Source: Pseudomonas migulae
Lineage (GTDB): Bacteria > Pseudomonadota > Gammaproteobacteria > Pseudomonadales > Pseudomonadaceae
Reading direction: 5' to 3'
Assembly: GCF_024169315.1 (NCBI RefSeq)
Contig: NZ_JALJWR010000001.1
Coordinates: forward strand, 1,137,501 to 1,201,500
Length of the DNA: 64,000 nucleotides
Numbering within the stretch: position 1 is the stretch's first letter; every line of letters starts with the position of its first letter. The notes below the pieces were generated by a model, which searched no databases, was not told the DNA's origin, and worked only from the letters and a program-made list of their open reading frames with translations. Positions 1 to 64,000 of the stretch are shown piece after piece. Position numbers and translations under genes: made by a program.

Positions 1-65
1 CGTCGATGCTAGCCTTGCGCGAAATGGCCCACAAGCACCTGGCCCCGGCAGGAGTCACTGCGTGA
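1..65 (+). CDS. 3' end of an unidentified gene (partial)
   Basis: An open frame enters from the left edge and reads SMLALREMAHKHLAPAGVTA before a TGA stop. The stop overlaps the GTG start of the next gene by four bases, which suggests translational coupling in one operon. Too little is visible to name the family. Confidence 0.5.
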   Translation, partial: SMLALREMAHKHLAPAGVTA

Positions 66-1149
66 GTCGAACCGTCACGTTTCGCCGTGTCGTGCTATTG
101 GTGATCGTTGCCATCGCCGCCTTTCTGCTGCTGATGCCGACCAAGGTGCAACCGGTGGCCTGGACGCCGCCACCGGCGCCCTCACTCACCAGTGGGCCCT
201 ACGCCGACAATCAGCGACTCAAAGGCGTGGAGCGTGTGGGCGCCGACGATATCGACGGGCCGGAAGCCTTGCTGCTGGAGGACAACGTGCTCATCACCGG
301 CCTGCATGACGGTCGGTTGATTCGCACCAGCCTCGACGGCAAGGTCACCAAAGTGCTGGCCGACACCGGCGGCCGGCCGTTGGGTCTGGCGCGGCATCCC
401 AATGGTTTGCTGGTGATCGCTGACGGGGTCAAGGGCTTGCTGTCGCTGGACGCTCAGGGGCGGTTGATTGCGTTGACCACGGCGGCGAATGGCGTGGACT
501 TCGGGTTCACCGACGACGTGGCCATCGACAAGTCCGGGCATTACGCCTATTTCACCGATGCTTCCAGCCGCTTCGGGTACGGCCACGACGGCGAGGCGAT
601 CATCGAGCACGGCGGTGATGGTCGCTTGCTGCGCTATGACTTTCAGACAGGTAAAACGGCGGTCCTCCTGGATAAACTGGAGTTTGCCAACGGCGTGACC
701 CTGGGACGGGACGAGGCGTTTGTACTGGTCAACGAAACCGGCGCCTATCGCATCAGTCGCTACTGGCTGAGCGGTCCGAAGGCCGGTACCCACGATCTGT
801 TCATCGACAACTTGCCGGGGCTGCCGGACAACCTCGCGTTCAATGGCCGGGACCGTTTCTGGGTGGCGCTGTATGCCCCCCGCAACGCACTGCTCGACGC
901 CACGGCCGCGCATCCCTTCGTGCGCAAGATGATCGTGCGGGCGATGGCCGTTCTGCCCAAACCGGTGGAGAAACGCGGGTTCGCCTTGGGGCTGGATCTC
1001 GAGGGCAGGTGATCGCCAATCTGCAGGACGGCAGCAGCGACAATTACTCGCCGATCACCACGGTGAGAGAGTATGGGGAGTGGTTGTATTTCGGGTCGTT
1101 GAAGGCGACGCATATGGCGCGGTTGCCGTTAAGCAAGGCATTGCAGTAA
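62..1149 (+). pseudogene. SMP-30/strictosidine synthase-like sugar-lactone esterase family protein, frameshifted
   Basis: The protein starts with an N-terminal membrane anchor or signal (residues about 9-24, VVLLVIVAIAAFLLL) followed by a six-bladed beta-propeller of the SMP-30/gluconolactonase/strictosidine-synthase type, with blade motifs such as GLARHPNGLLVIAD and ANGVTLGRDEAFVLVNET. The first frame stops at 1010-1012. The next frame continues without a gap (QVIANLQDG...YSPITTVREYGEWLYFGSL) to a TAA at 1147-1149, which is the usual C-terminal blade of this family. Full length would be about 362 residues; one base, probably a C in GGC(C)AG near 1006, is missing. The start is GTG, overlapping the previous stop. 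Substrate unknown. A sequencing error cannot be excluded. Confidence 0.75.
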
Positions 1150-1151
1150 AC

Positions 1152-1242
1152 CTGTGGGAGCGGGCTTGCTCGCGAAAGCGGTGTGTCAGTCAATACATGT
1201 GTCGAATGACACACCGCTTTCGCGAGCAAGCCCGCTCCCACA
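1152..1242. repeat. REPIN: two inverted REP units
   Basis: Two perfect 36-base inverted arms (1153-1188 and 1207-1242) begin with TGTGGGAGCGGGCTTGC and end with its complement, with an 18-base spacer. This matches the Pseudomonas REP doublet organisation. It sits just after a gene stop. Confidence 0.9.
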
Positions 1243-1263
1243 TTTGATCTGCGTCAGGCTCGA

Positions 1264-1506
1264 CTAACGGGGATCCATCTCGCCATCGCGAACAGCGTTA
1301 TCGGTTTCTTCCCGCACACGCTCCGGATCAAGGTCGGTGCCATCGTCCTGGTCCATCGGGATGGCGCCTTCGTTGTTCGGCAGCTCGTCGATGCCCGGTT
1401 CGTCTTCCGGGTTGACGGTGGTGCGCCCGGGGCTCAATGGCTCGGGACGGGTGGGGATAGGGTCGTAGCCGCCCTGCTCTTCGCTGGGAAATTTGGGATC
1501 AGTCAT
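1264..1506 (-). CDS. small acidic, probably disordered conserved protein
   Basis: 80 residues, rich in Asp, Glu, Pro and Gly, with no hydrophobic segment and no recognisable domain (MTDPKFPSEEQGGYDPIPTR at the N-terminus). The composition suggests an intrinsically disordered protein. A GAGGTGCCCC ribosome-binding stretch precedes the ATG. Upstream on the same strand, GGAAC (1575-1571) and TCGAA (1551-1547) resemble an extracytoplasmic-stress (AlgU-type) promoter. No function can be assigned. It resembles in composition the small protein at 2652-2837. Confidence 0.7.
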   Translation of the reverse strand: MTDPKFPSEEQGGYDPIPTRPEPLSPGRTTVNPEDEPGIDELPNNEGAIPMDQDDGTDLDPERVREETDNAVRDGEMDPR

Positions 1507-1615
1507 GGGGCACCTCGCATGGAGCCGTAAAGTCGGACTCTGATCATTCGAGGTGCCGGGATTTATCGCCGTTCCAATTTTTCAGCCACCGGTCGTCGGT
1601 GGCTGGAGCGACATG

Positions 1616-1855
1616 TCAGGATGACTGGAGTTGTTGGACGATCTTGTCCTTGACCTGCAGGCGCTTCTCCTTGAGCTTCTTCAGTGCGTCATCACTGGGC
1701 GCATCCGATTGGGCGGTTTCAGCCTTTACCACCTCGGCGTCCGCCTGCGAATACTTGTTGATCAGTGAATCCAGTAACGGATCCTTGGTGCGTTTTTGCT
1801 GGATATCTTCCTTTGAAAAATTCAAGTCCTTATAAAGGTCGTGTGGCACCGGCAT
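1616..1855 (-). CDS. YdcH/DUF465-like small coiled-coil protein
   Basis: 79 residues starting MPVPHDLYKDLNFSKEDIQQ. I chose this ATG because GGAGGTG lies six bases upstream. The C-terminal half (DDALKKLKEKRLQVKDKIVQQL) is a basic amphipathic helix of the YdcH/DUF465 type; it pairs with a predicted helix around residues 20-45. Function unknown in the family. A good ECF-type promoter (GAACC, 16 bases, TCTGA) lies at 1937-1912 on this strand, pointing to envelope or osmotic stress control. Confidence 0.75.
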   Translation of the reverse strand: MPVPHDLYKDLNFSKEDIQQKRTKDPLLDSLINKYSQADAEVVKAETAQSDAPSDDALKKLKEKRLQVKDKIVQQLQSS

Positions 1856-1911
1856 GGAACACCTCCGTTGGTTGATCGGTGGCAAACGCGATCGATTGCG
1901 TTCGCCAACTA

Positions 1912-1937
1912 TCAGAATGGCCTCGGTCTGCAGGTTC
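1912..1937 (-). promoter_or_regulatory. candidate AlgU (ECF sigma) promoter for the YdcH-like gene
   Basis: On the minus strand GAACC (1937-1933) and TCTGA (1916-1912) are separated by 16 bases, matching the known AlgU/sigma-E pattern. The predicted transcript start is about 50 bases before the ATG at 1855. Assignment is by motif only. Confidence 0.5.
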
Positions 1938-2071
1938 TGTCGACCGCCTATCAGACCAGCGGTGTCCGTTCGTCGTCCTGTTGCAAACCTGATTAAACCT
2001 TCGCCCGTCCGTCGGCCTCCACAGATTAACGATCACCTGATCGCCCATGAAAACCTGTGTGGAGAAAACCA

Positions 2072-2593
2072 ATGGACGGATTCAACCTGCGCCACCTCAC
2101 TTTGGCCGTAGCCCTGAGCACCAGCATGGGCGCGGCGTTCGCGGCCACTTCCAATGACTTCGTCGACAAGGCGGCCGCTGGCGGTATCGCCGAAATCGAA
2201 ACCAGCCGGCTCGCCCTGGAAAAAAGTGCCTCGGCCGACGTCAAGGAATTCGCCAACATGATGATCACCGATCATTCCAAGGCGAACGATGAACTGGCGA
2301 CCATCGCGAAGAAAAACGACATCGAAGTGCCGGACACGACGACATTGGTGAAACAGGCCAAGGAGAAGATCCTCGACATGCGTGACGAATCGTTCGATGC
2401 CGCGTACGCCAACAATCAGGTCAAGGCGCACGAAGAAACCATCGAACTGTTCAAGAAAGAAGCCAACACCGTGACCGACGACAAAGTCAAAGGCGCCACC
2501 GAACTGAAAGGTTTCGCACAAAAAATGTTGCCGGGTCTGGAAAAGCACCTGGATATGGCGAAGAAACTGCAAGCCGCCCATCCGAGCAAATAA
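2072..2593 (+). CDS. DUF4142 domain exported protein
   Basis: 173 residues. An N-terminal signal peptide (LTLAVALSTSMGAAFA, cleavage after AFA) is followed by a DUF4142 ferritin-like four-helix domain: NDFVDKAAAGGIAEIETSRLA, then KEFANMMITDHSKANDEL and a C-terminal helix ending KMLPGLEKHLDMAKKL. Such proteins are periplasmic and often stress-induced in Pseudomonas; biochemical role unknown. I chose the ATG at 2072 over the in-frame one at 2057 because GGAG precedes it at suitable spacing. A strong terminator follows directly. Confidence 0.88.
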   Translation: MDGFNLRHLTLAVALSTSMGAAFAATSNDFVDKAAAGGIAEIETSRLALEKSASADVKEFANMMITDHSKANDELATIAKKNDIEVPDTTTLVKQAKEKILDMRDESFDAAYANNQVKAHEETIELFKKEANTVTDDKVKGATELKGFAQKMLPGLEKHLDMAKKLQAAHPSK

Positions 2594-2605
2594 CACGCGC
2601 CACAA

Positions 2606-2637
2606 CAAAAAGACCGCCTCCATGGGGCGGTCTTTTT
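2606..2637 (+). terminator. rho-independent terminator
   Basis: A stem AAAGACCGCC / GGCGGTCTTT with a short loop is followed by T5, directly after the DUF4142 stop. The A-rich 5' flank could let it also work for the minus-strand gene ending at 2652. Confidence 0.9.
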
Positions 2638-2651
2638 GTTTGCGCCGGTAA

Positions 2652-2837
2652 TTAGCCGCCGTCGGTATCAATGTCGGCGTCCGTCTCCTCGCCAGGCTTC
2701 GGGCGATCCGGATGCGGCTTGAAACCCGGACTGAATTCATTGTCGTTGTCGGTGTGGCGATTCTTCTGATCAACCGCTTTATCGGCACTTTCCGGTTCGG
2801 CGGTTTTTGCGTTCTCAAGACCCTGTTGATCGTTCAT
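2652..2837 (-). CDS. small acidic disordered hypothetical protein
   Basis: 61 residues (MNDQQGLENAKTAEPESADK...EETDADIDTDGG), strongly acidic, low complexity, no hydrophobic core. The ATG at 2837 is preferred over the longer frame because GAGG lies five bases before it. GGAAC (2918-2914) and TCGAA (2895-2891), 18 bases apart, form an AlgU-like promoter candidate on this strand. Function unknown; it shares its composition with the protein at 1264-1506. Confidence 0.65.
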   Translation of the reverse strand: MNDQQGLENAKTAEPESADKAVDQKNRHTDNDNEFSPGFKPHPDRPKPGEETDADIDTDGG

Positions 2838-2925
2838 ATGTACCTCGTTCGTCACGGACATTTCGCGGCTGAAACCATCGGCCTTGTGAATTCGAAGCTT
2901 TACTACAGGCAACGTTCCATCGGTG

Positions 2926-2947
2926 CGCCGGATGAAAATATCCGGCG
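2926..2947 (+). promoter_or_regulatory. perfect 8-bp hairpin in the leader of the stressosome operon
   Basis: Arms CGCCGGAT (2926-2933) and ATCCGGCG (2940-2947) enclose a six-base loop. It lies about 90 bases before the first gene of the operon, with no T-run, so it is not an ordinary terminator. It may be an operator or an mRNA structure; no promoter is obvious. Confidence 0.4.
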
Positions 2948-3039
2948 AGGGAAAACAACTATTTCAGACGAGAAATGTCACTGACTTGCACCGGTCATTT
3001 TTTAGCGAATCGGCGCTTACTTCCAGGGAGTCAAGGCAC

Positions 3040-3891
3040 ATGGCAGCACTGCAAACCACCACACTCGATGCGATGAAGAAAAACCTGACGCAACTGCTTG
3101 CCAGCTGGGCCAGCGGTCTTGAGACCAGCGGTGCTTCGCGCCATATCAAAGAACAGGATCTGAAGCAGCAGACCTCGGAATTCCTGCAGTTGATCGTCGC
3201 CGGCCTTGAGAATGGCAACGGCCAGAATGTAGCGGCGCCAGGCTGGGACGAGATTCGCCTGTTTCTTGAGAAGCTCTCCCACAGCCGTGCCCTGCTCGGC
3301 CAGGATTCGCAGCAGACCGCCAGTTTCATCTTCGCGCTGAAAGGCCCGCTGTTCGCACTGTTGCAAAATCATTACCAGGACAATCCGGCACTGTTGGCCG
3401 AACAACTCTGGGAAATCTCCGAACTGCTCGACGCACTGGGCATGCACACGATCCGCACGTTCCAGAAATCCCGCGAGGCGGTGATCAAGCGCCAGCAGGA
3501 AGAGCTGCTGGAGTTGTCGACCCCGGTGGTCAAGCTCTGGGACGGTGTACTGGCGCTGCCGATGATCGGCACCCTCGACTCGCAACGTACCCAAGTGGTG
3601 ATGGAATCACTGTTGCAGCGCATCGTCGACACCGGCTCGGAAATCGCCATCATCGACATCACCGGCGTGCCGACCGTCGACACCCTGGTCGCCCAGCACT
3701 TGCTCAAGACCGTGACCGCCATTCGCCTGATGGGCGCCGATTGCATCATCAGCGGCGTGCGGCCGCAGATCGCCCAGACCATCGTGCACCTGGGGCTGGA
3801 CCTGCAAGGCGTGGTCACCAAAGCCAATCTGGCCGATGCGCTGAAACTGGCCCTGACCCGACTGGGCCTGACCGTCAGCAAGGCGGACTGA
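3040..3891 (+). CDS. RsbR-like stressosome co-antagonist (STAS domain)
   Basis: 283 residues. The N-terminal part (about 1-160) is helical and sensor-like; the C-terminal STAS domain (about 165-280) holds IAIIDITGVPTVDTLVAQHL and the following GADCIISGVRPQIAQT, as in RsbR proteins, where threonines in this region are phosphorylated by RsbT. The ATG at 3040 is chosen over an upstream in-frame ATG at 2923 because GGGAG lies upstream and STAS homologues begin near here. The next gene, encoding an RsbS-like protein, starts four bases after the stop. Together with RsbS it would form the scaffold that sequesters RsbT. The signal it senses cannot be read from the sequence. Confidence 0.88.
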   Translation: MAALQTTTLDAMKKNLTQLLASWASGLETSGASRHIKEQDLKQQTSEFLQLIVAGLENGNGQNVAAPGWDEIRLFLEKLSHSRALLGQDSQQTASFIFALKGPLFALLQNHYQDNPALLAEQLWEISELLDALGMHTIRTFQKSREAVIKRQQEELLELSTPVVKLWDGVLALPMIGTLDSQRTQVVMESLLQRIVDTGSEIAIIDITGVPTVDTLVAQHLLKTVTAIRLMGADCIISGVRPQIAQTIVHLGLDLQGVVTKANLADALKLALTRLGLTVSKAD

Positions 3892-3895
3892 GCCG

Positions 3896-4258
3896 ATGGA
3901 GCGTATTCCGATTTTGCAGATGGGCAACTTCCTGCTGGTGACCATCCAGGTCGACATGCATGACCAGTTGGCCCTGACGCTTCAGGATGATTTGTCCGAG
4001 CGCATCAGCCGGACATCCGCCCGGGGCGTGTTGATCGATATTTCTGCGCTGGACATGGTCGACTCGTTCATCGGCCGGATGATCGGCACCATTTCCGGGT
4101 TGTCGAAAATCATGGATGCCCAGACCGTGCTGGTCGGCATGCAGCCTGCGGTCGCCATCACCCTGGTTGAGCTCGGCCTGACCTTGCCCGGCGTTTGCAC
4201 CGCGTTGAATGTCGAGCGCGGGATGAAACTGCTTCAGGATCGAGTACGCGAGCAATGA
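3896..4258 (+). CDS. RsbS-like STAS-domain antagonist
   Basis: 120 residues forming a single STAS domain (MERIPILQMGNFLLVTIQVD...). The segment ALDMVDSFIGRMIGT contains the serine that is phosphorylated in RsbS, with the family DSF-type context. In the known module unphosphorylated RsbS holds the RsbT kinase in the stressosome. The stop codon overlaps the start of the RsbT-like gene (ATGA), as expected for proteins that need fixed stoichiometry. Confidence 0.9.
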   Translation: MERIPILQMGNFLLVTIQVDMHDQLALTLQDDLSERISRTSARGVLIDISALDMVDSFIGRMIGTISGLSKIMDAQTVLVGMQPAVAITLVELGLTLPGVCTALNVERGMKLLQDRVREQ

Positions 4259-4659
4259 CCGTGCGCAGTAGCGGCACTCATCCGATCAACATCGAGCAAG
4301 ACGTCGTGCTGGCCCGACAGTTGGCGCGCAAGCTGGCCACCGAATGCGGCATGCGCCTGATCGACCTGACCAAACTGGTGACCGCCGTCAGCGAGCTGGC
4401 GCGCAACACCATGGTGTATGGCGGTGGCGGTGACATGGACTGGCAGATTCTCGACGAAAACGCGCGCACCGGTTTGCGCCTGGTCTTTCGTGACGAAGGC
4501 CCGGGCATCCCCGACATCAAGCTGGCAATGACTGACGGCTGGACCTCCGGCAGTGGCCTGGGGCTGGGCCTGACCGGCGCCAAGCGGCTGGTGGAAGAGT
4601 TCGAGCTCGACACCGCGCCCGGCAAGGGCACTCGCATAACGATTACCCGATGGACATGA
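4255..4659 (+). CDS. RsbT-like serine/threonine kinase (GHKL ATPase)
   Basis: 134 residues starting at the ATG that overlaps the RsbS-like stop. GHKL motifs are clear: N box SELARNTMVYGGGG, G1 box DEGPGIPD, and G2 box SGLGLGLTGAKRLVEEF, ending GKGTRITI. This is the RsbT layout, a kinase that phosphorylates STAS partners and, when released, activates a downstream output protein. No sigma-B exists in pseudomonads, so the output is probably another protein of this operon, such as the SpoIIE-type phosphatase that follows. Confidence 0.9.
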   Translation: MTVRSSGTHPINIEQDVVLARQLARKLATECGMRLIDLTKLVTAVSELARNTMVYGGGGDMDWQILDENARTGLRLVFRDEGPGIPDIKLAMTDGWTSGSGLGLGLTGAKRLVEEFELDTAPGKGTRITITRWT

Positions 4660-5666
4660 ACATCGGCGGTTCGATGACGCAAGTATTAATCATCGAAGAC
4701 AGCAGCCAGGTCGGCCACGCACGCCGCAGCGCCCAGCGGCTCGCCGAAATAAACGGCTTTGACGCCACGGATGCCGGGCGTGTGGCGCTGGTGGCCACGG
4801 AGCTTGCCAGCAACATTCTCAAGCACGCCACCCGAGGCGAACTGCACCTGAGGGTGGTGCCACGACTGTCAGGTGCGGGGATCGAAATACTCGCCATCGA
4901 CCGCGCCAGTGGCTTTGATTTGCAGGCTTGCCTGGCCGACGGGTTTTCCACCCACGGTACCCAGGGCATCGGGCTTGGCGCGGTGTCGCGCCAGACCGAC
5001 GTTTTCGATACCTATGCCGACGCGCGCGGGGCTGTGCTGATGACGCGGTTTTACCCGCGCGGCGACAAGGCGCCGGACCGGCGCATCGGCGTCAGCCAGC
5101 ATTCGTTGCACGACGATCCGGCCTGCGGCGATGTCTGGCACCTGGCCTTCGACGGGGCGCGCATCAGTGCGCTGGTGATCGACGGCCTGGGGCATGGCGA
5201 AGAAGCCGAACGTGCCGCCCGCGCCGGCGAACACACCTTTGCCCGGTCGCCGTTCGATTCCCCGGTGCTGTTGCTCGAAGACATCCACATCGCCATGACC
5301 GGCACCCGTGGCGGCGCGCTGGCCATCGCTCAGTTCGATGGCGAGGCCAATGCGCTGAGATTCGTCGGTATCGGCAACATCGGCGCCTGCCTGATCGCTG
5401 CCGACCAATCCCGTGGCCTGGCCTCCCACCCCGGCATCGTCGGTGGGCAATACCGGAAAGCACAACCCTTTGACTATGCTCACGTGAACGGACATTTGTT
5501 GATCATGTACAGCGACGGTCTGCAATCCCGCTGGAACCTGCAGGATTACCCCGGCCTGGTGCACCGCCATCCCGCCGTGATTGCCGCCATTCTGCACCGT
5601 GATTTCTGCCGTGGACGGGACGATGTCACGGTGTTGGTCATTGCTCTGGAGACAGCCCATGGCTGA
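4656..5666 (+). CDS. fused RsbT/RsbW-like ATPase and SpoIIE-type phosphatase
   Basis: About 336 residues with two domains. The N-terminal GHKL ATPase (about 1-135) has ELASNILKHATRGEL and GTQGIGLGAVSR; the C-terminal PP2C/SpoIIE phosphatase (about 145-335) has ALVIDGLGHGEEAERAA and MYSDGLQSRW plus a final RDDVTVLVI motif that supplies metal-binding aspartates. This corresponds to RsbX-type feedback phosphatases of stressosome modules. Three in-frame starts exist (4650, 4656, 4674); 4656 gives an ATGA overlap with the kinase gene and is chosen, without strong ribosome-binding support for any. The stop overlaps the next start. Confidence 0.85.
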   Translation: MNIGGSMTQVLIIEDSSQVGHARRSAQRLAEINGFDATDAGRVALVATELASNILKHATRGELHLRVVPRLSGAGIEILAIDRASGFDLQACLADGFSTHGTQGIGLGAVSRQTDVFDTYADARGAVLMTRFYPRGDKAPDRRIGVSQHSLHDDPACGDVWHLAFDGARISALVIDGLGHGEEAERAARAGEHTFARSPFDSPVLLLEDIHIAMTGTRGGALAIAQFDGEANALRFVGIGNIGACLIAADQSRGLASHPGIVGGQYRKAQPFDYAHVNGHLLIMYSDGLQSRWNLQDYPGLVHRHPAVIAAILHRDFCRGRDDVTVLVIALETAHG

Positions 5667-6534
5667 GACACCCCTGAGTCAGATCGACGAACAAGCCGCG
5701 CTGATCGCGCAATTGCAAGGCGAAGCCAATGCCCTGCGCGAAGAGCTGGACGAGACCAACCAGGGTGTTCTGGCGCTGTACGCCGAGCTCGACACCCAGG
5801 CTGAACAGTTGCGCCAGGCCTCGGACCTGAAAAGCCGTTTCCTGTCGTACATGAGCCACGAGTTCCGCACGCCGCTGGGCTCGATCCTGAGCATCGCCAG
5901 CCTCCTGACCGACGAACTCGACGGACCGTTGAGCGTGGAACAGCACAAGCAGGTAGCGTTCGTCAGCAACGCTGCCCGTGAACTGAGCGACATGGTCGAC
6001 GACCTGCTGGACCTGGCGAAAATCGAAGCCGGGCGCATCACCATATCCCCGGCCTGGTTCGACATGTTCGACCTGTTTGCCGCGCTGCGCGGCATGTTCC
6101 GCCCGATTGTCGACGCCAGCACCGTGGACCTGATTTTTGAAGAACCCGTCGGCCTCCCACGGCTTTATACCGACGACAAGAAGCTCGCGCAGATCCTGCG
6201 CAACTTCATTTCCAACGCGTTGAAGTTCACCACACGCGGCGAAATCCGCGTTTCGGCGCAGCTGGAGGGCAGTGACCAGGTTCGCTTCGCCGTGACCGAT
6301 ACCGGAATAGGTATCGCCGCGCAGCTGCATGGCGCATTGTTCGAGGACTTTTCCCAGGTCGACTCGCCCCTGCAAAAACGCTTGCGCGGGACAGGTCTGG
6401 GTCTCTCCTTGTGCAAACGCTTCGCAGCACTGCTGGGAGGTGACGTCGGGGTCGAGAGTACACCGGGGGTCGGTTCGACCTTCTTTGTGATCATCCCGCT
6501 GGCCATCGCCATGGAACCCGCCGATGAAACGTGA
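5659..6534 (+). CDS. cytoplasmic sensor histidine kinase
   Basis: 291 residues starting at an ATG preceded by GGAGAC and overlapping the previous stop. An N-terminal coiled coil (about residues 8-50, QLQGEANALREELDETNQ) leads into a HisKA domain with the phosphoacceptor motif SHEFRTPLGSI and a HATPase domain with NFISNALKFT, TDTGIGIA and RGTGLGLSLCKR. It has no transmembrane segment, so input probably comes from cytoplasmic partners such as the stressosome proteins. The next gene overlaps it by 11 bases and starts with a receiver domain, its likely partner. Confidence 0.9.
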   Translation: MAETPLSQIDEQAALIAQLQGEANALREELDETNQGVLALYAELDTQAEQLRQASDLKSRFLSYMSHEFRTPLGSILSIASLLTDELDGPLSVEQHKQVAFVSNAARELSDMVDDLLDLAKIEAGRITISPAWFDMFDLFAALRGMFRPIVDASTVDLIFEEPVGLPRLYTDDKKLAQILRNFISNALKFTTRGEIRVSAQLEGSDQVRFAVTDTGIGIAAQLHGALFEDFSQVDSPLQKRLRGTGLGLSLCKRFAALLGGDVGVESTPGVGSTFFVIIPLAIAMEPADET

Positions 6535-8467
6535 TATCCGCCTGCTGATCGTCGATGACAACGTCGCCACGCGCTACGCCCTGCGTCGACGTCTGGAACC
6601 GCATGGATACGTCGTGCTCGAAACGGGCACCGGTGGCGACGGGCTCGCCCTGATCGACAGCGAGTTCATCGACGCGCTGATCCTCGACGTCAACCTGCCG
6701 GACATGAGCGGCTTCGACATTGTGCGCAAACTGCGTTCCGAAGCCGCCACCGCCCTGCTCCCGGTCATCCACGTGTCCGCCGCGTCCATCCAGACCGGCG
6801 ACATCATCACCGGCCTGGACGCCGGCGCCGACGCCTACCTGATCCACCCCGTGGACCCGGATGTGTTGCTAGCGACCTTGCGCACGCTGCTGCGGGTGCG
6901 CGATACCGAAAACGCCCTGCGTGAAAGCGAAGCGCGTTTTCGCGAGATTTTCGTCAACGTCTCGGCGCCCATCGCCGTGCTGGATGCACAGTTCAAGGTG
7001 CATGAATGCAACCACGCGTTCGCCCGACTGATCCAGAACAATCGCGACCCGGACGCCCTGCGCGAGTGCTTCGCCGACCAGCAGGAGCTGATCCTCGATG
7101 AACTGCGCTTGCGCCTGACCGCTGGCGAGCGCTGGAAAGGCACGCTGAACATGCGGGTCGAAGGTGAGCTGCGGGAAACCGAGTGGCAGATCTCGCCCTA
7201 TCGCACGCCGGAGCTGAGCCTGGTGTTCGTTGAGGACGTCACCGAACATCGCCACCGAGAACGCTCGCACCTGGCACGGCTGGATGATGCGACGTCGCAG
7301 CTGGAACATGAAATCGCCGAACGGGTGCGTACCGAAGCGCAGTTGCTGCAAGTGCAGAAGATGGATGCGCTGGGCAAGCTCACCGGTGGCATCGCCCATG
7401 ACTTCAACAACCTGCTGACCGGCATCATCACCAGCCTGGAACTGATCCAGAAACGCGTCGCCAGCGGGCGCAGTGACAAGGTCGTTCTTTACGCCGAAGC
7501 GGCGCTGAACTCGGCCACCAGTGCCGCTTCGCTGACCCATCGCCTACTGGCCTTTGCCCGCCAGCAACCGCTCGATACCCGGCCGGTGGACATCAACGAA
7601 CACATCCGTTCGCTGGAAGAATTGCTGGTGCGCACCATCGGCGAACACATCGCACTGAAACTCGAACTGACTTCCAAAGCCGCGATTGCGCTGGTCGATC
7701 CGATTCAACTGGAAAGTGCGGTGCTGAATCTGGTGATCAACGCCCGGGATGCGCTGCCCCAGGGCGGCAATATCTGGGTCAGCACTTACGCGGCGTACTC
7801 CCACGGGGACCCGAAACTGGCGGACGGGGCGTACGTCGCGCTGTCGGTGCGCGACGACGGGACCGGCATCGAACACAACGTGATCGACAAGGTATTCGAC
7901 CCGTTTTTCACCACCAAGCCGCTGGGCCAGGGCACTGGCCTGGGGCTGTCGAGTATTTACGGGTTCGCCCGGCAATCCGGGGGCGACGCGCATATCCGGA
8001 GTGTGGCGCGACGCGGCACCGAAGTGACGATCATGCTGCCTGCTTCGGCTGATCCGACCACCGCTGAAGAGGAACCGTCAACCGTGGACCCGCAAGGCTC
8101 GGGCGAGCATGTGCTGATCGTCGAAGACATGCCGGCGGTGCGCATGTTCGTTGCCGAAGTGCTGGTGGATGCGGGTTATCGCTGCACGCAGGTCGGCGAT
8201 ATCGAGGGTGCGCTGGAACGCCTGCAAAACGACCCGTCCATCAGTCTGATGCTGACGGACGTGGGCCTGCCGCGCATGAACGGCCGGGAACTGGCGGACG
8301 TCGCCCGTGGCTGGCGCGCAGGGCTGCCGATCCTGTTCATGACCGGCTACGCGGAAAACGCCCTCAATCGTCAGGTGTTTCTTGGCGACGGCATGGACAT
8401 GCTGATCAAACCGTTCCAGATCAGCGAATTGCTGGACAAGGTTCGCCGCACGCTCGACTGCGCCTGA
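6524..8467 (+). CDS. hybrid histidine kinase (REC-PAS-HisKA-HATPase-REC)
   Basis: 647 residues. A receiver domain at 5-120 has its phospho-aspartate in LILDVNLPDMSG (Asp55) and the acidic pair DD near residue 11. A PAS domain follows (about 133-240), then a short coiled coil, HisKA with GGIAHDFNNLLTGI, HATPase (NLVINARDALPQGG, DDGTGIEHN, GTGLGLSSIYGF) and a second receiver near 530-645 (LMLTDVGLPRMNG). The start overlaps the upstream kinase gene. It closes the six-gene stressosome operon. There is no DNA-binding domain, so the final output must be encoded elsewhere. Confidence 0.92.
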   Translation: MKRDIRLLIVDDNVATRYALRRRLEPHGYVVLETGTGGDGLALIDSEFIDALILDVNLPDMSGFDIVRKLRSEAATALLPVIHVSAASIQTGDIITGLDAGADAYLIHPVDPDVLLATLRTLLRVRDTENALRESEARFREIFVNVSAPIAVLDAQFKVHECNHAFARLIQNNRDPDALRECFADQQELILDELRLRLTAGERWKGTLNMRVEGELRETEWQISPYRTPELSLVFVEDVTEHRHRERSHLARLDDATSQLEHEIAERVRTEAQLLQVQKMDALGKLTGGIAHDFNNLLTGIITSLELIQKRVASGRSDKVVLYAEAALNSATSAASLTHRLLAFARQQPLDTRPVDINEHIRSLEELLVRTIGEHIALKLELTSKAAIALVDPIQLESAVLNLVINARDALPQGGNIWVSTYAAYSHGDPKLADGAYVALSVRDDGTGIEHNVIDKVFDPFFTTKPLGQGTGLGLSSIYGFARQSGGDAHIRSVARRGTEVTIMLPASADPTTAEEEPSTVDPQGSGEHVLIVEDMPAVRMFVAEVLVDAGYRCTQVGDIEGALERLQNDPSISLMLTDVGLPRMNGRELADVARGWRAGLPILFMTGYAENALNRQVFLGDGMDMLIKPFQISELLDKVRRTLDCA

Positions 8468-8476
8468 TAGACCGCC

Positions 8477-8614
8477 ATCGCGGGCAAGCCCGCTCCCACA
8501 GGTGATTTGTGAACGCAGCAAATCCCTGTGGGAGCAGGCTTGCCTTGCAACGTAGAATCTCCCACAGGTTTTGTGAACGCCGCGAATCCCTGTGGGAGCG
8601 GGCTTGCCCGCGAT
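8477..8614. repeat. cluster of three REP units with an internal duplication
   Basis: Full units lie at 8477-8502 (inverted) and 8589-8614, and a degenerate unit at 8525-8544 reads GGGAGCAGGCTTGCC. The stretch TTTGTGAACGC...AATCCCTGTGGGAGC occurs twice (from about 8506 and 8570), showing that a unit plus its spacer was duplicated. It lies between convergent genes. Confidence 0.85.
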
Positions 8615-8639
8615 GGGGCCAGCAAAGGCACCCCATCTC

Positions 8640-11276
8640 TCAAGCGACCCCAAGCACCCGAGCCAAAAACGGCGCCGTCCGGCTCTTTTTGCTCTTGGCG
8701 ACTTTCTGTGGCGTACCCGCCACCACAATCCTGCCGCCCTGATCCCCTGCCCCCGGCCCGATGTCGATCACCCAATCACTCTGCGCCACCACGCGCATTT
8801 CATGCTCGACGACAATCACCGTGTGCCCCGCCACGACCAGCGTATTCAACTGTTCGAGCAAACGATCGACGTCTCGCGGATGCAAGCCGGTGGTCGGCTC
8901 GTCGAGCACATACAAGGTCGCGCCGCGCTGGTTGCGTTGCAGTTCGGTGGCCAGTTTGATGCGCTGGGCTTCGCCGCCAGACAACTCGGTCGCCGGCTGC
9001 CCGAGACGCAGATAACCCAGGCCGATATCCCGCAGCACTTCCAGCGAGCGACGGATACCCGGTTGCTCAGCAAACACCGTGACCGCTTCGTCCACCGTCA
9101 ACCGCAACACCTGGGCAATGTTCAAACCCTGCCAGGTAATCGCCAGCGTTTCCGGGTTGTAGCGTGCGCCGTGGCACGTCGGGCATGGCGCGTAGACGCT
9201 GGGCATGAACAGCAACTCGACGCTGACGAAGCCTTCGCCTTCGCAGGTCGGGCAGCGGCCCTTGGCAACGTTGAAGGAGAACTGACCGGCATCGTAGCCT
9301 GCCTTCTGCGCCTCGGCTGTCGCGGCGTACAGCTTGCGCACGCTGTCGAACAGCCCGGTGTAGGTCGCCAGATTCGAGCGCGGCGTGCGGCCGATGGGTT
9401 TCTGATCGACTTGCACCAGACGCTTGATCGATTCCAGCCCAGCACTGACCTGGCCGCCACTGACTTGCGGTGCATCGTCTTCCAGGCTCAGCTCTTCGGG
9501 TTCGCTGCCACTCGCCCCACGCCCGAGATGTGCGCCCACCAGTTCCAGCAGCGCCTGGCTGACCAGGCTTGATTTACCGGAACCCGACACGCCGGTCACC
9601 GACGTGAAACAGCCCAGCGGAAACTCGACACTGAGATCGTCCAGGTTGTTGCGGGTGATGCCCTCCAGCCGCAACCAGTCCGTCGGCTTGCGGCTGGTTC
9701 GCGGCTGACGGACCTCATCGGCGAACAGGTACGCGCGCGTCTGCGAGTTCGTCACGTCGGCCAGACCTTGCGGCGGCCCGCTGTACAGGATGCGACCGCC
9801 ATGCTCGCCCGCCTCCGGCCCCACATCGATCAGCCAGTCGGCGCGGCGCATGGTTTCCAGATCGTGCTCGACCACGAACAACGTATTGCCGGCCGCTTTC
9901 AAGCGTTGCAGGGCTTCGAACAGCGCTTCGCCATCCGCCGGGTGCAAACCGGCCGACGGTTCATCCAGCACGTAAATCACCCCGAACAACTGCGAGCCCA
10001 GTTGCGTCGCCAGGCGCAAGCGTTGCAGCTCACCGGACGACAGCGTCGGCGTGCTGCGCTCCAGCGCCAGATAACCGAGCCCCAGATCGGTCAGCGTGCT
10101 GACCCGCTCCAGCAAATCCTGAGCGATCCGCTGCGCGGCCAGGCGCTTTTCCACCGACAGGTTGGGCGTGTGGCGCACATCCGGCGCGTTGGCATGACCA
10201 CTGGCACCGTGGGCGACTCGATGCTCACGGGCCTCGCGGGTCTGGTCGTGGGTCAAGACCTCGCCCGCCTCATCGGCCTGTTCGAGGTAACTGTGCGCCG
10301 CCACCGGCTTCAAGACTTCGGCCACTTGCAGCAATGGCATTTGCGACAACTCGCCGATGTCGTAGCCGGCGAATGTCACCGACAACGCCTCGCGCTTGAG
10401 CCGTTTGCCGTCGCACACCGGGCAAGGGCTACCGAGCATGAATTGCGAGACACGCTTCTTCATCAGTGCACTTTGCGAATGGGTAAACGTGTGCAGGATG
10501 TAGCGCCGGGCACCGGTGAACGTGCCCTGATAACTCGGCTCCATTTTGCGTTTGAGCGCGACTCGGGTTTCTTCCGGCGTGAGCCCGGCATACACCGGAA
10601 CGGTCGGGGTTTCCTCGGTGAAGAGAATCCAGTCGCGCTGCTTTTTCGGCAGATCGCGCCAGGGTTTGTCGACGTCATAGCCCATGGTCACGAGGATGTC
10701 CCGCAGGTTCTGTCCCTGCCACGCAGTGGGCCAGGAAGCGACCGCACGCTGGCGAATGGTCAGGCTCGGGTCCGGGACCATCAGCGCTTCGGTGACTTCA
10801 TACACCCGCCCCAGGCCATGGCATTCAGGGCAAGCGCCCTGGGGTGTGTTGGGCGAAAAGTCTTCGGCGTACAGCATCGGCTGCCCCGGCGGATAACTGC
10901 CGGCGCGGGAGTACAGCATGCGGATCAGGCTCGACAACGTCGTTACGCTGCCCACCGAAGACCGCGTGCTCGGCGTGCCCCGCTGTTGTTGCAAGGCGAC
11001 CGCCGGTGGCAGGCCTTCGATGGAATCGACATCCGGCACGCCGACCTGATCGATCAGGCGCCGCGCATACGGCGCCACGGACTCGAAATAGCGCCGCTGC
11101 GCTTCGGCGTACAGGGTCGAGAAGGCCAGGGATGATTTTCCCGAACCGGATACGCCGGTGAAGACCACCAACGCATCACGCGGGATATCGACGTCGATGT
11201 TCTTGAGGTTGTGTTCGCGGGCACCGCGCACTCTGACCATGCCGGAGGGAGGATTGGGAATGCGCTTGGAAGTCAT
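8640..11276 (-). CDS. uvrA: UvrA-family excinuclease ABC subunit A paralogue
   Basis: 878 residues, shorter than housekeeping UvrA (about 940). Two ABC ATPase modules carry Walker [11 protein letters not shown] near residue 41 and again in the C-terminal half, with signatures [17 protein letters not shown] and [15 protein letters not shown]. Zinc-binding CxxC pairs are visible ([32 protein letters not shown]). UvrA binds damaged DNA and hands it to UvrB in nucleotide excision repair. Paralogues of this size are often UvrA2-type proteins linked to tolerance of DNA-binding drugs; which role applies here cannot be decided. It stands alone, with REP units downstream. Confidence 0.88.
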
Positions 11277-11299
11277 GGGGTGCCTTGAATGTTGATGGT

Positions 11300-11328
11300 G
11301 ATCGTTCCCACGCAGAGTGGGAACGATC
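11300..11328. repeat. 12-bp inverted repeat GATCGTTCCCAC
   Basis: Perfect arms GATCGTTCCCAC and GTGGGAACGATC enclose GCAGA. It lies between the kinase stop and the UvrA-like start on the minus strand. No T-run follows, so it looks like a dispersed intergenic repeat rather than a canonical terminator. Confidence 0.7.
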
Positions 11329-11335
11329 CATTAAG

Positions 11336-13447
11336 TTAGCCATTGAGGACTGTGCGAACCATCCGGGTCAGTGCCTCGGGGCTATAGGGTTTGCTCAGCA
11401 AAAACGTGTCGGGGCTGAGTTGGTGATTGCGCGAAATAATGTCACGGGTGTGGCCCGACGTGAACAGCACCGCCACCGGTGGCGTCTGCACTTTGGCCCA
11501 GGCCGCCAGGTCCGAACTCTTGATCAACCCGGGCATGACCACGTCGGTGAAGATCAACTCCACCGCCAGGCCGTCCAGCAACATCTGCATGGCGGCATCG
11601 CCGTTGGCAGCGGTCAGGACTTGATAGCCTTCTTCACGCAACAACTCCACGGCGGAGCTGCGCACCGCTTCATTGTCCTCGACCACCAGGATGGTTTCGT
11701 GGCCGCCGCGCTGCGGTGTGTCATGGTTCGCTGTTTCACTGAGCAGGGGTCGCAGGCTCCGCGGGAAATACAGCTGCACCCGAGTGCCCTGCCCCTCGAC
11801 GCTGGACATCTCGATGTGCCCGCCACTCTGCTTGACGAAACCGAACACCATGCTCAGCCCCAACCCCGTCCCCTGGCCATCGGCCTTGGTGGTGAAAAAC
11901 GGTTCGAACGCTTGCGCGAGCACTTGCGGCGACATGCCGGCGCCCGTATCGGCCACGGCGACGCGGACATAATCGCCCGCCGAAATCCCTTTGCCTGCGC
12001 AGAACTGGCGGTCGAGTTCGACGTTCTCGGCGCTCAGTTCAATGATCCCTTCACCCTGCATGGCGTCACGGGCATTGATGGCCAGATTGAGAATCGCGTT
12101 TTCCAGTTGATTGCGATCGACGTTGATGTACCAGGACGCTTGAGGCAGCCGCACATCAATCTGGATGGTTTCGCCCAATGCCCGTTGCAACAGCTCGCCG
12201 AGGCCTTCGAAGATTTGCCGTGGGTCGCACACGGCTGGCGACAGCGGCTGACGGCGGGCGAACGCGAGCAATTGCGAGGACAGCTTCGCGCCACGCTCCA
12301 CCGCCGCAATCGATGCGCTGACCCGGCGCTGCACGTTGGCATTGTCCGGCTCATGCCGCGCCAGCAAGTGCAGGTTGCCGGCGATCACCTGCAGCAGGTT
12401 ATTGAAGTCATGGGCCACGCCCCCCGTGAGTCCGCCGATGGCTTCGAGTTTCTGTGACTGGCGCAATTGTTCTTCCGCCGCCAGCCGCGCTTCGACTTCG
12501 TCGGCGACACGCTGCTCCAGGTTTCGGGTGAACTTGAGCAGAGATTCTTCGGCGGTCTTACGTTCGTGGATGTCGATCAACACCCCGGGAAAGCGGAACG
12601 GTTCGCCGTGCTCATCGAACTCGCAGCAACCGCTGGCCTGCACCCACAGGTAACTGCCGTCGGGGCGCAGCACACGATATTCGGCGTTGAAGGGCTCGCC
12701 GGTGCTGACGGATTGATTGACCTGCTCGTTGAGCCAGCTGCGGTCGTCGGGGTGAATTCGCGCTTCCGCGAAGTCCGTCGGCAAGTCGCCGAGGTTATAC
12801 CCGGCCGGATAGGAAAAGGTCCGGACAAAGCGCTCATCGCCGGAGAGCAGATTGCCCTTGATGTCCCAGACGAACGAGCCAAGCAAGGCACCGGCATTCA
12901 ACGCCAGGCGCACGCGCTCATTGTCGGCGCGGTAGGCGTCTTCGGCTTCCTGGCGGCGGCGCTCGGAAATTACATGGTCAGTGGTTTCGACCACCATCGC
13001 CATGACCCCGGCCGGCTGCCCCTCGTCATTGGCCACCGGGCTGTAATAGAGATCGAGCCAGACGTCTTCGGGGACGCCGTCGCGCAACAGCACCAGCTCT
13101 TTGTTGTGATAGGACAAGGTGCCGCCGGCCAGGCAGGTATCGACCACATGCCGGTTGAACTCGGCGACTTCCGGCCAGCCCAGTTCCACCGGAGAACCCA
13201 GCAGGTAAGGATGCCGGCCACCGGCAAACGACGAGTAGGCATCGTTGTAAATCATGTAGCCGGGGCGCCCCCACAGCATCACCATCGGCAGTGGCGAGGC
13301 GAGTAACAGCTGCACCGCGCTGCACAGGCTGGCGGGCCAGGTGTCGATGCTCCCCAGCTCGGTCAGGTTCCAGTCGAACGCGCGTATGCGTCCGGCCATT
13401 TCGCCGTACCATCCGGCACACCCGTGACTATCGTCTAGAAACTGCAT
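11336..13447 (-). CDS. PAS-domain hybrid histidine kinase/response regulator
   Basis: 703 residues without clear transmembrane segments. A PAS-like region at the N-terminus (about 20-165), a second PAS/PAC (about 185-310, ending EPFRFPGVLIDIHERK), a coiled coil, HisKA with GGVAHDFNNLLQVI, HATPase (NLAINARDAMQGEG, ADTGAGMSP, GTGLGLSMVFGF), and a C-terminal receiver (VEDNEAVRSS, FTDVVMPGLI). The cytosolic PAS sensors could read light, redox state or a ligand; none can be named. The start is uncertain because no good ribosome-binding site precedes the first ATG. Confidence 0.88.
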   Translation of the reverse strand: MQFLDDSHGCAGWYGEMAGRIRAFDWNLTELGSIDTWPASLCSAVQLLLASPLPMVMLWGRPGYMIYNDAYSSFAGGRHPYLLGSPVELGWPEVAEFNRHVVDTCLAGGTLSYHNKELVLLRDGVPEDVWLDLYYSPVANDEGQPAGVMAMVVETTDHVISERRRQEAEDAYRADNERVRLALNAGALLGSFVWDIKGNLLSGDERFVRTFSYPAGYNLGDLPTDFAEARIHPDDRSWLNEQVNQSVSTGEPFNAEYRVLRPDGSYLWVQASGCCEFDEHGEPFRFPGVLIDIHERKTAEESLLKFTRNLEQRVADEVEARLAAEEQLRQSQKLEAIGGLTGGVAHDFNNLLQVIAGNLHLLARHEPDNANVQRRVSASIAAVERGAKLSSQLLAFARRQPLSPAVCDPRQIFEGLGELLQRALGETIQIDVRLPQASWYINVDRNQLENAILNLAINARDAMQGEGIIELSAENVELDRQFCAGKGISAGDYVRVAVADTGAGMSPQVLAQAFEPFFTTKADGQGTGLGLSMVFGFVKQSGGHIEMSSVEGQGTRVQLYFPRSLRPLLSETANHDTPQRGGHETILVVEDNEAVRSSAVELLREEGYQVLTAANGDAAMQMLLDGLAVELIFTDVVMPGLIKSSDLAAWAKVQTPPVAVLFTSGHTRDIISRNHQLSPDTFLLSKPYSPEALTRMVRTVLNG

Positions 13448-13557
13448 CGACTGGTTCTGAGTCCTGTGATTGGCGCCCGATTGTTTCGAGCCTCGCAGCT
13501 GCCAATGGTTTCATAGAGGTTAGCTGATTCTTGCGGTAATCCGTGGCAGCCACAGAT

Positions 13558-13653
13558 CCCTGTGGGAGCGGGCTTGCCCGCGATGAGGGCCTGACAGTCA
13601 ACATTTTCATCGACTGCTACACCGCTATCGCGGGCAAACCCACTCCCACAGGG
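13558..13653. repeat. REPIN: inverted REP pair
   Basis: The left arm begins CCCTGTGGGAGCGGGCTTGCC and the right arm is its inverted copy with two substitutions (GCAAACCCACTCCC). The pair fills much of the gap between the kinase start and the GntR gene. Confidence 0.85.
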
Positions 13654-13679
13654 TGCAGCTTCAGATTCAAGATTGGTGG

Positions 13680-14369
13680 CTACACCTCGATCAGGTGCTT
13701 GAGCGGATGGTAGCCAGTTTTCAACGTGGCGGCGACGTCCAGGATCGCCTTCTCGATGCCATTCAAATGCATGCAGGTCAGTTCGATGGCGGCGCTCTGG
13801 TTGCCCGCCTCGATGTACTCGATCAGGCGCAGGTGTTCATCGTCGCGGCAGGCTTCGTGGCTGTCGTCATCCAGCGCGGCGGCGTACAGCGAGGCGCGGG
13901 AAATCAGCTTCTGGAACCAGTCCAGCAACACCGGGTTGTTCAGGCTTCTCGCGAGTTTGATGTGGAACTCGCCGAGCAGATGGATCAGCCGTTCGTGGTC
14001 GCCGCTGCGGTGCGCTTCATCCTCCAGCAGCAGGTGATCGCGCAAGTCCTGGGTCACCGCGGTATCACGCCGGCGACAGAGTTCGCTGACGATGCCGATC
14101 TCGACCAACCGCCGCGTTTCGAACAACGAACGAATCTCTTCGTCGCTGGGCAGCGACACCGACGCCCCTTTGTTGGGCTCGGTGGTGACCAGGCCATCCG
14201 CTTCCAATTGCTTGAGCGCGGCACGAACCGACGTGCGGCTGACATTGAAAAGCTCGGCCAGCGACGCCTCGCCGAGCTTCATGCCGGGACGCAACGAACG
14301 TTTGCTGATCGCCTCGTAAACCCCTTGGTAGACGCGGTCGACCGTGGTCTCCAGTTTCTTGTCGGTCAT
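13680..14369 (-). CDS. GntR-family transcriptional regulator (FCD subfamily)
   Basis: 229 residues. An N-terminal winged helix (about 8-75) carries LGEASLAELFNVSRTSVRAALKQLEADGLV, and a C-terminal FCD ligand-binding domain follows (about 85-215) with acidic and His residues such as LLEDEAHRSGDHERLIHLLGEFH that usually bind a metal and a small carboxylate. GGGAG lies seven bases before the ATG. It is transcribed away from the polyamine-type transporter operon and probably controls it. A near-palindrome ATTGCATACAAT in the shared intergenic region is a candidate operator. Confidence 0.9.
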   Translation of the reverse strand: MTDKKLETTVDRVYQGVYEAISKRSLRPGMKLGEASLAELFNVSRTSVRAALKQLEADGLVTTEPNKGASVSLPSDEEIRSLFETRRLVEIGIVSELCRRRDTAVTQDLRDHLLLEDEAHRSGDHERLIHLLGEFHIKLARSLNNPVLLDWFQKLISRASLYAAALDDDSHEACRDDEHLRLIEYIEAGNQSAAIELTCMHLNGIEKAILDVAATLKTGYHPLKHLIEV

Positions 14370-14478
14370 TTGAACACTCCCTTAGCGCTAAACAACCGGC
14401 CCCAGGCGAATGAGCAGCCTTTGAAAAAGGGGGTTGCACGAGCAGATTAATCCGGTTATTTGTAGATTGCATCCAGAT

Positions 14479-14490
14479 ATTGCATACAAT
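14479..14490 (+). promoter_or_regulatory. candidate GntR operator overlapping a -10 box
   Basis: ATTGCATACAAT is palindromic except at two central positions, and its right half TACAAT would serve as a -10 hexamer about 20 bases before the transporter ATG. ATTGCA occurs twice more nearby (14466 and 14500). FCD-type GntR proteins bind short inverted repeats of this kind. Inference from motif and position only. Confidence 0.4.
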
Positions 14491-14510
14491 AATTAGAGGA
14501 TTGCACCATT

Positions 14511-15596
14511 ATGGGTCAACCAATAGCAATCGAAGTGCGTAACGTCTCCAAGCGGTATTCCGACGATCCGGGGCTGGCTCCCGCCCTCGACAACGTTTCA
14601 GTCGACATTGCCGACAATGAATTCTTCACCCTGCTCGGCCCTTCCGGCTGCGGCAAAACCACCTTGTTGCGCACCATCGCCGGCTTCGAACACGTCAGCG
14701 ATGGCGAGATTCGTCTCGCTGGCGAGCCGGTCAATCATTTGCCGCCGTTCAAGCGTCGGGTCAACACCGTTTTCCAGAGTTACGCGCTGTTTCCGCACAT
14801 GACTGTCGCGCAGAATATCGCCTTCGGCCTCGAGATGCAGGGCCTTGATCACAAGGTTATTCCTCAGCGCGTCGATGAGATGCTGGCGCTGGTGCAGATG
14901 CAACACCTGGCCAGGCGCAAACCCGCCGAATTGTCCGGTGGTCAGCAACAACGCGTGGCGCTGGCCCGGGCGTTGGCGCCGAAACCGAAAGTGCTGTTGC
15001 TCGATGAACCGCTGTCGGCGCTGGACCTCAAGCTGCGCAAAGAGATGCAGGTCGAACTCAAGCGCGTGCAGAAGGAAGCCGGGATCACCTTCATTTTCGT
15101 CACTCACGATCAGGAAGAAGCCCTGACCTTGTCTGATCGCATCGCGGTGATGTCCGCCGGCAAGATCCTGCAGATCGGCACGCCCAACGATATCTACGAA
15201 CGGCCGCAGCATCAGTTCGTCGCACAGTTTATCGGTGACATCAATTTCCTGCCCGGCCACCTCAAGCGCGGCCAGCAGAACGAGAAACTCTTCGTGCCCA
15301 ACGGCATGCCGGTGGAAATCCCCTGCCCGGCCCAGGGCTTCGACGGCAGCAACGTGCAATTGGCGTTTCGCCCGGAACGCTCGCAACTGGTCGAACCGGA
15401 GCAACCGCATCACCTGCGCGGCGTGATCGAAGCCGTGTTGTATGTTGGGACCGCCACGCTCTATCAGTGCCGCTTGAACAACGACATCAAAGTCATGCTG
15501 CGCGAAAACAATGAAGGCCTGAACCGCGGTCGCGTGGTCGGTGATCGCGTCGCGGTCAACCTGCCGCCCCACGCCTGCCTGTTGATGGAGGCCTGA
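14511..15596 (+). CDS. polyamine-type ABC transporter ATP-binding protein (PotA-like)
   Basis: 361 residues. Walker A GPSGCGKTTL (about 43-52), Q-loop VFQSYALFPHMTV, signature LSGGQQQRVALARAL, Walker B VLLLDEPLSALD, H-loop FVTHDQEEAL, and a C-terminal TOBE domain (about 280-360). This is the spermidine/putrescine-importer ATPase layout. AGAGGA precedes the ATG. The permease gene starts one base after the stop. Confidence 0.92.
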   Translation: MGQPIAIEVRNVSKRYSDDPGLAPALDNVSVDIADNEFFTLLGPSGCGKTTLLRTIAGFEHVSDGEIRLAGEPVNHLPPFKRRVNTVFQSYALFPHMTVAQNIAFGLEMQGLDHKVIPQRVDEMLALVQMQHLARRKPAELSGGQQQRVALARALAPKPKVLLLDEPLSALDLKLRKEMQVELKRVQKEAGITFIFVTHDQEEALTLSDRIAVMSAGKILQIGTPNDIYERPQHQFVAQFIGDINFLPGHLKRGQQNEKLFVPNGMPVEIPCPAQGFDGSNVQLAFRPERSQLVEPEQPHHLRGVIEAVLYVGTATLYQCRLNNDIKVMLRENNEGLNRGRVVGDRVAVNLPPHACLLMEA

Positions 15597-15597
15597 G

Positions 15598-16515
15598 ATG
15601 AGCGTCAGCAGCACTTCTCCCGCTCTCAACCGCGCGCTGTTGCTCAGCCCGGTGGTGTTGACCTTGCTGGCGTTGATCGCCATCCCGTTGGGCATCATGG
15701 GCTACATCAGCCTGTTGCCGCGCAACGTGTATGGCGGTGTCGACTGGCAGGCCGACTGGCAATTGCAAAGTTACGTGCAACTGTTTTTCCAGGAAGGCTT
15801 CGACGGTGAACTGGAACTGAACTGGGTCTACGCCCAGGCGCTGCTGCGCTCGGTGTTCCAGGCCGGCGGCACGACGCTGTTGTGCTTCCTGTTCGGTTTC
15901 CCGGTGGCGTTGTGGATGTCGAGCCTGACCCCGCGCCGGCGCAACCTCATGGTCCTGCTGATCACCATTCCGTTCTGGACCAACCTGCTGATCCGCAACT
16001 ACGCGTGGCTGATCATCCTGCGCGAACACGGCTGGGTTGCCCAGAGCCTCAACGCGCTGTTCCCGCAGGCGGGTGGCATCACCCTGCTCTACAACGACTT
16101 CGCCGTCAGCGTCGGGCTGGTCTACAGCTTCCTGCCGTTCATGATTCTGCCGATCTACTCGACTCTGGAAAAACTCGACTGGCGCCTGGTGGAAGCCGCC
16201 TACGACCTGGGCGCCAATCGCTGGCATGCGCTGAAGCGGATCATCCTGCCGCTGTCGATGCCCGGCGTGATTGCCGGCGCGTTGCTGGTGTTCGTGCCGA
16301 GCCTCGGTGCCTTCATCACTCCGGCGATTCTCGGTGGTGGCAAGACGTTGATGATCGGCAACCTGATCCAGCAACAGTTCGGCACCGCGCGCAACTGGCC
16401 GCTGGGCAGTTCGCTGTCGTTCCTGCTGTTGGGGATTCTGCTGCTGTCCCTGGTGCTGTACGCGCTCTATAGCCGCAGTGCCGCCAAAACCCTTCGTCGG
16501 GGAGCCACCGCATGA
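15598..16515 (+). CDS. polyamine-type ABC transporter permease (PotB-like)
   Basis: 305 residues with about six transmembrane helices (first LLSPVVLTLLALIAIPLGIMG). The cytoplasmic EAA loop reads EAAYDLGANRWHALKRIILPLSMPGV, which docks on the ATPase. It overlaps the next permease by four bases (ATGA), so both permeases are made together. Substrate specificity cannot be deduced. Confidence 0.92.
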   Translation: MSVSSTSPALNRALLLSPVVLTLLALIAIPLGIMGYISLLPRNVYGGVDWQADWQLQSYVQLFFQEGFDGELELNWVYAQALLRSVFQAGGTTLLCFLFGFPVALWMSSLTPRRRNLMVLLITIPFWTNLLIRNYAWLIILREHGWVAQSLNALFPQAGGITLLYNDFAVSVGLVYSFLPFMILPIYSTLEKLDWRLVEAAYDLGANRWHALKRIILPLSMPGVIAGALLVFVPSLGAFITPAILGGGKTLMIGNLIQQQFGTARNWPLGSSLSFLLLGILLLSLVLYALYSRSAAKTLRRGATA

Positions 16516-17300
16516 TCGCCCTGCACCTGAAAAAACTGCCGCTGACCCGCGAAGTCAGCCTGCTGATCCTGGCCTATCTGTACGTGCCGATCTTTGTACT
16601 GATCGCCTACAGCTTCAACGCCAATCGCTCGGCGACGGTGTGGACCGAGTTTTCGTTCGCCTGGTATGGACGGATTCTGGCCAACCCGTCGATCCAGACG
16701 GCGGCGCTGAACTCGATCATCGTCGCCGGCATCGCCACGGTTTGCGCCACGGCCATCGCGTTGCTCGCAGCACTGGCGACTTACCGGCCGTTCTACGGGC
16801 AGAAGATGGTCGAGGGCGGGATCAACCTGCCGCTGATCCTGCCGGAGATCGTCACCGCCGTGGCCACGTTGCTGCTGTTCATGGCGCTGGGGATCAAGCT
16901 CGGTTTGCTGACGGTGATCGTCGCGCACATCGGCTTCTGCATTCCCTTCGCTTACCTGCCGATCCGCGCGCGTTTGAATGACTTGGACAAAAGCCTGCTG
17001 GAAGCGGCGAACGATCTGTACGCCAACCCGTGGCAGGTGTTTCGCCGGGTGACGTTGCCGTTGTTGTGGCCGGCGGTGTTGTCCGGTTCGGTGCTGGCGT
17101 TCGTGGTCAGCCTCGACGATTTCATCATGACGTTTTTTGTCGCCGGGCCGGGTTCAACCACCTTGCCGGTGTACATCTTCTCGGCGATCAAGGCCGGCGT
17201 AACGCCGGAGATCAACGCGATTTCGACCCTCATGCTGGTGATTTCCATCGTGCTGGTGGTGCTGGCCTTCTGGCTGGGACAGCGCGGTAAAAACCAATAA
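16512..17300 (+). CDS. polyamine-type ABC transporter permease (PotC-like)
   Basis: 262 residues, six predicted transmembrane helices, first at VSLLILAYLYVPIFVLIAY. The EAA loop reads EAANDLYANPWQVFRRVTLPLLWPAV. The conserved FVVSLDDFIMTFFVAGPG segment is typical of PotC/PotI permeases. It is co-transcribed with the ATPase and binding-protein genes. Confidence 0.92.
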   Translation: MIALHLKKLPLTREVSLLILAYLYVPIFVLIAYSFNANRSATVWTEFSFAWYGRILANPSIQTAALNSIIVAGIATVCATAIALLAALATYRPFYGQKMVEGGINLPLILPEIVTAVATLLLFMALGIKLGLLTVIVAHIGFCIPFAYLPIRARLNDLDKSLLEAANDLYANPWQVFRRVTLPLLWPAVLSGSVLAFVVSLDDFIMTFFVAGPGSTTLPVYIFSAIKAGVTPEINAISTLMLVISIVLVVLAFWLGQRGKNQ

Positions 17301-17317
17301 TCCTGGAGCGTACTTTT

Positions 17318-18370
17318 ATGAAAACAAAAAGCATGCGTTACGCCGTCGCCGGTCTGGCCCTGAGTTGCTTCACTGCGTTCAGCGCCCAGGCCGCCGAGCC
17401 CAAAGAACTGTTTTTCTACAACTGGACCGATTATTACCCGGTAGACCTGCTGGCCAAATTCGAAAAAGAGACCGGCATCAAGGTCACGATGGATGGCTAT
17501 GACAGCAACGAAACCCTGCTGGCCAAATTGCAGGCCGGCGGCGCGGCGTATGACGTGATCGTGCCGTCGCAGTCGATCATGCGCACCCTGATCAATCAGG
17601 ACCTGCTGTTGGAAATCGACGCGTCGGCCCTGCCCAATTTCAAGCACGTCAAACCGGCGTTTCGCGACCCGAGCTTCGACCCTGGCCGCAAGTTCTCGGC
17701 GCCGTACCTGTGGGGCACCACCGGGTTTTCCTATGACAGCGCACGCGTGCCCGGCGGCAAACTCGACGACTCGTGGAAAGAGTTCTTCGAACCGCGCAAG
17801 GAACTGCAGGGGCAACTTGCCGCCCTCGATACGTCCAGCAGCGTGATCAATGCCGCCAGCCATTACCTGAACGTCGACGAGTGCAGCGAAAACCCGCAGG
17901 ACGCCAAGCGCATTCTGGAACTGCTGCAAAAGCAGAAACCGTTCCTGAAGATGTACAGCTCCGACAACACCGTCGACCGCATGGCCTCAGGCGAAGTGAT
18001 CATGATGCAGAACTGGAACGGCTCCACTGCCCGTGCCACGTTGCAGAAGAGCACGATCAAATACGTGTATCCGAAGGAAGGCCTGGCGATGTTCCAGGAC
18101 AACTTCGCCGTGCCCAAAAGCGCCCCGCATCCCGGCAACGCGAAGATTTTCATCGACTGGATGATGAAACCGGAAAACGCCGCTGCCGTGTCCAACGCCA
18201 TTGCCTACGACAACGGCATCCAGAGCGACAAGCTGATCGACGCCAAATGGCGGGTCATGGATGCGATCAACATGCCCGACGAGTTCGCCTCGCGCCTGCG
18301 CCCCGAGAAAGAGTGCAGCAACAAGGCGCGGGCGCTGCAGGACCGGATCTGGTCGAAGCTCAAGGGTTGA
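17318..18370 (+). CDS. periplasmic binding protein of a polyamine-type importer (PotD/PotF-like)
   Basis: 350 residues. Signal peptide (MKTKSMRYAVAGLALSCFTA..., cleavage after AQA), then FYNWTDYYPVDLLAKFEKETGIKV, the hallmark N-terminus of PotD/PotF/SpuD-type proteins. Polyamine binders use Trp, Asp and Glu residues of such segments; the full set cannot be verified here. The neighbouring amidohydrolases suggest that the ligand may be another cationic nitrogen compound. Confidence 0.9.
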   Translation: MKTKSMRYAVAGLALSCFTAFSAQAAEPKELFFYNWTDYYPVDLLAKFEKETGIKVTMDGYDSNETLLAKLQAGGAAYDVIVPSQSIMRTLINQDLLLEIDASALPNFKHVKPAFRDPSFDPGRKFSAPYLWGTTGFSYDSARVPGGKLDDSWKEFFEPRKELQGQLAALDTSSSVINAASHYLNVDECSENPQDAKRILELLQKQKPFLKMYSSDNTVDRMASGEVIMMQNWNGSTARATLQKSTIKYVYPKEGLAMFQDNFAVPKSAPHPGNAKIFIDWMMKPENAAAVSNAIAYDNGIQSDKLIDAKWRVMDAINMPDEFASRLRPEKECSNKARALQDRIWSKLKG

Positions 18371-18390
18371 CCTGACACCGAGTCGCGGCC

Positions 18391-18455
18391 TTCGCGAGCA
18401 AGCCCGCTCCCACATTTGAAATACATTCCCCTGTGGGAGCGGGCTTGCTCGCGAA
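18391..18455. repeat. REPIN: inverted REP pair
   Basis: Two 24-base units TTCGCGAGCAAGCCCGCTCC.. and its perfect inverse are separated by 17 bases, between the binding-protein stop and the amidohydrolase start. Such a position within an operon could protect or attenuate the mRNA. Confidence 0.88.
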
Positions 18456-18492
18456 TAGGCCGGCCCTGACAACACAAAACCTGAGGTTTGTT

Positions 18493-19689
18493 ATGACCCA
18501 CCGCCGCTGGCTGCGCAACGTGCGCCCCTATGGCTCCACCGCCGAAGACCTGCTGATCGAAAACGGCCTGTTCAAACAGCGCCGCCCGGCATCGTCCGCG
18601 GCCCTGACCGCCACCGACATCGACGGCCAGAACCAGCTGCTTACCCCGGCCCTGGTGGAAAGCCACGTCCACCTCGACAAAACCCTTTGGGGCCAACCCT
18701 GGCGCCCAAACAGCGCCGGGCCGACACTCAAGGATTACATCGCCAACGAACGCCGCGTGCTGCGTGAAGTGCAGAGCCCCATCGCCGAGCGTGCCGGCGC
18801 CCTGCTGGAAAACTGCATCGCCCGCGGCTCCCTGACTATGCGTTGCCACGTCGACATCGACCCGGATTTCGGTCTGCGGCATGTCGAGGCCATGCAGCAA
18901 CTGCGCGATCGCTATCGCGACCTGATCGACCTGCAACTGGTGGTGTTCCCGCAAACCGGCCTGATCAGCCGCCCCGGCACCGCCGAACTGATGCGCGAAG
19001 CCATGGCGCTGGGCGTGGAAAACGTCGGTGGTCTCGACCCCTGCGGCATCGACAACAACCCGGTCGCCCAGCTCGATTTCGTGTTCAAACTGGCCAGCGA
19101 ATTCGACCGGGGTGTCGACATTCACCTGCACGACAAGGGTGAACTGGGCCTGTGGCAAATCGCACTGATCGCCGACTACACCGAGCATTACGGGCGCCAT
19201 GGTCGGGTCATGATCAGTCATGCGTATTGCCTGGGCATGCTGCCGTGGAGTCAGGTCAAACCGGTGGCCGAACGGCTGGCGGCGCTGGGGATTTCGCTGA
19301 TGAGCTCGGCACCGGCCGATTGCGCGGTACCGCCATTCCTGGCTTTGCGCGAGACCGGGGTGAACGTGTGCCTGGGGTCGGACGGTATTCGTGACGCGTG
19401 GTCGCCCATGGGCAACGGCGACATGCTGGAACGGGCGATGCTGCTGGCGTTTCGTTTCGACGTGAACAAGGACGAGGAACTGGCGGCAGCGTTTGCAGCG
19501 GCGACCGTGAATGGCGCGCTGGCGCTGGGCTGTGACGATTATGGCGTGGAGATCGGTCAATCGGCGGACTTCCTGTTGATGCCGGTGCAGACACTGGGTG
19601 AAGCGGTGGTGTCGCGGCCTCTGCGCCAGGTGTATCGACGCGGTGAGCTGATTGCCGCCGGTGGCCAACTGCTGGACAGCCGTTTGTGA
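18493..19689 (+). CDS. cytosine deaminase-like amidohydrolase (CodA/AtzC family)
   Basis: 398 residues. The N-terminal metal motif ESHVHLDK (HxH), then MRCHVDIDP, DIHLHDKGEL, ISHAYCLGM and the late CLGSDGIRDAWSPMGNGDML are the landmarks of CodA-type deaminases; the position of the CodA catalytic glutamate is Asp here, so the substrate is probably not cytosine itself. The ATG at 18493 is chosen because GAGG precedes it; an in-frame upstream start lies inside the REP unit. Its last four bases overlap the next amidohydrolase. Likely role: hydrolysis of a cyclic amidine or amide brought in by the adjacent importer. Confidence 0.85.
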   Translation: MTHRRWLRNVRPYGSTAEDLLIENGLFKQRRPASSAALTATDIDGQNQLLTPALVESHVHLDKTLWGQPWRPNSAGPTLKDYIANERRVLREVQSPIAERAGALLENCIARGSLTMRCHVDIDPDFGLRHVEAMQQLRDRYRDLIDLQLVVFPQTGLISRPGTAELMREAMALGVENVGGLDPCGIDNNPVAQLDFVFKLASEFDRGVDIHLHDKGELGLWQIALIADYTEHYGRHGRVMISHAYCLGMLPWSQVKPVAERLAALGISLMSSAPADCAVPPFLALRETGVNVCLGSDGIRDAWSPMGNGDMLERAMLLAFRFDVNKDEELAAAFAAATVNGALALGCDDYGVEIGQSADFLLMPVQTLGEAVVSRPLRQVYRRGELIAAGGQLLDSRL

Positions 19690-21173
19690 AGCGCATGGGC
19701 TTGCGGGCCAGCTGCGTGGTCGGTTTCGAAGGTACGCAGCATGTGTTGTGGCGCGACGGCGAAGTGGTGTTCGAAGGCTCGCGGATTGTGTTTGTCGGGC
19801 GTGGTTATCCGGGCCCGGTGGATCAGTGGGTCGACTACGGCAACGCGCTGATCGGCCCCGGCTTCATCGACCTGGATGCCCTCGGCGACCTCGATTCCAC
19901 GGTGCTGACCCTGGACAACGGCGATGAGCGTGACATGGGCCGGATGTGGTCCGAAGACTATCTGGCCGCCGGTCCACGGGAGAGTTACACCGCGGATGAA
20001 GAAGTCTTCAAGTACCGCTACGCCTTCACGCAGTTGATCCGCAATGGCATCACCACCGCCATGCCGATCACCTCGATGTACTACCGCGAGTGGGCCGAGA
20101 CGTACGACGAATTTGCTGCGGTGGCCGGTGTGGCAGCTGAGCTTGGACTGCGGACTTACCTTGGCCCCTGCTACATGAGTGGCATGAGTTATTGGCGCGC
20201 CGATGGCAGCCTGGGGCACCACTGGGATGAAGCCCGAGGCATGGCTGGGATTGACGCGGCGGTGCAGTTTTTCGAGGATTTCGACGGTTCACATGACGGC
20301 CTGATTCGTGGCGCGCTGCTGCCGGATCGCATCCAGACCTGCACCCCGGCGCTGCTGCAACGCACCGCCGCGTTGAGTCGCGAGTTGAACGCGCCGATGC
20401 GCTTGCATTGCTGCCAGGGCCTTGGCGAAGTGGCGATGGTTGAGCAGTTGCACGGTGCTTCGCCGCTGGCGTGGTTGGAGCAATTGGGTCTGCTGACGCC
20501 GCGCAGCCTGCTGCCCCACGGCATTTACACCCACGGTGATGAAGACCTGCAACGGGTGGTGAATGGCGGCGCGAGCCTGGTGCATTGCCCAGTGGTGTTT
20601 GCCCGGGACGGCGAGGCGCTGAACTCGTTCGGGCGCTATCGGGCCAAGGGCATCAACTTTGCGCTAGGCACTGACACCTGGCCGGCGGACTTGCTGGAGA
20701 ACATGCGTCAGGGGTTGAACATCGCTCGGTTGATGGAGGGCGGGGGTTCGCTTACCAGCGCGCTGGATATGTACAACGCCGCCACCCTCGGCGGCGCCAA
20801 GGCACTGGGACGTGATGATCTCGGCCGACTGGCGCCAGGGTGCAAGGCCGACATCACGGTGTTCAGCCTTCGCAGCCTGCATTTAGGGCCGTTGTTCGAT
20901 CCACTGAAAAACCTGGTGCTGGCCGGGCGCGGTGACGACTGCATCGCCAGCTACATCGATGGCCGCGGCGTGATGCAGGACGGTCAGGTTCAAGGCGTCG
21001 ACTACGCCGCCCTGCAACGCCAGGCCCAACGGCAATTCGAAACACTGATGCGCAGTCACAGCGATCGGGCCTTTGGCCAACCGGACTGGAAAACCCTGTT
21101 CAAACCGGCCATCCCGTTCGCCGACGACTACAGCGCACACGCGCCGCTGAGCGCAATGGATCCCCTTCTCTAG
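19686..21173 (+). CDS. amidohydrolase-fold protein lacking the N-terminal HxH metal site
   Basis: 495 residues of the chlorohydrolase/SsnA/TrzN subgroup. The expected GFIDxHxH at the first strand reads GFIDLDALGD, so the two metal histidines are Asp64 and Leu66. Later landmarks remain: MRLHCCQGLGE, LLPHGIYTHGDEDL and FALGTDTWPADLLENMRQ. It may use an altered metal site or have become a non-classical hydrolase. GTG start overlapping the previous stop (GTGA); an ATG nine bases on is possible. It is coupled to the CodA-like gene, so both probably act on the same substrate series. Confidence 0.82.
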   Translation: MKRMGLRASCVVGFEGTQHVLWRDGEVVFEGSRIVFVGRGYPGPVDQWVDYGNALIGPGFIDLDALGDLDSTVLTLDNGDERDMGRMWSEDYLAAGPRESYTADEEVFKYRYAFTQLIRNGITTAMPITSMYYREWAETYDEFAAVAGVAAELGLRTYLGPCYMSGMSYWRADGSLGHHWDEARGMAGIDAAVQFFEDFDGSHDGLIRGALLPDRIQTCTPALLQRTAALSRELNAPMRLHCCQGLGEVAMVEQLHGASPLAWLEQLGLLTPRSLLPHGIYTHGDEDLQRVVNGGASLVHCPVVFARDGEALNSFGRYRAKGINFALGTDTWPADLLENMRQGLNIARLMEGGGSLTSALDMYNAATLGGAKALGRDDLGRLAPGCKADITVFSLRSLHLGPLFDPLKNLVLAGRGDDCIASYIDGRGVMQDGQVQGVDYAALQRQAQRQFETLMRSHSDRAFGQPDWKTLFKPAIPFADDYSAHAPLSAMDPLL

Positions 21174-21185
21174 AGATTTCTGCCC

Positions 21186-21848
21186 ATGCAAAGCTTCGAC
21201 TTCAGCACCCTGAGTGCGCGGGACAAATACAAGATTCTGATCGGCAGCGTGGTGCCTCGGCCCATCGCGCTGGTCACCACGATTGATGGCGAAGGACGGA
21301 TCAACGCCGCGCCGTTCAGCTTCTTCAATGCGCTGTCGGCGGACCCGCCGATCCTCGCATTGGGCGTGGAAAACTACGGCGACCAAAGCCCCAAGGACAC
21401 CACCCGCAATATCCAGCTCAACCAGGAGTTCACCGTCAACATCGTCAGCGATGCGTTGGTGGAAGCGATGAACGTCTGCGCCGTGCCTTTCGCCCCCGGT
21501 TTCGACGAACTGACCGCCGCCGGCCTCACGGCCATTCCCGGTACCACCGTGAAATGCCCGCGCATCGGCGAGGCGCCCGTGGCGCTGGAGTGCCGACGGA
21601 TGATGGCGCTGTCCATCGGGCAGTCTCGGGAGATCATCTTCGGTGAAGTGCTGATGGCCCATGTGCGGGACGAACTGATCGACCCGAAAACCCTGTACAT
21701 CGATCAACTGGGACTCGATGCGATCGGGCGCATGGGTGGGCATGGGTATGCGCGGACGCGGGACTACTTCGATTTGCCGACCCGGTCGTTGCAGGCGTGG
21801 ACGGATGCGCCGGGGGGTGGTGAGCGGTTTTGGCCGGTTGCCAAGTAA
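21186..21848 (+). CDS. flavin reductase-like FMN-binding split-barrel protein
   Basis: 220 residues with the flavin reductase-like (DIM6/NTAB) signature: LIGSVVPRPIALVTTIDGEG, NAAPFSFFNALSADPPIL, then NIQLNQEFTVNIVS. Proteins of this group bind FMN and reduce free flavin or act as FMN enzymes. It is the last gene of the transporter/amidohydrolase unit. No flavin-dependent oxygenase is encoded beside it, so its partner is unknown; it might itself catalyse a reduction in the pathway. Confidence 0.85.
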   Translation: MQSFDFSTLSARDKYKILIGSVVPRPIALVTTIDGEGRINAAPFSFFNALSADPPILALGVENYGDQSPKDTTRNIQLNQEFTVNIVSDALVEAMNVCAVPFAPGFDELTAAGLTAIPGTTVKCPRIGEAPVALECRRMMALSIGQSREIIFGEVLMAHVRDELIDPKTLYIDQLGLDAIGRMGGHGYARTRDYFDLPTRSLQAWTDAPGGGERFWPVAK

Positions 21849-21867
21849 GCAGCCGTCACACATAACC

Positions 21868-22002
21868 TGTGGCGAGGGGATTTATCCCCGTTCGGCGGCG
21901 AAGCCGTCGTAAAAGCCGGTGAATGCGGTTTTTCTGAAACTATTGCGGTGGCCGGTTTTAGGGCTGCTTCGCAGCCCAACGGGGATAAATCCCCTCGCCA
22001 CA
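21868..22002. repeat. REP-like pair of a second repeat family (GTGGCGAGGGGATTTATCCCC)
   Basis: TGTGGCGAGGGGATTTATCC at 21868 and its inverse at 21978-22002 flank a spacer that contains a further hairpin (GGGCTGC TTC GCAGCCC, 21961-21977). A compact copy of the same family occurs at 39066-39095. It lies between convergent genes. Confidence 0.85.
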
Positions 22003-22054
22003 AAAGCTCACTTGCCACAAAAAAACCTTACCCCATGAGCTCCCTCGCCACAGG

Positions 22055-25000
22055 TCAATGGAAATCCCGGCTGCGCACATTGATGCCGTCGAGTAACTCG
22101 CTCAGATCGCTCAAACGCCCCGCAATCAAATGCCGCACCTCGCCTTCCTTCTCCCAGCGCCCATCGACCTTGAGCAACTGCGATCCGACCAACACCTGGC
22201 GTTGCCGGTCGGCCAGGTCGCGCCAGACCACCACGTTGACGTTTCCGAACTCGTCCTCAAGGGTGACGAAGGTCACGCCACTGGCGGTGCCCGGACGCTG
22301 TCGACCGGTCACCAACCCGGCGACGCTGACCGGTCGGCCATGCTCGACCTCCAGCAGCTCCTTCGAACTGCGGCAGCGCCGGGCTTTCAATTCGCCCCGC
22401 AACAGGGCCAGCGGATGCGGGCCGAGGGTGGTGCCGAGACTGTTGTAATCCGCCAGCAGGTCTTCGCCGACCGTGGGTTTGGGCAACGCCACCGCATCCT
22501 CTTCCTGGCTCGGCAAACCGGCGAACAAACCCAATTGTTTCTGCACCCCCGCCACCTCCCAGCGCGCCCGATGCCGGTCACCGGCCAGCCCTCGCAACGC
22601 GCCGGCATCGGCCAGTTGCTCCTGCGCACGAGCATCGAGCCGCGCCCGTTCGCCGAGGTCGGCGATGTCGATAACCGCGCCCTTCGACCTCGCGCTTTCG
22701 ATACGCCGCGCATCGTCTTCGCGAAACCCCTTGATCATCCGCAGCCCCATGCGAATCGCCGGCTGCGCGCCGATAATCGGTTCGAGGCTGCAATCCCAGT
22801 CGCTGGCGCGCACGTCCACCGGGCGAATCTGCAAATGATGCCGGCGAGCGTCCTGCAGAATCTGGTCCGGGCTGTAGAAACCCATGGGCCAGCTGTTGAT
22901 CAGCGCACAGGCGAAGGCCGCCGGTTCATGGCATTTCAACCAGCAACTGGCATAGGTCAGCAAGGCAAAACTGGCGGCGTGGGACTCGGGGAATCCGTAG
23001 CTGCCAAAGCCTTTTATCTGTTCGAAGATCAGCGCAGAAAATTCAGCCGTATAACCATTTTTCTTCATCCCCGCCGCCAGGCGTTCCTTGTGCGGTTCGA
23101 GCCCGCCGTGGCGTTTCCAGGCCGCCATGGAGCGGCGCAACTGATCAGCCTCGCCGGGGCTGTAATCGGCGGCGACGATGGCGATCTGCATCACTTGCTC
23201 CTGAAACAGCGGCACGCCCAACGTACGCTCCAGCACCACCTCGAGTTTCTTCGACGGGTACTTCACTTCTTCTTCGCCATTACGCCGCCGCAGATACGGA
23301 TGCACCATCCCGCCCTGAATCGGCCCGGGCCGGACGATGGCCACCTCGATCACCAAATCGTAGAACGTCTTGGGCCTGAGCCTCGGCAGCATCGACATCT
23401 GCGCCCGGGACTCGATCTGGAACACCCCGATAGTGTCCGCATGCCCAATCATTTCGTAGGTTTTCGGGTCTTCGGCCGGGATAGTTGCCAGACTTAAATC
23501 AAGGTTGCGGTGCCGTCGCAGCAGATCGAAACAACGGCGAATCGCGCTGAGCATGCCCAGCGCAAGAATATCGACCTTGAGCAAACCGACCGCGTCCAGA
23601 TCGTCCTTGTCCCACTGGATGATGGTGCGCTCGGCCATGGCGGCGTTTTCCACCGGCACCAGACTGTCCAGAGGGTGTTCGGAAATCACGAAACCGCCGG
23701 GGTGCTGGGACAGGTGCCGGGGAAAACCGATCAGTTGCCCGGTCAGGCCCAACACCCGGCGCAACACCGGACTCTCGGGATCGAAACCGCCTTCACGCAG
23801 GCGCTCCACGGGCGGCGTTTCATCACTCCAGTGGCCGCAGCAATCGGCCAGGGCATTGATCTGGTCCGGCGGCAAACCCAGCGCCTTGGCCACATCGCGC
23901 ACCGCACCCGCCGAGTGATACGTGCTGACCACGGCAGTCAGCGCCGCGCGGGTCCGGCCATAACGCTGGAACACATACTGCAAGACTTCTTCGCGGCGTT
24001 CATGTTCGAAGTCCACATCGATATCCGGCGGCTCGTTGCGCTCCTTGGAAAGAAAGCGCTCGAACAACAGCGTGGTGCGGTCCGGATCGATTTCCGTGAT
24101 TCCCAACGCAAAACACACCGCCGAGTTGGCGGCTGAACCGCGGCCCTGGCAGAGGATTTTTTGCTCACGGGCAAACCGGACGATGTCGTGGACCGTCAGG
24201 AAATAACTTTCGTAACCCAGTTCGGCAATCAGCTCCAGTTCCTTGTCGATCTGCTTGAGCACCTTGGTTTGCGGGCCTTTTGGCCAACGCCAGGCGATCC
24301 CCTCGTCGGTCAAATGACGCAGCCAGGACGAGGCCGTCTGGCCTTCCGGCACCAGCTCGCGGGGATACTGATACCGCAACTGGCCAAGATCAAAGGTGCA
24401 ACGCCGGGCAATGGTCAGCGTTTCATCGAGCAACGCTTGCGGGTAGATCGACTGCAAGGCATCGAGGCTGCGCAGATGCCGCTCGCCATTGGGGTGCAGG
24501 CGCAACCCGGCCTCGGCCACCGGCACGTGATGACGGATCGCGGTCATGGTGTCCTGCAAGGCGCGCCGGCCACGGATGTGCATGTGCACATCGCCGCTGG
24601 CCACGACCGGGATTCGCAGTTCCCGCGCCAACGTCAGCAATGCGCTCAATCGCCCTGCGTCGTCCTGGCCGCGATGCAGCTGGACCGCCAGCCACAGGCG
24701 CTCGGGGAACGTCTGTGTCAGCCAGTGGCCGCTTTGAAAATCATCGACAGCATCCGGCACCCACAACACCAACAGCCCCGGCAACGGCTCGCTGAAATCC
24801 TCCCGCAGCACCTGGTACTGGCCTTTTTGCGTGCGCCGCCGTGCTCGGGTAATCAGTCGGCACAGATTCTGGTAGCCCTCGAGGTTCTCCACCAGCAGCA
24901 CCAGTTTCGGGCCGTTGTCGATGCGCACTTCGCTGCCGATGATCAGCGGCAGTTCCACGGATTTGGCCGCTTGCCAAGCACGAACGATGCCCGCCAGGGT

Positions 25001-25132
25001 GCATTCATCGGTGATCGCCAGCGCCTGATAGCCCTGTTTTTTCGCCCGCTGAAAGAGCTCAAGGGCGCTGGAAGCACCGCGCTGGAAACTGAAGTTCGAC
25101 AGGCAGTGCAACTCGGCATAGTCGATGCTCAT
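22055..25132 (-). CDS. dnaE2: error-prone DNA polymerase III alpha subunit DnaE2 (ImuC)
   Basis: 1025 residues from the ATG that overlaps the ImuB stop. The N-terminal PHP domain starts [18 protein letters not shown]; the polymerase palm shows [15 protein letters not shown] with its aspartates; a C-terminal OB fold ends [18 protein letters not shown]. DnaE2 is the catalytic polymerase of the SOS mutasome and makes damage-induced mutations during translesion synthesis, with ImuB linking it to the sliding clamp. It is the last gene of the lexA2-imuA-imuB-dnaE2 cassette. Confidence 0.95.
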
Positions 25133-26544
25133 GCGAACCAGCCCTGCAACCACAACGGGCCGTCCTTACCGACTGCACGATAGGCCCAGCCCTGCTGGCC
25201 GGAACGGGTTTCGACCAGGTAATAATCGCGGCGCACGTCGTCGCCATCCCACCAACCGGACTCGATGCGCTCCGGGCCCATGAGGATGCGCGTCGAACCT
25301 TCGTGAACCGCCTGCGGTTCAGTCAGCAACCAGCCCGGACGCTGCACGCCCGGCATGACCGCGCAACGCTGGCTGTCGACACTGGCCTGCCAGGCGCACT
25401 CCGGCCGGTGATCGGCCTGGAACCGCAAGCCCTGCACCGCGTCATCCCCGAGCCGCGCGCGCAAGCGTTCGCGCAGTTGCTCCCAGGGCAAGGACTGTTG
25501 CGGGCGATCGTCGAACAGTTCCTGGTACTGGGGAACGAAGGCCGGCAAGTCTTCGGCGCGCAGGCGGAAACCGCGCACCGGCGCCTCGACCTGAACCTGC
25601 TCCAGGCGCCCTCGGGCCAGTTCGAACAACATGGCCGGATCGCGCTCGGCGCTGAGCAGGCCGACCTTGATCACGCTGTCCGGTAACCCGGCGTGTTCCA
25701 GGTGCAGGTCGAAACGCTGCACGCCGCTGTCGCGACCGCACAGGAACGCCGACAGATCGCCGGTCAACCGGCGCAACGGAAACAGCAGCGCCTGATGGGA
25801 CTGCACGTCGAAATTGAGCTCGATGCGCACATCGAACCGGTCCGGCGGCAGGTAGAACGCCAGGGCCAGTCGCCGCGTGCCAAGCAGCGCATCGAGGTGC
25901 TTGAGCACCTGAGATTCGAAACGCCGGGCCAGGCTCTGCCGGGGCAATGCCTGCACCTGGCTCAAGGTGCGCAGCCCCATGCGTGACAACGCCGTGGCGA
26001 CACTGGCCTCGAGCCCGATCCGGTCGATGGGCAGTTGCCCCAGATGATGCTGCAAGGCCTGATCGTCGGGCACCACCAGACCGTCATAGGCGTTGGCCAG
26101 AATCCGCGCCGCCACCGGGTTGGGCACCGCCACGATCCGATGCCGAAACCCCAGCTCGCCGAGTTCGGCGCGCAATCGCGCTTCGAGTTGCGGCCAGTCC
26201 CCGAACAATCCCAGGCTGGACTCGATTTCAAACACCACCGCTCGCGGGTAATGCACGCTGACCTGGGAGCTGAAGCGGTAGGCCCACGCGGCGAGAAACT
26301 GCTGCCAGTGTTCGATCTCGGCAGCGTCGTATTCCGCCGTGACAAAGCCTTTGCTCAACGCCTGGGCGGCAGTCATCGACTGACCGGGTCGCAAGCCCAG
26401 CGCCCGCGCCGAAGCGTTGACCGCCTGCAACACCCGACGCTGCGCCGGGCCGGTCAGCAGCGCCAGTGGCTCATCGGGGTCGGCGCGCTGACGCAGTACC
26501 GCGTCCAGCGCCAATTGCGGGAAAAGAATACACACCCAGCGCAT
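25129..26544 (-). CDS. imuB: Y-family polymerase-like mutasome protein ImuB
   Basis: 471 residues from [19 protein letters not shown]; longer in-frame starts would run into imuA and are rejected. The fold is that of a Y-family polymerase, but the N-terminal catalytic DxD of active enzymes is replaced by FPQLAL, in line with ImuB being an inactive scaffold that contacts the clamp. Fingers/thumb motifs include [11 protein letters not shown] and [25 protein letters not shown] (helix-hairpin-helix). Its gene overlaps dnaE2 by four bases. Confidence 0.93.
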
Positions 26545-26551
26545 GGCAACC

Positions 26552-27172
26552 TCAATGCCCCACGGGGAAGGCAATCGGCGCCGAACGGGCCAGCCCGCCC
26601 CGGCACTTGAGCACGCGCAATTGCGCAGGCCTGGCGTCGATGGCGATGCGCAGGGCCGCGGGCGAAGGGTTGATGGCTTCATTGATCGAGCGATAGGCAA
26701 ATGCCAGGGTCGCGCCGGTTTCCGCCGCCACCTGCAAGCGCCGCAATGCCCGGTCATCAGCCTTGTGCGGCCAGCACAGCACCGCGCCGCAACTGCCTGA
26801 TCGCAGGCATTGTTCCGCCGCCCACAACGCATCGCGCTCGCTGGCCTGGATGATCGACAACTGGCGCAGATCGACCCCGGCGGTTTGCCAGGCTTGCGGA
26901 TACGGCACGTACGGCGGCGCCACCAGCACGATGCGCTCGCCCGCCGCCGACAGCCGTGCCAGCGCCGGCCACACCAGTTGCAACTCGCCAACGCCCTGCC
27001 CGGCCAGGAGGATTTCGGTCAGCGCCGCTTCCGGCCAGCCACCGGTGGGCAACGCCGCATCCAGCGCGGCATGCCCGGTGGGTTGCGGGCTGACGCTCGG
27101 GGGCGCAGGCCGGCCTTTCCAGACCTGGCCGCCATTGAACAGCGTATCCAGCGCAACGACGGCACCCATCAC
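26552..27172 (-). CDS. imuA: translesion synthesis accessory protein ImuA (RecA/SulA-like)
   Basis: 206 residues, or 205 if the second Met (MGAVVALD, 27169) is used. It has the RecA-like core without an intact Walker A: ALPTGGWPEAALTEILLAGQGVGELQLVWPALA, then RIVLVAPPYVPYPQAW. ImuA supports the ImuB/DnaE2 mutasome in SOS mutagenesis. It overlaps the lexA2 stop and lies seven bases before imuB, so all four genes form one transcript. Confidence 0.92.
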   Translation of the reverse strand: MMGAVVALDTLFNGGQVWKGRPAPPSVSPQPTGHAALDAALPTGGWPEAALTEILLAGQGVGELQLVWPALARLSAAGERIVLVAPPYVPYPQAWQTAGVDLRQLSIIQASERDALWAAEQCLRSGSCGAVLCWPHKADDRALRRLQVAAETGATLAFAYRSINEAINPSPAALRIAIDARPAQLRVLKCRGGLARSAPIAFPVGH

Positions 27173-27777
27173 CCTTGCCTCACCAGGCCGCAGAACACCC
27201 CTTCGATAGCGAGGTCCTGATCGGGTTGAACGATGATCGGCTTGTAGGCCGGGTTGCGCGGCAACAGGCGAACAGAATCGCCGATCCGTTCGAAACGCTT
27301 GATGGTCACTTCGCCGTCGAGACGCGCCACGACGATCTGACCGTTGAAGGCCTCGGGATTGCGGTGCACGCCCACCAGATCACCGTCGAGAATGCCGTCC
27401 TCGATCATCGAGTCGCCCTTGACCCGCAGCATGTAGTCCGGCACCCGCGAAAAAATCGAAGGATCAAGCAACAACCGACTGTGTACCTCGGCATCGGCAC
27501 CGATCGGCGCACCCGCGGCCACTCGACCGAGAACCGGAATGTCCAGTAGCTCGGGCCGCACCGGTTGCCCGAGCAAACGAATGCCCCGGGCCTGATGCGG
27601 ATTGACCTCGATAAACCCGGCTTCGGTCAGCGCCAGCACATGCTTGCGCGCCACGCTGCGAGAGGCGAAACCGAAGGCCTCGCTGATTTCGGCGAGGCTC
27701 GGGGACTGGCCATGCTCCGCGATTCGATCACGGATAAAGGTCAGGATGGCGGTACGGCGGGGAGTAAGATTGGTCAT
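27169..27777 (-). CDS. lexA: LexA2 SOS repressor of the mutasome cassette
   Basis: 202 residues from MTNLTPRRTAILTFIRDRI. Winged-helix domain 1-70 (PSLAEISEAFGFASRSVARKHVLALTEAG), self-cleavage bond Ala88-Gly89 (RVAAGAPIGA), catalytic Ser123 (GDSM) and Lys160 (GEVTIKRF). This is the second LexA that in Pseudomonas heads the imuA-imuB-dnaE2 genes. A longer start at 27786 has AAAGAG upstream but falls inside the operator and upstream of the predicted transcript start, so 27777 is preferred. Confidence 0.93.
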   Translation of the reverse strand: MTNLTPRRTAILTFIRDRIAEHGQSPSLAEISEAFGFASRSVARKHVLALTEAGFIEVNPHQARGIRLLGQPVRPELLDIPVLGRVAAGAPIGADAEVHSRLLLDPSIFSRVPDYMLRVKGDSMIEDGILDGDLVGVHRNPEAFNGQIVVARLDGEVTIKRFERIGDSVRLLPRNPAYKPIIVQPDQDLAIEGVFCGLVRQG

Positions 27778-27779
27778 GG

Positions 27780-27814
27780 AGTACATTTGTACTCTTTTGG
27801 CTTTTTCCTGACAA
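27780..27814 (-). promoter_or_regulatory. LexA2 operator embedded in the lexA2 promoter
   Basis: AGTACATTTGTACT (27780-27793) is a perfect inverted repeat apart from its centre and fits the GTAC-N4-GTnC pattern reported for LexA2. On the minus strand a -35 TTGTCA (27814-27809) and a -10 TACAAA (27791-27786) are 17 bases apart, so the operator covers the -10 box. The implied transcript start is within about two bases of the lexA2 ATG. Confidence 0.8.
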
Positions 27815-27824
27815 GCGCCGCCAG

Positions 27825-28743
27825 TCAGCTCAAGCCGCGCGACGCCAGAAACCCTGCGATGTAATCGATAAACGCCACGACCTTGGCCGTCGCCCGCCGA
27901 TGGCTCGGGTATACCGCCAGAATGTGCGCGCCAAAGCTGTCCGGATCGATGTCGTAGTCAGCCATCACCCGCACCAGCCGCCCGTCGGCAATGTACGGCG
28001 CGGCGCTCCACAGCGGCGTGTGCAGCAAGCCGCGCCCGGCCAGCGCGTTGGCCAGCAGCAGGTCGTAATTGTCGCTGCGCAAACGCGGCGATGGCGGTTG
28101 CGGCAGGCTCAGGCGCTGGCCGTCGCGCTCGGCCCACCAGAATTCGCGGCTGAGCAACGGATGGCGATACAGCAGCCATTCGTGGTCGTCGAGGGTTTGC
28201 GGCGTGACCGGCAATCCCTTGCGCGCCAGATACGCCGGGCTGGCGCACAACGCCAGGCGATTGCTGCCGACGACGCGGGCAATCAGCCCCGGCAAATCGT
28301 CATGGCCTTCGCGCAACGCGAGGTCGTAACCGCTTTCCAGCAGGTTGACGAACTCATCGCACAGGTCCACTTGCAGATTGATCTGCGGGTATTGCTCGAG
28401 AAAACCGCCGCAGACCTGATCCAGAAAAGCCTGCCCGTACGCCAGCGGCGCGGTGATTTTCAGGTTGCCACGCAAGCCATGCTGCAACTGCTCGATTTCC
28501 TCGCCAGCCTCGTCCAGTCGCTGCAAGACCTGACGCGCGGTTTCCAGGTAGAGCCGTCCGGATTCAGTCAGCAGGATTCGCCGGGTAACTGCGCTCGAAT
28601 AATCGCGCACCCAGCTCGGCTTCGAGGTGATTGACCGCTTTGGTCAGGGCCGACGGTGTCTTGCCCAATTGCTCGGCGGCGCGACTGAAACTGCCCAGTT
28701 GCGCCGTGACCACGAACATTTTCAGTGCACCCAACTTGTCCAT
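27825..28743 (-). pseudogene. LysR-family regulator gene with a single-base frameshift
   Basis: The N-terminus starts MDKLGALKMFVVTAQLGSFS and contains the LysR helix-turn-helix GSFSRAAEQLGKTPSALTKAVNHLE, then LGARLFERS. There the frame is lost and stops soon after (28564). The downstream frame resumes exactly where expected, TRRILLTESGRLYLETARQVL, and continues through the substrate-binding domain to 27825. One extra A at 28587/28588 (T on the coding strand, AGTTACC) explains it; repaired, the protein is 305 residues of normal LysR length. It is divergent from the YtcJ-like amidohydrolase gene, its probable target. Real inactivation or sequencing error cannot be told apart. Confidence 0.85.
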
Positions 28744-28846
28744 GCTTTTTCCATTCCGGCAAAAACGTTTTTCGTGAGTGAGGCGTTCTGCTGCGCCACG
28801 ACAGCCACTAATCTCGCCATCAGACGCAATAACAAGGAAACATTCA

Positions 28847-30589
28847 ATGAAAAGATTCATCCCGAATCTGTTGATGGCCGCCGTGAGTTTTGCCTCGATG
28901 GAAGCCATGGCAGCGGCCGACCTGGTGCTGCTCAATGGCAAGATTTTCACCGCCGACCGCGCCAATCCGAGGGTGCAGGCACTGGCGGTGCAGGACGGCA
29001 AAGTGCTGCAGGCCGGCAGTGATGCGCTGATCAAAAACCTGATCACAGCTGAAACCAAAGTGGTCGACCTGGGCGGCAAGGCGTTGATGCCCGGCCTGAT
29101 CGACAGCCATTCCCACGCGATTTTCGGCGGACTGGAAATGGTCTCGGCGAACATGGAAGACGAGGTGGTCGACCTCGACGAACTGGAAAAACGCCTGCGC
29201 GGCTGGCGCGATGACGGCAAAGCGAAGCATGGCGATGTGCTGAGCGTGGCCGGCATGAGTTCGGTTTATTGGGCGCAGGCCGAAGCCTTTGGCAAGACAT
29301 TCAACAGCGGCGAATGGGCCAAGGTGCCCGTGGTGTTCACCGGCAGCGACCACCACACCGCATGGGCCAATAACGCGATGCTCGAACGCGCCGGCATTGA
29401 TGCCGCGCTGCTGAAAAACCTGCCCGACGCCGAGAAAGACACCATCGGCAAACTCGCCGATGGCCGCCCCAACGGTTTCCTGGTGGATGCCGGCTGGGAC
29501 CGCGTCGCCTCGAAAATGCCAGCGCCGAGCGCCGCCGACATGCTCAAGGCCGCGCAGTCCGCCGTGCGCTACAACAACAGTCTCGGCATCACGGCGTGGA
29601 TGGACCCCGCTGCCAACGCCGCACCCGGCGAGCCGGTGTTCGCACTCAAACCCACGGAGAAAACCGTCGGCGTGCTGCCGGTCTATAAAGCACTGTCCGA
29701 AAGCGGCGGCATGAGCGCCCACGTCGCCGCGCTGTTGGTGGCGAACCCGAAAAGCGTGCCGGCCGATCTCGACACACTGGACAAGGTCCGCCAGCAATTC
29801 CAGGGCATCCCGAACCTGACCTTGCCCGGCATCAAGATCTTCGCTGACGGTGTAATCGAATACCCGGCGCAGAGCGCGGCGATGATCGATCCGTACAGCA
29901 ACTCGCACAAACAGGGTGAGTTGCTGATCGATCCGAAGCGTTTTGGTGATCTGGTCAGCGCCATCGATCAGCGCGGCTGGCTGGTGCACATCCACGCCAT
30001 CGGCGACCGCGCGGTGCGCGAGGCGTTGAACGGCATCGCTCAGGCGCGCAAGGATCGGCAGAGCGGCGTGACGCACTCGATCACCCACTTGCAGATGGTC
30101 AACCCGAAAGAGTTTGCGCGGTTCAAACCGCTCAACGTCATGGCCTCGATGCAATTGCTGTGGGCCTCCGCCGACGACTACACCCTGGACATGATCAAGC
30201 CCTACGTCAGCGCCCTCGCCTTCCGCTATCAATACCCGGCGCACTCACTGCTCAAACAGGGTGCAACCATCGCCGGCGCCAGTGACTGGCCGGTGTCTTC
30301 GCCGAACCCGTGGAACGCCATGGCCCAGGCCATCACCCGCGACGGCCCGTTGGGCGTGCTCAACGCCGACGAACGCCTCGACCGCGAAACCATGTTCTAC
30401 GCCTACACCCTGAATGCTGCGCGCACCATCGGCCTGGAAAAACAGATCGGATCGCTGAGCCCCGGCAAGCAAGCCGATTTCATCGTGCTGGACCGCGACG
30501 TGTTCAACGTCGACAACAAAGCCCTGCACGATACCCAAGTGCTGCAAACCTGGTTCGCCGGCCGCGAAGTCTACGCCCCCACCCTCTAA
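28847..30589 (+). CDS. YtcJ-like amidohydrolase, exported
   Basis: 580 residues. A signal peptide (MKRFIPNLLMAAVSFASMEAMA) precedes a composite amidohydrolase: ADLVLLNGKIFTADRANPRV, metal motif GLIDSHSHAIFGG (HxH), then GWLVHIHAIGDRAVREAL and GASDWPVSSPNPW with the final metal Asp. This is the YtcJ/NfdA family, which hydrolyses N-acyl or formamide bonds in unidentified compounds. AAGGAAA precedes the ATG at 28847; the earlier in-frame start is rejected. Divergent LysR gene upstream, porin-like gene downstream. Confidence 0.88.
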   Translation: MKRFIPNLLMAAVSFASMEAMAAADLVLLNGKIFTADRANPRVQALAVQDGKVLQAGSDALIKNLITAETKVVDLGGKALMPGLIDSHSHAIFGGLEMVSANMEDEVVDLDELEKRLRGWRDDGKAKHGDVLSVAGMSSVYWAQAEAFGKTFNSGEWAKVPVVFTGSDHHTAWANNAMLERAGIDAALLKNLPDAEKDTIGKLADGRPNGFLVDAGWDRVASKMPAPSAADMLKAAQSAVRYNNSLGITAWMDPAANAAPGEPVFALKPTEKTVGVLPVYKALSESGGMSAHVAALLVANPKSVPADLDTLDKVRQQFQGIPNLTLPGIKIFADGVIEYPAQSAAMIDPYSNSHKQGELLIDPKRFGDLVSAIDQRGWLVHIHAIGDRAVREALNGIAQARKDRQSGVTHSITHLQMVNPKEFARFKPLNVMASMQLLWASADDYTLDMIKPYVSALAFRYQYPAHSLLKQGATIAGASDWPVSSPNPWNAMAQAITRDGPLGVLNADERLDRETMFYAYTLNAARTIGLEKQIGSLSPGKQADFIVLDRDVFNVDNKALHDTQVLQTWFAGREVYAPTL

Positions 30590-30697
30590 GAACAATCACC
30601 TGACACCACTGCCCGACCCCGCGTTCGTCGCCGGGGTTCGGCGCAGCCTTGCCGCAAAAAAACTGCCCATAACAACCACAATATCGGGACTTTACTC

Positions 30698-31435
30698 ATG
30701 AAAGCTTTCACCCTGTTCGCCCTCGGTTCCTTGAGTGCGCTGCCGTTGTGCAGCCAGGCGTTGCCCTTGAATGATGACTTCGCCGTGCTGGTCGACCTGA
30801 CCCTGGCCAGCGATTACCGCACCCGCGGTATTTCCCAAACCCAGAATGATCCCGCCGTGCAGGCAGGCCTGACCCTGGCTCACAGCAGCGGCCTGTACCT
30901 CGGTGCATGGAGTTCAAACGTCGATTTCGGCGGTGGCCTTAAAACCCGTCAGGAAGTCGACTACTACGCCGGCTGGCTGTGGCAAGCGACCGAGGCGGTC
31001 AGCCTGGACCTCGGCTACCTGAAATACACGTATCCGAAAGAAAGCCAGTTCAATCAGGGCGAGACCTACGCCATCCTCAGCGTCCATGGGGTGAAACTCG
31101 CGGCCTATTACTCCGCCGATGCACCGGGCATCGACAGCAAGCAGAGCTCGCTGTACAGCTATGTGGGTTACGAAACGGAGCTGCCTTTCGACACAGGCCT
31201 GAAACTGCGATACGGCAACATGGATTTCAAGGACCCGCACTTGTACTTGTCTTCGGGCGATGTGGAAGACTCGTACCGCGAATGGGAAGTCAAACTGACC
31301 CACGAACTGGCCGGTGTGATGCTGGGCCTGAGTTACATCGACACCGACCTGTCGAAAAGCCAGTGCGCGAGCAATTGGGGGTTTGATGATGTGTGCAGTG
31401 CCACGGTGGTGGCGAGCATCAGCAAATCCTTCTGA
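30698..31435 (+). CDS. TorF-family putative outer-membrane porin
   Basis: 245 residues with a signal peptide (cleavage after SQA), then VLVDLTLASDYRTRGISQTQNDPAVQ, the opening motif of TorF/TIGR02001 beta-barrel proteins. Alternating aromatic strands follow (LYLGAWSSNVDFGGG, VDYYAGWLW) and the chain ends with Phe (ISKSF), as outer-membrane barrels do. Substrate unknown. It lies 108 bases after the amidohydrolase stop and may be co-transcribed with it. Confidence 0.85.
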   Translation: MKAFTLFALGSLSALPLCSQALPLNDDFAVLVDLTLASDYRTRGISQTQNDPAVQAGLTLAHSSGLYLGAWSSNVDFGGGLKTRQEVDYYAGWLWQATEAVSLDLGYLKYTYPKESQFNQGETYAILSVHGVKLAAYYSADAPGIDSKQSSLYSYVGYETELPFDTGLKLRYGNMDFKDPHLYLSSGDVEDSYREWEVKLTHELAGVMLGLSYIDTDLSKSQCASNWGFDDVCSATVVASISKSF

Positions 31436-31450
31436 CCCACACCGACCAAA

Positions 31451-31539
31451 TGTGGGAGCGGGCTTGCTCGCGAATGCGGTGTGTCAGTCACATCAATAGC
31501 GACTGAGATACCGCATTCGCGAGCAAGCCCGCTCCCACA
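31451..31539. repeat. REPIN: inverted REP pair
   Basis: TGTGGGAGCGGGCTTGCTCG at 31451 and its inverse ending at 31539 form a long imperfect stem with GCGGTGTGTCAGT inside, closely related to the copy at 1152-1242. It separates the convergent porin and DUF971 genes. Confidence 0.88.
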
Positions 31540-31543
31540 TTCG

Positions 31544-31834
31544 TTATTGGGTGGATTCTGAAGTGAGTTGTGCCAGGTAGGGCCATGGGTAGATTCCGCG
31601 GTCGTGGCCGTCGCTGAAGATGAGTTGCAGGCCGTAGCCTTGCGAATTGAGTTCGACCACGCGAATGCGTGAATCAACTTTCACTGTCAGCCCTTGCAAC
31701 CGAAACGCCCGGCATTGCGAGCACGGGCACTGGCGGCGCAACTCGGCATGATCGAGCAACTGCTCACGCCCATCCGGCCAGTTCAGCCGCAGTTGCTGCT
31801 GGCTTCGGGAATTGCCGATCGCCAGCGGGTTCAT
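31544..31834 (-). CDS. DUF971 domain protein
   Basis: 96 residues forming one DUF971 domain: LRLNWPDGREQLLDHAELRRQCPCSQCR, later VVELNSQGYGLQLIFSDGHDRGIYPWPYL. The CPCSQCR cluster offers two or three metal-binding cysteines. The domain occurs alone, in gamma-butyrobetaine hydroxylase N-termini and at the C-terminus of some Mrp/ApbC iron-sulfur carriers. The start overlaps the HEAT-repeat gene stop. In this cluster, which encodes a flavoprotein and an 8-Cys ferredoxin, an iron-sulfur role is a reasonable guess only. Confidence 0.85.
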   Translation of the reverse strand: MNPLAIGNSRSQQQLRLNWPDGREQLLDHAELRRQCPCSQCRAFRLQGLTVKVDSRIRVVELNSQGYGLQLIFSDGHDRGIYPWPYLAQLTSESTQ

Positions 31835-32793
31835 TGCAACTGGCTCAGCGCGATGCGCACGGCTTTGCGCACTTCCGGATCGCCGTCATCCTGAGCGGCC
31901 TGCAAGGGTGCGATCGCACCTTTATCATTCAGCTCGCCAAGGGCCAGCGCGGCTTCCTTGCGCAGATTGCTGATGCGATGGCCAAGGGTTTCGATCAGCG
32001 CTTCCAGCGCCGGAGCGTAGCGCAAGCGGCCGAGGCTGCGGGTGGCGCGCAGGCGTACTTGCCAGTAATCGTCGCTCAGGGCTTCGACCAAGGCGGGGCC
32101 GGCGTCGGTGTGCCCGACTTTGCCCAGCGTGGTGGCGGCTTCTTCGCGCACTTGCCAGGCCTGGTCGCGCAAGGCTTGGCGCAGGGATGGCAGGACTTGC
32201 GCGTCAGACGCCAGGCCCAACGCCCCGGTGGCGGCGCGCCGGACTTCGGTGTCCGCATCGTCACTGGCCAGTCGCGCCAACGCCGGCAACGCATCGAGCT
32301 GCTTGAGCCAGCCGAGCACACCCACCGCCTCGCGGCGCACACCGGCGTCTGCATCGTTCAACGCTCTCACTGCAGCAGCGGCGGCCTCGGGAAAGCGCAA
32401 CTCGCGCAAGGCCCTGAACGCGGCGATGCGCACACTGACGTCGGCGTGCCCGGTCCACGGCAGAATCACCCGCCCGGCCGCCTCGCTCTTGAGCAGGCTC
32501 AAGCTCTGCGCGGCGGCGGATTGCACGGCCGGCTCGGGATCGGTTAGGGCCTGGCACAGCGCCTCGACCACCGGCTCATCCTCCCAGGCTTCCAGCAACC
32601 GCGCGGCTTCGGCGCGGACTTCTTCGGTCGGGTCTTCAGCCAGTCGATTGACCAGCCACAGCAAGCCGTCCGGTTCTTCAAGGTCGGCCAGTTCGATCAG
32701 GGCAATCCGGCGCACGCCGGGGTCCCCATCCGTCAGGCGCGGTTGCAGGGCGAGGATGTCGTCGTTATCGGTTACATCGAATAGAGAGGTCAT
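31831..32793 (-). CDS. HEAT-repeat (PBS-lyase type) protein
   Basis: 320 residues made of about nine helical repeats of some 30 residues, for example DPEPAVQSAAAQSLSLL, DADAGVRREAVGVLGWLKQ, DADTEVRRAATGALGLAS and DDYWQVRLRATRSLGRL. Such scaffolds bind proteins; related E-Z HEAT proteins help to insert cofactors into partner proteins. It overlaps genes on both sides by four bases, so it belongs to the transporter/AprAB-like cluster. It could assist assembly of the flavoprotein or ferredoxin; that is inference. Confidence 0.88.
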   Translation of the reverse strand: MTSLFDVTDNDDILALQPRLTDGDPGVRRIALIELADLEEPDGLLWLVNRLAEDPTEEVRAEAARLLEAWEDEPVVEALCQALTDPEPAVQSAAAQSLSLLKSEAAGRVILPWTGHADVSVRIAAFRALRELRFPEAAAAAVRALNDADAGVRREAVGVLGWLKQLDALPALARLASDDADTEVRRAATGALGLASDAQVLPSLRQALRDQAWQVREEAATTLGKVGHTDAGPALVEALSDDYWQVRLRATRSLGRLRYAPALEALIETLGHRISNLRKEAALALGELNDKGAIAPLQAAQDDGDPEVRKAVRIALSQLQ

Positions 32794-33638
32794 AGGGCAA
32801 ATCGCGGCAGTTTGTTTTCAGGAGGCAGTCCGAGAGGGTTCAGGCGCGGTAGCTGCCGACCATCTTCGTGACGCAGTAATTCGAGGCAATGGCGCTTCAA
32901 GCGCGAGAACTCATGGCTGGTGACCAGTTCGGTAGTGCGTGGTCGCGGGAAGTCGAGGTGCAGGTCTTCGATGATCCGGCCCGGGCGCGAACTCATCACC
33001 AGCAGCCGGTCGGCGAGGAACAGCGCTTCGTCGATGTCATGGGTGACGAACACCACGGTGGTGCGGATGCGCGTCCAGATGTCCAGCAGCAGTTCCTGCA
33101 TGTTCAAGCGAGTCAACGCATCGAGGGCGCCGAACGGCTCGTCCATCAGCAACAAGCGTGGCCGATTGATCAGCACCCGGGCGATTTCCACCCGCTGCTG
33201 CATGCCGCCGGAGAGCTGATCCGGCCAGCGATCGGCAAACCCTTCGAGGCCGACCAGCCCGAGGATTTCGTCGGCTGCCTTATGGCGTTCCGCTTTGCCG
33301 ATGCCGCGCATTTTCAGGCCGAACGCCACGTTGTCGCGCACCGTGCGCCAAGGGAACAGCGTGTGTTGCTGGAACACCATGCCGCGCTGAGGCGATGGGC
33401 CCGAGACCGGCGCACCGTCGACGTTCAGGGTGCCGGTTCGCGGCAGCAGGTGGCCGGCCAGTGCGCCGAGCAAGGTGGATTTTCCGCAACCGGACGGCCC
33501 GAGGATGCACACGAACTGGCCTGGTTCGATCTGGCAATCAAGGCCTTGCACCGCCTCGAAAGCGGCGCTGCCCTCCCCCAGGCTGATCGACAGTCCGCGA
33601 ATATCGATTCGTCCTTCAGGGTGTTGAAAAACGCTCAT
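32790..33638 (-). CDS. ABC transporter ATP-binding protein (TauB/SsuB-like)
   Basis: 282 residues. Walker A LGPSGCGKSTLLGALAG, Q-loop VFQQHTLFPWRTV, signature LSGGMQQRVEIARVL, Walker B LLLMDEPFGALDALTR, H-loop FVTHDIDEALFLADR: the taurine/nitrate/sulfonate importer class. MSVFQHPEGRIDI is taken as the start; the frame extends upstream without a stop but overlaps the permease. The start base is shared with the permease stop. Confidence 0.92.
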   Translation of the reverse strand: MSVFQHPEGRIDIRGLSISLGEGSAAFEAVQGLDCQIEPGQFVCILGPSGCGKSTLLGALAGHLLPRTGTLNVDGAPVSGPSPQRGMVFQQHTLFPWRTVRDNVAFGLKMRGIGKAERHKAADEILGLVGLEGFADRWPDQLSGGMQQRVEIARVLINRPRLLLMDEPFGALDALTRLNMQELLLDIWTRIRTTVVFVTHDIDEALFLADRLLVMSSRPGRIIEDLHLDFPRPRTTELVTSHEFSRLKRHCLELLRHEDGRQLPRLNPLGLPPENKLPRFAL

Positions 33639-34420
33639 CAGGCCTTTCCTCGTGGTCGATGCCAAGGGGTGAACAGTCCGCCCAGTCGCTTGATCAGCAA
33701 GCTGCTGCCCATGCCAAGCACGCCGATCAGCAACATGCCGACCACGATGTCGGCGTAGTTCTGGATGGTGTAGGACTCCCAGGTGTAATAGCCGATGCCG
33801 TACTGGCCGGAGATCATTTCCGCGGTCACCAGGCAGAACCACGAGGTGCCCATGCCGATGGCCAGGCCCGTGATGATGCTCGGCGCAGCGCCCGGCAGAA
33901 TCACCTCCAGCAGGATCGCCCGCCGTCCGGCGCCGAGGCTTTTCGCCGAGGCGATCAGGCGCGGATCGACGCCTTCGACGCCGTGCACGGTGTTGAGCAG
34001 GATCGGGAACAACGCGCCGGTGAACGTGATGAAGACCATCGACAGCTCCGACGACGGGAACATCAGGATGGCCAGCGGAATCCAGGCCACCGCGGGTATC
34101 GGACGCAGGACTTCCAGTGGCGGCAACAAAAGATCTTCGGCCCATTTCGAACGGCCGATGGCGAGGCCCAGGGCGATACCGATGATCAGCGCGGCGAGAT
34201 AGCCGGCGAAGACCCGGCTGAGGCTGCTGCTCAGGTGCTGGGCGAGCTTACCGGAGTCGCCGAGGCCCAAGGCCGCTTCAATCACCGCGAACGGTGTTGG
34301 CACGTTGGCAAACGTGACCAGGCCGAGGTTCCAGTGACCACTTGCGGCGAGTTGCCAGAACAGGAGGCAGAGCAGCAGAGAAAGCGCTCGGGGAAGCCAG
34401 CGTAAAAAGGATCCGTACAC
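33638..34420 (-). CDS. ABC transporter permease (TauC/SsuC-like)
   Basis: 260 residues, about six transmembrane helices. The EAA loop reads LIASAKSLGAGRRAILLEVILPGAAPSI, typical of sulfonate/taurine/nitrate permeases. A GTG start at 34420 with AGAGGA six bases upstream is preferred to the TTG at 34435. Stop and ATPase start overlap. Confidence 0.9.
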   Translation of the reverse strand: MYGSFLRWLPRALSLLLCLLFWQLAASGHWNLGLVTFANVPTPFAVIEAALGLGDSGKLAQHLSSSLSRVFAGYLAALIIGIALGLAIGRSKWAEDLLLPPLEVLRPIPAVAWIPLAILMFPSSELSMVFITFTGALFPILLNTVHGVEGVDPRLIASAKSLGAGRRAILLEVILPGAAPSIITGLAIGMGTSWFCLVTAEMISGQYGIGYYTWESYTIQNYADIVVGMLLIGVLGMGSSLLIKRLGGLFTPWHRPRGKA

Positions 34421-34444
34421 AATAATTCCTCTCAACCGAGTTCA

Positions 34445-34536
34445 CTGTGGGAGCGGGCTTGCCCGCGATTGCGGTGGGTCAGTCAACATTGATATTGGCT
34501 GGCCTGGCCCCATCGCGGGCAAGCCCGCTCCCACAG
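34445..34536. repeat. REPIN: inverted REP pair
   Basis: CTGTGGGAGCGGGCTTGCCC at 34445 and its inverse ending at 34536 lie between the binding-protein stop and the permease start, i.e. inside the presumed operon. Confidence 0.88.
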
Positions 34537-34557
34537 GGGATTGCGGTGTTTGGGGGG

Positions 34558-35964
34558 TTAGCGACTGGCAACCGCCTGGGTGGTGGCGTCGGTGAAGTCG
34601 AGGACTTTGCCGCCCTGGGCCGTGGCGAATTGTTGGGCCTGGCCCTTCAGCAGAAAGGCGCTGAGGCGCCCTTTCGCATCGCTGGCAAACCACGCCTGGT
34701 CCGCCAGCAGCTTGATCCCGCTGTCACTCGCCTGGGCATACACCGCGCGGATGTTTTTGCCTTCAGCCTTCAAACCGGCCAACGCTGTGAAAGCAGATTC
34801 CGCCGAGGCGTACTGTCGGACCTTCGGTTCGCCACGCACCCAGATTTCCGCCACATGACTGAAGTCGGTGATGGCTTTACCGCTCGACGCATCCACCGCT
34901 TTCAGAGGCGTCTGTCCGTAGTTGGCCAGTTGCGCGGTGTAGTCCAGGTTCGACGCCTTGAACGCAGCGCGGATGTACTGGTCGTCGATGAACGTATTGA
35001 GGTCGAGTCCGCGATCCGCCTTCTTCAGCAATTTGAGGGTGTCGATGGCAGTGCCGACCGCCTGCCGGTATTCCGGTTTCCAGCTCAGGTCGCGGGTCTG
35101 CACGCCGAGCGGGCCGTGGAACAGGTAATTGACCTCGGCATCGACGCCGGTAACCTTGGCGATCAGCTCGCTGTATTTCTCCGGCTCAGCGGCCAGCAAC
35201 TGGTTCGCTTCAAGGCTGGCGCGCAGGTAAGCGACGACAATTTCCGGGTACTTTTTCGCGTAGCTCTGATCGACCAATGCACCATGGAACGTCGGCGCAT
35301 TCGCCTGGGAACCGTCATAAATCTTGCGAGCGAAACCACGGCTCGGGAACAGTTCGGCGAACGGCACGAAGTCGGCGTGGGCATCGATCTTCCCGGCCTG
35401 CAACGCCGAACCGGCGACTTCCGGCGGCTGGGCGATGATGTTCACGTCTTTCAACGGGTCCCAACCTTGCGCGGCCACGGCGCGCAGCAACATGCCATGG
35501 GCGGTGGATGCGAACGGCACGGAAATGGTCTTGCCCTTCAGCTCGGCCAGTGACTGCACGTTAGATGCGCTCGGCACCACGATGCCGTTGCCGCTGCCCT
35601 TGATGCTGCCCGAGAGCACGCTGATAAACAGGCTGTGTTTGCCCGCGGTTTCGAACGCGACGCCGTTGAACGAACCGGGGAAATCAGCCATCGCGCCAAA
35701 GTCGAGCTTGCCCGCGACCATCTCGTTGGTCAGGGGCGCGCCGCTGGTGAAGTTCTTCCACTCCACTTCATATTTGGCGTCTTTGTATTGGCCGTCGTGG
35801 GGCAGGTATTTGTCCAGCAGCCCCAACTCGCGAATCAACAGGCCGCCGGCGGCGCAGTTGATCGTGGTGTCCTGGGTGCCGATGGCAATGCGGATGGTTT
35901 CGGCGCAAGCCGACAAGGTGAATGAAGCCAGTACCAGACCGGCCAATGCTGCACGCAATAACAT
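34558..35964 (-). CDS. periplasmic binding protein of a sulfonate/nitrate-type importer with a C-terminal NosL-like domain
   Basis: 468 residues, much longer than TauA/SsuA (about 320). Signal peptide to about residue 21 (SAC|AE, possibly a lipoprotein), SBP domain about 23-335 with SGAPLTNEMVAGKLDFGAMADFPGS and KGKTISVPFASTAHGMLL. Residues about 356-460 (DASSGKAITDFSHVAEIWVRG...VRQYASAESAF...DQAWFASDAKG...FATAQGGKVLDF) resemble the copper-chaperone family NosL, but its CxxxM-type metal site is not seen. GAGGGGA precedes the ATG at 35964. It probably delivers a ligand to the permease; the extra domain suggests a metal- or redox-linked substrate. Confidence 0.82.
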   Translation of the reverse strand: MLLRAALAGLVLASFTLSACAETIRIAIGTQDTTINCAAGGLLIRELGLLDKYLPHDGQYKDAKYEVEWKNFTSGAPLTNEMVAGKLDFGAMADFPGSFNGVAFETAGKHSLFISVLSGSIKGSGNGIVVPSASNVQSLAELKGKTISVPFASTAHGMLLRAVAAQGWDPLKDVNIIAQPPEVAGSALQAGKIDAHADFVPFAELFPSRGFARKIYDGSQANAPTFHGALVDQSYAKKYPEIVVAYLRASLEANQLLAAEPEKYSELIAKVTGVDAEVNYLFHGPLGVQTRDLSWKPEYRQAVGTAIDTLKLLKKADRGLDLNTFIDDQYIRAAFKASNLDYTAQLANYGQTPLKAVDASSGKAITDFSHVAEIWVRGEPKVRQYASAESAFTALAGLKAEGKNIRAVYAQASDSGIKLLADQAWFASDAKGRLSAFLLKGQAQQFATAQGGKVLDFTDATTQAVASR

Positions 35965-36094
35965 GGTATTTCCCCTCGAATCATTTATAGGATGTTCGTC
36001 TCCGCCACGATCAGGGCGTGGTGGGAAACGAGGGGTGTTTTGAAGCGAGCGTCCGGGGTTGCCGGGTAGCTTTTTTGTTGCCTGGACTGGCCTC

Positions 36095-36186
36095 ATCGCT
36101 GGCAAGCCAGCTCCCACAGGGATTTGCAGTGGGGCACGGGTTTCGCTGGCAACAGAGAGCCTTGTGGGAGCTGGCTTGCCAGCGAA
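36095..36186. repeat. REP pair of a variant type (GCTGGCAAGCCAGC core)
   Basis: ATCGCTGGCAAGCCAGCTCC at 36095 and its inverse ending at 36186 differ from the other copies by CTGG/CCAG in place of CGGG/CCCG; the two changes compensate, so the stem is kept. It separates the ferredoxin and binding-protein genes. Confidence 0.85.
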
Positions 36187-36199
36187 GGCGTCCTTTCAG

Positions 36200-36445
36200 T
36201 CACCGCAGTAAATAAGGAATCTCGACTTTCACAGCCCCGGTCGGGCAGTCCTTTTCACACGGCATGCAGTACCAGCATTCGTCGAACGCCATGTAGGCCT
36301 TTTGCGTGGCCGGGTTGATCGCCAGCAAGTCCATCGGGCAAACGTCGACGCACACGGTGCAGCCTTTGTGGGCGATGCAAAGGTCTTCATCGACCGTAAC
36401 CGGCGCGTTGGAGCGGAAGAAGATTTCCTGGGGTTGATAGGCCAT
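36200..36445 (-). CDS. AprB-like ferredoxin with two [4Fe-4S] clusters
   Basis: 81 residues from MAYQPQEIFF. Eight cysteines at 23, 29, 32, 36 and 57, 60, 63, 67 (CIAHKGCTVCVDVCP, CWYCMPCEKDCP) bind two clusters. The order CP-DLL, KAYMAFDECWYC, CPTGAV parallels the beta subunit of adenylylsulfate reductase. It is encoded 25 bases after the flavoprotein and should be its electron-transfer partner in the cytoplasm. The longer in-frame N-terminus is rejected because it overlaps that gene. Confidence 0.88.
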   Translation of the reverse strand: MAYQPQEIFFRSNAPVTVDEDLCIAHKGCTVCVDVCPMDLLAINPATQKAYMAFDECWYCMPCEKDCPTGAVKVEIPYLLR

Positions 36446-36470
36446 TTCGCGGTCTCTCTGTTTGTGGTGC

Positions 36471-38201
36471 TCAGGCCGCAAAGGCACCGACACGCAGCCG
36501 GTCGTAGGCCTGCATTTCTTCGGCATCCAGCGGGATGATGTAAGGCTCGACGGCTTTCTTGAAACTGCTCATCTGGCCGTTTTCATCCTTCTTCAAATGG
36601 CAATGGCAGAACCAGTCGCTGTCGTTGCGTTGCGGGTGATCGACCCGATAGTGGTAAAGCCCCCAGCGACTTTCGGCGCGGAACAGCGAAGCCCGGGCCG
36701 CCATTTCGGCGCAGTCGCGGATCATGCTGACTTCCATGGCGCGCATCAGTTCGTGGGCGTTGTGGGCCTTGATCTGGTCGAGGTCGCGCTGGATATCGCT
36801 GAAGCGCTGCAGGCCGATTTGCATCTTCTTGGTGACCTTCGGCGGCTGCAGGTAATCGTTCACAAAGCGCCGCAACTTGTATTCGACTTGGGCAGGCGGC
36901 AGACCGTGTTCGCGATCCAGTGGCGCGTAAACCCGCTGTTTTTCCACTTCGATCTGTTTGGCATCGACCGCTGAAAACTCGCGTTCGGCCACGAAGTCCG
37001 CCGCGTTTGTGCCGGCAAACCAGCCATAGGTGAACGCACCTAGCATGTAGTTGTGCGGCACGGCGGCCATGTCACCCGCCGAGTACAAACCCTTGACCGA
37101 GGTTTCCGCCTTCTCGTTGACCCACACGCCGGACGCAGAATGTCCGCTGCAAAAACCGATTTCGGAGATGTGCATCTCGACCATCTGCGTGCGGTAATCG
37201 GTGCCGCGATTGGCGTGGAACTGGCCGCGACTCGGGCGCTCGTTGCTGTGCAGGATCTCCTCGATGTTCTGGATGGTTTCCTCGGCCAGGTGATCGAGTT
37301 TGAGGAACACCGGGCCGTTGCCGCTTTCGAGTTCCTGGTGGAACTCCCACATCATCTGGCCGCTCCAGTAATCGCACTCGATGAAGCGTTCGCCCTTGTT
37401 GTTGGCGGTGTAGCCGCCCAACGGGCCGGTGACGTAGGCGCAGGCCGGGCCGTTGTAATCCTTGATCAGCGGGTTGATCTGGAAGCATTCAAGGTTCGAA
37501 AGCTCGGCCCCGGCGTGATAAGCCATGGCGTAACCGTCGCCGGCATTGGTCGGGTTTTCGTAAGTGCCCATCAGGTAACCCGAGGACGGCAATCCAAGGC
37601 GCCCGGCAGCCCCGCAGGCGAGGATCACGGCTTTGGCCTTGATCACGTGGAAGTCGGCGGTGCGGCAATCGAAGCCCATCACGCCGTTGACCGTGCCCTC
37701 TTCGTCCGTCAGCAACCGCGTGCAAACGACGCGATTGGTGATGCTGACCCGCGCGCGTTTCAACTGGCGGTACAGGACTTTCTTGATGTCGTGCCCTTCC
37801 GGCATCGGCAGCACGTAGGCGCCCATGTGGTGGACCTTTTTCACCGCGTAGTCGCCGGTTTCGTCTTTCTCGAACTTCACGCCCCAACGGTCCAGTTGCT
37901 CGATGGTTTCGAAGCTGTGGGTCGCATAGGCGTAGACCGCCGCCTGATTGACGATGCCGTCGTTGGCGATGGTGATTTCCTTGGTGTACTGCTCCGGCGT
38001 CGAGTGGCCGGGAATGATCGCGTTGTTCAGGCCGTCCATGCCCATGCTGATCGCGCCGCTGCGCTTGACGTTGGCCTTGTCGATCAGCAACACCCGCAGG
38101 TCGCGGTTGCGCTCCTTGGCTTTGATCGCGGCCATCGGCCCGGCTGTGCCGCCGCCGATGACGACGATGTCGTATTCCTGTTCGCGTGTCGTTCGGGTCA
38201 T
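36471..38201 (-). CDS. AprA-like FAD-dependent oxidoreductase (fumarate reductase/APS reductase flavoprotein family)
   Basis: 576 residues. The N-terminal FAD dinucleotide fold reads DIVVIGGGTAGPMAAIKAKE; central NPTNAGDGYAMAYHAGAELSNLECFQINPLIKDYNGP and the late GLYSAGDMAAVPHNYMLGAF close the FAD site. The overall pattern is closest to AprA/succinate dehydrogenase flavoproteins. With the ferredoxin it would form a soluble two-electron reductase or oxidase acting on the compound imported by the neighbouring ABC system. It is not part of a sulfate-respiration locus: no sulfate adenylyltransferase, QmoABC or DsrAB is encoded nearby. The start overlaps the regulator stop. Confidence 0.88.
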   Translation of the reverse strand: MTRTTREQEYDIVVIGGGTAGPMAAIKAKERNRDLRVLLIDKANVKRSGAISMGMDGLNNAIIPGHSTPEQYTKEITIANDGIVNQAAVYAYATHSFETIEQLDRWGVKFEKDETGDYAVKKVHHMGAYVLPMPEGHDIKKVLYRQLKRARVSITNRVVCTRLLTDEEGTVNGVMGFDCRTADFHVIKAKAVILACGAAGRLGLPSSGYLMGTYENPTNAGDGYAMAYHAGAELSNLECFQINPLIKDYNGPACAYVTGPLGGYTANNKGERFIECDYWSGQMMWEFHQELESGNGPVFLKLDHLAEETIQNIEEILHSNERPSRGQFHANRGTDYRTQMVEMHISEIGFCSGHSASGVWVNEKAETSVKGLYSAGDMAAVPHNYMLGAFTYGWFAGTNAADFVAEREFSAVDAKQIEVEKQRVYAPLDREHGLPPAQVEYKLRRFVNDYLQPPKVTKKMQIGLQRFSDIQRDLDQIKAHNAHELMRAMEVSMIRDCAEMAARASLFRAESRWGLYHYRVDHPQRNDSDWFCHCHLKKDENGQMSSFKKAVEPYIIPLDAEEMQAYDRLRVGAFAA

Positions 38202-38950
38202 GCCTGCGCCCCTTTGTGCCGGTCGATCCGCAAGCGGTACTGGAACGCATCGCCGCGGTAGTAAAGGTGTTCGAAGTCCACGGGTTGGCCGCCGGCATCG
38301 TGGGTCAGCCGCTCGATGTGCATGATCGGCGAACCGGCTTCAACGTTCAGCGCCTGGGTCAGATCGCTGTCGGCCAGTACCGCGTCAATGGCCAGATCGG
38401 CATGACCGAGGGCCAGGCCGCAGTCGTTTTCGAGGATCAGGAAGATGTCGCGGGTGACCAGATCAGCCTTCTCCAGCCGCTCGCCGATGGCTTTGGGCAG
38501 GTAGGTGATTTCCAGCGAAATCGGCTCGCGGTTGATCAAGCGAACCCGTTTGATCTGCGCCACGGTGTCGCCTTCGGCCACTTGCAAACGCTCGGCGACG
38601 AGTTTGTCGGCGGCAATGAATTTGAAGCTGCGCAGGCGGTTGATCACCTCGTAGCCGCGACCGGTCATGGACTCGGCGAGGCCTTGCAGGGTGCTGACGT
38701 TCTGGAAGGTTTTCGGCTTGGCGACGAAGGTGCCCTTGCCGTGGATCTTGAAGATCAGCCCTTCCTTTTGCAGATCGCCGAGAGCCTGGCGCACGGTAAT
38801 GCGGCTGACTTTGAACAGCGCACCGAGTTCGCTTTCGGAGGGCATCTGGCTGTCTTGCGGGTATTCACCGTCGAGGATGCGAGCGCGCAGCACGTCGCGC
38901 AGTTGCGTGTGCAAGGGAACGCTGCTTAAAGATAGAACGTTATCGGTCAT
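38198..38950 (-). CDS. GntR-family regulator, HutC/UTRA subfamily
   Basis: 250 residues. Winged helix about 10-75 (PSESELGALFKVSRITVRQALGDLQKEGLI, HGKGTFVAKP) and a UTRA effector domain from about 95 to 245 (INREPISLEITYLPKAIGERL). First gene of the minus-strand AprAB-like/transporter cluster, so probably autoregulated together with it. GTTATAACGAGTTATGAC just upstream is a candidate operator. Confidence 0.9.
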   Translation of the reverse strand: MTDNVLSLSSVPLHTQLRDVLRARILDGEYPQDSQMPSESELGALFKVSRITVRQALGDLQKEGLIFKIHGKGTFVAKPKTFQNVSTLQGLAESMTGRGYEVINRLRSFKFIAADKLVAERLQVAEGDTVAQIKRVRLINREPISLEITYLPKAIGERLEKADLVTRDIFLILENDCGLALGHADLAIDAVLADSDLTQALNVEAGSPIMHIERLTHDAGGQPVDFEHLYYRGDAFQYRLRIDRHKGAQA

Positions 38951-38961
38951 GGCAGATCACT

Positions 38962-38985
38962 TGTTATAACGAGTTATGACGTGAT
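38962..38985 (-). promoter_or_regulatory. candidate operator of the HutC-type regulator
   Basis: Within 40 bases of the regulator start, TTGTTATAAC-GAGTTATGACG contains the perfect palindrome GTTATAAC and a second half GTTATGAC. Two related half-sites spaced one turn apart fit GntR/HutC dimers. Motif and position only. Confidence 0.35.
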
Positions 38986-39065
38986 CTTAAGGTTCTAATG
39001 GAGGGGTTGAGAAATATTGTTTGGGTATAAGGTTAGAGCGGTCTGTCAGACGGGGTACAAACCAT

Positions 39066-39095
39066 TGTGGCGAGGGGATTTATCCCCTCGCCACA
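39066..39095. repeat. compact hairpin of the GTGGCGAGGGGATTTATCCCC family
   Basis: A perfect 13-base stem TGTGGCGAGGGGA / TCCCCTCGCCACA with loop TTTA. It is the two arms of the 21868-22002 repeat brought together, and may terminate transcription of the oxidoreductase gene at 39127, although no T-run follows. Confidence 0.8.
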
Positions 39096-39126
39096 GGTCA
39101 GCTGAAGGAGTGGTAGTTGATGAGCG

Positions 39127-40095
39127 TTAGCCGCGCTTGAGGATCTGGTCCATCACCCAATCGGTTTTCAACGCCTCTTCGGCCATCGCGGGATGCTGCG
39201 CTTCACCACGAATATGCGCATTCATGCCCAGCACATGATGCCACTGGATGTGCTGATGATTGTCGATGTCCAGACTGAGGGATTCCTCGGCTTCGAGTAG
39301 CACCGGGTGCTCATCAAAGACCGAAAAACTGATCCGCCCTTTGCTGCCAATCACCTCGACCCGATCTTCACGACGGTCCGCCACGAAGTTCCAGCAACCC
39401 ATGCCCATCGCCCCCGACGCAAACCGCCAACTGGCGCTGACGGCATCTTCAGCGGCATACAGCCCGGCCTGCCGCGCGGTAAACCCGGCGACTTCGACGA
39501 TGTCGCCGAGCAGGTACTGGAACAGATCGAAGCCATGGCTGGCGAGGTCGGCGAAGTAGCCGCCGCCGGCAATCGCCGGATCGGTGCGCCAGTTGTCCGC
39601 GCCGTCGAGATCAGCGGGGGATGGCGCCTTGGTGAGCGTCCAGGTCAGGTGCCGGACCTCACCGATCCGTCCCTCCTCCAGCCATTGCCGTACTTGCTGG
39701 AAGCGCGGCAGCGAACGTCGGTAGTAAGACACGAAAAGATGCAGCCCGGCCTCGGCAAACACTGTCTGCATGTCACGGCTTTGCCCGGCATTCAGCGACA
39801 TCGGTTTTTCGACGCAGCAATGTTTGCCGGCAGCGGCCACCCTGAGGGCGTAGGCGTGGTGACTGTCGGGTGGCGTGGCAATGTACACCGCGTCCACCCC
39901 GGGATCGTTGATCAACGATTCGGCGTCGGTGTAGACCCGGGCGATGCCGTGGCGCTCGGCATAATCGCTCACCGCGTCCAGCCGCCGCCCCATCACCGCC
40001 ACCAACGCCGAGCCGGGCGCCTTGTAGAAGGCCGGCCCGCTCTTGCGTTCAGCGACGCTGCCACAACCGATCATGCCCCAGCGCACCACGTTCAT
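39127..40095 (-). CDS. Gfo/Idh/MocA-family NAD(P)-dependent oxidoreductase
   Basis: 322 residues. Rossmann fold WGMIGCGSVAERKSGPAFYK, catalytic-type EKPMSLNAGQS (Lys of the EKP motif) and GGGYFADLASHGFDLFQYLLG with the conserved His. Such enzymes oxidise or reduce sugars and cyclitols; substrate unknown. AAGGAG stands five bases before the ATG at 40095, which is preferred over the GTG at 40101. The Dyp peroxidase gene lies 16 bases upstream, so the two may be co-transcribed. Confidence 0.88.
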   Translation of the reverse strand: MNVVRWGMIGCGSVAERKSGPAFYKAPGSALVAVMGRRLDAVSDYAERHGIARVYTDAESLINDPGVDAVYIATPPDSHHAYALRVAAAGKHCCVEKPMSLNAGQSRDMQTVFAEAGLHLFVSYYRRSLPRFQQVRQWLEEGRIGEVRHLTWTLTKAPSPADLDGADNWRTDPAIAGGGYFADLASHGFDLFQYLLGDIVEVAGFTARQAGLYAAEDAVSASWRFASGAMGMGCWNFVADRREDRVEVIGSKGRISFSVFDEHPVLLEAEESLSLDIDNHQHIQWHHVLGMNAHIRGEAQHPAMAEEALKTDWVMDQILKRG

Positions 40096-40111
40096 ATTCA
40101 CTCCTTGATCG

Positions 40112-40999
40112 TTAGCCGACGCGCAGTGCGCGCAGGTCCAGATGACCGTCCTTGAGCGGCGGGCACCAGTAGTAGCCGCCGGTGATCGGCCGGCTGATGC
40201 GATACAAACCGTCGGTGATGCCGTCTTCCAGACCGCTCATGCGCCGCAGTTGCGCTTCAAAGGCATCGAGGGAAAAACCGAACGCGAGGAACATCAGACC
40301 GGCACGATCCCCTTCGATCCACGGCATCGAGCGGCGAACCACGAACGCTTCCGGGGCGAAGCTTTCCTGGGCGGTGCGCTTGACGTGGGCGGAGATCGGC
40401 GCGTCATCGATTTCTTCGTTGTCGCTCAAGCGACGGCCCATGATGTTGTCCTTCTCATCGGACGGCATGGCGTGGAAGCCTTTCAGGTCATGCTGCCACT
40501 GCTGGATCGCGGCGAAACTGCCCCCGACCAGACCGTCAGCACCCTCACCGACCAGCGCGGCCGCCACGGCGGCTTCGTCGTGCGGGTTTTCGGTGCCGTC
40601 TTCGTAACCGGTCAGGTCGTGGCCGGTCAGGTGGCGGAAAGTTTCGTTCATCTGCACCAGACGCAGGGCCGGTGCCAGCGCAGCTTCGATGGCGTTGCTG
40701 CGATTGAGCAATTCACCACGGTCGACGCCATGCAACCAGCACCATAGCGCGTGCTGGGTCGACGGGTTGTCGACGCCGACGCCGGTCAGCGCCGGAAACG
40801 GCCGCAGCCCTTCGATCTGCCCGTGCAGCGCCTTGACCAGGGATTCACCGAAACCGACCACTGCCGATTTCCCGTCCACCAGTTGCGCCAACTTGTCGAG
40901 CGCGGCCGGCAGTGCATCGACGGATTCCAGCGCGAAGAACATATGACGGGCTTGAGGCGGTACGGGGGTGGCGAGAATGCCCGGCTGGTAGTAACTCAT
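40112..40999 (-). CDS. Dyp-type haem peroxidase (YfeX-like)
   Basis: 295 residues. The family motif GxxDG is present as LTGYEDGTENP, with the distal Asp; the proximal haem His is probably in ISAHVKRT; the distal Arg lies in the FVVRRSMPW segment. No signal peptide, so it is a cytoplasmic enzyme like YfeX, oxidising dyes or porphyrin-type compounds with peroxide. AAGGAG precedes the start. Confidence 0.92.
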   Translation of the reverse strand: MSYYQPGILATPVPPQARHMFFALESVDALPAALDKLAQLVDGKSAVVGFGESLVKALHGQIEGLRPFPALTGVGVDNPSTQHALWCWLHGVDRGELLNRSNAIEAALAPALRLVQMNETFRHLTGHDLTGYEDGTENPHDEAAVAAALVGEGADGLVGGSFAAIQQWQHDLKGFHAMPSDEKDNIMGRRLSDNEEIDDAPISAHVKRTAQESFAPEAFVVRRSMPWIEGDRAGLMFLAFGFSLDAFEAQLRRMSGLEDGITDGLYRISRPITGGYYWCPPLKDGHLDLRALRVG

Positions 41000-41185
41000 A
41001 TGAACTCCTTAAGAAAGAGCGCGAAGTTTACCCGCCGCGTTGGCCGTTGTGTGTTCTCAGGTCAAAAGATCGCGGGATCATGAAATCCGGACTTAAAAAG
41101 TCGGGTCAATAAGGCGTATAACCTTTGAAGTGAATTCTGAACTGCAAGCCGCCAGCGCATGGCTTACATCACATGGAGTAGCGAC

Positions 41186-42811
41186 ATGACCACAGCACAC
41201 ATCCTCGGCAACCTGTTTCCCGACTCCAGCGACATCCCGGAAAAATACCGCCTCGACGGCCAGACCGAGCAACGTGAATACCTGGTCGACGGCGAACTGA
41301 AAACCTGGTCAGGTCCCCTCGCCCAAGTCCGCAGCCCGGTGTACCTGACCGGTGAAAACGGCGACGAACAGGTCATCCTCGGCAGCACGCCGCTGCTCGA
41401 TGCCGACACCGCACTGACCGCCCTCGACGCCGCCGTCCGCGCCTATGACCGGGGCCAGGGCCTGTGGCCGACCATGCGCGTGGCCGAGCGCATCCAGCAC
41501 GTCGAAACCTTCCTCGGTCGTATGCGCGAGCAGCGCGACGCGGTGGTCAAGTTGCTGATGTGGGAGATCGGCAAGAACCTCAAGGACTCGGAAAAAGAGT
41601 TCGACCGCACCTGCGACTACATCGTCGACACCATCAACGCCCTCAAGGAACTCGACCGCCGCTCCAGCCGTTTCGAGCTGGAACAGGACACCCTGGGCCA
41701 GATCCGCCGCGTTCCACTGGGCGTGGCACTGTGCATGGGACCTTACAACTACCCGCTGAACGAAACCTTCACCACGCTGATTCCGGCGCTGATCATGGGC
41801 AACACCGTGGTGTTCAAGCCGGCCAAGCTCGGCGTGCTGCTGATTCGCCCGCTGCTGGAGGCGTTCCGCGACAGCTTCCCGGCCGGGGTGATCAACGTGA
41901 TCTACGGCAGCGGCCGCGAGACGGTCAGCGCGCTGATGGCCAGCGGCAAGATCGATATCTTTGCGTTTATCGGCACCAACAAGGCGGCCAGCGACTTGAA
42001 AAAACTCCACCCGAAACCGCATCGCTTGCGTGCTGCGCTGGGCCTGGATGCGAAAAACCCGGGCATCGTTTTGCCTGAGGTGGATCTGGACAACGCGGTG
42101 AACGAAGCGGTTACCGGGTCCTTGTCCTTCAATGGCCAGCGCTGCACCGCGCTGAAAATCCTCTTCGTCCACGAAGATGTGGTCGAGGCGTTCATCGACA
42201 AATTCAACGCCAAACTCGCCAGCCTCAAACCCGGCATGCCGTGGGAAAGCGGCGTGGCCCTGACGCCGCTGCCGGAGTCGAGCAAGGTCGATTACCTGCA
42301 CGGGCTTGTCGCGGATGCCGTGAGCAAAGGCGCGCGCGTGGTCAACCCCAATGGCGGTGAAGCCCGCGCCTCTTTCTTCTATCCGGCGGTGTTGTACCCA
42401 GTGACGCCGCAGATGCGCGTCTATCAGGAAGAACAGTTCGGCCCGGTGGTGCCGATCGTGCCCTACCGGCATCTGGACACGGTGATCGATTACGTCCTGG
42501 AATCGGACTTCGGCCAGCAGCTGAGTATCTTCGGCACCAACCCGGTGGCGGTCGGCCGGCTGGTGGACACCTTCGCCAACCAGGTCGGGCGGATCAACCT
42601 CAATGCCCAGTGCCAGCGCGGTCCGGACACCTACCCGTTCAACGGCCGCAAGAACTCTGCCGAAGGGACGTTGTCGGTGCATGATGCGCTGCGGGTGTTT
42701 TCGATTCGTACGCTGGTCGCGACCAAGTTCCAGGAGAGCAACAAAGACCTGATCAGCGAGATCATCAGCGGCCGCAGTTCGAGTTTCCTGACCACCGATT
42801 ACATCTTCTGA
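41186..42811 (+). CDS. gapN: NADP-dependent glyceraldehyde-3-phosphate dehydrogenase-like aldehyde dehydrogenase
   Basis: 541 residues. Aldehyde-dehydrogenase landmarks: GPYNYPLNETFTTLIPAL, catalytic Glu in the LGLDAKNPGIV region, catalytic Cys in FNGQRCTALK, and the GapN-like end NLNAQCQRGPDTYPFNGRKNSAEGTLSVHDALR. GapN-type enzymes oxidise glyceraldehyde-3-phosphate directly to 3-phosphoglycerate with NADP, without phosphorylation. GGAG lies seven bases before the ATG at 41186. Stand-alone gene; the FUSC gene follows within 60 bases. Confidence 0.88.
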   Translation: MTTAHILGNLFPDSSDIPEKYRLDGQTEQREYLVDGELKTWSGPLAQVRSPVYLTGENGDEQVILGSTPLLDADTALTALDAAVRAYDRGQGLWPTMRVAERIQHVETFLGRMREQRDAVVKLLMWEIGKNLKDSEKEFDRTCDYIVDTINALKELDRRSSRFELEQDTLGQIRRVPLGVALCMGPYNYPLNETFTTLIPALIMGNTVVFKPAKLGVLLIRPLLEAFRDSFPAGVINVIYGSGRETVSALMASGKIDIFAFIGTNKAASDLKKLHPKPHRLRAALGLDAKNPGIVLPEVDLDNAVNEAVTGSLSFNGQRCTALKILFVHEDVVEAFIDKFNAKLASLKPGMPWESGVALTPLPESSKVDYLHGLVADAVSKGARVVNPNGGEARASFFYPAVLYPVTPQMRVYQEEQFGPVVPIVPYRHLDTVIDYVLESDFGQQLSIFGTNPVAVGRLVDTFANQVGRINLNAQCQRGPDTYPFNGRKNSAEGTLSVHDALRVFSIRTLVATKFQESNKDLISEIISGRSSSFLTTDYIF

Positions 42812-42870
42812 GGACAACGAGCCTGAGCACCTTCAGAGCCCAAAGACTGCCACCCCTGCTGCGCCGGGTA

Positions 42871-43899
42871 TTGCGTCCGTTACTGGACCCATACCGGCGC
42901 TATCGCCATGCGAAACTGATCCACGCGGTGCGCGTATCGCTGGGGTTGCTGGCGACGATCCTGCTGACCACTGGCATCCACCTGCCTCACGGCGAGTGGG
43001 CGTCGGTGACGATGCTGGTGGTGATTGGCGGTTTGCAGCACCACGGCAACATCGGCAAAAAAGCCGCCGAGCGCGCCATCGGCACCTTGATCGGCGCCGG
43101 CGTCGGCCTTCTGTTGGTGGCGCAACAGGCCTGGCTCGGAATGCCGTGGCTGACCTATTTTGCGATGTCGGTGGTCTGCGGATTTTTCTCCTACCACGCC
43201 ATCGGCAAGGGGGGTTACACGGCGCTGCTGTCGGCGATCACCGTGTTTATCGTCGCCGGGCATGGTGATAATCCGGTGACCGACGGGCTGTGGCGCGGGG
43301 TGGATATCCTGATCGGCATTGCCCTGGCCCTGGCGTTTTCCTTCGCGCTGCCGTTGTACGCGGTTTATTCCTGGCGCTACAACCTGGCCGATGCCCTGCG
43401 CGATTGCGCAACGATTTACGGGCGGATCATCAATGGCCAGCCCGTCACCGATGACGAGCACGTGAAGTTGATGAATCGCCTGAACGCGGTGATGGTGCAA
43501 CTGCGCTCGCTGATGCCGTCGGTGTCCAAGGAAGTGAAGATTTCCATGACGGAACTCGATGCGATTCAGCGTCATTTGCGGATGTGCGTCAGTACCCTGG
43601 AAATCCTCAGCAACACCCGACCGGATACCAATGACCCGGCCGCGATGGCGCATCTGCAATCGGCGCTGAAAGCGGAGCACCGGCAGATTCGGGTGCAACT
43701 GGTGGGGATGGCGCGGGCGTTGAAGTCCGGCGCGTCGCAACGGCTCAGTCGACCCGCCGAACCGCTGCCGGATTCAAGCCTGGATGCACCGGTCTATAAC
43801 CCGCTGGACGGCTACCGGTTGTTGATCCGGCAGCTGGCCAGCAACATTGGCGAGATGCGCCAGCGCCTGGCCAAGACCGCGCCGCGCTGGAACATCTGA
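42871..43899 (+). CDS. FUSC-family inner-membrane protein (aromatic acid exporter-like)
   Basis: At least 342 residues with about six N-terminal transmembrane helices (LGLLATILLTTGIHL, ASVTMLVVIGGLQHHG, AAERAIGTLIGAGVGLLLV) and a cytoplasmic helical C-terminus, as in YccS/FusB/AaeB exporters. The start is doubtful: the first legal codon is TTG at 42871 without a ribosome-binding site, yet the frame is open back to a CTG at 42823 preceded by AGGA, adding LSTFRAQRLPPLLRRV. An original ATG may have mutated to CTG. Confidence 0.8.
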   Translation: MRPLLDPYRRYRHAKLIHAVRVSLGLLATILLTTGIHLPHGEWASVTMLVVIGGLQHHGNIGKKAAERAIGTLIGAGVGLLLVAQQAWLGMPWLTYFAMSVVCGFFSYHAIGKGGYTALLSAITVFIVAGHGDNPVTDGLWRGVDILIGIALALAFSFALPLYAVYSWRYNLADALRDCATIYGRIINGQPVTDDEHVKLMNRLNAVMVQLRSLMPSVSKEVKISMTELDAIQRHLRMCVSTLEILSNTRPDTNDPAAMAHLQSALKAEHRQIRVQLVGMARALKSGASQRLSRPAEPLPDSSLDAPVYNPLDGYRLLIRQLASNIGEMRQRLAKTAPRWNI

Positions 43900-44793
43900 T
43901 TATTGCGTTACAGTCCGCCGAAACTTCAGGCTCCAGCCCTGCTGCATGCCGGCAGCGGCCAGCAAAATGGCGGCGACACCGATCCATTGCAGCGTTTCCA
44001 GGCGATGGCCGAAGGCAAACCAGTCAACGAAAATCGCCGCAATCGGGTAGATGAACGACAACGCGCCAGTCAGTGCCGTTGGCAATTTCTGGATCGCGCC
44101 GTACAGCAACACGTACATCACGCCGGTGTGAACAATGCCGAGGGTCACCAGGCTGGCCCACGCGCTCGGTGCCTGCGGCAACGCGGAAAAGTGCGCGAAC
44201 GGTGCGAGCAACAACACGCCGGTGCTGACCTGAATCAGCGCAATCAGGTGCGGTGGTGTGCCGGTCAGGCGTTTGATGATCAACGCCGCAATCGCGTAAA
44301 GGAACGCAGCGCCCAGCGCCAGCGCGATGCCCATCAGGTAATCATTGCCACTCTCGCCCTGTTCACCGTGCGCGCTGACAATCGCCAGCATCCCCAGAAA
44401 CGAAACACCCAGCCAGAAGAGTTTCTGCAGGGTGATTTTTTCGTTGAGGAACAGTGCGGCCAATCCTACCAGCATGAACGGTTGAACGTTATAGACCGCC
44501 GTGCCGATAGCAATCGAGGCGCGGGAGTATGAGGCAAACAACAGCACCCAGTTACCAACGATCGCCACGCCGCTGAGTACGGCCAGCAGGAACGTGGTGC
44601 GGGTCAGAATGCCGGGGCGCAGGAAGCCGAATGCCGCGCAGATCAGCAATAATGTGCCGGCGCCGAACACGCAACGCCAGAACACCACGTCCAGCACCGG
44701 TTGCCCGGACACCAGCACGAACCAGCCGATGGTCCCGGAGATCAGCATGGCGGCGGTCATTTCAAATGACCCGTGACGAATTGTTTTGTCCAT
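43900..44793 (-). CDS. DMT-family (EamA) transporter
   Basis: 297 residues with ten predicted transmembrane helices in two EamA halves (first TAAMLISGTIGWFVLVSG, second half begins LMGIALALGAAFLYAIAALIIK). Exporters of this family move amino acids, nucleosides or drugs out of the cell. AGGAG is seven bases before the second of two adjacent ATGs, which is chosen. It is divergent from an Lrp/AsnC regulator that probably controls it, the usual arrangement for amino-acid exporters. Confidence 0.88.
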   Translation of the reverse strand: MDKTIRHGSFEMTAAMLISGTIGWFVLVSGQPVLDVVFWRCVFGAGTLLLICAAFGFLRPGILTRTTFLLAVLSGVAIVGNWVLLFASYSRASIAIGTAVYNVQPFMLVGLAALFLNEKITLQKLFWLGVSFLGMLAIVSAHGEQGESGNDYLMGIALALGAAFLYAIAALIIKRLTGTPPHLIALIQVSTGVLLLAPFAHFSALPQAPSAWASLVTLGIVHTGVMYVLLYGAIQKLPTALTGALSFIYPIAAIFVDWFAFGHRLETLQWIGVAAILLAAAGMQQGWSLKFRRTVTQ

Positions 44794-44928
44794 CATCAGA
44801 CTCCTGTGTTTGAGCCCAAAGTATGCCAATCCGCCTGGGGGCTTCTCCAGCGCAAAAAACAGGCTAAACTCGGTATCTGCCTTTTTTATCAAGGCGGTTT
44901 CGATTAATTGCCTTACAGGGGTTGCGCC

Positions 44929-45366
44929 ATGACTGACGATATCGATCAAGTGCTGATCACGGCGTTGATGGAGGACTCACGGCGTTCGCTCAAGGCCCTG
45001 GCGAACCTCAGCGGCCTGTCCTCGCCCAGCGTCGCCGAGCGTTTGCGCCGCCTCGAAGAACGCGGCGTGCTCAAGGGGTACACCGTCGAGATTGATCCCA
45101 AATGCTTCGGCTATCAACTCCAGGCCATCGTGCGTATCCGCCCGCTGCCGGGCCAGTTGCAGGAGGTGGAACGGCAGATCCAGGCCATCCCCGAATTCAC
45201 CGAGTGCGATAAGGTGACCGGCGACGACTGCTTCATCGCGCGTCTGCATGTGCGCTCGATGGAACAGCTGGACACCCTCCTCGACCGCCTCAACACCCAC
45301 GCCGAAACCAACACCGCGATCGTCAAGAAAACCCCGGTCAAACGACGTTTGCCGCCGATGGCGTGA
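44929..45366 (+). CDS. Lrp/AsnC-family transcriptional regulator
   Basis: 145 residues. N-terminal helix-turn-helix (DIDQVLITALMEDSRRSLKALANLSGLSSPSVAERLRRLEERGVLKGY) and a C-terminal RAM ligand-binding domain (about 65-140, ECDKVTGDDCFIARLHV). Amino acids are the usual effectors. Divergent from the DMT exporter gene. Start at MTDDIDQ after AGGGG; a bidirectional terminator follows. Confidence 0.92.
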   Translation: MTDDIDQVLITALMEDSRRSLKALANLSGLSSPSVAERLRRLEERGVLKGYTVEIDPKCFGYQLQAIVRIRPLPGQLQEVERQIQAIPEFTECDKVTGDDCFIARLHVRSMEQLDTLLDRLNTHAETNTAIVKKTPVKRRLPPMA

Positions 45367-45387
45367 GCCTTCAGGCAAATCGCAGGC

Positions 45388-45415
45388 AAAAAAAACCCGC
45401 TTTCGCGGGTTTTTT
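45388..45415. terminator. bidirectional rho-independent terminator
   Basis: AAAAAACCCGC TTTC GCGGGTTTTTT lies between the AsnC-type gene and the convergent Bax-inhibitor gene; the A-tract and T-tract let it work in both directions. Confidence 0.92.
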
Positions 45416-45431
45416 ACTTCAAGCCTGGCGA

Positions 45432-46103
45432 TTAATCATCGCGGCTCATGATGCCGAAGATCTGCAACAAGCTGATGAACAGGTTGTAGATCGATACATA
45501 CAGGCTGATGGTCGCCATGATGTAGTTACGCTCGCCGCCGTGAATGATGGCGCTGGTCTGGAACAGAATGCAGACCGACGAGAACAGCACGAAACCTGCG
45601 CTGATCGCCAGTTGCAGACCGCTGATCTGGAAGAACAGGCTCGCCAGCGTCGCACCCAGCAGGACGAAGAAACCGGCGGTGATGAAACCACCGAGGAAGC
45701 TCATGTCCTTGCGGGTGATCAGCACGTAGGCCGACAGACCGCCGAACACCAGTGCCGTCATCGCGAACGCCGAGCTGACCACTTCCGCGCCGCCCTGCAT
45801 ACCCAGGTAACGGTTGAGGATCGGGCCGAGCAGGAAACCCATGAAACCGGTCAGGGCAAACGCCGACACCAGGCCCCACGCGGAATCACGGAGTTTGTTG
45901 GTCAGGAAGAAAAGGCCGTAGAAACCGATCAGCACCACGAAGATATTCGGGTAGCCGACACGCATCTGCTGGGCAACGAACGCCATCACGCCGCTGAATG
46001 CGAGGGTGAGTGCGAGTAAGCCGTAAGTGTTGCGCAGGACGCGGCTAACCTCTAGCTGCTCAGCCTGCACGCTGTTATTAACTGCGTAATCCTGTTCGCG
46101 CAT
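45432..46103 (-). CDS. Bax inhibitor-1/YccA-family membrane protein
   Basis: 223 residues with seven predicted transmembrane helices (LLALTLAFSGVMAFVAQQM through YIMATISLYVSIYNLFISLLQ). Bacterial homologues interact with the FtsH protease or act as pH-sensitive calcium leak channels; the late SLYVSIYNLFISLL with preceding acidic residues matches this family. Stand-alone gene. Confidence 0.92.
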   Translation of the reverse strand: MREQDYAVNNSVQAEQLEVSRVLRNTYGLLALTLAFSGVMAFVAQQMRVGYPNIFVVLIGFYGLFFLTNKLRDSAWGLVSAFALTGFMGFLLGPILNRYLGMQGGAEVVSSAFAMTALVFGGLSAYVLITRKDMSFLGGFITAGFFVLLGATLASLFFQISGLQLAISAGFVLFSSVCILFQTSAIIHGGERNYIMATISLYVSIYNLFISLLQIFGIMSRDD

Positions 46104-46180
46104 GGCGACACTCCTGTTGGTTTGAAACGTTCAGTCGCAAAGATCATAACAGACGCTCTGTAACATGCCATGCAGAGAGT

Positions 46181-46208
46181 TTGACAGTGTGTTTCATTCA
46201 GGTATTAT
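46181..46208 (+). promoter_or_regulatory. sigma-70 promoter of the tRNA-Ser gene
   Basis: A perfect -35 TTGACA (46181-46186) and a -10 TATTAT (46203-46208) are 16 bases apart. GCGCCCGCAACGC just downstream resembles a GC-rich stringent discriminator, as at stable-RNA promoters. Confidence 0.85.
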
Positions 46209-46226
46209 GGCGCCCGCAACGCAAAC

Positions 46227-46314
46227 GGAGGTGTGGCCGAGTGGTTTAAGGCAACGGTCTTGAAAACCGTCGACTGTAACAGGTCCATGAGTTCGAATCC
46301 CATCGCCTCCGCCA
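46227..46314 (+). tRNA. tRNA-Ser (anticodon UGA)
   Basis: 88 bases with acceptor stem GGAGGTG/CGCCTCC, discriminator G and an encoded CCA end. The anticodon stem ACGGT/ACCGT holds loop CTTGAAA, so the anticodon is TGA at 46261-46263, reading UCA codons. A long variable arm (CGACTGTAACAGG region) and T loop GTTCGAATCC confirm a class II serine tRNA. Confidence 0.97.
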
Positions 46315-46324
46315 TCTTATGTAT

Positions 46325-46354
46325 GACAAAGCCCTGATTATTCAGGGCTTTGTC
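46325..46354 (+). terminator. terminator-like hairpin after tRNA-Ser
   Basis: A 13-base stem GACAAAGCCCTGA / TCAGGGCTTTGTC starts ten bases after the tRNA end. Only a weak T stretch follows (GTTTCT). Probably ends the tRNA transcript or guides 3' processing. Confidence 0.7.
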
Positions 46355-46511
46355 GTTTCTGGGGTTTGCGGTTTCTGCTTCAGTCTCTCTGGATCGTTTT
46401 CCGGATCTTTTCGGTCATTTCCGCGCCCCCTACCCTGCGAAGGCGCCTATTCAGCCAAATCCATCAGCGCCATCAATATGTGAAAAATGCATCTGGAGAT
46501 GATCCGATAGA

Positions 46512-46910
46512 TCAATGAGATTGCCGTTGCCTCTGTAGCTCCCTCTTCAACCAGGTGCTTGCCGGTTCTACGCCTACTGGACATCGCACCTCATAGGTGC
46601 GGCCACTCATACTGCTTTTAGTGGCAGCAAGATCGATGAAGTCTTCTGCGCTGTTCACCATGTTCTTGCCTTCGAGATAATTCAGCTTCTTCTCCAGATG
46701 CGCCCGAGCACGGGGACCTGGGTACTCGCTTCCGTTGCGCACAAACTGACACTCACTGTGCTCGACAAAGTCCAGCAAGCCCTTTATCTCTTGAGTGGCT
46801 TGAGGGGTGGCTTGAACCTGCCCATTAGTGACGATTGCGATAAAGCTGATACCTGCAGCCATCGTCAATTGGTTGATAAGCCGCGCCTTGCCCCCCATCC
46901 ACATCCGCAT
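46512..46910 (-). CDS. DUF5329 family exported protein
   Basis: 132 residues. N-terminal signal segment (LTMAAGISFIAIVTNGQVQA), then the DUF5329 pattern LLDFVEHSECQFVRNGSEYPGPRARAHLEKKLNYL and AEDFIDLAATKSSMSGRTYEVRCP, with two conserved cysteines that may pair. Function unknown. It lies close downstream of the phospholipase D gene on the same strand. Confidence 0.85.
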   Translation of the reverse strand: MRMWMGGKARLINQLTMAAGISFIAIVTNGQVQATPQATQEIKGLLDFVEHSECQFVRNGSEYPGPRARAHLEKKLNYLEGKNMVNSAEDFIDLAATKSSMSGRTYEVRCPVGVEPASTWLKRELQRQRQSH

Positions 46911-46958
46911 GATTCATCCCGGTCCTGAAGGTGAAATGAATGGAGTTACCTCCAACAG

Positions 46959-48533
46959 CTACAACATTCTCTCCAGCCCGATCGTGCTGCTAAGCCACGA
47001 ATTGAAGCGTCGCCACCAACTCCCCGGCTCCTTGGTCAACGTATGCTGTTTGCCGTCATCCTCGGTGACCCAGACCAGCTGATTCTTTTCCAGCACGGCA
47101 TGATAACTGAGAGTGGGTGCCATACCCTCCAGGGCCAGTTCGCGCACGCGTCCGGCGAGTTCCGGATTATCCACCAACACCCCGACTTCGGTGTTCCACA
47201 ATAATGAGCGCGAGTCGAAATTGAACGAGCCGATAAAAGCTTTCTGCTGGTCGAAAATCATCGCCTTGCTATGCAGGCTGGAGTCGGAACTATTGGAGGA
47301 TCCGCTGTGAAACAGGCGCGGTCCGCTGTCGCTGTCACCATTGTCGCCGGACTGGCGGCGTAATTCGAACAACTGCACACCATGCTCCAGCAAGGTTTGG
47401 CGATAAGGGGCGTACGCACCGTGCGCGGCGGGCACATCGGTGGCTTCCAGTGAGTTGGTCAGCAAGCTGATCGACACGCCGGCGTCGGCACGATTGGTCA
47501 AGTACACCACCCCCGGTTGGCCGGGCACCATGTAGGCCGAAACCATGATCAGCTCCTTGCGGACGCCTTCAAGCTCGGGTGCCAACTGGGTGGTCAACAG
47601 CAAGTGCGGGGCGGGTTCGCCCTTCGACAAGACCTTGCTCGGTGCATCCCACATCGCTTTATTCCAGGCCCAGATCAACTCCCGGCGCCAGACATGCAGG
47701 CGTGGGAGAGTGGTGTAGCTCATCAATTGCTGGTAGAGCGCATGATTCTGTTTGCGCGTTTCCTCCAGGGATTCGTCCAGCCGGGTCCGGAGGTTTTTCA
47801 GGTCCCTGGTCGTCGACTGGGTCGAGAGAAATTGCTCGATCGGCTTGCTCAGGGCACTGTTCCAGTATTGATCGAAACCATGTCCCAACTGTTCTGCGAC
47901 CGGACCGACACTGAGCATGTCGATGTCTTTGAAATTCTTGTCGGGCTGCGCATCGAAATACTCGTCCCCCAAATTGCGCCCTCCGACGATTGCCACGCAG
48001 TTGTCCGCCACCCACAATTTGTTGTGCATGCGTCGGTGTTGCTGCGACAGATTGAACAGCCGGCCCATCGTTCGCGTCATGACGGTGCTGCGGCCCAGGT
48101 GTAGCGGGTTGAACACGCGGATCTGAATCTGCGGGTGCGCAGCCAGCGTCGCGATCATTCGGTCCAGGTCATCGCTGGCGGTGTCATCGAGCAGAATCCT
48201 CACGCGGACTCCGCGGTCGGCGGCGTCGAGCAGCTCGCTCACCAGTATCCGCGTACTGATGCCGTCGTGGACGATGTAATACTGCAAGTCGAGGCTGCTT
48301 TGGGCGTTGCGAATCAGCTCGGCGCGGGCGGTGAAAGCCTCGGCACTATCGGATAACAAGCGAAAGCCCGATTGGCCCTGATGGGGAGCTACCTGGGCCT
48401 GGATAGAACGACCGAACGCCGAATCGCTCGCGGGCAAGGCCTGACTGGGTTCGTGAGGGACATTGAGTGTCGTACAGCCACCCAAGAGCAAGGCGAGCAA
48501 CAGAAGAGCAAGCAGGGGCTGTTTGATTCTCAC
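46959..48533 (-). CDS. phospholipase D-family lipoprotein (ClsC/YmdC-like)
   Basis: 524 residues. A lipoprotein signal LLLALLLGGCTTL precedes two HKD catalytic motifs: HNKLWVADNCVAIVGGRN and HSKAMIFDQQKAFIGSFNFDSRS. This two-HKD layout and length fit ClsC-type cardiolipin synthases, which join phospholipids in the envelope; other PLD activities cannot be excluded. ClsC usually works with a small partner encoded beside it; the DUF5329 protein is the only neighbour here. Confidence 0.88.
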   Translation of the reverse strand: MRIKQPLLALLLLALLLGGCTTLNVPHEPSQALPASDSAFGRSIQAQVAPHQGQSGFRLLSDSAEAFTARAELIRNAQSSLDLQYYIVHDGISTRILVSELLDAADRGVRVRILLDDTASDDLDRMIATLAAHPQIQIRVFNPLHLGRSTVMTRTMGRLFNLSQQHRRMHNKLWVADNCVAIVGGRNLGDEYFDAQPDKNFKDIDMLSVGPVAEQLGHGFDQYWNSALSKPIEQFLSTQSTTRDLKNLRTRLDESLEETRKQNHALYQQLMSYTTLPRLHVWRRELIWAWNKAMWDAPSKVLSKGEPAPHLLLTTQLAPELEGVRKELIMVSAYMVPGQPGVVYLTNRADAGVSISLLTNSLEATDVPAAHGAYAPYRQTLLEHGVQLFELRRQSGDNGDSDSGPRLFHSGSSNSSDSSLHSKAMIFDQQKAFIGSFNFDSRSLLWNTEVGVLVDNPELAGRVRELALEGMAPTLSYHAVLEKNQLVWVTEDDGKQHTLTKEPGSWWRRFNSWLSSTIGLERML

Positions 48534-48805
48534 GGAGCGTACTCCGGGTGGTGGCGATCAGGGATGCCGGTTCCCGAAGAATAGCCAGTTGGTTTTCACC
48601 TGGTCGTATCGACCTTGCGCACTGTTTCTTCGATCTGCGGGGTTGTTTTTGGAGCGTAGTTCATCCGCTCGCAATTGAGGTATCTGCCCCAAGACGCAAA
48701 GATGTTGCCGACAGCAATCGGCAAGAAAAAAAACAACTGCCAAAGCTTATGAAAATGACTCCGCGACTCATTTTCGTATCCACCACCCTTCATACCTGGC
48801 AAAAC
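48534..48805. other. gap with no supported gene
   Basis: A minus-strand reading frame (48596-48802) would code for up to 68 residues with a hydrophobic stretch KLWQLFFFLPIAVGNIFASWG. It has no clear ribosome-binding site and I recognise no family, so it is left as a possible small membrane protein only. Confidence 0.3.
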
Positions 48806-49695
48806 TCACCAGTCCTGCAACAGTTCCAGGGCCCGATCAAAGTCGAACAACTCTATCTGTTCCGCGACCAGAGCCAGATGCCTGGCCAAGGCCCGATCGA
48901 GTGACAGATTGCGCAGTTCGGTAAGCGCGTCCATGGCGGCCGTGTCGCTTTCGGCCAACAGACCTTTGAGCCTGTTCAACGGCTCGCTCAACTCCGAGCC
49001 ATCCTGAAGGCTCTTGCCCATCGATGCCGGGGCGTTTCCCGTCAGGGCGTCCAGCGCGGCCAAGGTCGGCAGCAGGTAACGCTCGACCTCCGACGCCAGG
49101 CCATGCACCACCTGAGCGGGCTCGCCGTTCTGGCAGGCCTGCTCCAGCACAGCGGCGGCCTGCGCGGTCTGGAATTGCTCGGCAAAATCGATCTGTGTGT
49201 CGCGAAACTTGCAGAGAAGGCGCAGATAGAGTTCTCGCCGGCCCATGCAGGTAGCCAGGCCGGCAACCATATCAATGCCCTCAAGACGATCTGGCAGCCC
49301 ATCCGGAAGGCCTGCATTTAGCGATGCTGGAGTGCCCCGTGGCGTGATCCATTTCGCCAATGTGGCGAACATGTCATCGACATTGAGTGGCTTGGAGATA
49401 TGGTCGTTCATGCCACTGCTCAGGGCTCGCTCGCGATCACCGTCCATGGCGTTGGCGGTCATGGCAATCACCGGCAAAGCATTAAAGCGCGGCTATTGGC
49501 GAATCCGCTGGGTGGCGGTGTAGCCTTCCATTTCCGGTATTTGGCGATCCATCAGCACGCCGTCGAAGTTGCCATCCTAGGCCAGAATGTCGAGCGCCTC
49601 CTGGCCGTGCCAGTCCAGCCGCAGCCTTATGCCGACACTTTCCAGCAGCTCGCAGGCCAGCTTAGAAAAATCTGAATCGCCAAGAGAAAGTCGGA
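48806..49695 (-). pseudogene. decayed 3' remnant of a hybrid sensor kinase (receiver + HPt domains)
   Basis: Read continuously on the minus strand, a receiver domain is recognisable: LACELLESVGIRLRLDWHGQ, DGNFDGVLMDRQIPEMEGYT, then LPVIAMTANAMDGDRE and SSGMNDHISKPL, followed by a helical HPt-like region to the stop. The frame is interrupted by TAG twice, after DILA (about 49576) and after RIRQ (about 49497), where homologues have sense codons. The start of the receiver (the VEDN part) and all kinase domains are missing, so it is a truncated relic. The last 223 codons stay open and might still be translated from a TTG, but this is unlikely. Confidence 0.8.
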
Positions 49696-49743
49696 GGCTT
49701 TTGGGGGGTCGTTTCTGGCCGTTTTTTGCCTGTCATGACTGAC

Positions 49744-49817
49744 CGGGGTTGGCTGCAGATCCAGAGGCTGGCTGTTCGAATGATCTCATGCCCCTGCACT
49801 TCTGAAGCCCAACCCCG
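49744..49817. repeat. spaced inverted repeat beyond exbD
   Basis: CGGGGTTGG (49744-49752) and CCAACCCCG (49809-49817) are perfect inverse copies 56 bases apart in the gap between the kinase relic and the exbD stop. No function is evident; it may mark the edge of the deletion that produced the relic. Confidence 0.3.
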
Positions 49818-49824
49818 CCCTTTC

Positions 49825-50226
49825 CTACTTCGCCGTAATCACCGACAATTTAGTAATCCCCGCCCGTTCAATCGAGGCCATCGCCCGAGCCACTTCGCCA
49901 TAATTCACGCCATTGTCCGCTTGCAGCTGCACACGCACGTCGGGGTTTTTCGCCTTGGCGGCCTGGAGGTTGAACTCGAGCAGATCCGCCTGGATTTCGT
50001 CCTTGTTGATGAACACCTTGCCCTTGTCGTCGATGCTCACCACCAGCGGGTCTTTCTGTTCCACCGGTGCCACCGATTCGGTCTTCGGCAGGTTGATCGG
50101 GATTGCGTTGGTCAGCAGTGGCGCGGTGACGATGAACACCACCAAAAGCACCAACATGACGTCCACCAAGGGCGTGACGTTGATCTCGCTGAGCACTTCA
50201 TCGCTGTCTTGTGTAGAGAACGCCAT
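49825..50226 (-). CDS. exbD: ExbD biopolymer transport protein
   Basis: 133 residues. An N-terminal transmembrane helix (VTPLVDVMLVLLVVFIVTAPLL) carries the essential Asp of the proton path, preceded by EINVTPLVD, and the periplasmic domain follows. ExbD with ExbB converts proton-motive force to TonB motion. It starts one base after the exbB stop. It is last in an apparent tonB-exbB-exbD operon beside a TonB-dependent receptor. Confidence 0.94.
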   Translation of the reverse strand: MAFSTQDSDEVLSEINVTPLVDVMLVLLVVFIVTAPLLTNAIPINLPKTESVAPVEQKDPLVVSIDDKGKVFINKDEIQADLLEFNLQAAKAKNPDVRVQLQADNGVNYGEVARAMASIERAGITKLSVITAK

Positions 50227-50227
50227 A

Positions 50228-50953
50228 TCAGGACGCCTCCTTGACTTTCTGCCCGGCGACGGTTGCGCCGGACTTGCTCAATGCCGGATGCAGGAGCACG
50301 CGGAACGCGTTTTTCTGCGCGAGGCTATAGAAGTCGTGGGCGAAGTCATCGAGGTCGGCGGCGGTCAGTTTCAGGCGACGCAGGAAGTAGTTGTAGACCA
50401 GCACCGCCGGCACGGCGACGGCGATGCCAACGCCGGTGGCTACGAGGGCGGCGCCGATCGGCCCGGCCACGGTTTCCAGGCTCGCCGAGCCCGCGGCACT
50501 AATACCTTTCAAGGCGGACATGATGCCCCAGACGGTGCCGAACAGGCCGATGAAGGGCGAGGTGCTGCCGATACTGGCGAGGATGGCCAGGCCGCTTTCC
50601 AGCGAGCGTCGTTCGCGCACGATCTGCTGGCGCAGGGCACGTTCGAGGCGGTCCTGGTGGTTGATTGCCTGGCTCAGGTCGGCGGCTTGCGCGTCTTCCG
50701 GTACCTGGATCGCGGCGTAACCGGCCAGGGCGACGCGCGCGGCTGCGCCCGGTTGGCTATGGGCCAGTTCAGCGGCGGAATCGAGACTGGACGCGGCCCA
50801 GAAGTGTTTGTGGAATTTGCGATCCTGGGTCTTCAGGCGGGTGAACTGCACGCCTTTGAGCAGGGCGAGACCCCAGGTGGCTACGGAAAACAGGATCAAC
50901 AGCCAGATGACGGTGTGTTCGACGGATTCGAAGGGGGATGCAATCAGGTTCAT
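50228..50953 (-). CDS. exbB: ExbB proton channel subunit
   Basis: 241 residues from MNLIASPFES, with GGAGAG seven bases upstream. Three transmembrane helices (VIWLLILFSVATWGLALLKG; GLAILASIGSTSPFIGLFGTVWGIM; PIGAALVATGVGIAVAVPAVLVYNYF) and the MotA/TolQ/ExbB signature ASIGSTSPFIGLFGTVWGI. Forms the pentamer around ExbD in the inner membrane. Confidence 0.94.
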   Translation of the reverse strand: MNLIASPFESVEHTVIWLLILFSVATWGLALLKGVQFTRLKTQDRKFHKHFWAASSLDSAAELAHSQPGAAARVALAGYAAIQVPEDAQAADLSQAINHQDRLERALRQQIVRERRSLESGLAILASIGSTSPFIGLFGTVWGIMSALKGISAAGSASLETVAGPIGAALVATGVGIAVAVPAVLVYNYFLRRLKLTAADLDDFAHDFYSLAQKNAFRVLLHPALSKSGATVAGQKVKEAS

Positions 50954-51038
50954 GGTCAGGCTCTCCAACAAGGCATTGAATCGGTTGTAGCGATGCGCCT
51001 TTTGTCAGGTGGCCCGCGGTGTATGTCGACAGGTTGCG

Positions 51039-51851
51039 TTACTTGATTTTGAAGTCGATGGGCACGTTGACCCAGCCGTCCTGGGCGATATCGCCCTGCT
51101 TGGCCGGGACGAAGCTCCAGCGTTTCACTGCTGCCAGCGCGGCGTCGTCGAGTTGATCGCGGCCGCTGCTTTTCTGAATCTGGATCTCGCCGGGTTTGCC
51201 GCTGGCCAGGACATGCACCCGCAGCAGCACCGTACCTTCCCAACCGCGACGCAACGCCAGCGATGGGTATTCCGGCGCCGGGTTTTTCAGGTAACCGGCG
51301 CTGGCCGACGCCGGGGTCACCGGTTTGGGTGCGGGCGGTGCCGGAGGAGCTGGCGCGGCGACCGGTTGTGGTGGCGCGGACGGTACCGGTGGCTGCTCCG
51401 CTGGTTTGGCAACGGGTTTGGGCGCCGGTTTGACCACGGGCTTGGGTTTGGGAACGGGTTTGGGTGGCGGTGGCTTGACCGCCAACTCATCTTCAACCGG
51501 TGGCGGAGGTTCGACCACGGGCTGCGCAATCGGCTCGGGCGGTGGCGGCTCCACCAACGGGGGTGCCGGCTGCGAGAACTCGATGGTCATCGGCGGGATC
51601 TCCGGCGGCACCACCGGCAGTGCCGGCGGTGGGTTCTGGTTGACCCAGGCGATCACCGCGCCATGCAGCACCAGCGCGAACACCCCGAGCAGGACGCCTT
51701 CGCGGCGACTCAGCACCCGCTTGGGCGTGCTGTGCAGCCGCGACAGTGCCAGGGGTTGCCGGAAGACCCGGCCAAGGTCGAGCAGTTCGCCAGCGGGTGC
51801 CGGGTGCCGGAACACCTCGAAGGCACGGGTGGCGCTCTGGACATTGCCCAT
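51039..51851 (-). CDS. tonB: TonB energy-transducing protein
   Basis: 270 residues from MGNVQSATRAF, with AGGAG seven bases upstream. One membrane helix (GVLLGVFALVLHGAVIAWV) near residues 54-72, a long proline-rich spacer with Pro-Lys repeats (PPPKPVPKPKPVVKPAPKPV), and the C-terminal TonB domain with PEYPSLALRRGWEGTVLLRV and VKRWSFVPA. The spacer spans the periplasm and touches the TonB box of outer-membrane receptors. It probably serves the adjacent receptor. Confidence 0.93.
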   Translation of the reverse strand: MGNVQSATRAFEVFRHPAPAGELLDLGRVFRQPLALSRLHSTPKRVLSRREGVLLGVFALVLHGAVIAWVNQNPPPALPVVPPEIPPMTIEFSQPAPPLVEPPPPEPIAQPVVEPPPPVEDELAVKPPPPKPVPKPKPVVKPAPKPVAKPAEQPPVPSAPPQPVAAPAPPAPPAPKPVTPASASAGYLKNPAPEYPSLALRRGWEGTVLLRVHVLASGKPGEIQIQKSSGRDQLDDAALAAVKRWSFVPAKQGDIAQDGWVNVPIDFKIK

Positions 51852-51937
51852 TGATTGACTCCTGTAGATCTTCAAAATTGATATCGAGGCCTGGGTGCCC
51901 GGGGACTCGCCCCTGCGCGGTCCTGACGCCTTGATCC

Positions 51938-53023
51938 CTACACGTGATCCACGTCCGGCTTCGCAGCCGACGGGGTGATTTCACCGATTTTCTCCAGCCG
52001 GGCGCGCACGATATTCCGGCTGATGCCGAGCAACCTGCCGGTCTGCAATTGGTTGCCGTGGCAAAAGCGGTAGGCCGTGCGAAACACGGTTTCCTCGATA
52101 TGCTCATAGAGGTTGGCCTGGTTGCTTTCGAACAGCGCCGTCAACGCTGATTCGAGATCGATCGGCCCCTGCAGGCTGTGGCCGGGTTGAACAGCGCTCT
52201 CGTTACGAATGCCCGAACTGCGCATATCCACCAGGTGCAGGTCATTGGGTTGCACCAATTGATGACGGCATACCAGCAAGGCGTGATGGATGGCGTTTTC
52301 CAACTCGCGGATGTTGCCCGGCCAGCTATGGCCCAAGAGCTTGCGTGCGGCGTCGGCACTCAACGTCGCGCGGTTGTAGCCCAGGCGTTGGCAATGCTCT
52401 TCCATGAAAAATTCCGCCAGCGGCAGGATGTCTCCCGGACGCTCTCGCAGCGCCGGCAACCGGATGGTCGCCACGTGCAGGCGATAGAACAGGTCTTCGC
52501 GAAAATGCCCGGCGACCACCGCGTCCGCCAGGTTGACGTTGGTCGCCGCCACCAGCCGCACATCGATCGGGATCGGCGTCCGCGAGCCCAGGCGCACCAC
52601 TTCGCGCTCCTGCAGTACCCGCAATAGCTTGACCTGCATGTTCAACGGCAAGTCGCCGATTTCGTCGAGGAACAACGTGCCGCCTTCCGCCGCTTCGAAC
52701 CAGCCGGCCTTGCTGGTGGTGGCGCCGGTGAAGGCGCCCTTCTCATGGCCGAACAGTTCGCTTTCCACCAGGGTTTCGGCAAAGGCGCCGCAGTTGACCG
52801 CCACGAAAGGCGCGTCGCCACGACGACTCAATCGATGGATGTGCCGCGCCACCAATTCCTTGCCAGTGCCGGTCTCGCCGAAGATCAATGCATTGGCCTC
52901 ACTCGGCGCCAGACGCTCGATGCGTGTCAGCAATTCCTGGGAGCGCGGGTCCTCGAAGACCAGCACCGTGGCACGCACTGACTTGGTCAGTTGACGGGCA
53001 TGTGGATGAGTGATGAGAGACAT
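51938..53023 (-). CDS. sigma-54-dependent enhancer-binding protein, SfnR-like
   Basis: 361 residues: no receiver or sensor domain, directly an AAA+ domain with Walker A GETGTGKE (49-56), the sigma-54 contact loop GAFTGA (96-101), Walker B GGTLFLDEIGDLP and RLVAATN, then a Fis-type helix-turn-helix (ETVFRTAYRFCHGNQLQTGRLLGISRNIVRARLEKIGE). Length and layout match SfnR, the activator of sulfone/sulfonate use in Pseudomonas, whose activity is set mainly by its own expression. Two GG-N10-GC promoters lie in the nearby divergent intergenic region, its likely targets. Confidence 0.9.
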   Translation of the reverse strand: MSLITHPHARQLTKSVRATVLVFEDPRSQELLTRIERLAPSEANALIFGETGTGKELVARHIHRLSRRGDAPFVAVNCGAFAETLVESELFGHEKGAFTGATTSKAGWFEAAEGGTLFLDEIGDLPLNMQVKLLRVLQEREVVRLGSRTPIPIDVRLVAATNVNLADAVVAGHFREDLFYRLHVATIRLPALRERPGDILPLAEFFMEEHCQRLGYNRATLSADAARKLLGHSWPGNIRELENAIHHALLVCRHQLVQPNDLHLVDMRSSGIRNESAVQPGHSLQGPIDLESALTALFESNQANLYEHIEETVFRTAYRFCHGNQLQTGRLLGISRNIVRARLEKIGEITPSAAKPDVDHV

Positions 53024-53063
53024 GAGCGGCTTATCCGGACCGAGAGAATGAACTCATAGTGAC

Positions 53064-53079
53064 GTATATTTTTATATAC
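53064..53079. promoter_or_regulatory. AT-rich palindrome upstream of the sigma-54 activator gene
   Basis: GTATAT TTTT ATATAC lies about 40 bases before the activator start, in an AT-rich tract that probably holds its promoter. It may be an operator controlling synthesis of the activator. Not matched to a known regulator. Confidence 0.35.
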
Positions 53080-53183
53080 AAATAATCATATAAATTCATT
53101 TATATATTCCTTAAACGAATATCAATTTTTGACCACGTTTTGGCTGAAACCCCCGCTGGCTCTGGTCCGGAGCAATCCAGACA

Positions 53184-53233
53184 GACTGCTGCTACAGCAA
53201 CAGTCCATCCGCACAAATGGCTGCTGGAGCAGC
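53184..53233. promoter_or_regulatory. two CTGCTG/CAGCAG inverted repeats between receptor and activator genes
   Basis: GACTGCTGCT-AC-AGCAACAGTC (53184-53205, one mismatch) and GCTGCT-GG-AGCAGC (53220-53233, perfect) lie between the receptor stop and the activator start. They could end the receptor transcript (no T-run is present) or be activator sites; a related palindrome is at 56059-56074. Confidence 0.4.
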
Positions 53234-53262
53234 AGTGAGCACCCGGCCAAAAAGCTGCTTTT

Positions 53263-55680
53263 TCAGAAATTGATCGTGGTTTGCAGGCCAAATGTCCGAG
53301 GCGCCACATAGGAGGTCGGATAGACCCCGCGCTGGTTGACGATTTGCGACAGCACCTTGTTGGATTGGTCGGTCAGGTTGTTGACGAAGCCCGTGACCTG
53401 CCATTTTTTACTGGCGGCCTGATACGTCACGCGAGCGTTGCCGGTCCAGTAGTCGGGGGTTTCCTGAACCGGATCTTCCTGCACCGTGGCGTTGTGATAG
53501 ATGTGGCTTCTATAGGCCCAGTCAGTCCCCAGGATGACTTGCCCGCCGATGGCAACTGGTATCCGGTAGTCGGTATCGAATCGGAAAGAGGTTTCCGGTG
53601 TCCGGTAGAACTTGTTGCCGCTGGCATCCAGGCTCACGCCGCCGATGGTGTACTCGAAGTTGGTGTACTCGGCACGCAGCAGCCCGAGACTGGTGGTGAC
53701 CCGCCAGAATTCGGTGGGCAACGCTTCGATCTCGAACTCGACACCCTTGACCTGGCCGTCGGAGCTGCCGGCGGTGCTGGTGATGGTGGTGCCCGGCACC
53801 TGTTGCTGGATGTTGAGTTGCAGGTTCTTGATGTCGTAATAGAACAGCGACACGTTGGCATTCAGGCGCCCGCCGAGCCAACTGGTTTTCAGCCCCAGTT
53901 CGTAATCGGTGAGGGTTTCCGGATCGGTTTCAATGATGCCCCGATTGACGATTGCCTGGTTGAAACCGCCGGAACGAAAACCGGTGGCGATCCGCGCATA
54001 ACCGAGAATGTCATCGGTGAAACGATACTCCGGGGTGATGTCCCAAGTGGTCTGGCTCCAGTCGGCATCCTTGCTCAATGACAGCGGCGCGACCAGTCCG
54101 GAACCCCTGACCGAATCCGGCGTACCCCCAGGCTGGGTGACGATCACCACGTTCTGGTTGGCAGGGGTGTCCTGGACCGTCAGGGTGGTTTCGGTAATCT
54201 CCTTGGATTCCCAGGTCTGGCGCAGGCCCAGGGTCAGCGCCGCACGGTCAGTGAAGCGGAACTTGGTGTTGCCGAACAGGGCGAAGCTCTTGGCGTCCTG
54301 GTCCCAGGAACTGCTGCTGTACTGTTCTTGGGTGGTGCCGCTCTTGAAGCGGATCGAGCTGGTGTCACTGTCGGCCTGCAAGTCGTAGTAATAGGCACCG
54401 AGCATCCAGGTCAGGCGCTGATCTGCTGGAGAACTCAAGCGCAGCTCCTGGGTGAACTGCCGGGACGAGGTATCGCCCAGGGTGCTGGTCTGGTCGAGCA
54501 AGGTTCCCGGTGGCACGCCGGCACGCACGTCGGTGTCGCCATCACCGTGGCTGAAGGCGGTGATCGACGTCAGGGTGTTTTCTTCCAGGTACCAGTTCAA
54601 CTTGAGGCTGAGGCCGACCTGGGTGTTCTCGCCGGTACTTTTGCCGCCCCAGAAATCACTGCGGTTGTCCGGATCGTCGCCATAGGGCGGGATATAGGAA
54701 CCCCCGCCCTGCCGGATGGCTCCACCGGGGTTGGGCGTGGTGACGTTGTTGACGCTGGTGGCGCCGACCAGAAAGTTCGGCGGGTTGCCGGTGTGCAGTT
54801 CCCGCACGTTGAGGCTCAGCAGCGCATCGAGGTTGTCGCCGAAGTTGCCCAGCAGCTGGAAGCGACCGTTGAAGTCTTCCAGCTGGGGGCCGGTTTCATC
54901 GGTGACGATGTTGTCCGCCCAGCCATCGCCTTTCTCGTAATAAATGGCTGCGCGGCCCGCCAGCTTGTCGTCGACCAATGCACCGCCACTGGCGGCTTCG
55001 AGGGTTCGTTTTCCGTAGCTGCCGATGCCCAGCTTGGTGTAGCCGCTATTTTCGAAAGTCGGTTTTTTCGAGATGAAATGGATCGCGCCGCCGGTGTTGT
55101 TCTTGCCCCACAAGGTGCCTTGCGGACCACGCAGGACCTCGACCCGTTCCAGGTCGAACAGCGGAAAGTTCTGGTCGCCCTGCAGGCCGATCACCACTTC
55201 GTCGACGTAGATCGACAGCGGCCCTTCCTGGTTGGCGTTGGGATCGTTGGTGCCGATCCCGCGCAGGAACCAGCGGGGTTTGCCGGTGCGCCCCCCGGTG
55301 TTGCTGCTGGACTGGGCCGACAGATTAGGCGCGAGACGCTCGACGTCGGTCGAGGTGGTGATGTCCTTGTCGCGGATGGCCTCACCGGAAATCGCGGTGA
55401 TCGGGATCGGTACGTCCTTGAGTTTTTCCGAGCGCTTCTGCGCGGTGACCACCACCGTATCCAGTTGATCGTCCTGTTCGCCAACCTGCGGATTCTGCTC
55501 GGTGCCGGCCTTCGCGGCGGGTTGTGCGGCGAAGGCCGAACCCGCCAGCAGACTGGCCGTCAGGCCACCGATGCATGCATGGGAGACGGCCTGAGCCAGA
55601 GTTTTCTTGAAATAACGCGAAGTATCCGGAACGAGCAAAGCAACGCTGGCTTTGCCTCTTTGTATATTCAGGCGCGACAT
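53263..55680 (-). CDS. TonB-dependent outer-membrane receptor
   Basis: 805 residues from MSRLNIQRGK, with AAGGAA upstream. An extended signal region ends near SAFAAQP; TonB-box-like DTVVVTAQKR; plug domain with VLRGPQGTLWGKNNTGGAIHFISKKP; 22-strand barrel ending NLTDQSNKVLSQIVN...FGLQTTINF with terminal Phe. No N-terminal STN signalling domain. The plug motifs are those of the general TonB-receptor class, which also imports non-siderophore organics. It has its own sigma-54 promoter and is divergent from the DszB/DszA-like operon, so its ligand is probably an organosulfur compound, not iron. Confidence 0.92.
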   Translation of the reverse strand: MSRLNIQRGKASVALLVPDTSRYFKKTLAQAVSHACIGGLTASLLAGSAFAAQPAAKAGTEQNPQVGEQDDQLDTVVVTAQKRSEKLKDVPIPITAISGEAIRDKDITTSTDVERLAPNLSAQSSSNTGGRTGKPRWFLRGIGTNDPNANQEGPLSIYVDEVVIGLQGDQNFPLFDLERVEVLRGPQGTLWGKNNTGGAIHFISKKPTFENSGYTKLGIGSYGKRTLEAASGGALVDDKLAGRAAIYYEKGDGWADNIVTDETGPQLEDFNGRFQLLGNFGDNLDALLSLNVRELHTGNPPNFLVGATSVNNVTTPNPGGAIRQGGGSYIPPYGDDPDNRSDFWGGKSTGENTQVGLSLKLNWYLEENTLTSITAFSHGDGDTDVRAGVPPGTLLDQTSTLGDTSSRQFTQELRLSSPADQRLTWMLGAYYYDLQADSDTSSIRFKSGTTQEQYSSSSWDQDAKSFALFGNTKFRFTDRAALTLGLRQTWESKEITETTLTVQDTPANQNVVIVTQPGGTPDSVRGSGLVAPLSLSKDADWSQTTWDITPEYRFTDDILGYARIATGFRSGGFNQAIVNRGIIETDPETLTDYELGLKTSWLGGRLNANVSLFYYDIKNLQLNIQQQVPGTTITSTAGSSDGQVKGVEFEIEALPTEFWRVTTSLGLLRAEYTNFEYTIGGVSLDASGNKFYRTPETSFRFDTDYRIPVAIGGQVILGTDWAYRSHIYHNATVQEDPVQETPDYWTGNARVTYQAASKKWQVTGFVNNLTDQSNKVLSQIVNQRGVYPTSYVAPRTFGLQTTINF

Positions 55681-55742
55681 TAAGTATTTCCTTTGCAGGC
55701 ACAGGCAGTGGAGGGTCTGACAACTAAAATCAAACTTGAAAT

Positions 55743-55758
55743 AGCAGAAACTGTGCCA
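55743..55758 (-). promoter_or_regulatory. sigma-54 promoter of the TonB-dependent receptor gene
   Basis: On the minus strand TGGCAC-AGTTT-CTGCT has GG (55757-55756) and GC (55745-55744) exactly 10 bases apart, matching the -24/-12 consensus TGGCAC-N5-TTGC at nearly all key positions. The predicted transcript starts about 50 bases before the receptor ATG. Confidence 0.75.
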
Positions 55759-56251
55759 TCTGCTATTAGCCACCTGAAACCCACTCAGCGCTTGAAAGAA
55801 ACAAGTTAAAGCCCCAACAAGTTCGTTGCACTTATGTTGCAAGCCAGACAACCCACTGCTGTTTGACTGCTGATTCTCCAGCACCCTTCGGCCTGGAGTT
55901 TTTCTTCCATATAAACAGTTAAATTCTGAAGCCGATGAACTGCGACATTTAAAGATAAGCTAATAACCAAACCACAAGGTCGCCACAACCCCGTATCTGC
56001 TGGACTTTACGCCTTCTGCTTGTGCGTTGCCTGCCTGGCAGCAATCGCTTCGGGAAAGTGCTGCCTATGCAGCAGCGTCTGGAAACGCCTGGCAATTACC
56101 CGCTATTTACTTATTCATCCACGCAAAAACAAATCCCGCCATTCCACCTTCTAAAAAAACCCACAAAGCCTTATTTCACGGGCCTCTCGCCGACTTCCAA
56201 CAACAACAAAAACAATACTCACAACCCTCAAACAACCCACCTTTAAAAGTT

Positions 56252-56267
56252 TGGCATGGAGTGTGCT
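56252..56267 (+). promoter_or_regulatory. sigma-54 promoter of the DszB/DszA-like operon
   Basis: TTGGCATGGAGTGTGCT has GG (56253-56254) and GC (56265-56266) with exactly 10 bases between, a good -24/-12 match. The predicted start lies about 35 bases before the first ATG (56313). Confidence 0.75.
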
Positions 56268-56312
56268 CTATTGATTAATGTCAATCTTCACCATCCCACT
56301 CGAGGACGTTCC

Positions 56313-57362
56313 ATGAGCACTTCCACTAACCCTGTAAAGTTGTTCTATACCCGGTGCGGTGCTGCCACTGCCTCGGCGCTGGCGATCCGCAAAAACTGGC
56401 TGCAGGAAGAGTTCGCCGCTCCGGGAACCGAGCTGCACTCCCTGCGCGATTCGGACAGCCTGGCCGTGCGCAATGCCCACTACCATCACCAGCAGAGCGG
56501 CCTGTTTCGCGAAGGCGGCAACATCCCGCCGATCTGGGCCAAAGGCAGTGGCCAGGACACCGTCGTCGTCGGTATCACCTGGCTCGATGAATACCAGGGC
56601 ATCCTCACCCGCGCCGACAGCGGCATCCGCGAAATCGCCGACCTCAAGGGCAAGCGCCTTGGTGTGCCACTGCACAGCAACGCCGTGATCGATTTCCAGC
56701 GCGGTGCTGCCCAACACGGTTTTGCCACGGCGCTGACGCTGGCCGGCCTGAGCCCTGAAGACGCCACCTTCGTCGACCTCGAAGCCCCCAGCTACGACAG
56801 CGAAGACGGCCCGCGAAAAATTCGCGACGAGCGTCCGGACGTGGCGATAGAGGCCCTGGAAAACGGCACTGTGGACGCGATCTTCCTGCGCTTTGCCCGC
56901 GGTTATCGCCTGTCCCGGGACCCGCGTTTCCATCAAGTGATCAACATCAATGAACTGCAGGATCCGCTGCTGCGGGTCAACAACGGCACGCCACGCCCGA
57001 TCACCGTCGACCGACTGTTCCTCGAGCAACACCCGGAACTGGTGGTGCGTTACCTCGCCGTACTGCTGCGGACCGCCGAATGGGCCGCCGCCCATCACGA
57101 AGAAGTGGTGCAACTGCTGATCCCGGAAGACCGCAACGCCACGGCGGCCGAAGTCATCGGCTCCCACGGCCCGGACGTGCACCGGTCGTTCACCCCCAAA
57201 TTGACCCCCGAGTACATCGAAGGGCTGACCGTGCAGAAAAATTTCCTGCGCGACTGGGGCTACCTCAAAGCCGATTTCGAGGTCAGCGACTGGATCGTCA
57301 GCGGCCCGTTGGAGCAGGCACAGAAACTCGTCGAGCAGGAAAGAACCGACGCGGCCGCCTGA
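56313..57362 (+). CDS. DszB-like sulfinate desulfinase (substrate-binding-protein fold)
   Basis: 349 residues, no signal peptide, so cytoplasmic. It has the NMT1/SsuA-type fold used by 2-(2'-hydroxyphenyl)benzenesulfinate desulfinase DszB (365 residues). DszB needs Cys27, His60 and Arg70; here Cys15 (FYTRCGAA), His56 and Arg66 (AHYHHQQSGLFREGGNIPP) take the same places, with the His-Arg distance and following GGxIPP kept. The C-terminal KLTPEYIEGLTVQKNFLRDWGYL also parallels DszB. Expected role: hydrolytic removal of sulfite from a sulfinate. It might instead be misannotated as a transport binding protein; absence of a signal peptide argues against that. GAGGACGTTCC precedes the ATG. Confidence 0.8.
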   Translation: MSTSTNPVKLFYTRCGAATASALAIRKNWLQEEFAAPGTELHSLRDSDSLAVRNAHYHHQQSGLFREGGNIPPIWAKGSGQDTVVVGITWLDEYQGILTRADSGIREIADLKGKRLGVPLHSNAVIDFQRGAAQHGFATALTLAGLSPEDATFVDLEAPSYDSEDGPRKIRDERPDVAIEALENGTVDAIFLRFARGYRLSRDPRFHQVININELQDPLLRVNNGTPRPITVDRLFLEQHPELVVRYLAVLLRTAEWAAAHHEEVVQLLIPEDRNATAAEVIGSHGPDVHRSFTPKLTPEYIEGLTVQKNFLRDWGYLKADFEVSDWIVSGPLEQAQKLVEQERTDAAA

Positions 57363-57400
57363 AACCTTAACCACGCATCAGCCTATTCTGGAGATCCACC

Positions 57401-58075
57401 ATGTCCGCTTTCGAAACCACCAATGACATCGACCTGGTCGCCTACATCGATCAAGCCCGGGCCGATGCCGTCCACGCCTTTGAAACCCTGCGCGAGAACG
57501 GCACCCTGTCCGCCAGCCTGACCTTCCACATCTCCCACCGTATTCCCGGTACCGACCAGTTGCTGGGAATCCGTTTCCCCGGTGGCCTGGCGCGCGACCA
57601 GGCACCGAAAGTCAGCGTCTCGGCCTTCTCGGAAAACCCCGGTTCACTGATCAACGAACCGCGCCTGGAAGCCGACACCGTGATCCATGTGCACACCGCG
57701 TGGCTGTCCGCCTGGTCGCTGGCCCACAAGCCGTTCCCGATCCTTTATGTGGCCGCCGCACGACACCTGCTGGCACGGGAAATCCCCAACCATCTGGAGC
57801 GCACCCGCAGCCCGCTGGAAGTCATCCGCGAGCGTCTCGACAAGCACCCGGAACTGGCACCACCGCCGGCCCTGCTGGAATCCAATGGCGGTGCCAACTT
57901 CTGGGGCACGGGCATCCTGAAAACCGCCGAGACCATCCTCTTCGTCGAAGAGGCCGCGCGCTTCCAGGCGATTGCCGAGCAGCTCGGCGGCGCCCAGGTA
58001 TACACCCCGGGCGCACTGGAACTGCAATGGAAACGCACCGGCCTGCTGGAGAAATCCAAAGCCTTCACCGGCTGA
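57401..58075 (+). CDS. class II aldolase/adducin-like protein with an altered metal site
   Basis: 224 residues from ATG with GGAG upstream. The class II aldolase fold is seen in SHRIPGTDQLLGIRFPGGLARD and VIHVHTAWLSAWSLAHKPF; His96 and His98 are the first two zinc ligands. The usual third-ligand segment NHGxxxWG reads NGGANFWG (162-169), so that His is Gly. An intact HTIL-type helix FVEEAARFQAIAEQLGG follows. Family members cleave or epimerise sugar phosphates; here a lyase or hydrolase acting on the carbon part of the imported compound is possible. It lies 38 bases after the desulfinase-like gene. Confidence 0.78.
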   Translation: MSAFETTNDIDLVAYIDQARADAVHAFETLRENGTLSASLTFHISHRIPGTDQLLGIRFPGGLARDQAPKVSVSAFSENPGSLINEPRLEADTVIHVHTAWLSAWSLAHKPFPILYVAAARHLLAREIPNHLERTRSPLEVIRERLDKHPELAPPPALLESNGGANFWGTGILKTAETILFVEEAARFQAIAEQLGGAQVYTPGALELQWKRTGLLEKSKAFTG

Positions 58076-58087
58076 ATCGGCGGATCC

Positions 58088-58174
58088 GGGGCGCCGTGCG
58101 CCCCTGACCGGCGAGAGGCTGTAGAGCCTGGGTACGCGCTGCGTACCCAAACCATGGGGTGTGCCTGGCACACC
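58088..58174 (+). promoter_or_regulatory. three tandem hairpins in an intercistronic gap
   Basis: GGGGCGC-CGT-GCGCCCC (58088-58104), GGGTACGC-GCT-GCGTACCC (58130-58148) and GGTGTGC-CTG-GCACACC (58158-58174) follow each other within 87 bases before the monooxygenase start. None has a T-run, so they are probably mRNA processing or stability elements that set different levels for the genes on either side. Confidence 0.7.
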
Positions 58175-58204
58175 TTCGGGCCCCGTATTCAGAGAGACGC
58201 ACCC

Positions 58205-59548
58205 GTGAGCCACGACAACAGCAAAAAACGCCAACTGGCCCTGAACGTATTCCTCCACCGTTTCGGCCATCATCCCGAGGCCTGGCGCCACCCCAGTTCA
58301 CAGGGCAACGGTCGCCTGGACCTGGCCTGGTGGATCAACGCCGCCAAGCTGGCCGAAGCCGCAAAGTTCGACACCTTTTTCGTCGCCGACTTCATCGGCC
58401 GTTCCGGTGACATCACCCCGCAGACTGGACGCAGCGGGCAAAACTATCAGTTCGAACCCTTTACCCTGTTATCCGCCATCGCCGCCGTGACCGAGCACAT
58501 CGGCCTGGTGGCGACCGTCAATACGAACTACGACTCGCCCTACCATGTGGCGCGCAAGTTCACCTCCCTGGACCACCTGAGCGGCGGTCGCGCAGGCTGG
58601 AACGTGGTCTCGTCGTTTTCCGAGCACACCGCGAAGAATTTCGGCATCGACGAGCCGCGCTCCCACGAAGAACGATACGAGCGCGCCGCCGAATTCATCG
58701 CCGTCACCAAGGCCCTGTGGGACACCTGGGATGACGACGCTTTCGACAATCCGGATCGCCAGGCCGGGGTGTTCTACGAAACCCGTTCGGCACATCCGGT
58801 CAACCACAAGGGCAAGTACTTCGACGCCGAAGGACTGCTGGATTTCCCCCGCCCGCTCCAGGGTTACCCGGTCATCGTGCAGGCTGGCAACTCGGAAACC
58901 GGGCTCGAATTCGCCGCTCGCGAAGCGGAGATGACCTACGCCTCGGCCCAGTCGCTGGACGTGGCCAAAGCCTATTACGCCAACCTGAAAGGCCGCATGG
59001 CGAAATACGGACGCGACGAAGACCAGCTGAAAATCACCCCGGGCCTATCGGTGGTGGTCGCCGAGTCCGATCAGGAAGCCCAGGACCGTTTCAACGAACT
59101 GCAGCAGCTGGTGGACGTGAGCAACATCAGCTTTGGCGGCTTCGATCTGTCCGGCTACCCGGTGGACGGTCCCCTGCCCGACCTGCCCTACCAGGCAGAA
59201 GCCAACGGCAAGGGGCGATTCCAGCAACAACTGGACCTGGCTCGCCGGGAGAACCTGTCGATCCGTGAGCTGGTCCTGCGTTTCCGCGTCTCGCGCGGCC
59301 ATCTCCAGGCCATCGGTTCGGTCAAGACCGTGGCCGACATCATCGAACAGTGGTTCGTCGAACGCGGCGCTGACGGCTTCAACGTGGTGCCGCCCTACTT
59401 GCCCCAGGGCTTCGAGGACTTCACCCGGCTGGTCGTCCCGGAACTGCAGCGACGCGGGATCTTCCGTACCGAATACGAAGGCAAGACCTTCCGCGAAAAC
59501 CTCGGCCTGAAACGCCCGGGCAATCCTCGCGATACCCGCAGCGCTTGA
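58205..59548 (+). CDS. FMN-dependent monooxygenase of the NtaA/SnaA/DszA family
   Basis: 447 residues. The GTG at 58205 with GAGAGAC upstream is the start; earlier codons fall in the hairpin region. Family landmarks: LNVFLHRFGHHPEAWRHP, FDTFFVADFIGRSGD, VATVNTNYDSPYHVARKFTSLDHLSGGRAGWNVVSS, HEERYERAAEF, and PRPLQGYPVIVQAGNSETGLEFAA. It uses FMNH2 and O2 to cleave C-S or C-N bonds; DszA turns sulfones into sulfinates, the substrates of DszB. No flavin reductase gene is visible in the operon. The pairing with the DszB-like protein suggests sequential oxidation and desulfination. Confidence 0.92.
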   Translation: MSHDNSKKRQLALNVFLHRFGHHPEAWRHPSSQGNGRLDLAWWINAAKLAEAAKFDTFFVADFIGRSGDITPQTGRSGQNYQFEPFTLLSAIAAVTEHIGLVATVNTNYDSPYHVARKFTSLDHLSGGRAGWNVVSSFSEHTAKNFGIDEPRSHEERYERAAEFIAVTKALWDTWDDDAFDNPDRQAGVFYETRSAHPVNHKGKYFDAEGLLDFPRPLQGYPVIVQAGNSETGLEFAAREAEMTYASAQSLDVAKAYYANLKGRMAKYGRDEDQLKITPGLSVVVAESDQEAQDRFNELQQLVDVSNISFGGFDLSGYPVDGPLPDLPYQAEANGKGRFQQQLDLARRENLSIRELVLRFRVSRGHLQAIGSVKTVADIIEQWFVERGADGFNVVPPYLPQGFEDFTRLVVPELQRRGIFRTEYEGKTFRENLGLKRPGNPRDTRSA

Positions 59549-59628
59549 GCTAGTCATGGAAGCCGTACCGACTTCTGCCGCCGGCTGCGGCGCAAGTCGT
59601 TTTTCTCACCGACGCTGGAACCGACGCC

Positions 59629-60690
59629 ATGCTGTATTACCTGTTGACTCGCCTGCTGGCGATGATCCCCACGCTGTTCGGGGTCCTGACCCTGACGTTC
59701 CTGGTCACGCAATTCGTCCCGGGCGGTCCGGTCGAGCAAGTGCTGAGCAACCTCGACCAGCAGAGCGCCCGCTCCGGTGCCGAAGGTGGCGTGGCCAGCA
59801 GCGGCTGGAGCTACAGCGGGCGCCAGGGCATCGACGAACAACAGGTGGTGCACCTGACGCGCCAGTACGGTTTCGATCAACCGGTCGGCGAGCGCTACGT
59901 GATGATGCTGAAGAACTTCCTGCAGTTCGACCTGGGGCAAAGTTACTTTCGCAACGAGAGCGTCTGGGAGCTGATCAAGTCCAAGCTCGGGGTCTCGGTG
60001 TCTTTGGGGATCTGGACCTTTGTCCTGACCTACCTGATCTCGGTGCCGCTGGGCGTGGCCAAGGCGGTGCGCGCCGGCAGCCGCTTCGACCTGATCAGCA
60101 GCCTGCTGATTCTCGCCGGCTATTCGATCCCCGGTTTCGTCCTCGGCGTGCTGTTGATCGTGCTGTTCGGCGGCGGTTCGTTCTGGGACGTGTTCCCGCT
60201 GCGCGGCCTGACTTCGGACAACTGGGACGAACTGAGCAGCATCGGCAAATTCACCGACTACCTGTGGCACATCACCTTGCCGGTCGCGGCCTCGGTGATC
60301 AGCACCTTCGCCCTGAAAACCCTGCTGACGAAAAACACCTTCCTCGAGGAAATCAGTCGGCAGTACGTGCTCACCGCCCGGGCCAAAGGTCTCTCGGAAC
60401 GCCGGGTGTTGTGGAAGCACGTTTTTCGCAATGCCTTGCTGCCGCTGGTGACCGGTTTTCCCGGCGCCTTCATCGCGGCCTTTTTCACCGGCAGCCTGCT
60501 GATCGAAACCCTGTTCTCCCTGGACGGGCTGGGCCTGCTGTCCTACGAGTCGATCAACAGCCGTGACTACCCGGTTGTCCTGGGCAGCCTCTACCTGCTC
60601 ACGCTGATCGGCCTGCTGACCAAGCTGGTGGGCGACATCGCCTATGTGCTGGTGGACCCACGGATCAAATTCGACGCCCAGGTGGCCTGA
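59629..60690 (+). CDS. ABC transporter permease (YejB/DppB-like)
   Basis: 353 residues, six predicted transmembrane helices, N-terminal motif YLLTRLLAMIPTLFGVLTLTFLVTQFVPGGPVEQ typical of YejB. The loop ARAKGLSERRVLWKHVFRNALLPLVTGFP is the EAA motif. YejB subunits carry the extra segment seen between helices one and two. The stop overlaps the next ATG by one base. Imports peptide-like or other bulky solutes. Confidence 0.92.
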   Translation: MLYYLLTRLLAMIPTLFGVLTLTFLVTQFVPGGPVEQVLSNLDQQSARSGAEGGVASSGWSYSGRQGIDEQQVVHLTRQYGFDQPVGERYVMMLKNFLQFDLGQSYFRNESVWELIKSKLGVSVSLGIWTFVLTYLISVPLGVAKAVRAGSRFDLISSLLILAGYSIPGFVLGVLLIVLFGGGSFWDVFPLRGLTSDNWDELSSIGKFTDYLWHITLPVAASVISTFALKTLLTKNTFLEEISRQYVLTARAKGLSERRVLWKHVFRNALLPLVTGFPGAFIAAFFTGSLLIETLFSLDGLGLLSYESINSRDYPVVLGSLYLLTLIGLLTKLVGDIAYVLVDPRIKFDAQVA

Positions 60691-61832
60691 TGACTTCGCA
60701 AACTGTTGCACCACCCTCGATCTGGCGCCGCTTCTGGCAGCGCCCACCCTACCTTCGGGCCCCGGTCGCGGATACCGACCTGGCCCCCGCCCTCACACCT
60801 GGCCGGCGCGTATGGTTGCGTTTCAAGCAGCACCGCCTGGGTTACTGGAGCCTGATCATTTTCACCTCGTTGTACCTGTTGAGCCTGGGGGGCGAGCTGA
60901 TCAGCAACGACAAGCCGCTGCTGATCTATTTCCAGCAGCACTGGTATTTCCCGTTGTTCGAGGACTACCCGGAAGCGGTCTTCGGCGGCCAGTTGCCGAT
61001 TCACGCCGACTACAACGACCCGTTTATCCGCGAGCAACTGGCACAGCCGGGGAACTTCGCGCTGTACCCGCTCAACCCCTATTACTACGACACCCTCAAC
61101 TACTTCTCCAACGCCGTGCATTACCCCGGCTCACCCACCGCAGAAAATCTGCTGGGCACCGATATCGCCGGCTACGACATCATTGCCCGGCTGCTCTATG
61201 GCTTCCGGGTCTCGGTAACCTTCGGCCTGGCGCTGACCTTCATCGGCACGGTGCTCGGGGTGTTGATCGGCGCCGTGCAGGGTTACTTCGCCGGCAAGAT
61301 TGACCTGTTCACCCAGCGCCTGATCGAGGTCTGGGGATCCCTGCCGGAGCTGTACCTGCTGATCATCTTCGCCTCGATCTTCGAGCCGAGCCTGATTCTG
61401 CTCTGCGTACTGCTGTCGCTGTTCGGCTGGATTTATCTGTCGGATTTCGTGCGTGCCGAGTTCCTGCGTAATCGTCAGCTGGAATACGTCAAGGCCGCGC
61501 GGGCCATGGGCCTGTCCCATGCCCAGATCATCTGGCGGCACATCCTGCCCAACAGCCTGACGCCGGTGATCACCTTCCTGCCGTTTCGCATGAGCGCGGC
61601 GATCATGGCGCTGGCCAGCCTGGACTTTCTCGGCCTGGGCGTCGAGGCACCGGCGCCGAGCCTTGGCCAGTTGCTGCTGCAGGGCAAGGAGAACCTCGAT
61701 GCCTGGTGGATCGCCGTGTCGGCCTTCGGCGTGCTGATGCTGACCCTGTTGCTCCTGACCTTCATGGGTGAAGCCCTGCGCAACGCCCTTGATACCCGCA
61801 TCGCCGACAAACCGCTGGCGGAGAACCTCTGA
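60690..61832 (+). CDS. ABC transporter permease (YejE/DppC-like)
   Basis: 380 residues with an N-terminal extension and a first helix at YWSLIIFTSLYLLSLGGELI, then a large periplasmic loop (about 75-165) characteristic of YejE, DGLTDIAGYDIIARLLYGFRVSVT-type entry to the membrane domain and an EAA loop ARAMGLSHAQIIWRHILPNSLTP. The next gene starts on its last base. Pairs with the YejB-like subunit. Confidence 0.92.
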   Translation: MTSQTVAPPSIWRRFWQRPPYLRAPVADTDLAPALTPGRRVWLRFKQHRLGYWSLIIFTSLYLLSLGGELISNDKPLLIYFQQHWYFPLFEDYPEAVFGGQLPIHADYNDPFIREQLAQPGNFALYPLNPYYYDTLNYFSNAVHYPGSPTAENLLGTDIAGYDIIARLLYGFRVSVTFGLALTFIGTVLGVLIGAVQGYFAGKIDLFTQRLIEVWGSLPELYLLIIFASIFEPSLILLCVLLSLFGWIYLSDFVRAEFLRNRQLEYVKAARAMGLSHAQIIWRHILPNSLTPVITFLPFRMSAAIMALASLDFLGLGVEAPAPSLGQLLLQGKENLDAWWIAVSAFGVLMLTLLLLTFMGEALRNALDTRIADKPLAENL

Positions 61833-63433
61833 TGAGCACGCCCTTGCTGAGCCTGGAACACCTGACGATCAGCCTCGGCAACCGCCGGGTGGTCGATGAC
61901 CTCAACCTGCAGATCCAGCCCGGCGAACGCCTGGCGCTGGTCGGCGAATCCGGCTCGGGGAAAACCGTGACGGCGCTGTCGATCCTGCGCCTGCTCGCCC
62001 AGGCGCGGATTCAAGGCAGCATTCGCCTGGAAGGCCAGGAGTTGCTGGAAAAATCCGAAACGCAGATCCGGCAGATTCGCGGGCGCGACGTGGCGATGAT
62101 TTTCCAGGAGCCGATGTCGGCGCTGAACCCCCTGTTCAGCATCGGTGAACAGATCATCGAGACCCTGCAACTGCACGAAGGCCTGACCCCGCGCGAGGCC
62201 CGGGAAAGAACCATCGCCCTGCTCGCCCGCACCGGCATTCGCGAGCCGGAACGACGGGTCGACAGCTATCCGCATCAGTTGTCCGGTGGCCAGTTGCAGC
62301 GGGCCGTGATCGCCATGGCGCTGGCCTGCCGGCCGAAACTGCTGATCGCCGACGAGCCGACCACCGCGCTGGACATGACTGTGCGTGCACGCATCGTGCA
62401 ACTGCTGCTGGATCTGCAGGACGAAGAACTCGCCCGCGGCGATGGCCAGGGCATGGCGATTTTGCTGATCACCCACGACCTCAACCTGGTGCGGCGCTTT
62501 GCCCAGCGCGTGGCCGTGATGGAACACGGCAAGCTGGTGGAGAGCAACGAAACCGCTGCACTGTTCGCCAATCCGCAACATCCCTACACCATCAAGCTGC
62601 TCAACAGCCGCCCGCAACGGCAGATCGAAGCGATCGCCAACGACGCCGCGACCTTGCTGCAAACCTCGGGGCTGCGCGTGGAGTATCCGAAGAAACGCCC
62701 GGGTTGGCGCGGCTGGTTCGGCCATGAGCGCTACATCGCCCTGGAAGGTGCCGAAGTCTCGTTGAAGGCTGGTGAAACCATAGGCGTGGTCGGTGAATCC
62801 GGCTCGGGAAAATCGACCCTGGCCCAGGCCATTCTCAGCCTGATCCCGGTGCAGGGTGGTGAACTGGCATTCGACGGCATCCCTATCAGCCAGCGTACCC
62901 GACAACAGAAGCGTGCCTTGCGCGCCCGGTTGCAGGTGGTGTTCCAGGACCCGTACGGCTCGCTTTCGCCGCGGCAGACGGTGGCGCAGATCGTCGGCGA
63001 AGGACTGGCCCTGCACTTCCCCGAACTGAATGCCGCGCAACGCTTGCAGCGCATCGTCGAAGTGCTGGGCGAAGTCGGCCTGCCCACCAGCGCCCTGACC
63101 CGTTACCCCCACGAGTTTTCCGGCGGTCAGCGCCAGCGCATCGCCATTGCCCGGGCGTTGGTGCTCAAGCCGCGGGTGGTGGTGCTGGACGAGCCGACTT
63201 CGGCCCTCGACGTCTCGATCCAGAACCAGGTGCTGCAACTTCTGGTCAGCCTGCAGAAAAAACACGCCCTGAGTTATGTGCTGATCAGCCATGACCTGGC
63301 GGTGGTCAATGCCCTGGCGCACCGCCTGTATGTCATGAAGGACGGGGTGATCGTCGAGTCCGGGGACACTGCCAGCCTGATCGCCAATCCCCGGCACCCC
63401 TATACCCAACGTCTGGTTCAGGCCTCGTTGTAA
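61832..63433 (+). CDS. ABC transporter dual ATP-binding protein (YejF-like)
   Basis: 533 residues with two fused ATPase domains. Walker A GESGSGKTVTAL (N half) and GESGSGKSTLAQ (C half); signatures LSGGQLQRAVIAMAL and FSGGQRQRIAIARAL; Walker B LLIADEPTTALD and VVVLDEPTSALD. This fused form is typical of Yej-type importers. Both sites look catalytically complete. Confidence 0.94.
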   Translation: MSTPLLSLEHLTISLGNRRVVDDLNLQIQPGERLALVGESGSGKTVTALSILRLLAQARIQGSIRLEGQELLEKSETQIRQIRGRDVAMIFQEPMSALNPLFSIGEQIIETLQLHEGLTPREARERTIALLARTGIREPERRVDSYPHQLSGGQLQRAVIAMALACRPKLLIADEPTTALDMTVRARIVQLLLDLQDEELARGDGQGMAILLITHDLNLVRRFAQRVAVMEHGKLVESNETAALFANPQHPYTIKLLNSRPQRQIEAIANDAATLLQTSGLRVEYPKKRPGWRGWFGHERYIALEGAEVSLKAGETIGVVGESGSGKSTLAQAILSLIPVQGGELAFDGIPISQRTRQQKRALRARLQVVFQDPYGSLSPRQTVAQIVGEGLALHFPELNAAQRLQRIVEVLGEVGLPTSALTRYPHEFSGGQRQRIAIARALVLKPRVVVLDEPTSALDVSIQNQVLQLLVSLQKKHALSYVLISHDLAVVNALAHRLYVMKDGVIVESGDTASLIANPRHPYTQRLVQASL

Positions 63434-63456
63434 TCCGGTTCATGGAAGCAGTGCTT

Positions 63457-64000
63457 ATGAAAGTGTTCAGACTCCCGTTGTTGCAGCCCCTGAATCGCCT
63501 GGCCCAGGGCATGACGTTCGCCGCTGTGCTGCTGGGTACCGCGTCACCGGCTTCGGCGGCCCATGCGGTCGCGCAATTCGGCACGCCTAAATACCCGGCG
63601 GATTTCCAGTACTTCGATTATGTGAATCCCCAGGCACCCAAGGGTGGCAGCCTGTCCATGTCGCTGGTCGCCACCAACAGCAGCTTCGACAAATACAACC
63701 CTTACAGCCTGCGCGGCACGCCGCCGCCGGGGTTGCTGGAATTGGTGTTCGAAACCCTGACCATCAACGGCCTCGACGAAATGAATACCCAATACGGCTT
63801 GCTCGCCGACGATATCCAGGTGGCCCCGGACTTCGGCGCGGTGGAGTTTCACCTCAACCCCAAGGCGCGTTTCTCCAATGGCGATCCGGTGACCGCCGCC
63901 GACGTGCTGTATTCGTTCCAGACGCTCACCGGTGGCAAGGCCAGCCCGCGCTTCAAAGCCTACTTCGGCGAAATCGAGCGGGTGGTGATCCTGGACCCAC
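63457..64000 (+). CDS. periplasmic binding protein (YejA-like), 5' part
   Basis: The first 181 codons are in the window. A signal peptide ends near SPASAAHA; then FGTPKYPADFQYFDYVNPQAPKGG and NPYSLRGTPPPGLLELVFETL, the opening of YejA-type family-5 binding proteins. Normal length is about 600 residues. The ATG at 63457 has GGAAG upstream; one at 63442 in frame is less likely. It should capture the ligand for the YejBEF-like permease. The gene continues past the right edge. Confidence 0.92.
   Translation, partial: MKVFRLPLLQPLNRLAQGMTFAAVLLGTASPASAAHAVAQFGTPKYPADFQYFDYVNPQAPKGGSLSMSLVATNSSFDKYNPYSLRGTPPPGLLELVFETLTINGLDEMNTQYGLLADDIQVAPDFGAVEFHLNPKARFSNGDPVTAADVLYSFQTLTGGKASPRFKAYFGEIERVVILDP

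Follow-up and report, generated by a model that had tools for sequence, protein, structure and literature searches.

Gene content of the island

Two divergent gene rows occupy the end of the window, by which we mean the whole 64 kb stretch of DNA that was analyzed. The minus strand carries the genes for a TonB-dependent receptor (TBDR), an SfnR-like sigma-54 activator and a tonB-exbB-exbD set. The plus strand, divergent from the TBDR, carries dszB1, ald, a gene for an NtaA-family monooxygenase, yejB, yejE, yejF and the gene for a YejA-like binding protein. Every gene that the first-pass annotation had named at this place is present. We located ∼6 kb more of the island past the window end (in locus L007; window position = L007 position + 62999), comprising the remaining part of the YejA-like gene and genes for a nitroreductase, an ABC exporter-fold protein and two further DszB homologues, dszB2 and dszB3. 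The features are as follows.

49825..50226, minus strand: exbD (Pfam PF02472, 107.9 bits)
50228..50971, minus strand: exbB (Pfam PF01618, 113.8 bits)
51039..51875, minus strand: tonB (Pfam TonB_C PF03544, 81 bits)
51938..53023, minus strand: SfnR-like sigma-54 activator (Pfam PF00158, 237.2 bits)
53263..55680, minus strand: TBDR (Pfam PF00593 and PF07715)
55743..55758, minus strand: sigma-54-like -24/-12 site upstream of the TBDR, TGGCACAGTTTCTGCT
56252..56267, plus strand: sigma-54-like -24/-12 site upstream of dszB1, TGGCATGGAGTGTGCT
56313..57362, plus strand: dszB1, DszB-like desulfinase (phmmer to DszB 2de2, E=4.3e-9)
57401..58075, plus strand: ald, class II aldolase-like protein (Pfam PF00596, 32.2 bits, cut-off 22.2)
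58154..59548, plus strand: NtaA/DmoA/DszA-family FMN-dependent monooxygenase (TIGR03860, 527.1 bits, cut-off 279.7)
59629..60690, plus strand: YejB-like permease (NF011712, 451.9 bits, cut-off 445)
60690..61832, plus strand: YejE-like permease (NF011596, 360.2 bits, below the cut-off of 439)
61832..63433, plus strand: YejF-like double ATPase (NF011713, 630.7 bits, below the cut-off of 834)
63442..64000, plus strand: YejA-like substrate-binding protein, 5' part (whole gene L007:443-2326)
L007:2352-2951, beyond the window: nitroreductase
L007:3028-4791, beyond the window: ABC exporter-fold protein
L007:5012-6061, beyond the window: dszB2
L007:6102-7148, beyond the window: dszB3

For the TBDR we take the ATG at 55680 as the start and not the GTG at 55884, because a sigma-54-like site falls between the two.

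Activator and sigma-54-like sites

The AAA+ domain of the activator begins at residue 22, and a domain profile search found no N-terminal sensor domain. The protein is 61% identical, over residues 1-356, to an activator of the same genome that lies behind an msuEDC-like cluster, which bears out its description as SfnR-like; the next best paralogue shares 55% over residues 3-264. The cluster next to the closest paralogue contains FMN-reductase, flavin-monooxygenase and acyl-CoA-dehydrogenase-like genes, and from this gene order we take it to be msuEDC-sfnR. A sensor-less sigma-54 activator, sigma-54-like sites and flavin monooxygenases liken the island to the SfnR/msuEDC/sfnFG regulon of Pseudomonas, from which it differs in having a separate activator of its own, beside uptake genes.

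The two sigma-54-like sites diverge between the TBDR and dszB1, and such pairs recur in related clusters. Subject to regions and a threshold that were chosen after the sites had been seen, to three near-identical regions (the window, L008 and L009) and to one region end set by hand (L012), chance is an unlikely source of the promoter pair: sites matching at least 10 of 12 positions point toward dszB1 in all eight intergenic regions compared and face both ways in six of them, whereas at most 0.2% of shuffles have sites in both orientations. Over the whole 64 kb window, two such sites are not above chance (mean 0.97; at least 2 in 28 of 100 shuffles).

Distribution and linkage

Among 398 Pseudomonas genomes, ald-like matches occur in 61 (E≤1e-3) and DszB-like matches in 64 (E≤1e-20), and 60 genomes hold both (Fisher p = 3.5e-65, a value that overstates independence as the species are related). 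The linkage of ald and DszB is far beyond chance. In 35 of the 43 rows listed at 35-41% identity to dszB3, ald is preceded on its own strand by a DszB-like gene at a distance of 64-112 bp. Across 22 long loci, we find within 10 kb of ald a DszB gene in 20, a flavin monooxygenase in 20, a TBDR in 17, an exporter-fold ABC gene in 14 and a gene of the nitroreductase or flavin-reductase type in 13; an activator is near ald in 9, and tonB-exbBD and Yej genes in 7 each (one Yej distant). No DszB gene was found within 10 kb of ald in L027, and no monooxygenase at the cut-off used in L019 and L020. The common core consists of ald, DszB and a flavin monooxygenase, usually with a TBDR; genes for Yej and TonB join it locally.

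The first-pass annotation had described the locus as self-contained within 14 kb and had suggested co-occurrence across genomes as a check. Its genes do adjoin, but the island runs on past the window, and with tonB-exbBD and Yej linked in 7 of the 22 long loci each, its composition is one local form of a mosaic; co-occurrence holds for the ald-DszB pair and largely for the TBDR, and for the TonB and Yej genes in a minority of loci. In a phylum-wide sample, ald (E≤1e-20) is confined to 5 of 398 genomes, all of the window's family, and this sample therefore affords no co-occurrence test across families. The DszB genes of one long locus (L010) seem to begin just past the locus flank.

The flavin monooxygenase

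The monooxygenase scores above the NtaA/DmoA-family cut-off of NCBIfam; its true start may be slightly downstream of 58154. Judged from scores alone, without a tree, it is no closer to BdsA/DszA (287.6 bits) than to YtnJ (320.8 bits) or nitrilotriacetate monooxygenase (288.9 bits), and its earlier designation as DszA-type is too specific. We found no DszC/SfnB-like gene among the island genes, and a full 4S-type route from a thioether is therefore not encoded in the island; SfnB/DszC-like genes are located elsewhere in the same genome.

That YtnJ and other NtaA-family members score equal to or above BdsA would also fit a YtnJ-like or DmoA-like enzyme that cleaves thioethers, with the DszB-like proteins using sulfinates from elsewhere and no DszA-to-DszB relay. 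Some loci pair DszB-like genes with SsuD-like enzymes, without a close dszA homologue. We regard this reading as a serious possibility but rather unlikely, as the order dszB1-ald-dszA is kept in the window and in L008, L009, L011, L012, L013, L016 and L029, and we favor a relay in which the monooxygenase would supply a sulfinate to the DszB homologues.

Uptake genes

The genome has five TonB_C matches, of which the tonB of the island scores best. According to the accessible part of PMC3377617, tonB2-exbB-exbD of P. aeruginosa (PA0197-99) is strongly up under sulfate starvation; the island resembles this TonB system, compared by its tie to sulfur supply alone, and differs in that its tonB-exbBD genes are physically joined to a desulfinase operon. 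The accessible part of a PAO1 sulfur-starvation study names TonB for FpvA only (PMC12581299). The inner-membrane genes resemble the YejABEF peptide/microcin C importer in a YejB above its NCBIfam cut-off and in a YejA-like binding protein, and differ from it in YejE and YejF proteins below their cut-offs and in their linkage to desulfurization genes.

Compared with PDB entries, the TBDR matches siderophore receptors at low scores, and the binding protein scores best with 7z8e (351.8 bits) and about equally with YejA (326.6 bits) and the methanobactin-binding MbnE (322.8 bits). These matches, the exporter-fold ABC genes in many of the long loci and the siderophore-interacting proteins in 3 of the 22 (all three Novosphingobium) would be consistent with an island that imports a metal chelate or a modified peptide of siderophore- or methanobactin-like kind, with sulfur enzymes that release the metal by breaking open its ligand or that recover sulfur only secondarily. 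We consider this improbable: TBDR matches at such scores are generic, the activator resembles the msu-linked paralogue, and the product released by DszB-type chemistry is sulfite (PMC12168087, accessible part). An organosulfur compound imported for its sulfur remains our preferred cargo.

The DszB homologues and ald

Both dszB1 and dszB2 align with equivalents of DszB Cys-27, His-60, Arg-70 and Gly-73, which for dszB1 agrees with its initial assignment as a DszB-like desulfinase; Cys-27, His-60 and Arg-70 are implicated in desulfination by DszB (PMC6100217, accessible part). Among 97 non-identical DszB-family rows, all four residues are kept in 15/15 dszB1-type and 30/30 close dszB2-type rows, and 6 of 23 distant dszB2-type rows deviate, five of them lacking the Cys. 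DszB itself is very distant in the tree, with an end branch of 4.9 changes per column. It is very unlikely that the DszB-like proteins are binding proteins only and not desulfinases: the NMT1/SsuA families are common to both kinds, and most of 120 listed dszB2 relatives are named ABC-transporter substrate-binding protein (4 are named 2'-hydroxybiphenyl-2-sulfinate desulfinase, names not being evidence of function), but the conserved C/H/R/G set and the lack of an apparent signal peptide in dszB1 on inspection by eye argue for enzymes.

Replacement of Cys-27 by Ser inactivates DszB. A Ser is found at this position in 27 of 28 close dszB3 rows, including the copy of the window genome; the extracted sequence of the 28th stops short of it. 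By a simple counting method, the median dN/dS of dszB3 is 0.18 (range 0.046-0.376; 45 pairs, 10 sequences) and that of dszB2 is 0.17 (36 pairs, 9 sequences). dszB3 is under purifying selection, and we dropped the idea of a decaying gene on this median. It usually lies directly after dszB2; among the matches listed, 8 of 57 dszB3-like rows are without a dszB2 directly upstream, in a survey that scored the best 5 candidates per genome at most, so that a missing dszB2 does not equal absence.

Class II aldolases bind their metal by three His residues, an HxH pair and a later His. The ald protein shares with the class II aldolase/adducin family a PF00596 score over the cut-off and the HxH pair, and differs in a Gly (NGG) in place of the third His, in ald and its relatives alike (33 aligned rows); five class II aldolase members of its own genome have His there (NHG, HHG or GHG). 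The label aldolase-like therefore holds for family and HxH pair but not for the canonical metal site. A profile search against PDB sequences found no solved relative of ald.

A proposed sulfur-scavenging route

Judged from its genes and sites, the locus is probably a sigma-54-controlled sulfur-starvation scavenging island that ends in sulfite release. We infer its sulfur regulation, its class of substrate and its order of reactions as follows. Under sulfate limitation, the SfnR-like activator would turn on two divergent transcripts, one for the TBDR (the activator and tonB-exbB-exbD follow downstream on that strand, perhaps with a separate promoter) and the other for the enzymes together with the inner-membrane transporter. 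The organosulfur substrate would pass the outer membrane via the TBDR, be bound by the YejA-like protein and enter the cytoplasm by YejB/YejE/YejF. There, the FMN-dependent monooxygenase would oxidatively cut one C-S bond to yield a sulfinate, with reduced flavin probably provided by the nitroreductase or by a flavin reductase of the host, and dszB1 and dszB2 would free sulfite for cysteine synthesis. The product of ald, encoded together with dszB1, has as its probable target the carbon skeleton or an oxygenated sulfur intermediate, and dszB3, without the catalytic Cys, probably binds sulfinate without cleaving it, as a partner, a carrier or a different enzyme. A bulky aryl sulfone or sulfonate as the substrate is a guess.

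DszB-type desulfination is known chiefly from fuel biodesulfurization. The share of sampled Pseudomonas genomes with DszB-like genes, joined in this island to uptake across the outer membrane and to a regulator of the sulfur type, points to a natural function on soil compounds. Finding the substrate would account for a widespread part of sulfur scavenging, yield new desulfinases and make it testable why a Cys-less copy stays under selection beside an active one.

Like the 4S pathway of Rhodococcus (DszA-DszB, with BdsA as the solved DszA), the island has in one gene row a monooxygenase of the NtaA family and a DszB homologue that carries the four active-site residues. It differs in that no DszC was found among its genes, in a monooxygenase that is not specifically DszA and in having three DszB homologues, very distant from DszB in sequence, together with a TBDR and an importer. 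DszB is called slow or rate-limiting in the accessible parts of the biodesulfurization literature. The parts of the island are mostly of known kinds. Its gene set is not described in the accessible parts of the literature searched (including PMC12316311, PMC12581299, PMC13352529, PMC13393423, PMC12168087, PMC6100217, PMC3377617 and PMC2265553), most subscription papers lying outside it; the desulfinase of PMC12316311 is, in its accessible part, of the cysteine-sulfinate kind. The first-pass claim of a combination without a described pathway stands within this literature, but a link between TonB and sulfur had been reported.

A further, tentative and somewhat doubtful proposal is that the island and its relatives encode a two-part desulfination machine that is absent from the papers searched. 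It would pair a catalytic DszB homologue with a pseudo-desulfinase that has Ser for Cys, the latter holding, presenting or sensing the sulfinate or carrying out a different reaction. A protein of the class II aldolase fold that has lost one metal ligand would cooperate directly with the first desulfinase, and their sulfinate may be aliphatic and oxygenated, not aryl. The Ser form requires three origins on the tree. Ser and Cys forms stand together in one locus in Pseudomonas, Methylovorus (L017, L018) and Burkholderia (L058), and L021 and L022 hold the Ser form only, with His and Arg lost as well.

Gene content and conservation of the island

Gene calls and domain scans located every gene named in the first-pass annotation within the window (G000:C1:1137501-1201500; genome size 6.54 Mb). 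Past the window end, the plus strand continues with the remainder of the YejA-like binding protein, a nitroreductase, an exporter-fold ABC protein and two further DszB homologues, dszB2 and dszB3; a minus-strand LysR gene comes after this row. A dszB2 query against the own genome returned four matches, three inside the island and a weak fourth one (E = 0.006). The island is real and conserved, and its purpose is most likely organosulfur scavenging. It would most likely represent a new version of known sulfur-starvation systems. Two conserved components are without explanation, the aldolase-like protein (ald) lacking its third metal histidine and dszB3 lacking its cysteine. Our searches, which covered part of the literature, brought up no description of a TonB-linked DszB pathway, and neither the aldolase-like protein nor a DszB paralogue lacking the cysteine was the subject of a listed paper; PMC13393423 covers P. 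aeruginosa strains under copper exposure.

Co-occurrence had been proposed as a check and was borne out for ald and DszB: 60 of 398 Pseudomonas genomes contain both ald-like (61 genomes) and DszB-like (64 genomes) matches. The 61 include nine close forms (at least 81% identical, own genome counted) and five weak ones (E 2e-7 to 8e-4). Among the matches listed, 43 rows are 35-41% identical to dszB3; 35 sit 64-112 bp upstream of a same-strand ald and 8 elsewhere. The ald of the window is 99% identical to its counterpart in Pseudomonas sp. Irchel s3h14 (locus L008), where the window's gene set recurs; loci L009 and L011 differ in that tonB-exbBD is not nearby. dszB2 and dszB3 lie beyond the flanks of these three loci and are present in genomes G336, G208 and G229.

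We sampled 24 ald loci of other genomes. Up to 10 kb from ald, the 22 loci that have long flanks contain DszB (20), a flavin monooxygenase (20), a TonB-dependent receptor (17), exporter-fold ABC proteins (14), a nitroreductase type (13), a family-5 binding protein (10), the activator (9), tonB/exbB/exbD (7), Yej (7, one being a 27% permease match), an SsuA-like binding protein (6), SfnB/DszC-like genes (3) and a siderophore-interacting protein (3). The core is therefore ald, DszB and the monooxygenase, usually plus the receptor, and transport and energy modules are exchanged.

A phylum-wide sample contained ald in 5 of 398 genomes, all of the window's family, and a separate locus search added some beta- and alphaproteobacterial members. 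The distribution looks patchy, as would be expected from horizontal spread. The L013 contig, which bears the label of a Pedobacter (Bacteroidota) MAG, carries the cluster with an ald 84% identical to the window's, reflecting either mis-binning or transfer. In Novosphingobium (L025, L026, L031), DszB and ald lie beside a siderophore-interacting protein and a second TonB-dependent receptor type. Distant ald paralogues (L044-L051, ∼35-49% identical) are far more widespread among Pseudomonas genomes than the close form. Of the eight loci retrieved, several also contain SfnB-like and SsuD-like genes, exporter-fold ABC pairs, and dszB2 or dszB3; in L048, a gene that is sulfatase-like by eye (13421-14992) shares 19 kb with ald2, dszB2 and dszB3.

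The aldolase-like protein and the monooxygenase

The ald protein is a low-scoring member of Pfam PF00596 (32.2 bits versus a cut-off of 22.2), and its profile matched no PDB chain. It retains the HxH pair, and the third metal histidine is replaced by glycine (NGG) in 33/33 aligned rows; at this position NHG, HHG or GHG is read in five other class II aldolases encoded by the genome, a sixth row being left out as out of frame. The monooxygenase, previously described as DszA-type, is a clear NtaA/DmoA-family member, but score comparison does not assign it to DszA specifically. DszC/SfnB-like genes adjoin the genome's two other NtaA-family loci, and none was found among the island genes.

A conserved Cys-to-Ser DszB homologue

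Rhodococcus DszB (2de2) is matched by dszB1 (E = 4.3e-9) and dszB2 (E = 3.1e-10). According to PMC6100217 and PMC12168087, DszB is inactive with Ser at position 27, His-60 and Arg-70 are thought to participate in the reaction, and Arg-70 lies within a conserved RXGG motif. We aligned 97 non-identical DszB-family rows with DszB and read positions 27/60/70/73. CHRG is found in 15/15 dszB1-type and 30/30 close dszB2-type rows (at least 55% identical), and SHRG in 27 of 28 close dszB3-type rows, the 28th as extracted stopping short of position 27. The 23 distant rows nearest dszB2 contain CHRG (17), CDRG (1), SHRG (2), SIRG (1) and SQFG (2); the sole distant row nearest dszB3 has CHRG. The natural Ser in dszB3 (L007:6102-7148, own genome) and other Pseudomonas dszB3-like genes equals the laboratory inactivating change of DszB, yet the gene is conserved. 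dszB3 is under purifying selection similar to dszB2.

A quick tree of 63 DszB-family rows, calculated with the position-27 column left out, requires a minimum of three Cys/Ser changes: in the dszB3 clade (SH-aLRT 100), a Methylovorus protein and a Burkholderiales clade. The Methylovorus protein sits on a long branch, which makes its placement less certain, and DszB itself on a very long one; the Methylovorus Ser form apparently has a separate origin. In Methylovorus locus L017, Ser-type and Cys-type homologues lie within ∼3 kb (from 263, plus strand, and from 2125, minus strand), and Methylovorus L018 is alike.

dszB3-like genes number 57 rows in 56/398 Pseudomonas genomes, Ser being read in 27 of the 28 close rows fetched for alignment. 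In 49 of the 57, the immediately preceding gene is dszB2, 41-167 bp away and in the same orientation. Genome G262 has a C-terminal dszB3 fragment (C1:1975722-1976066, 96% identical, query residues 233-347) and no further match at E ≤ 1e-20; the fragment is perhaps the leftover of a lost island.

Regulation and uptake

The activator, in which a sensor domain was undetected, is 61% identical to an own-genome paralogue. That paralogue follows FMN-reductase-, flavin-monooxygenase- and acyl-CoA-dehydrogenase-like genes, and we take this arrangement to be msuEDC-sfnR. The region between the receptor gene and dszB1 contains sigma-54-like sites pointing both ways. Scored against an assumed consensus, the dszB1-facing site reaches at least 10/12 positions in 8/8 regions, three of them (window, L008, L009) near-identical. 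The receptor-facing site does so in 6/8, reaching only 9/12 in L016 and L029. Both sites occurred in at most 0.2% of shuffled regions, with region limits and threshold chosen after the sites had been inspected. Against their significance, two such sites across the whole window are not unusual.

By NCBIfam cut-offs, YejB scores above and YejE and YejF below. The receptor matches siderophore receptors with low scores, and matches of the island binding protein are 7z8e, YejA and MbnE, which binds methanobactin.
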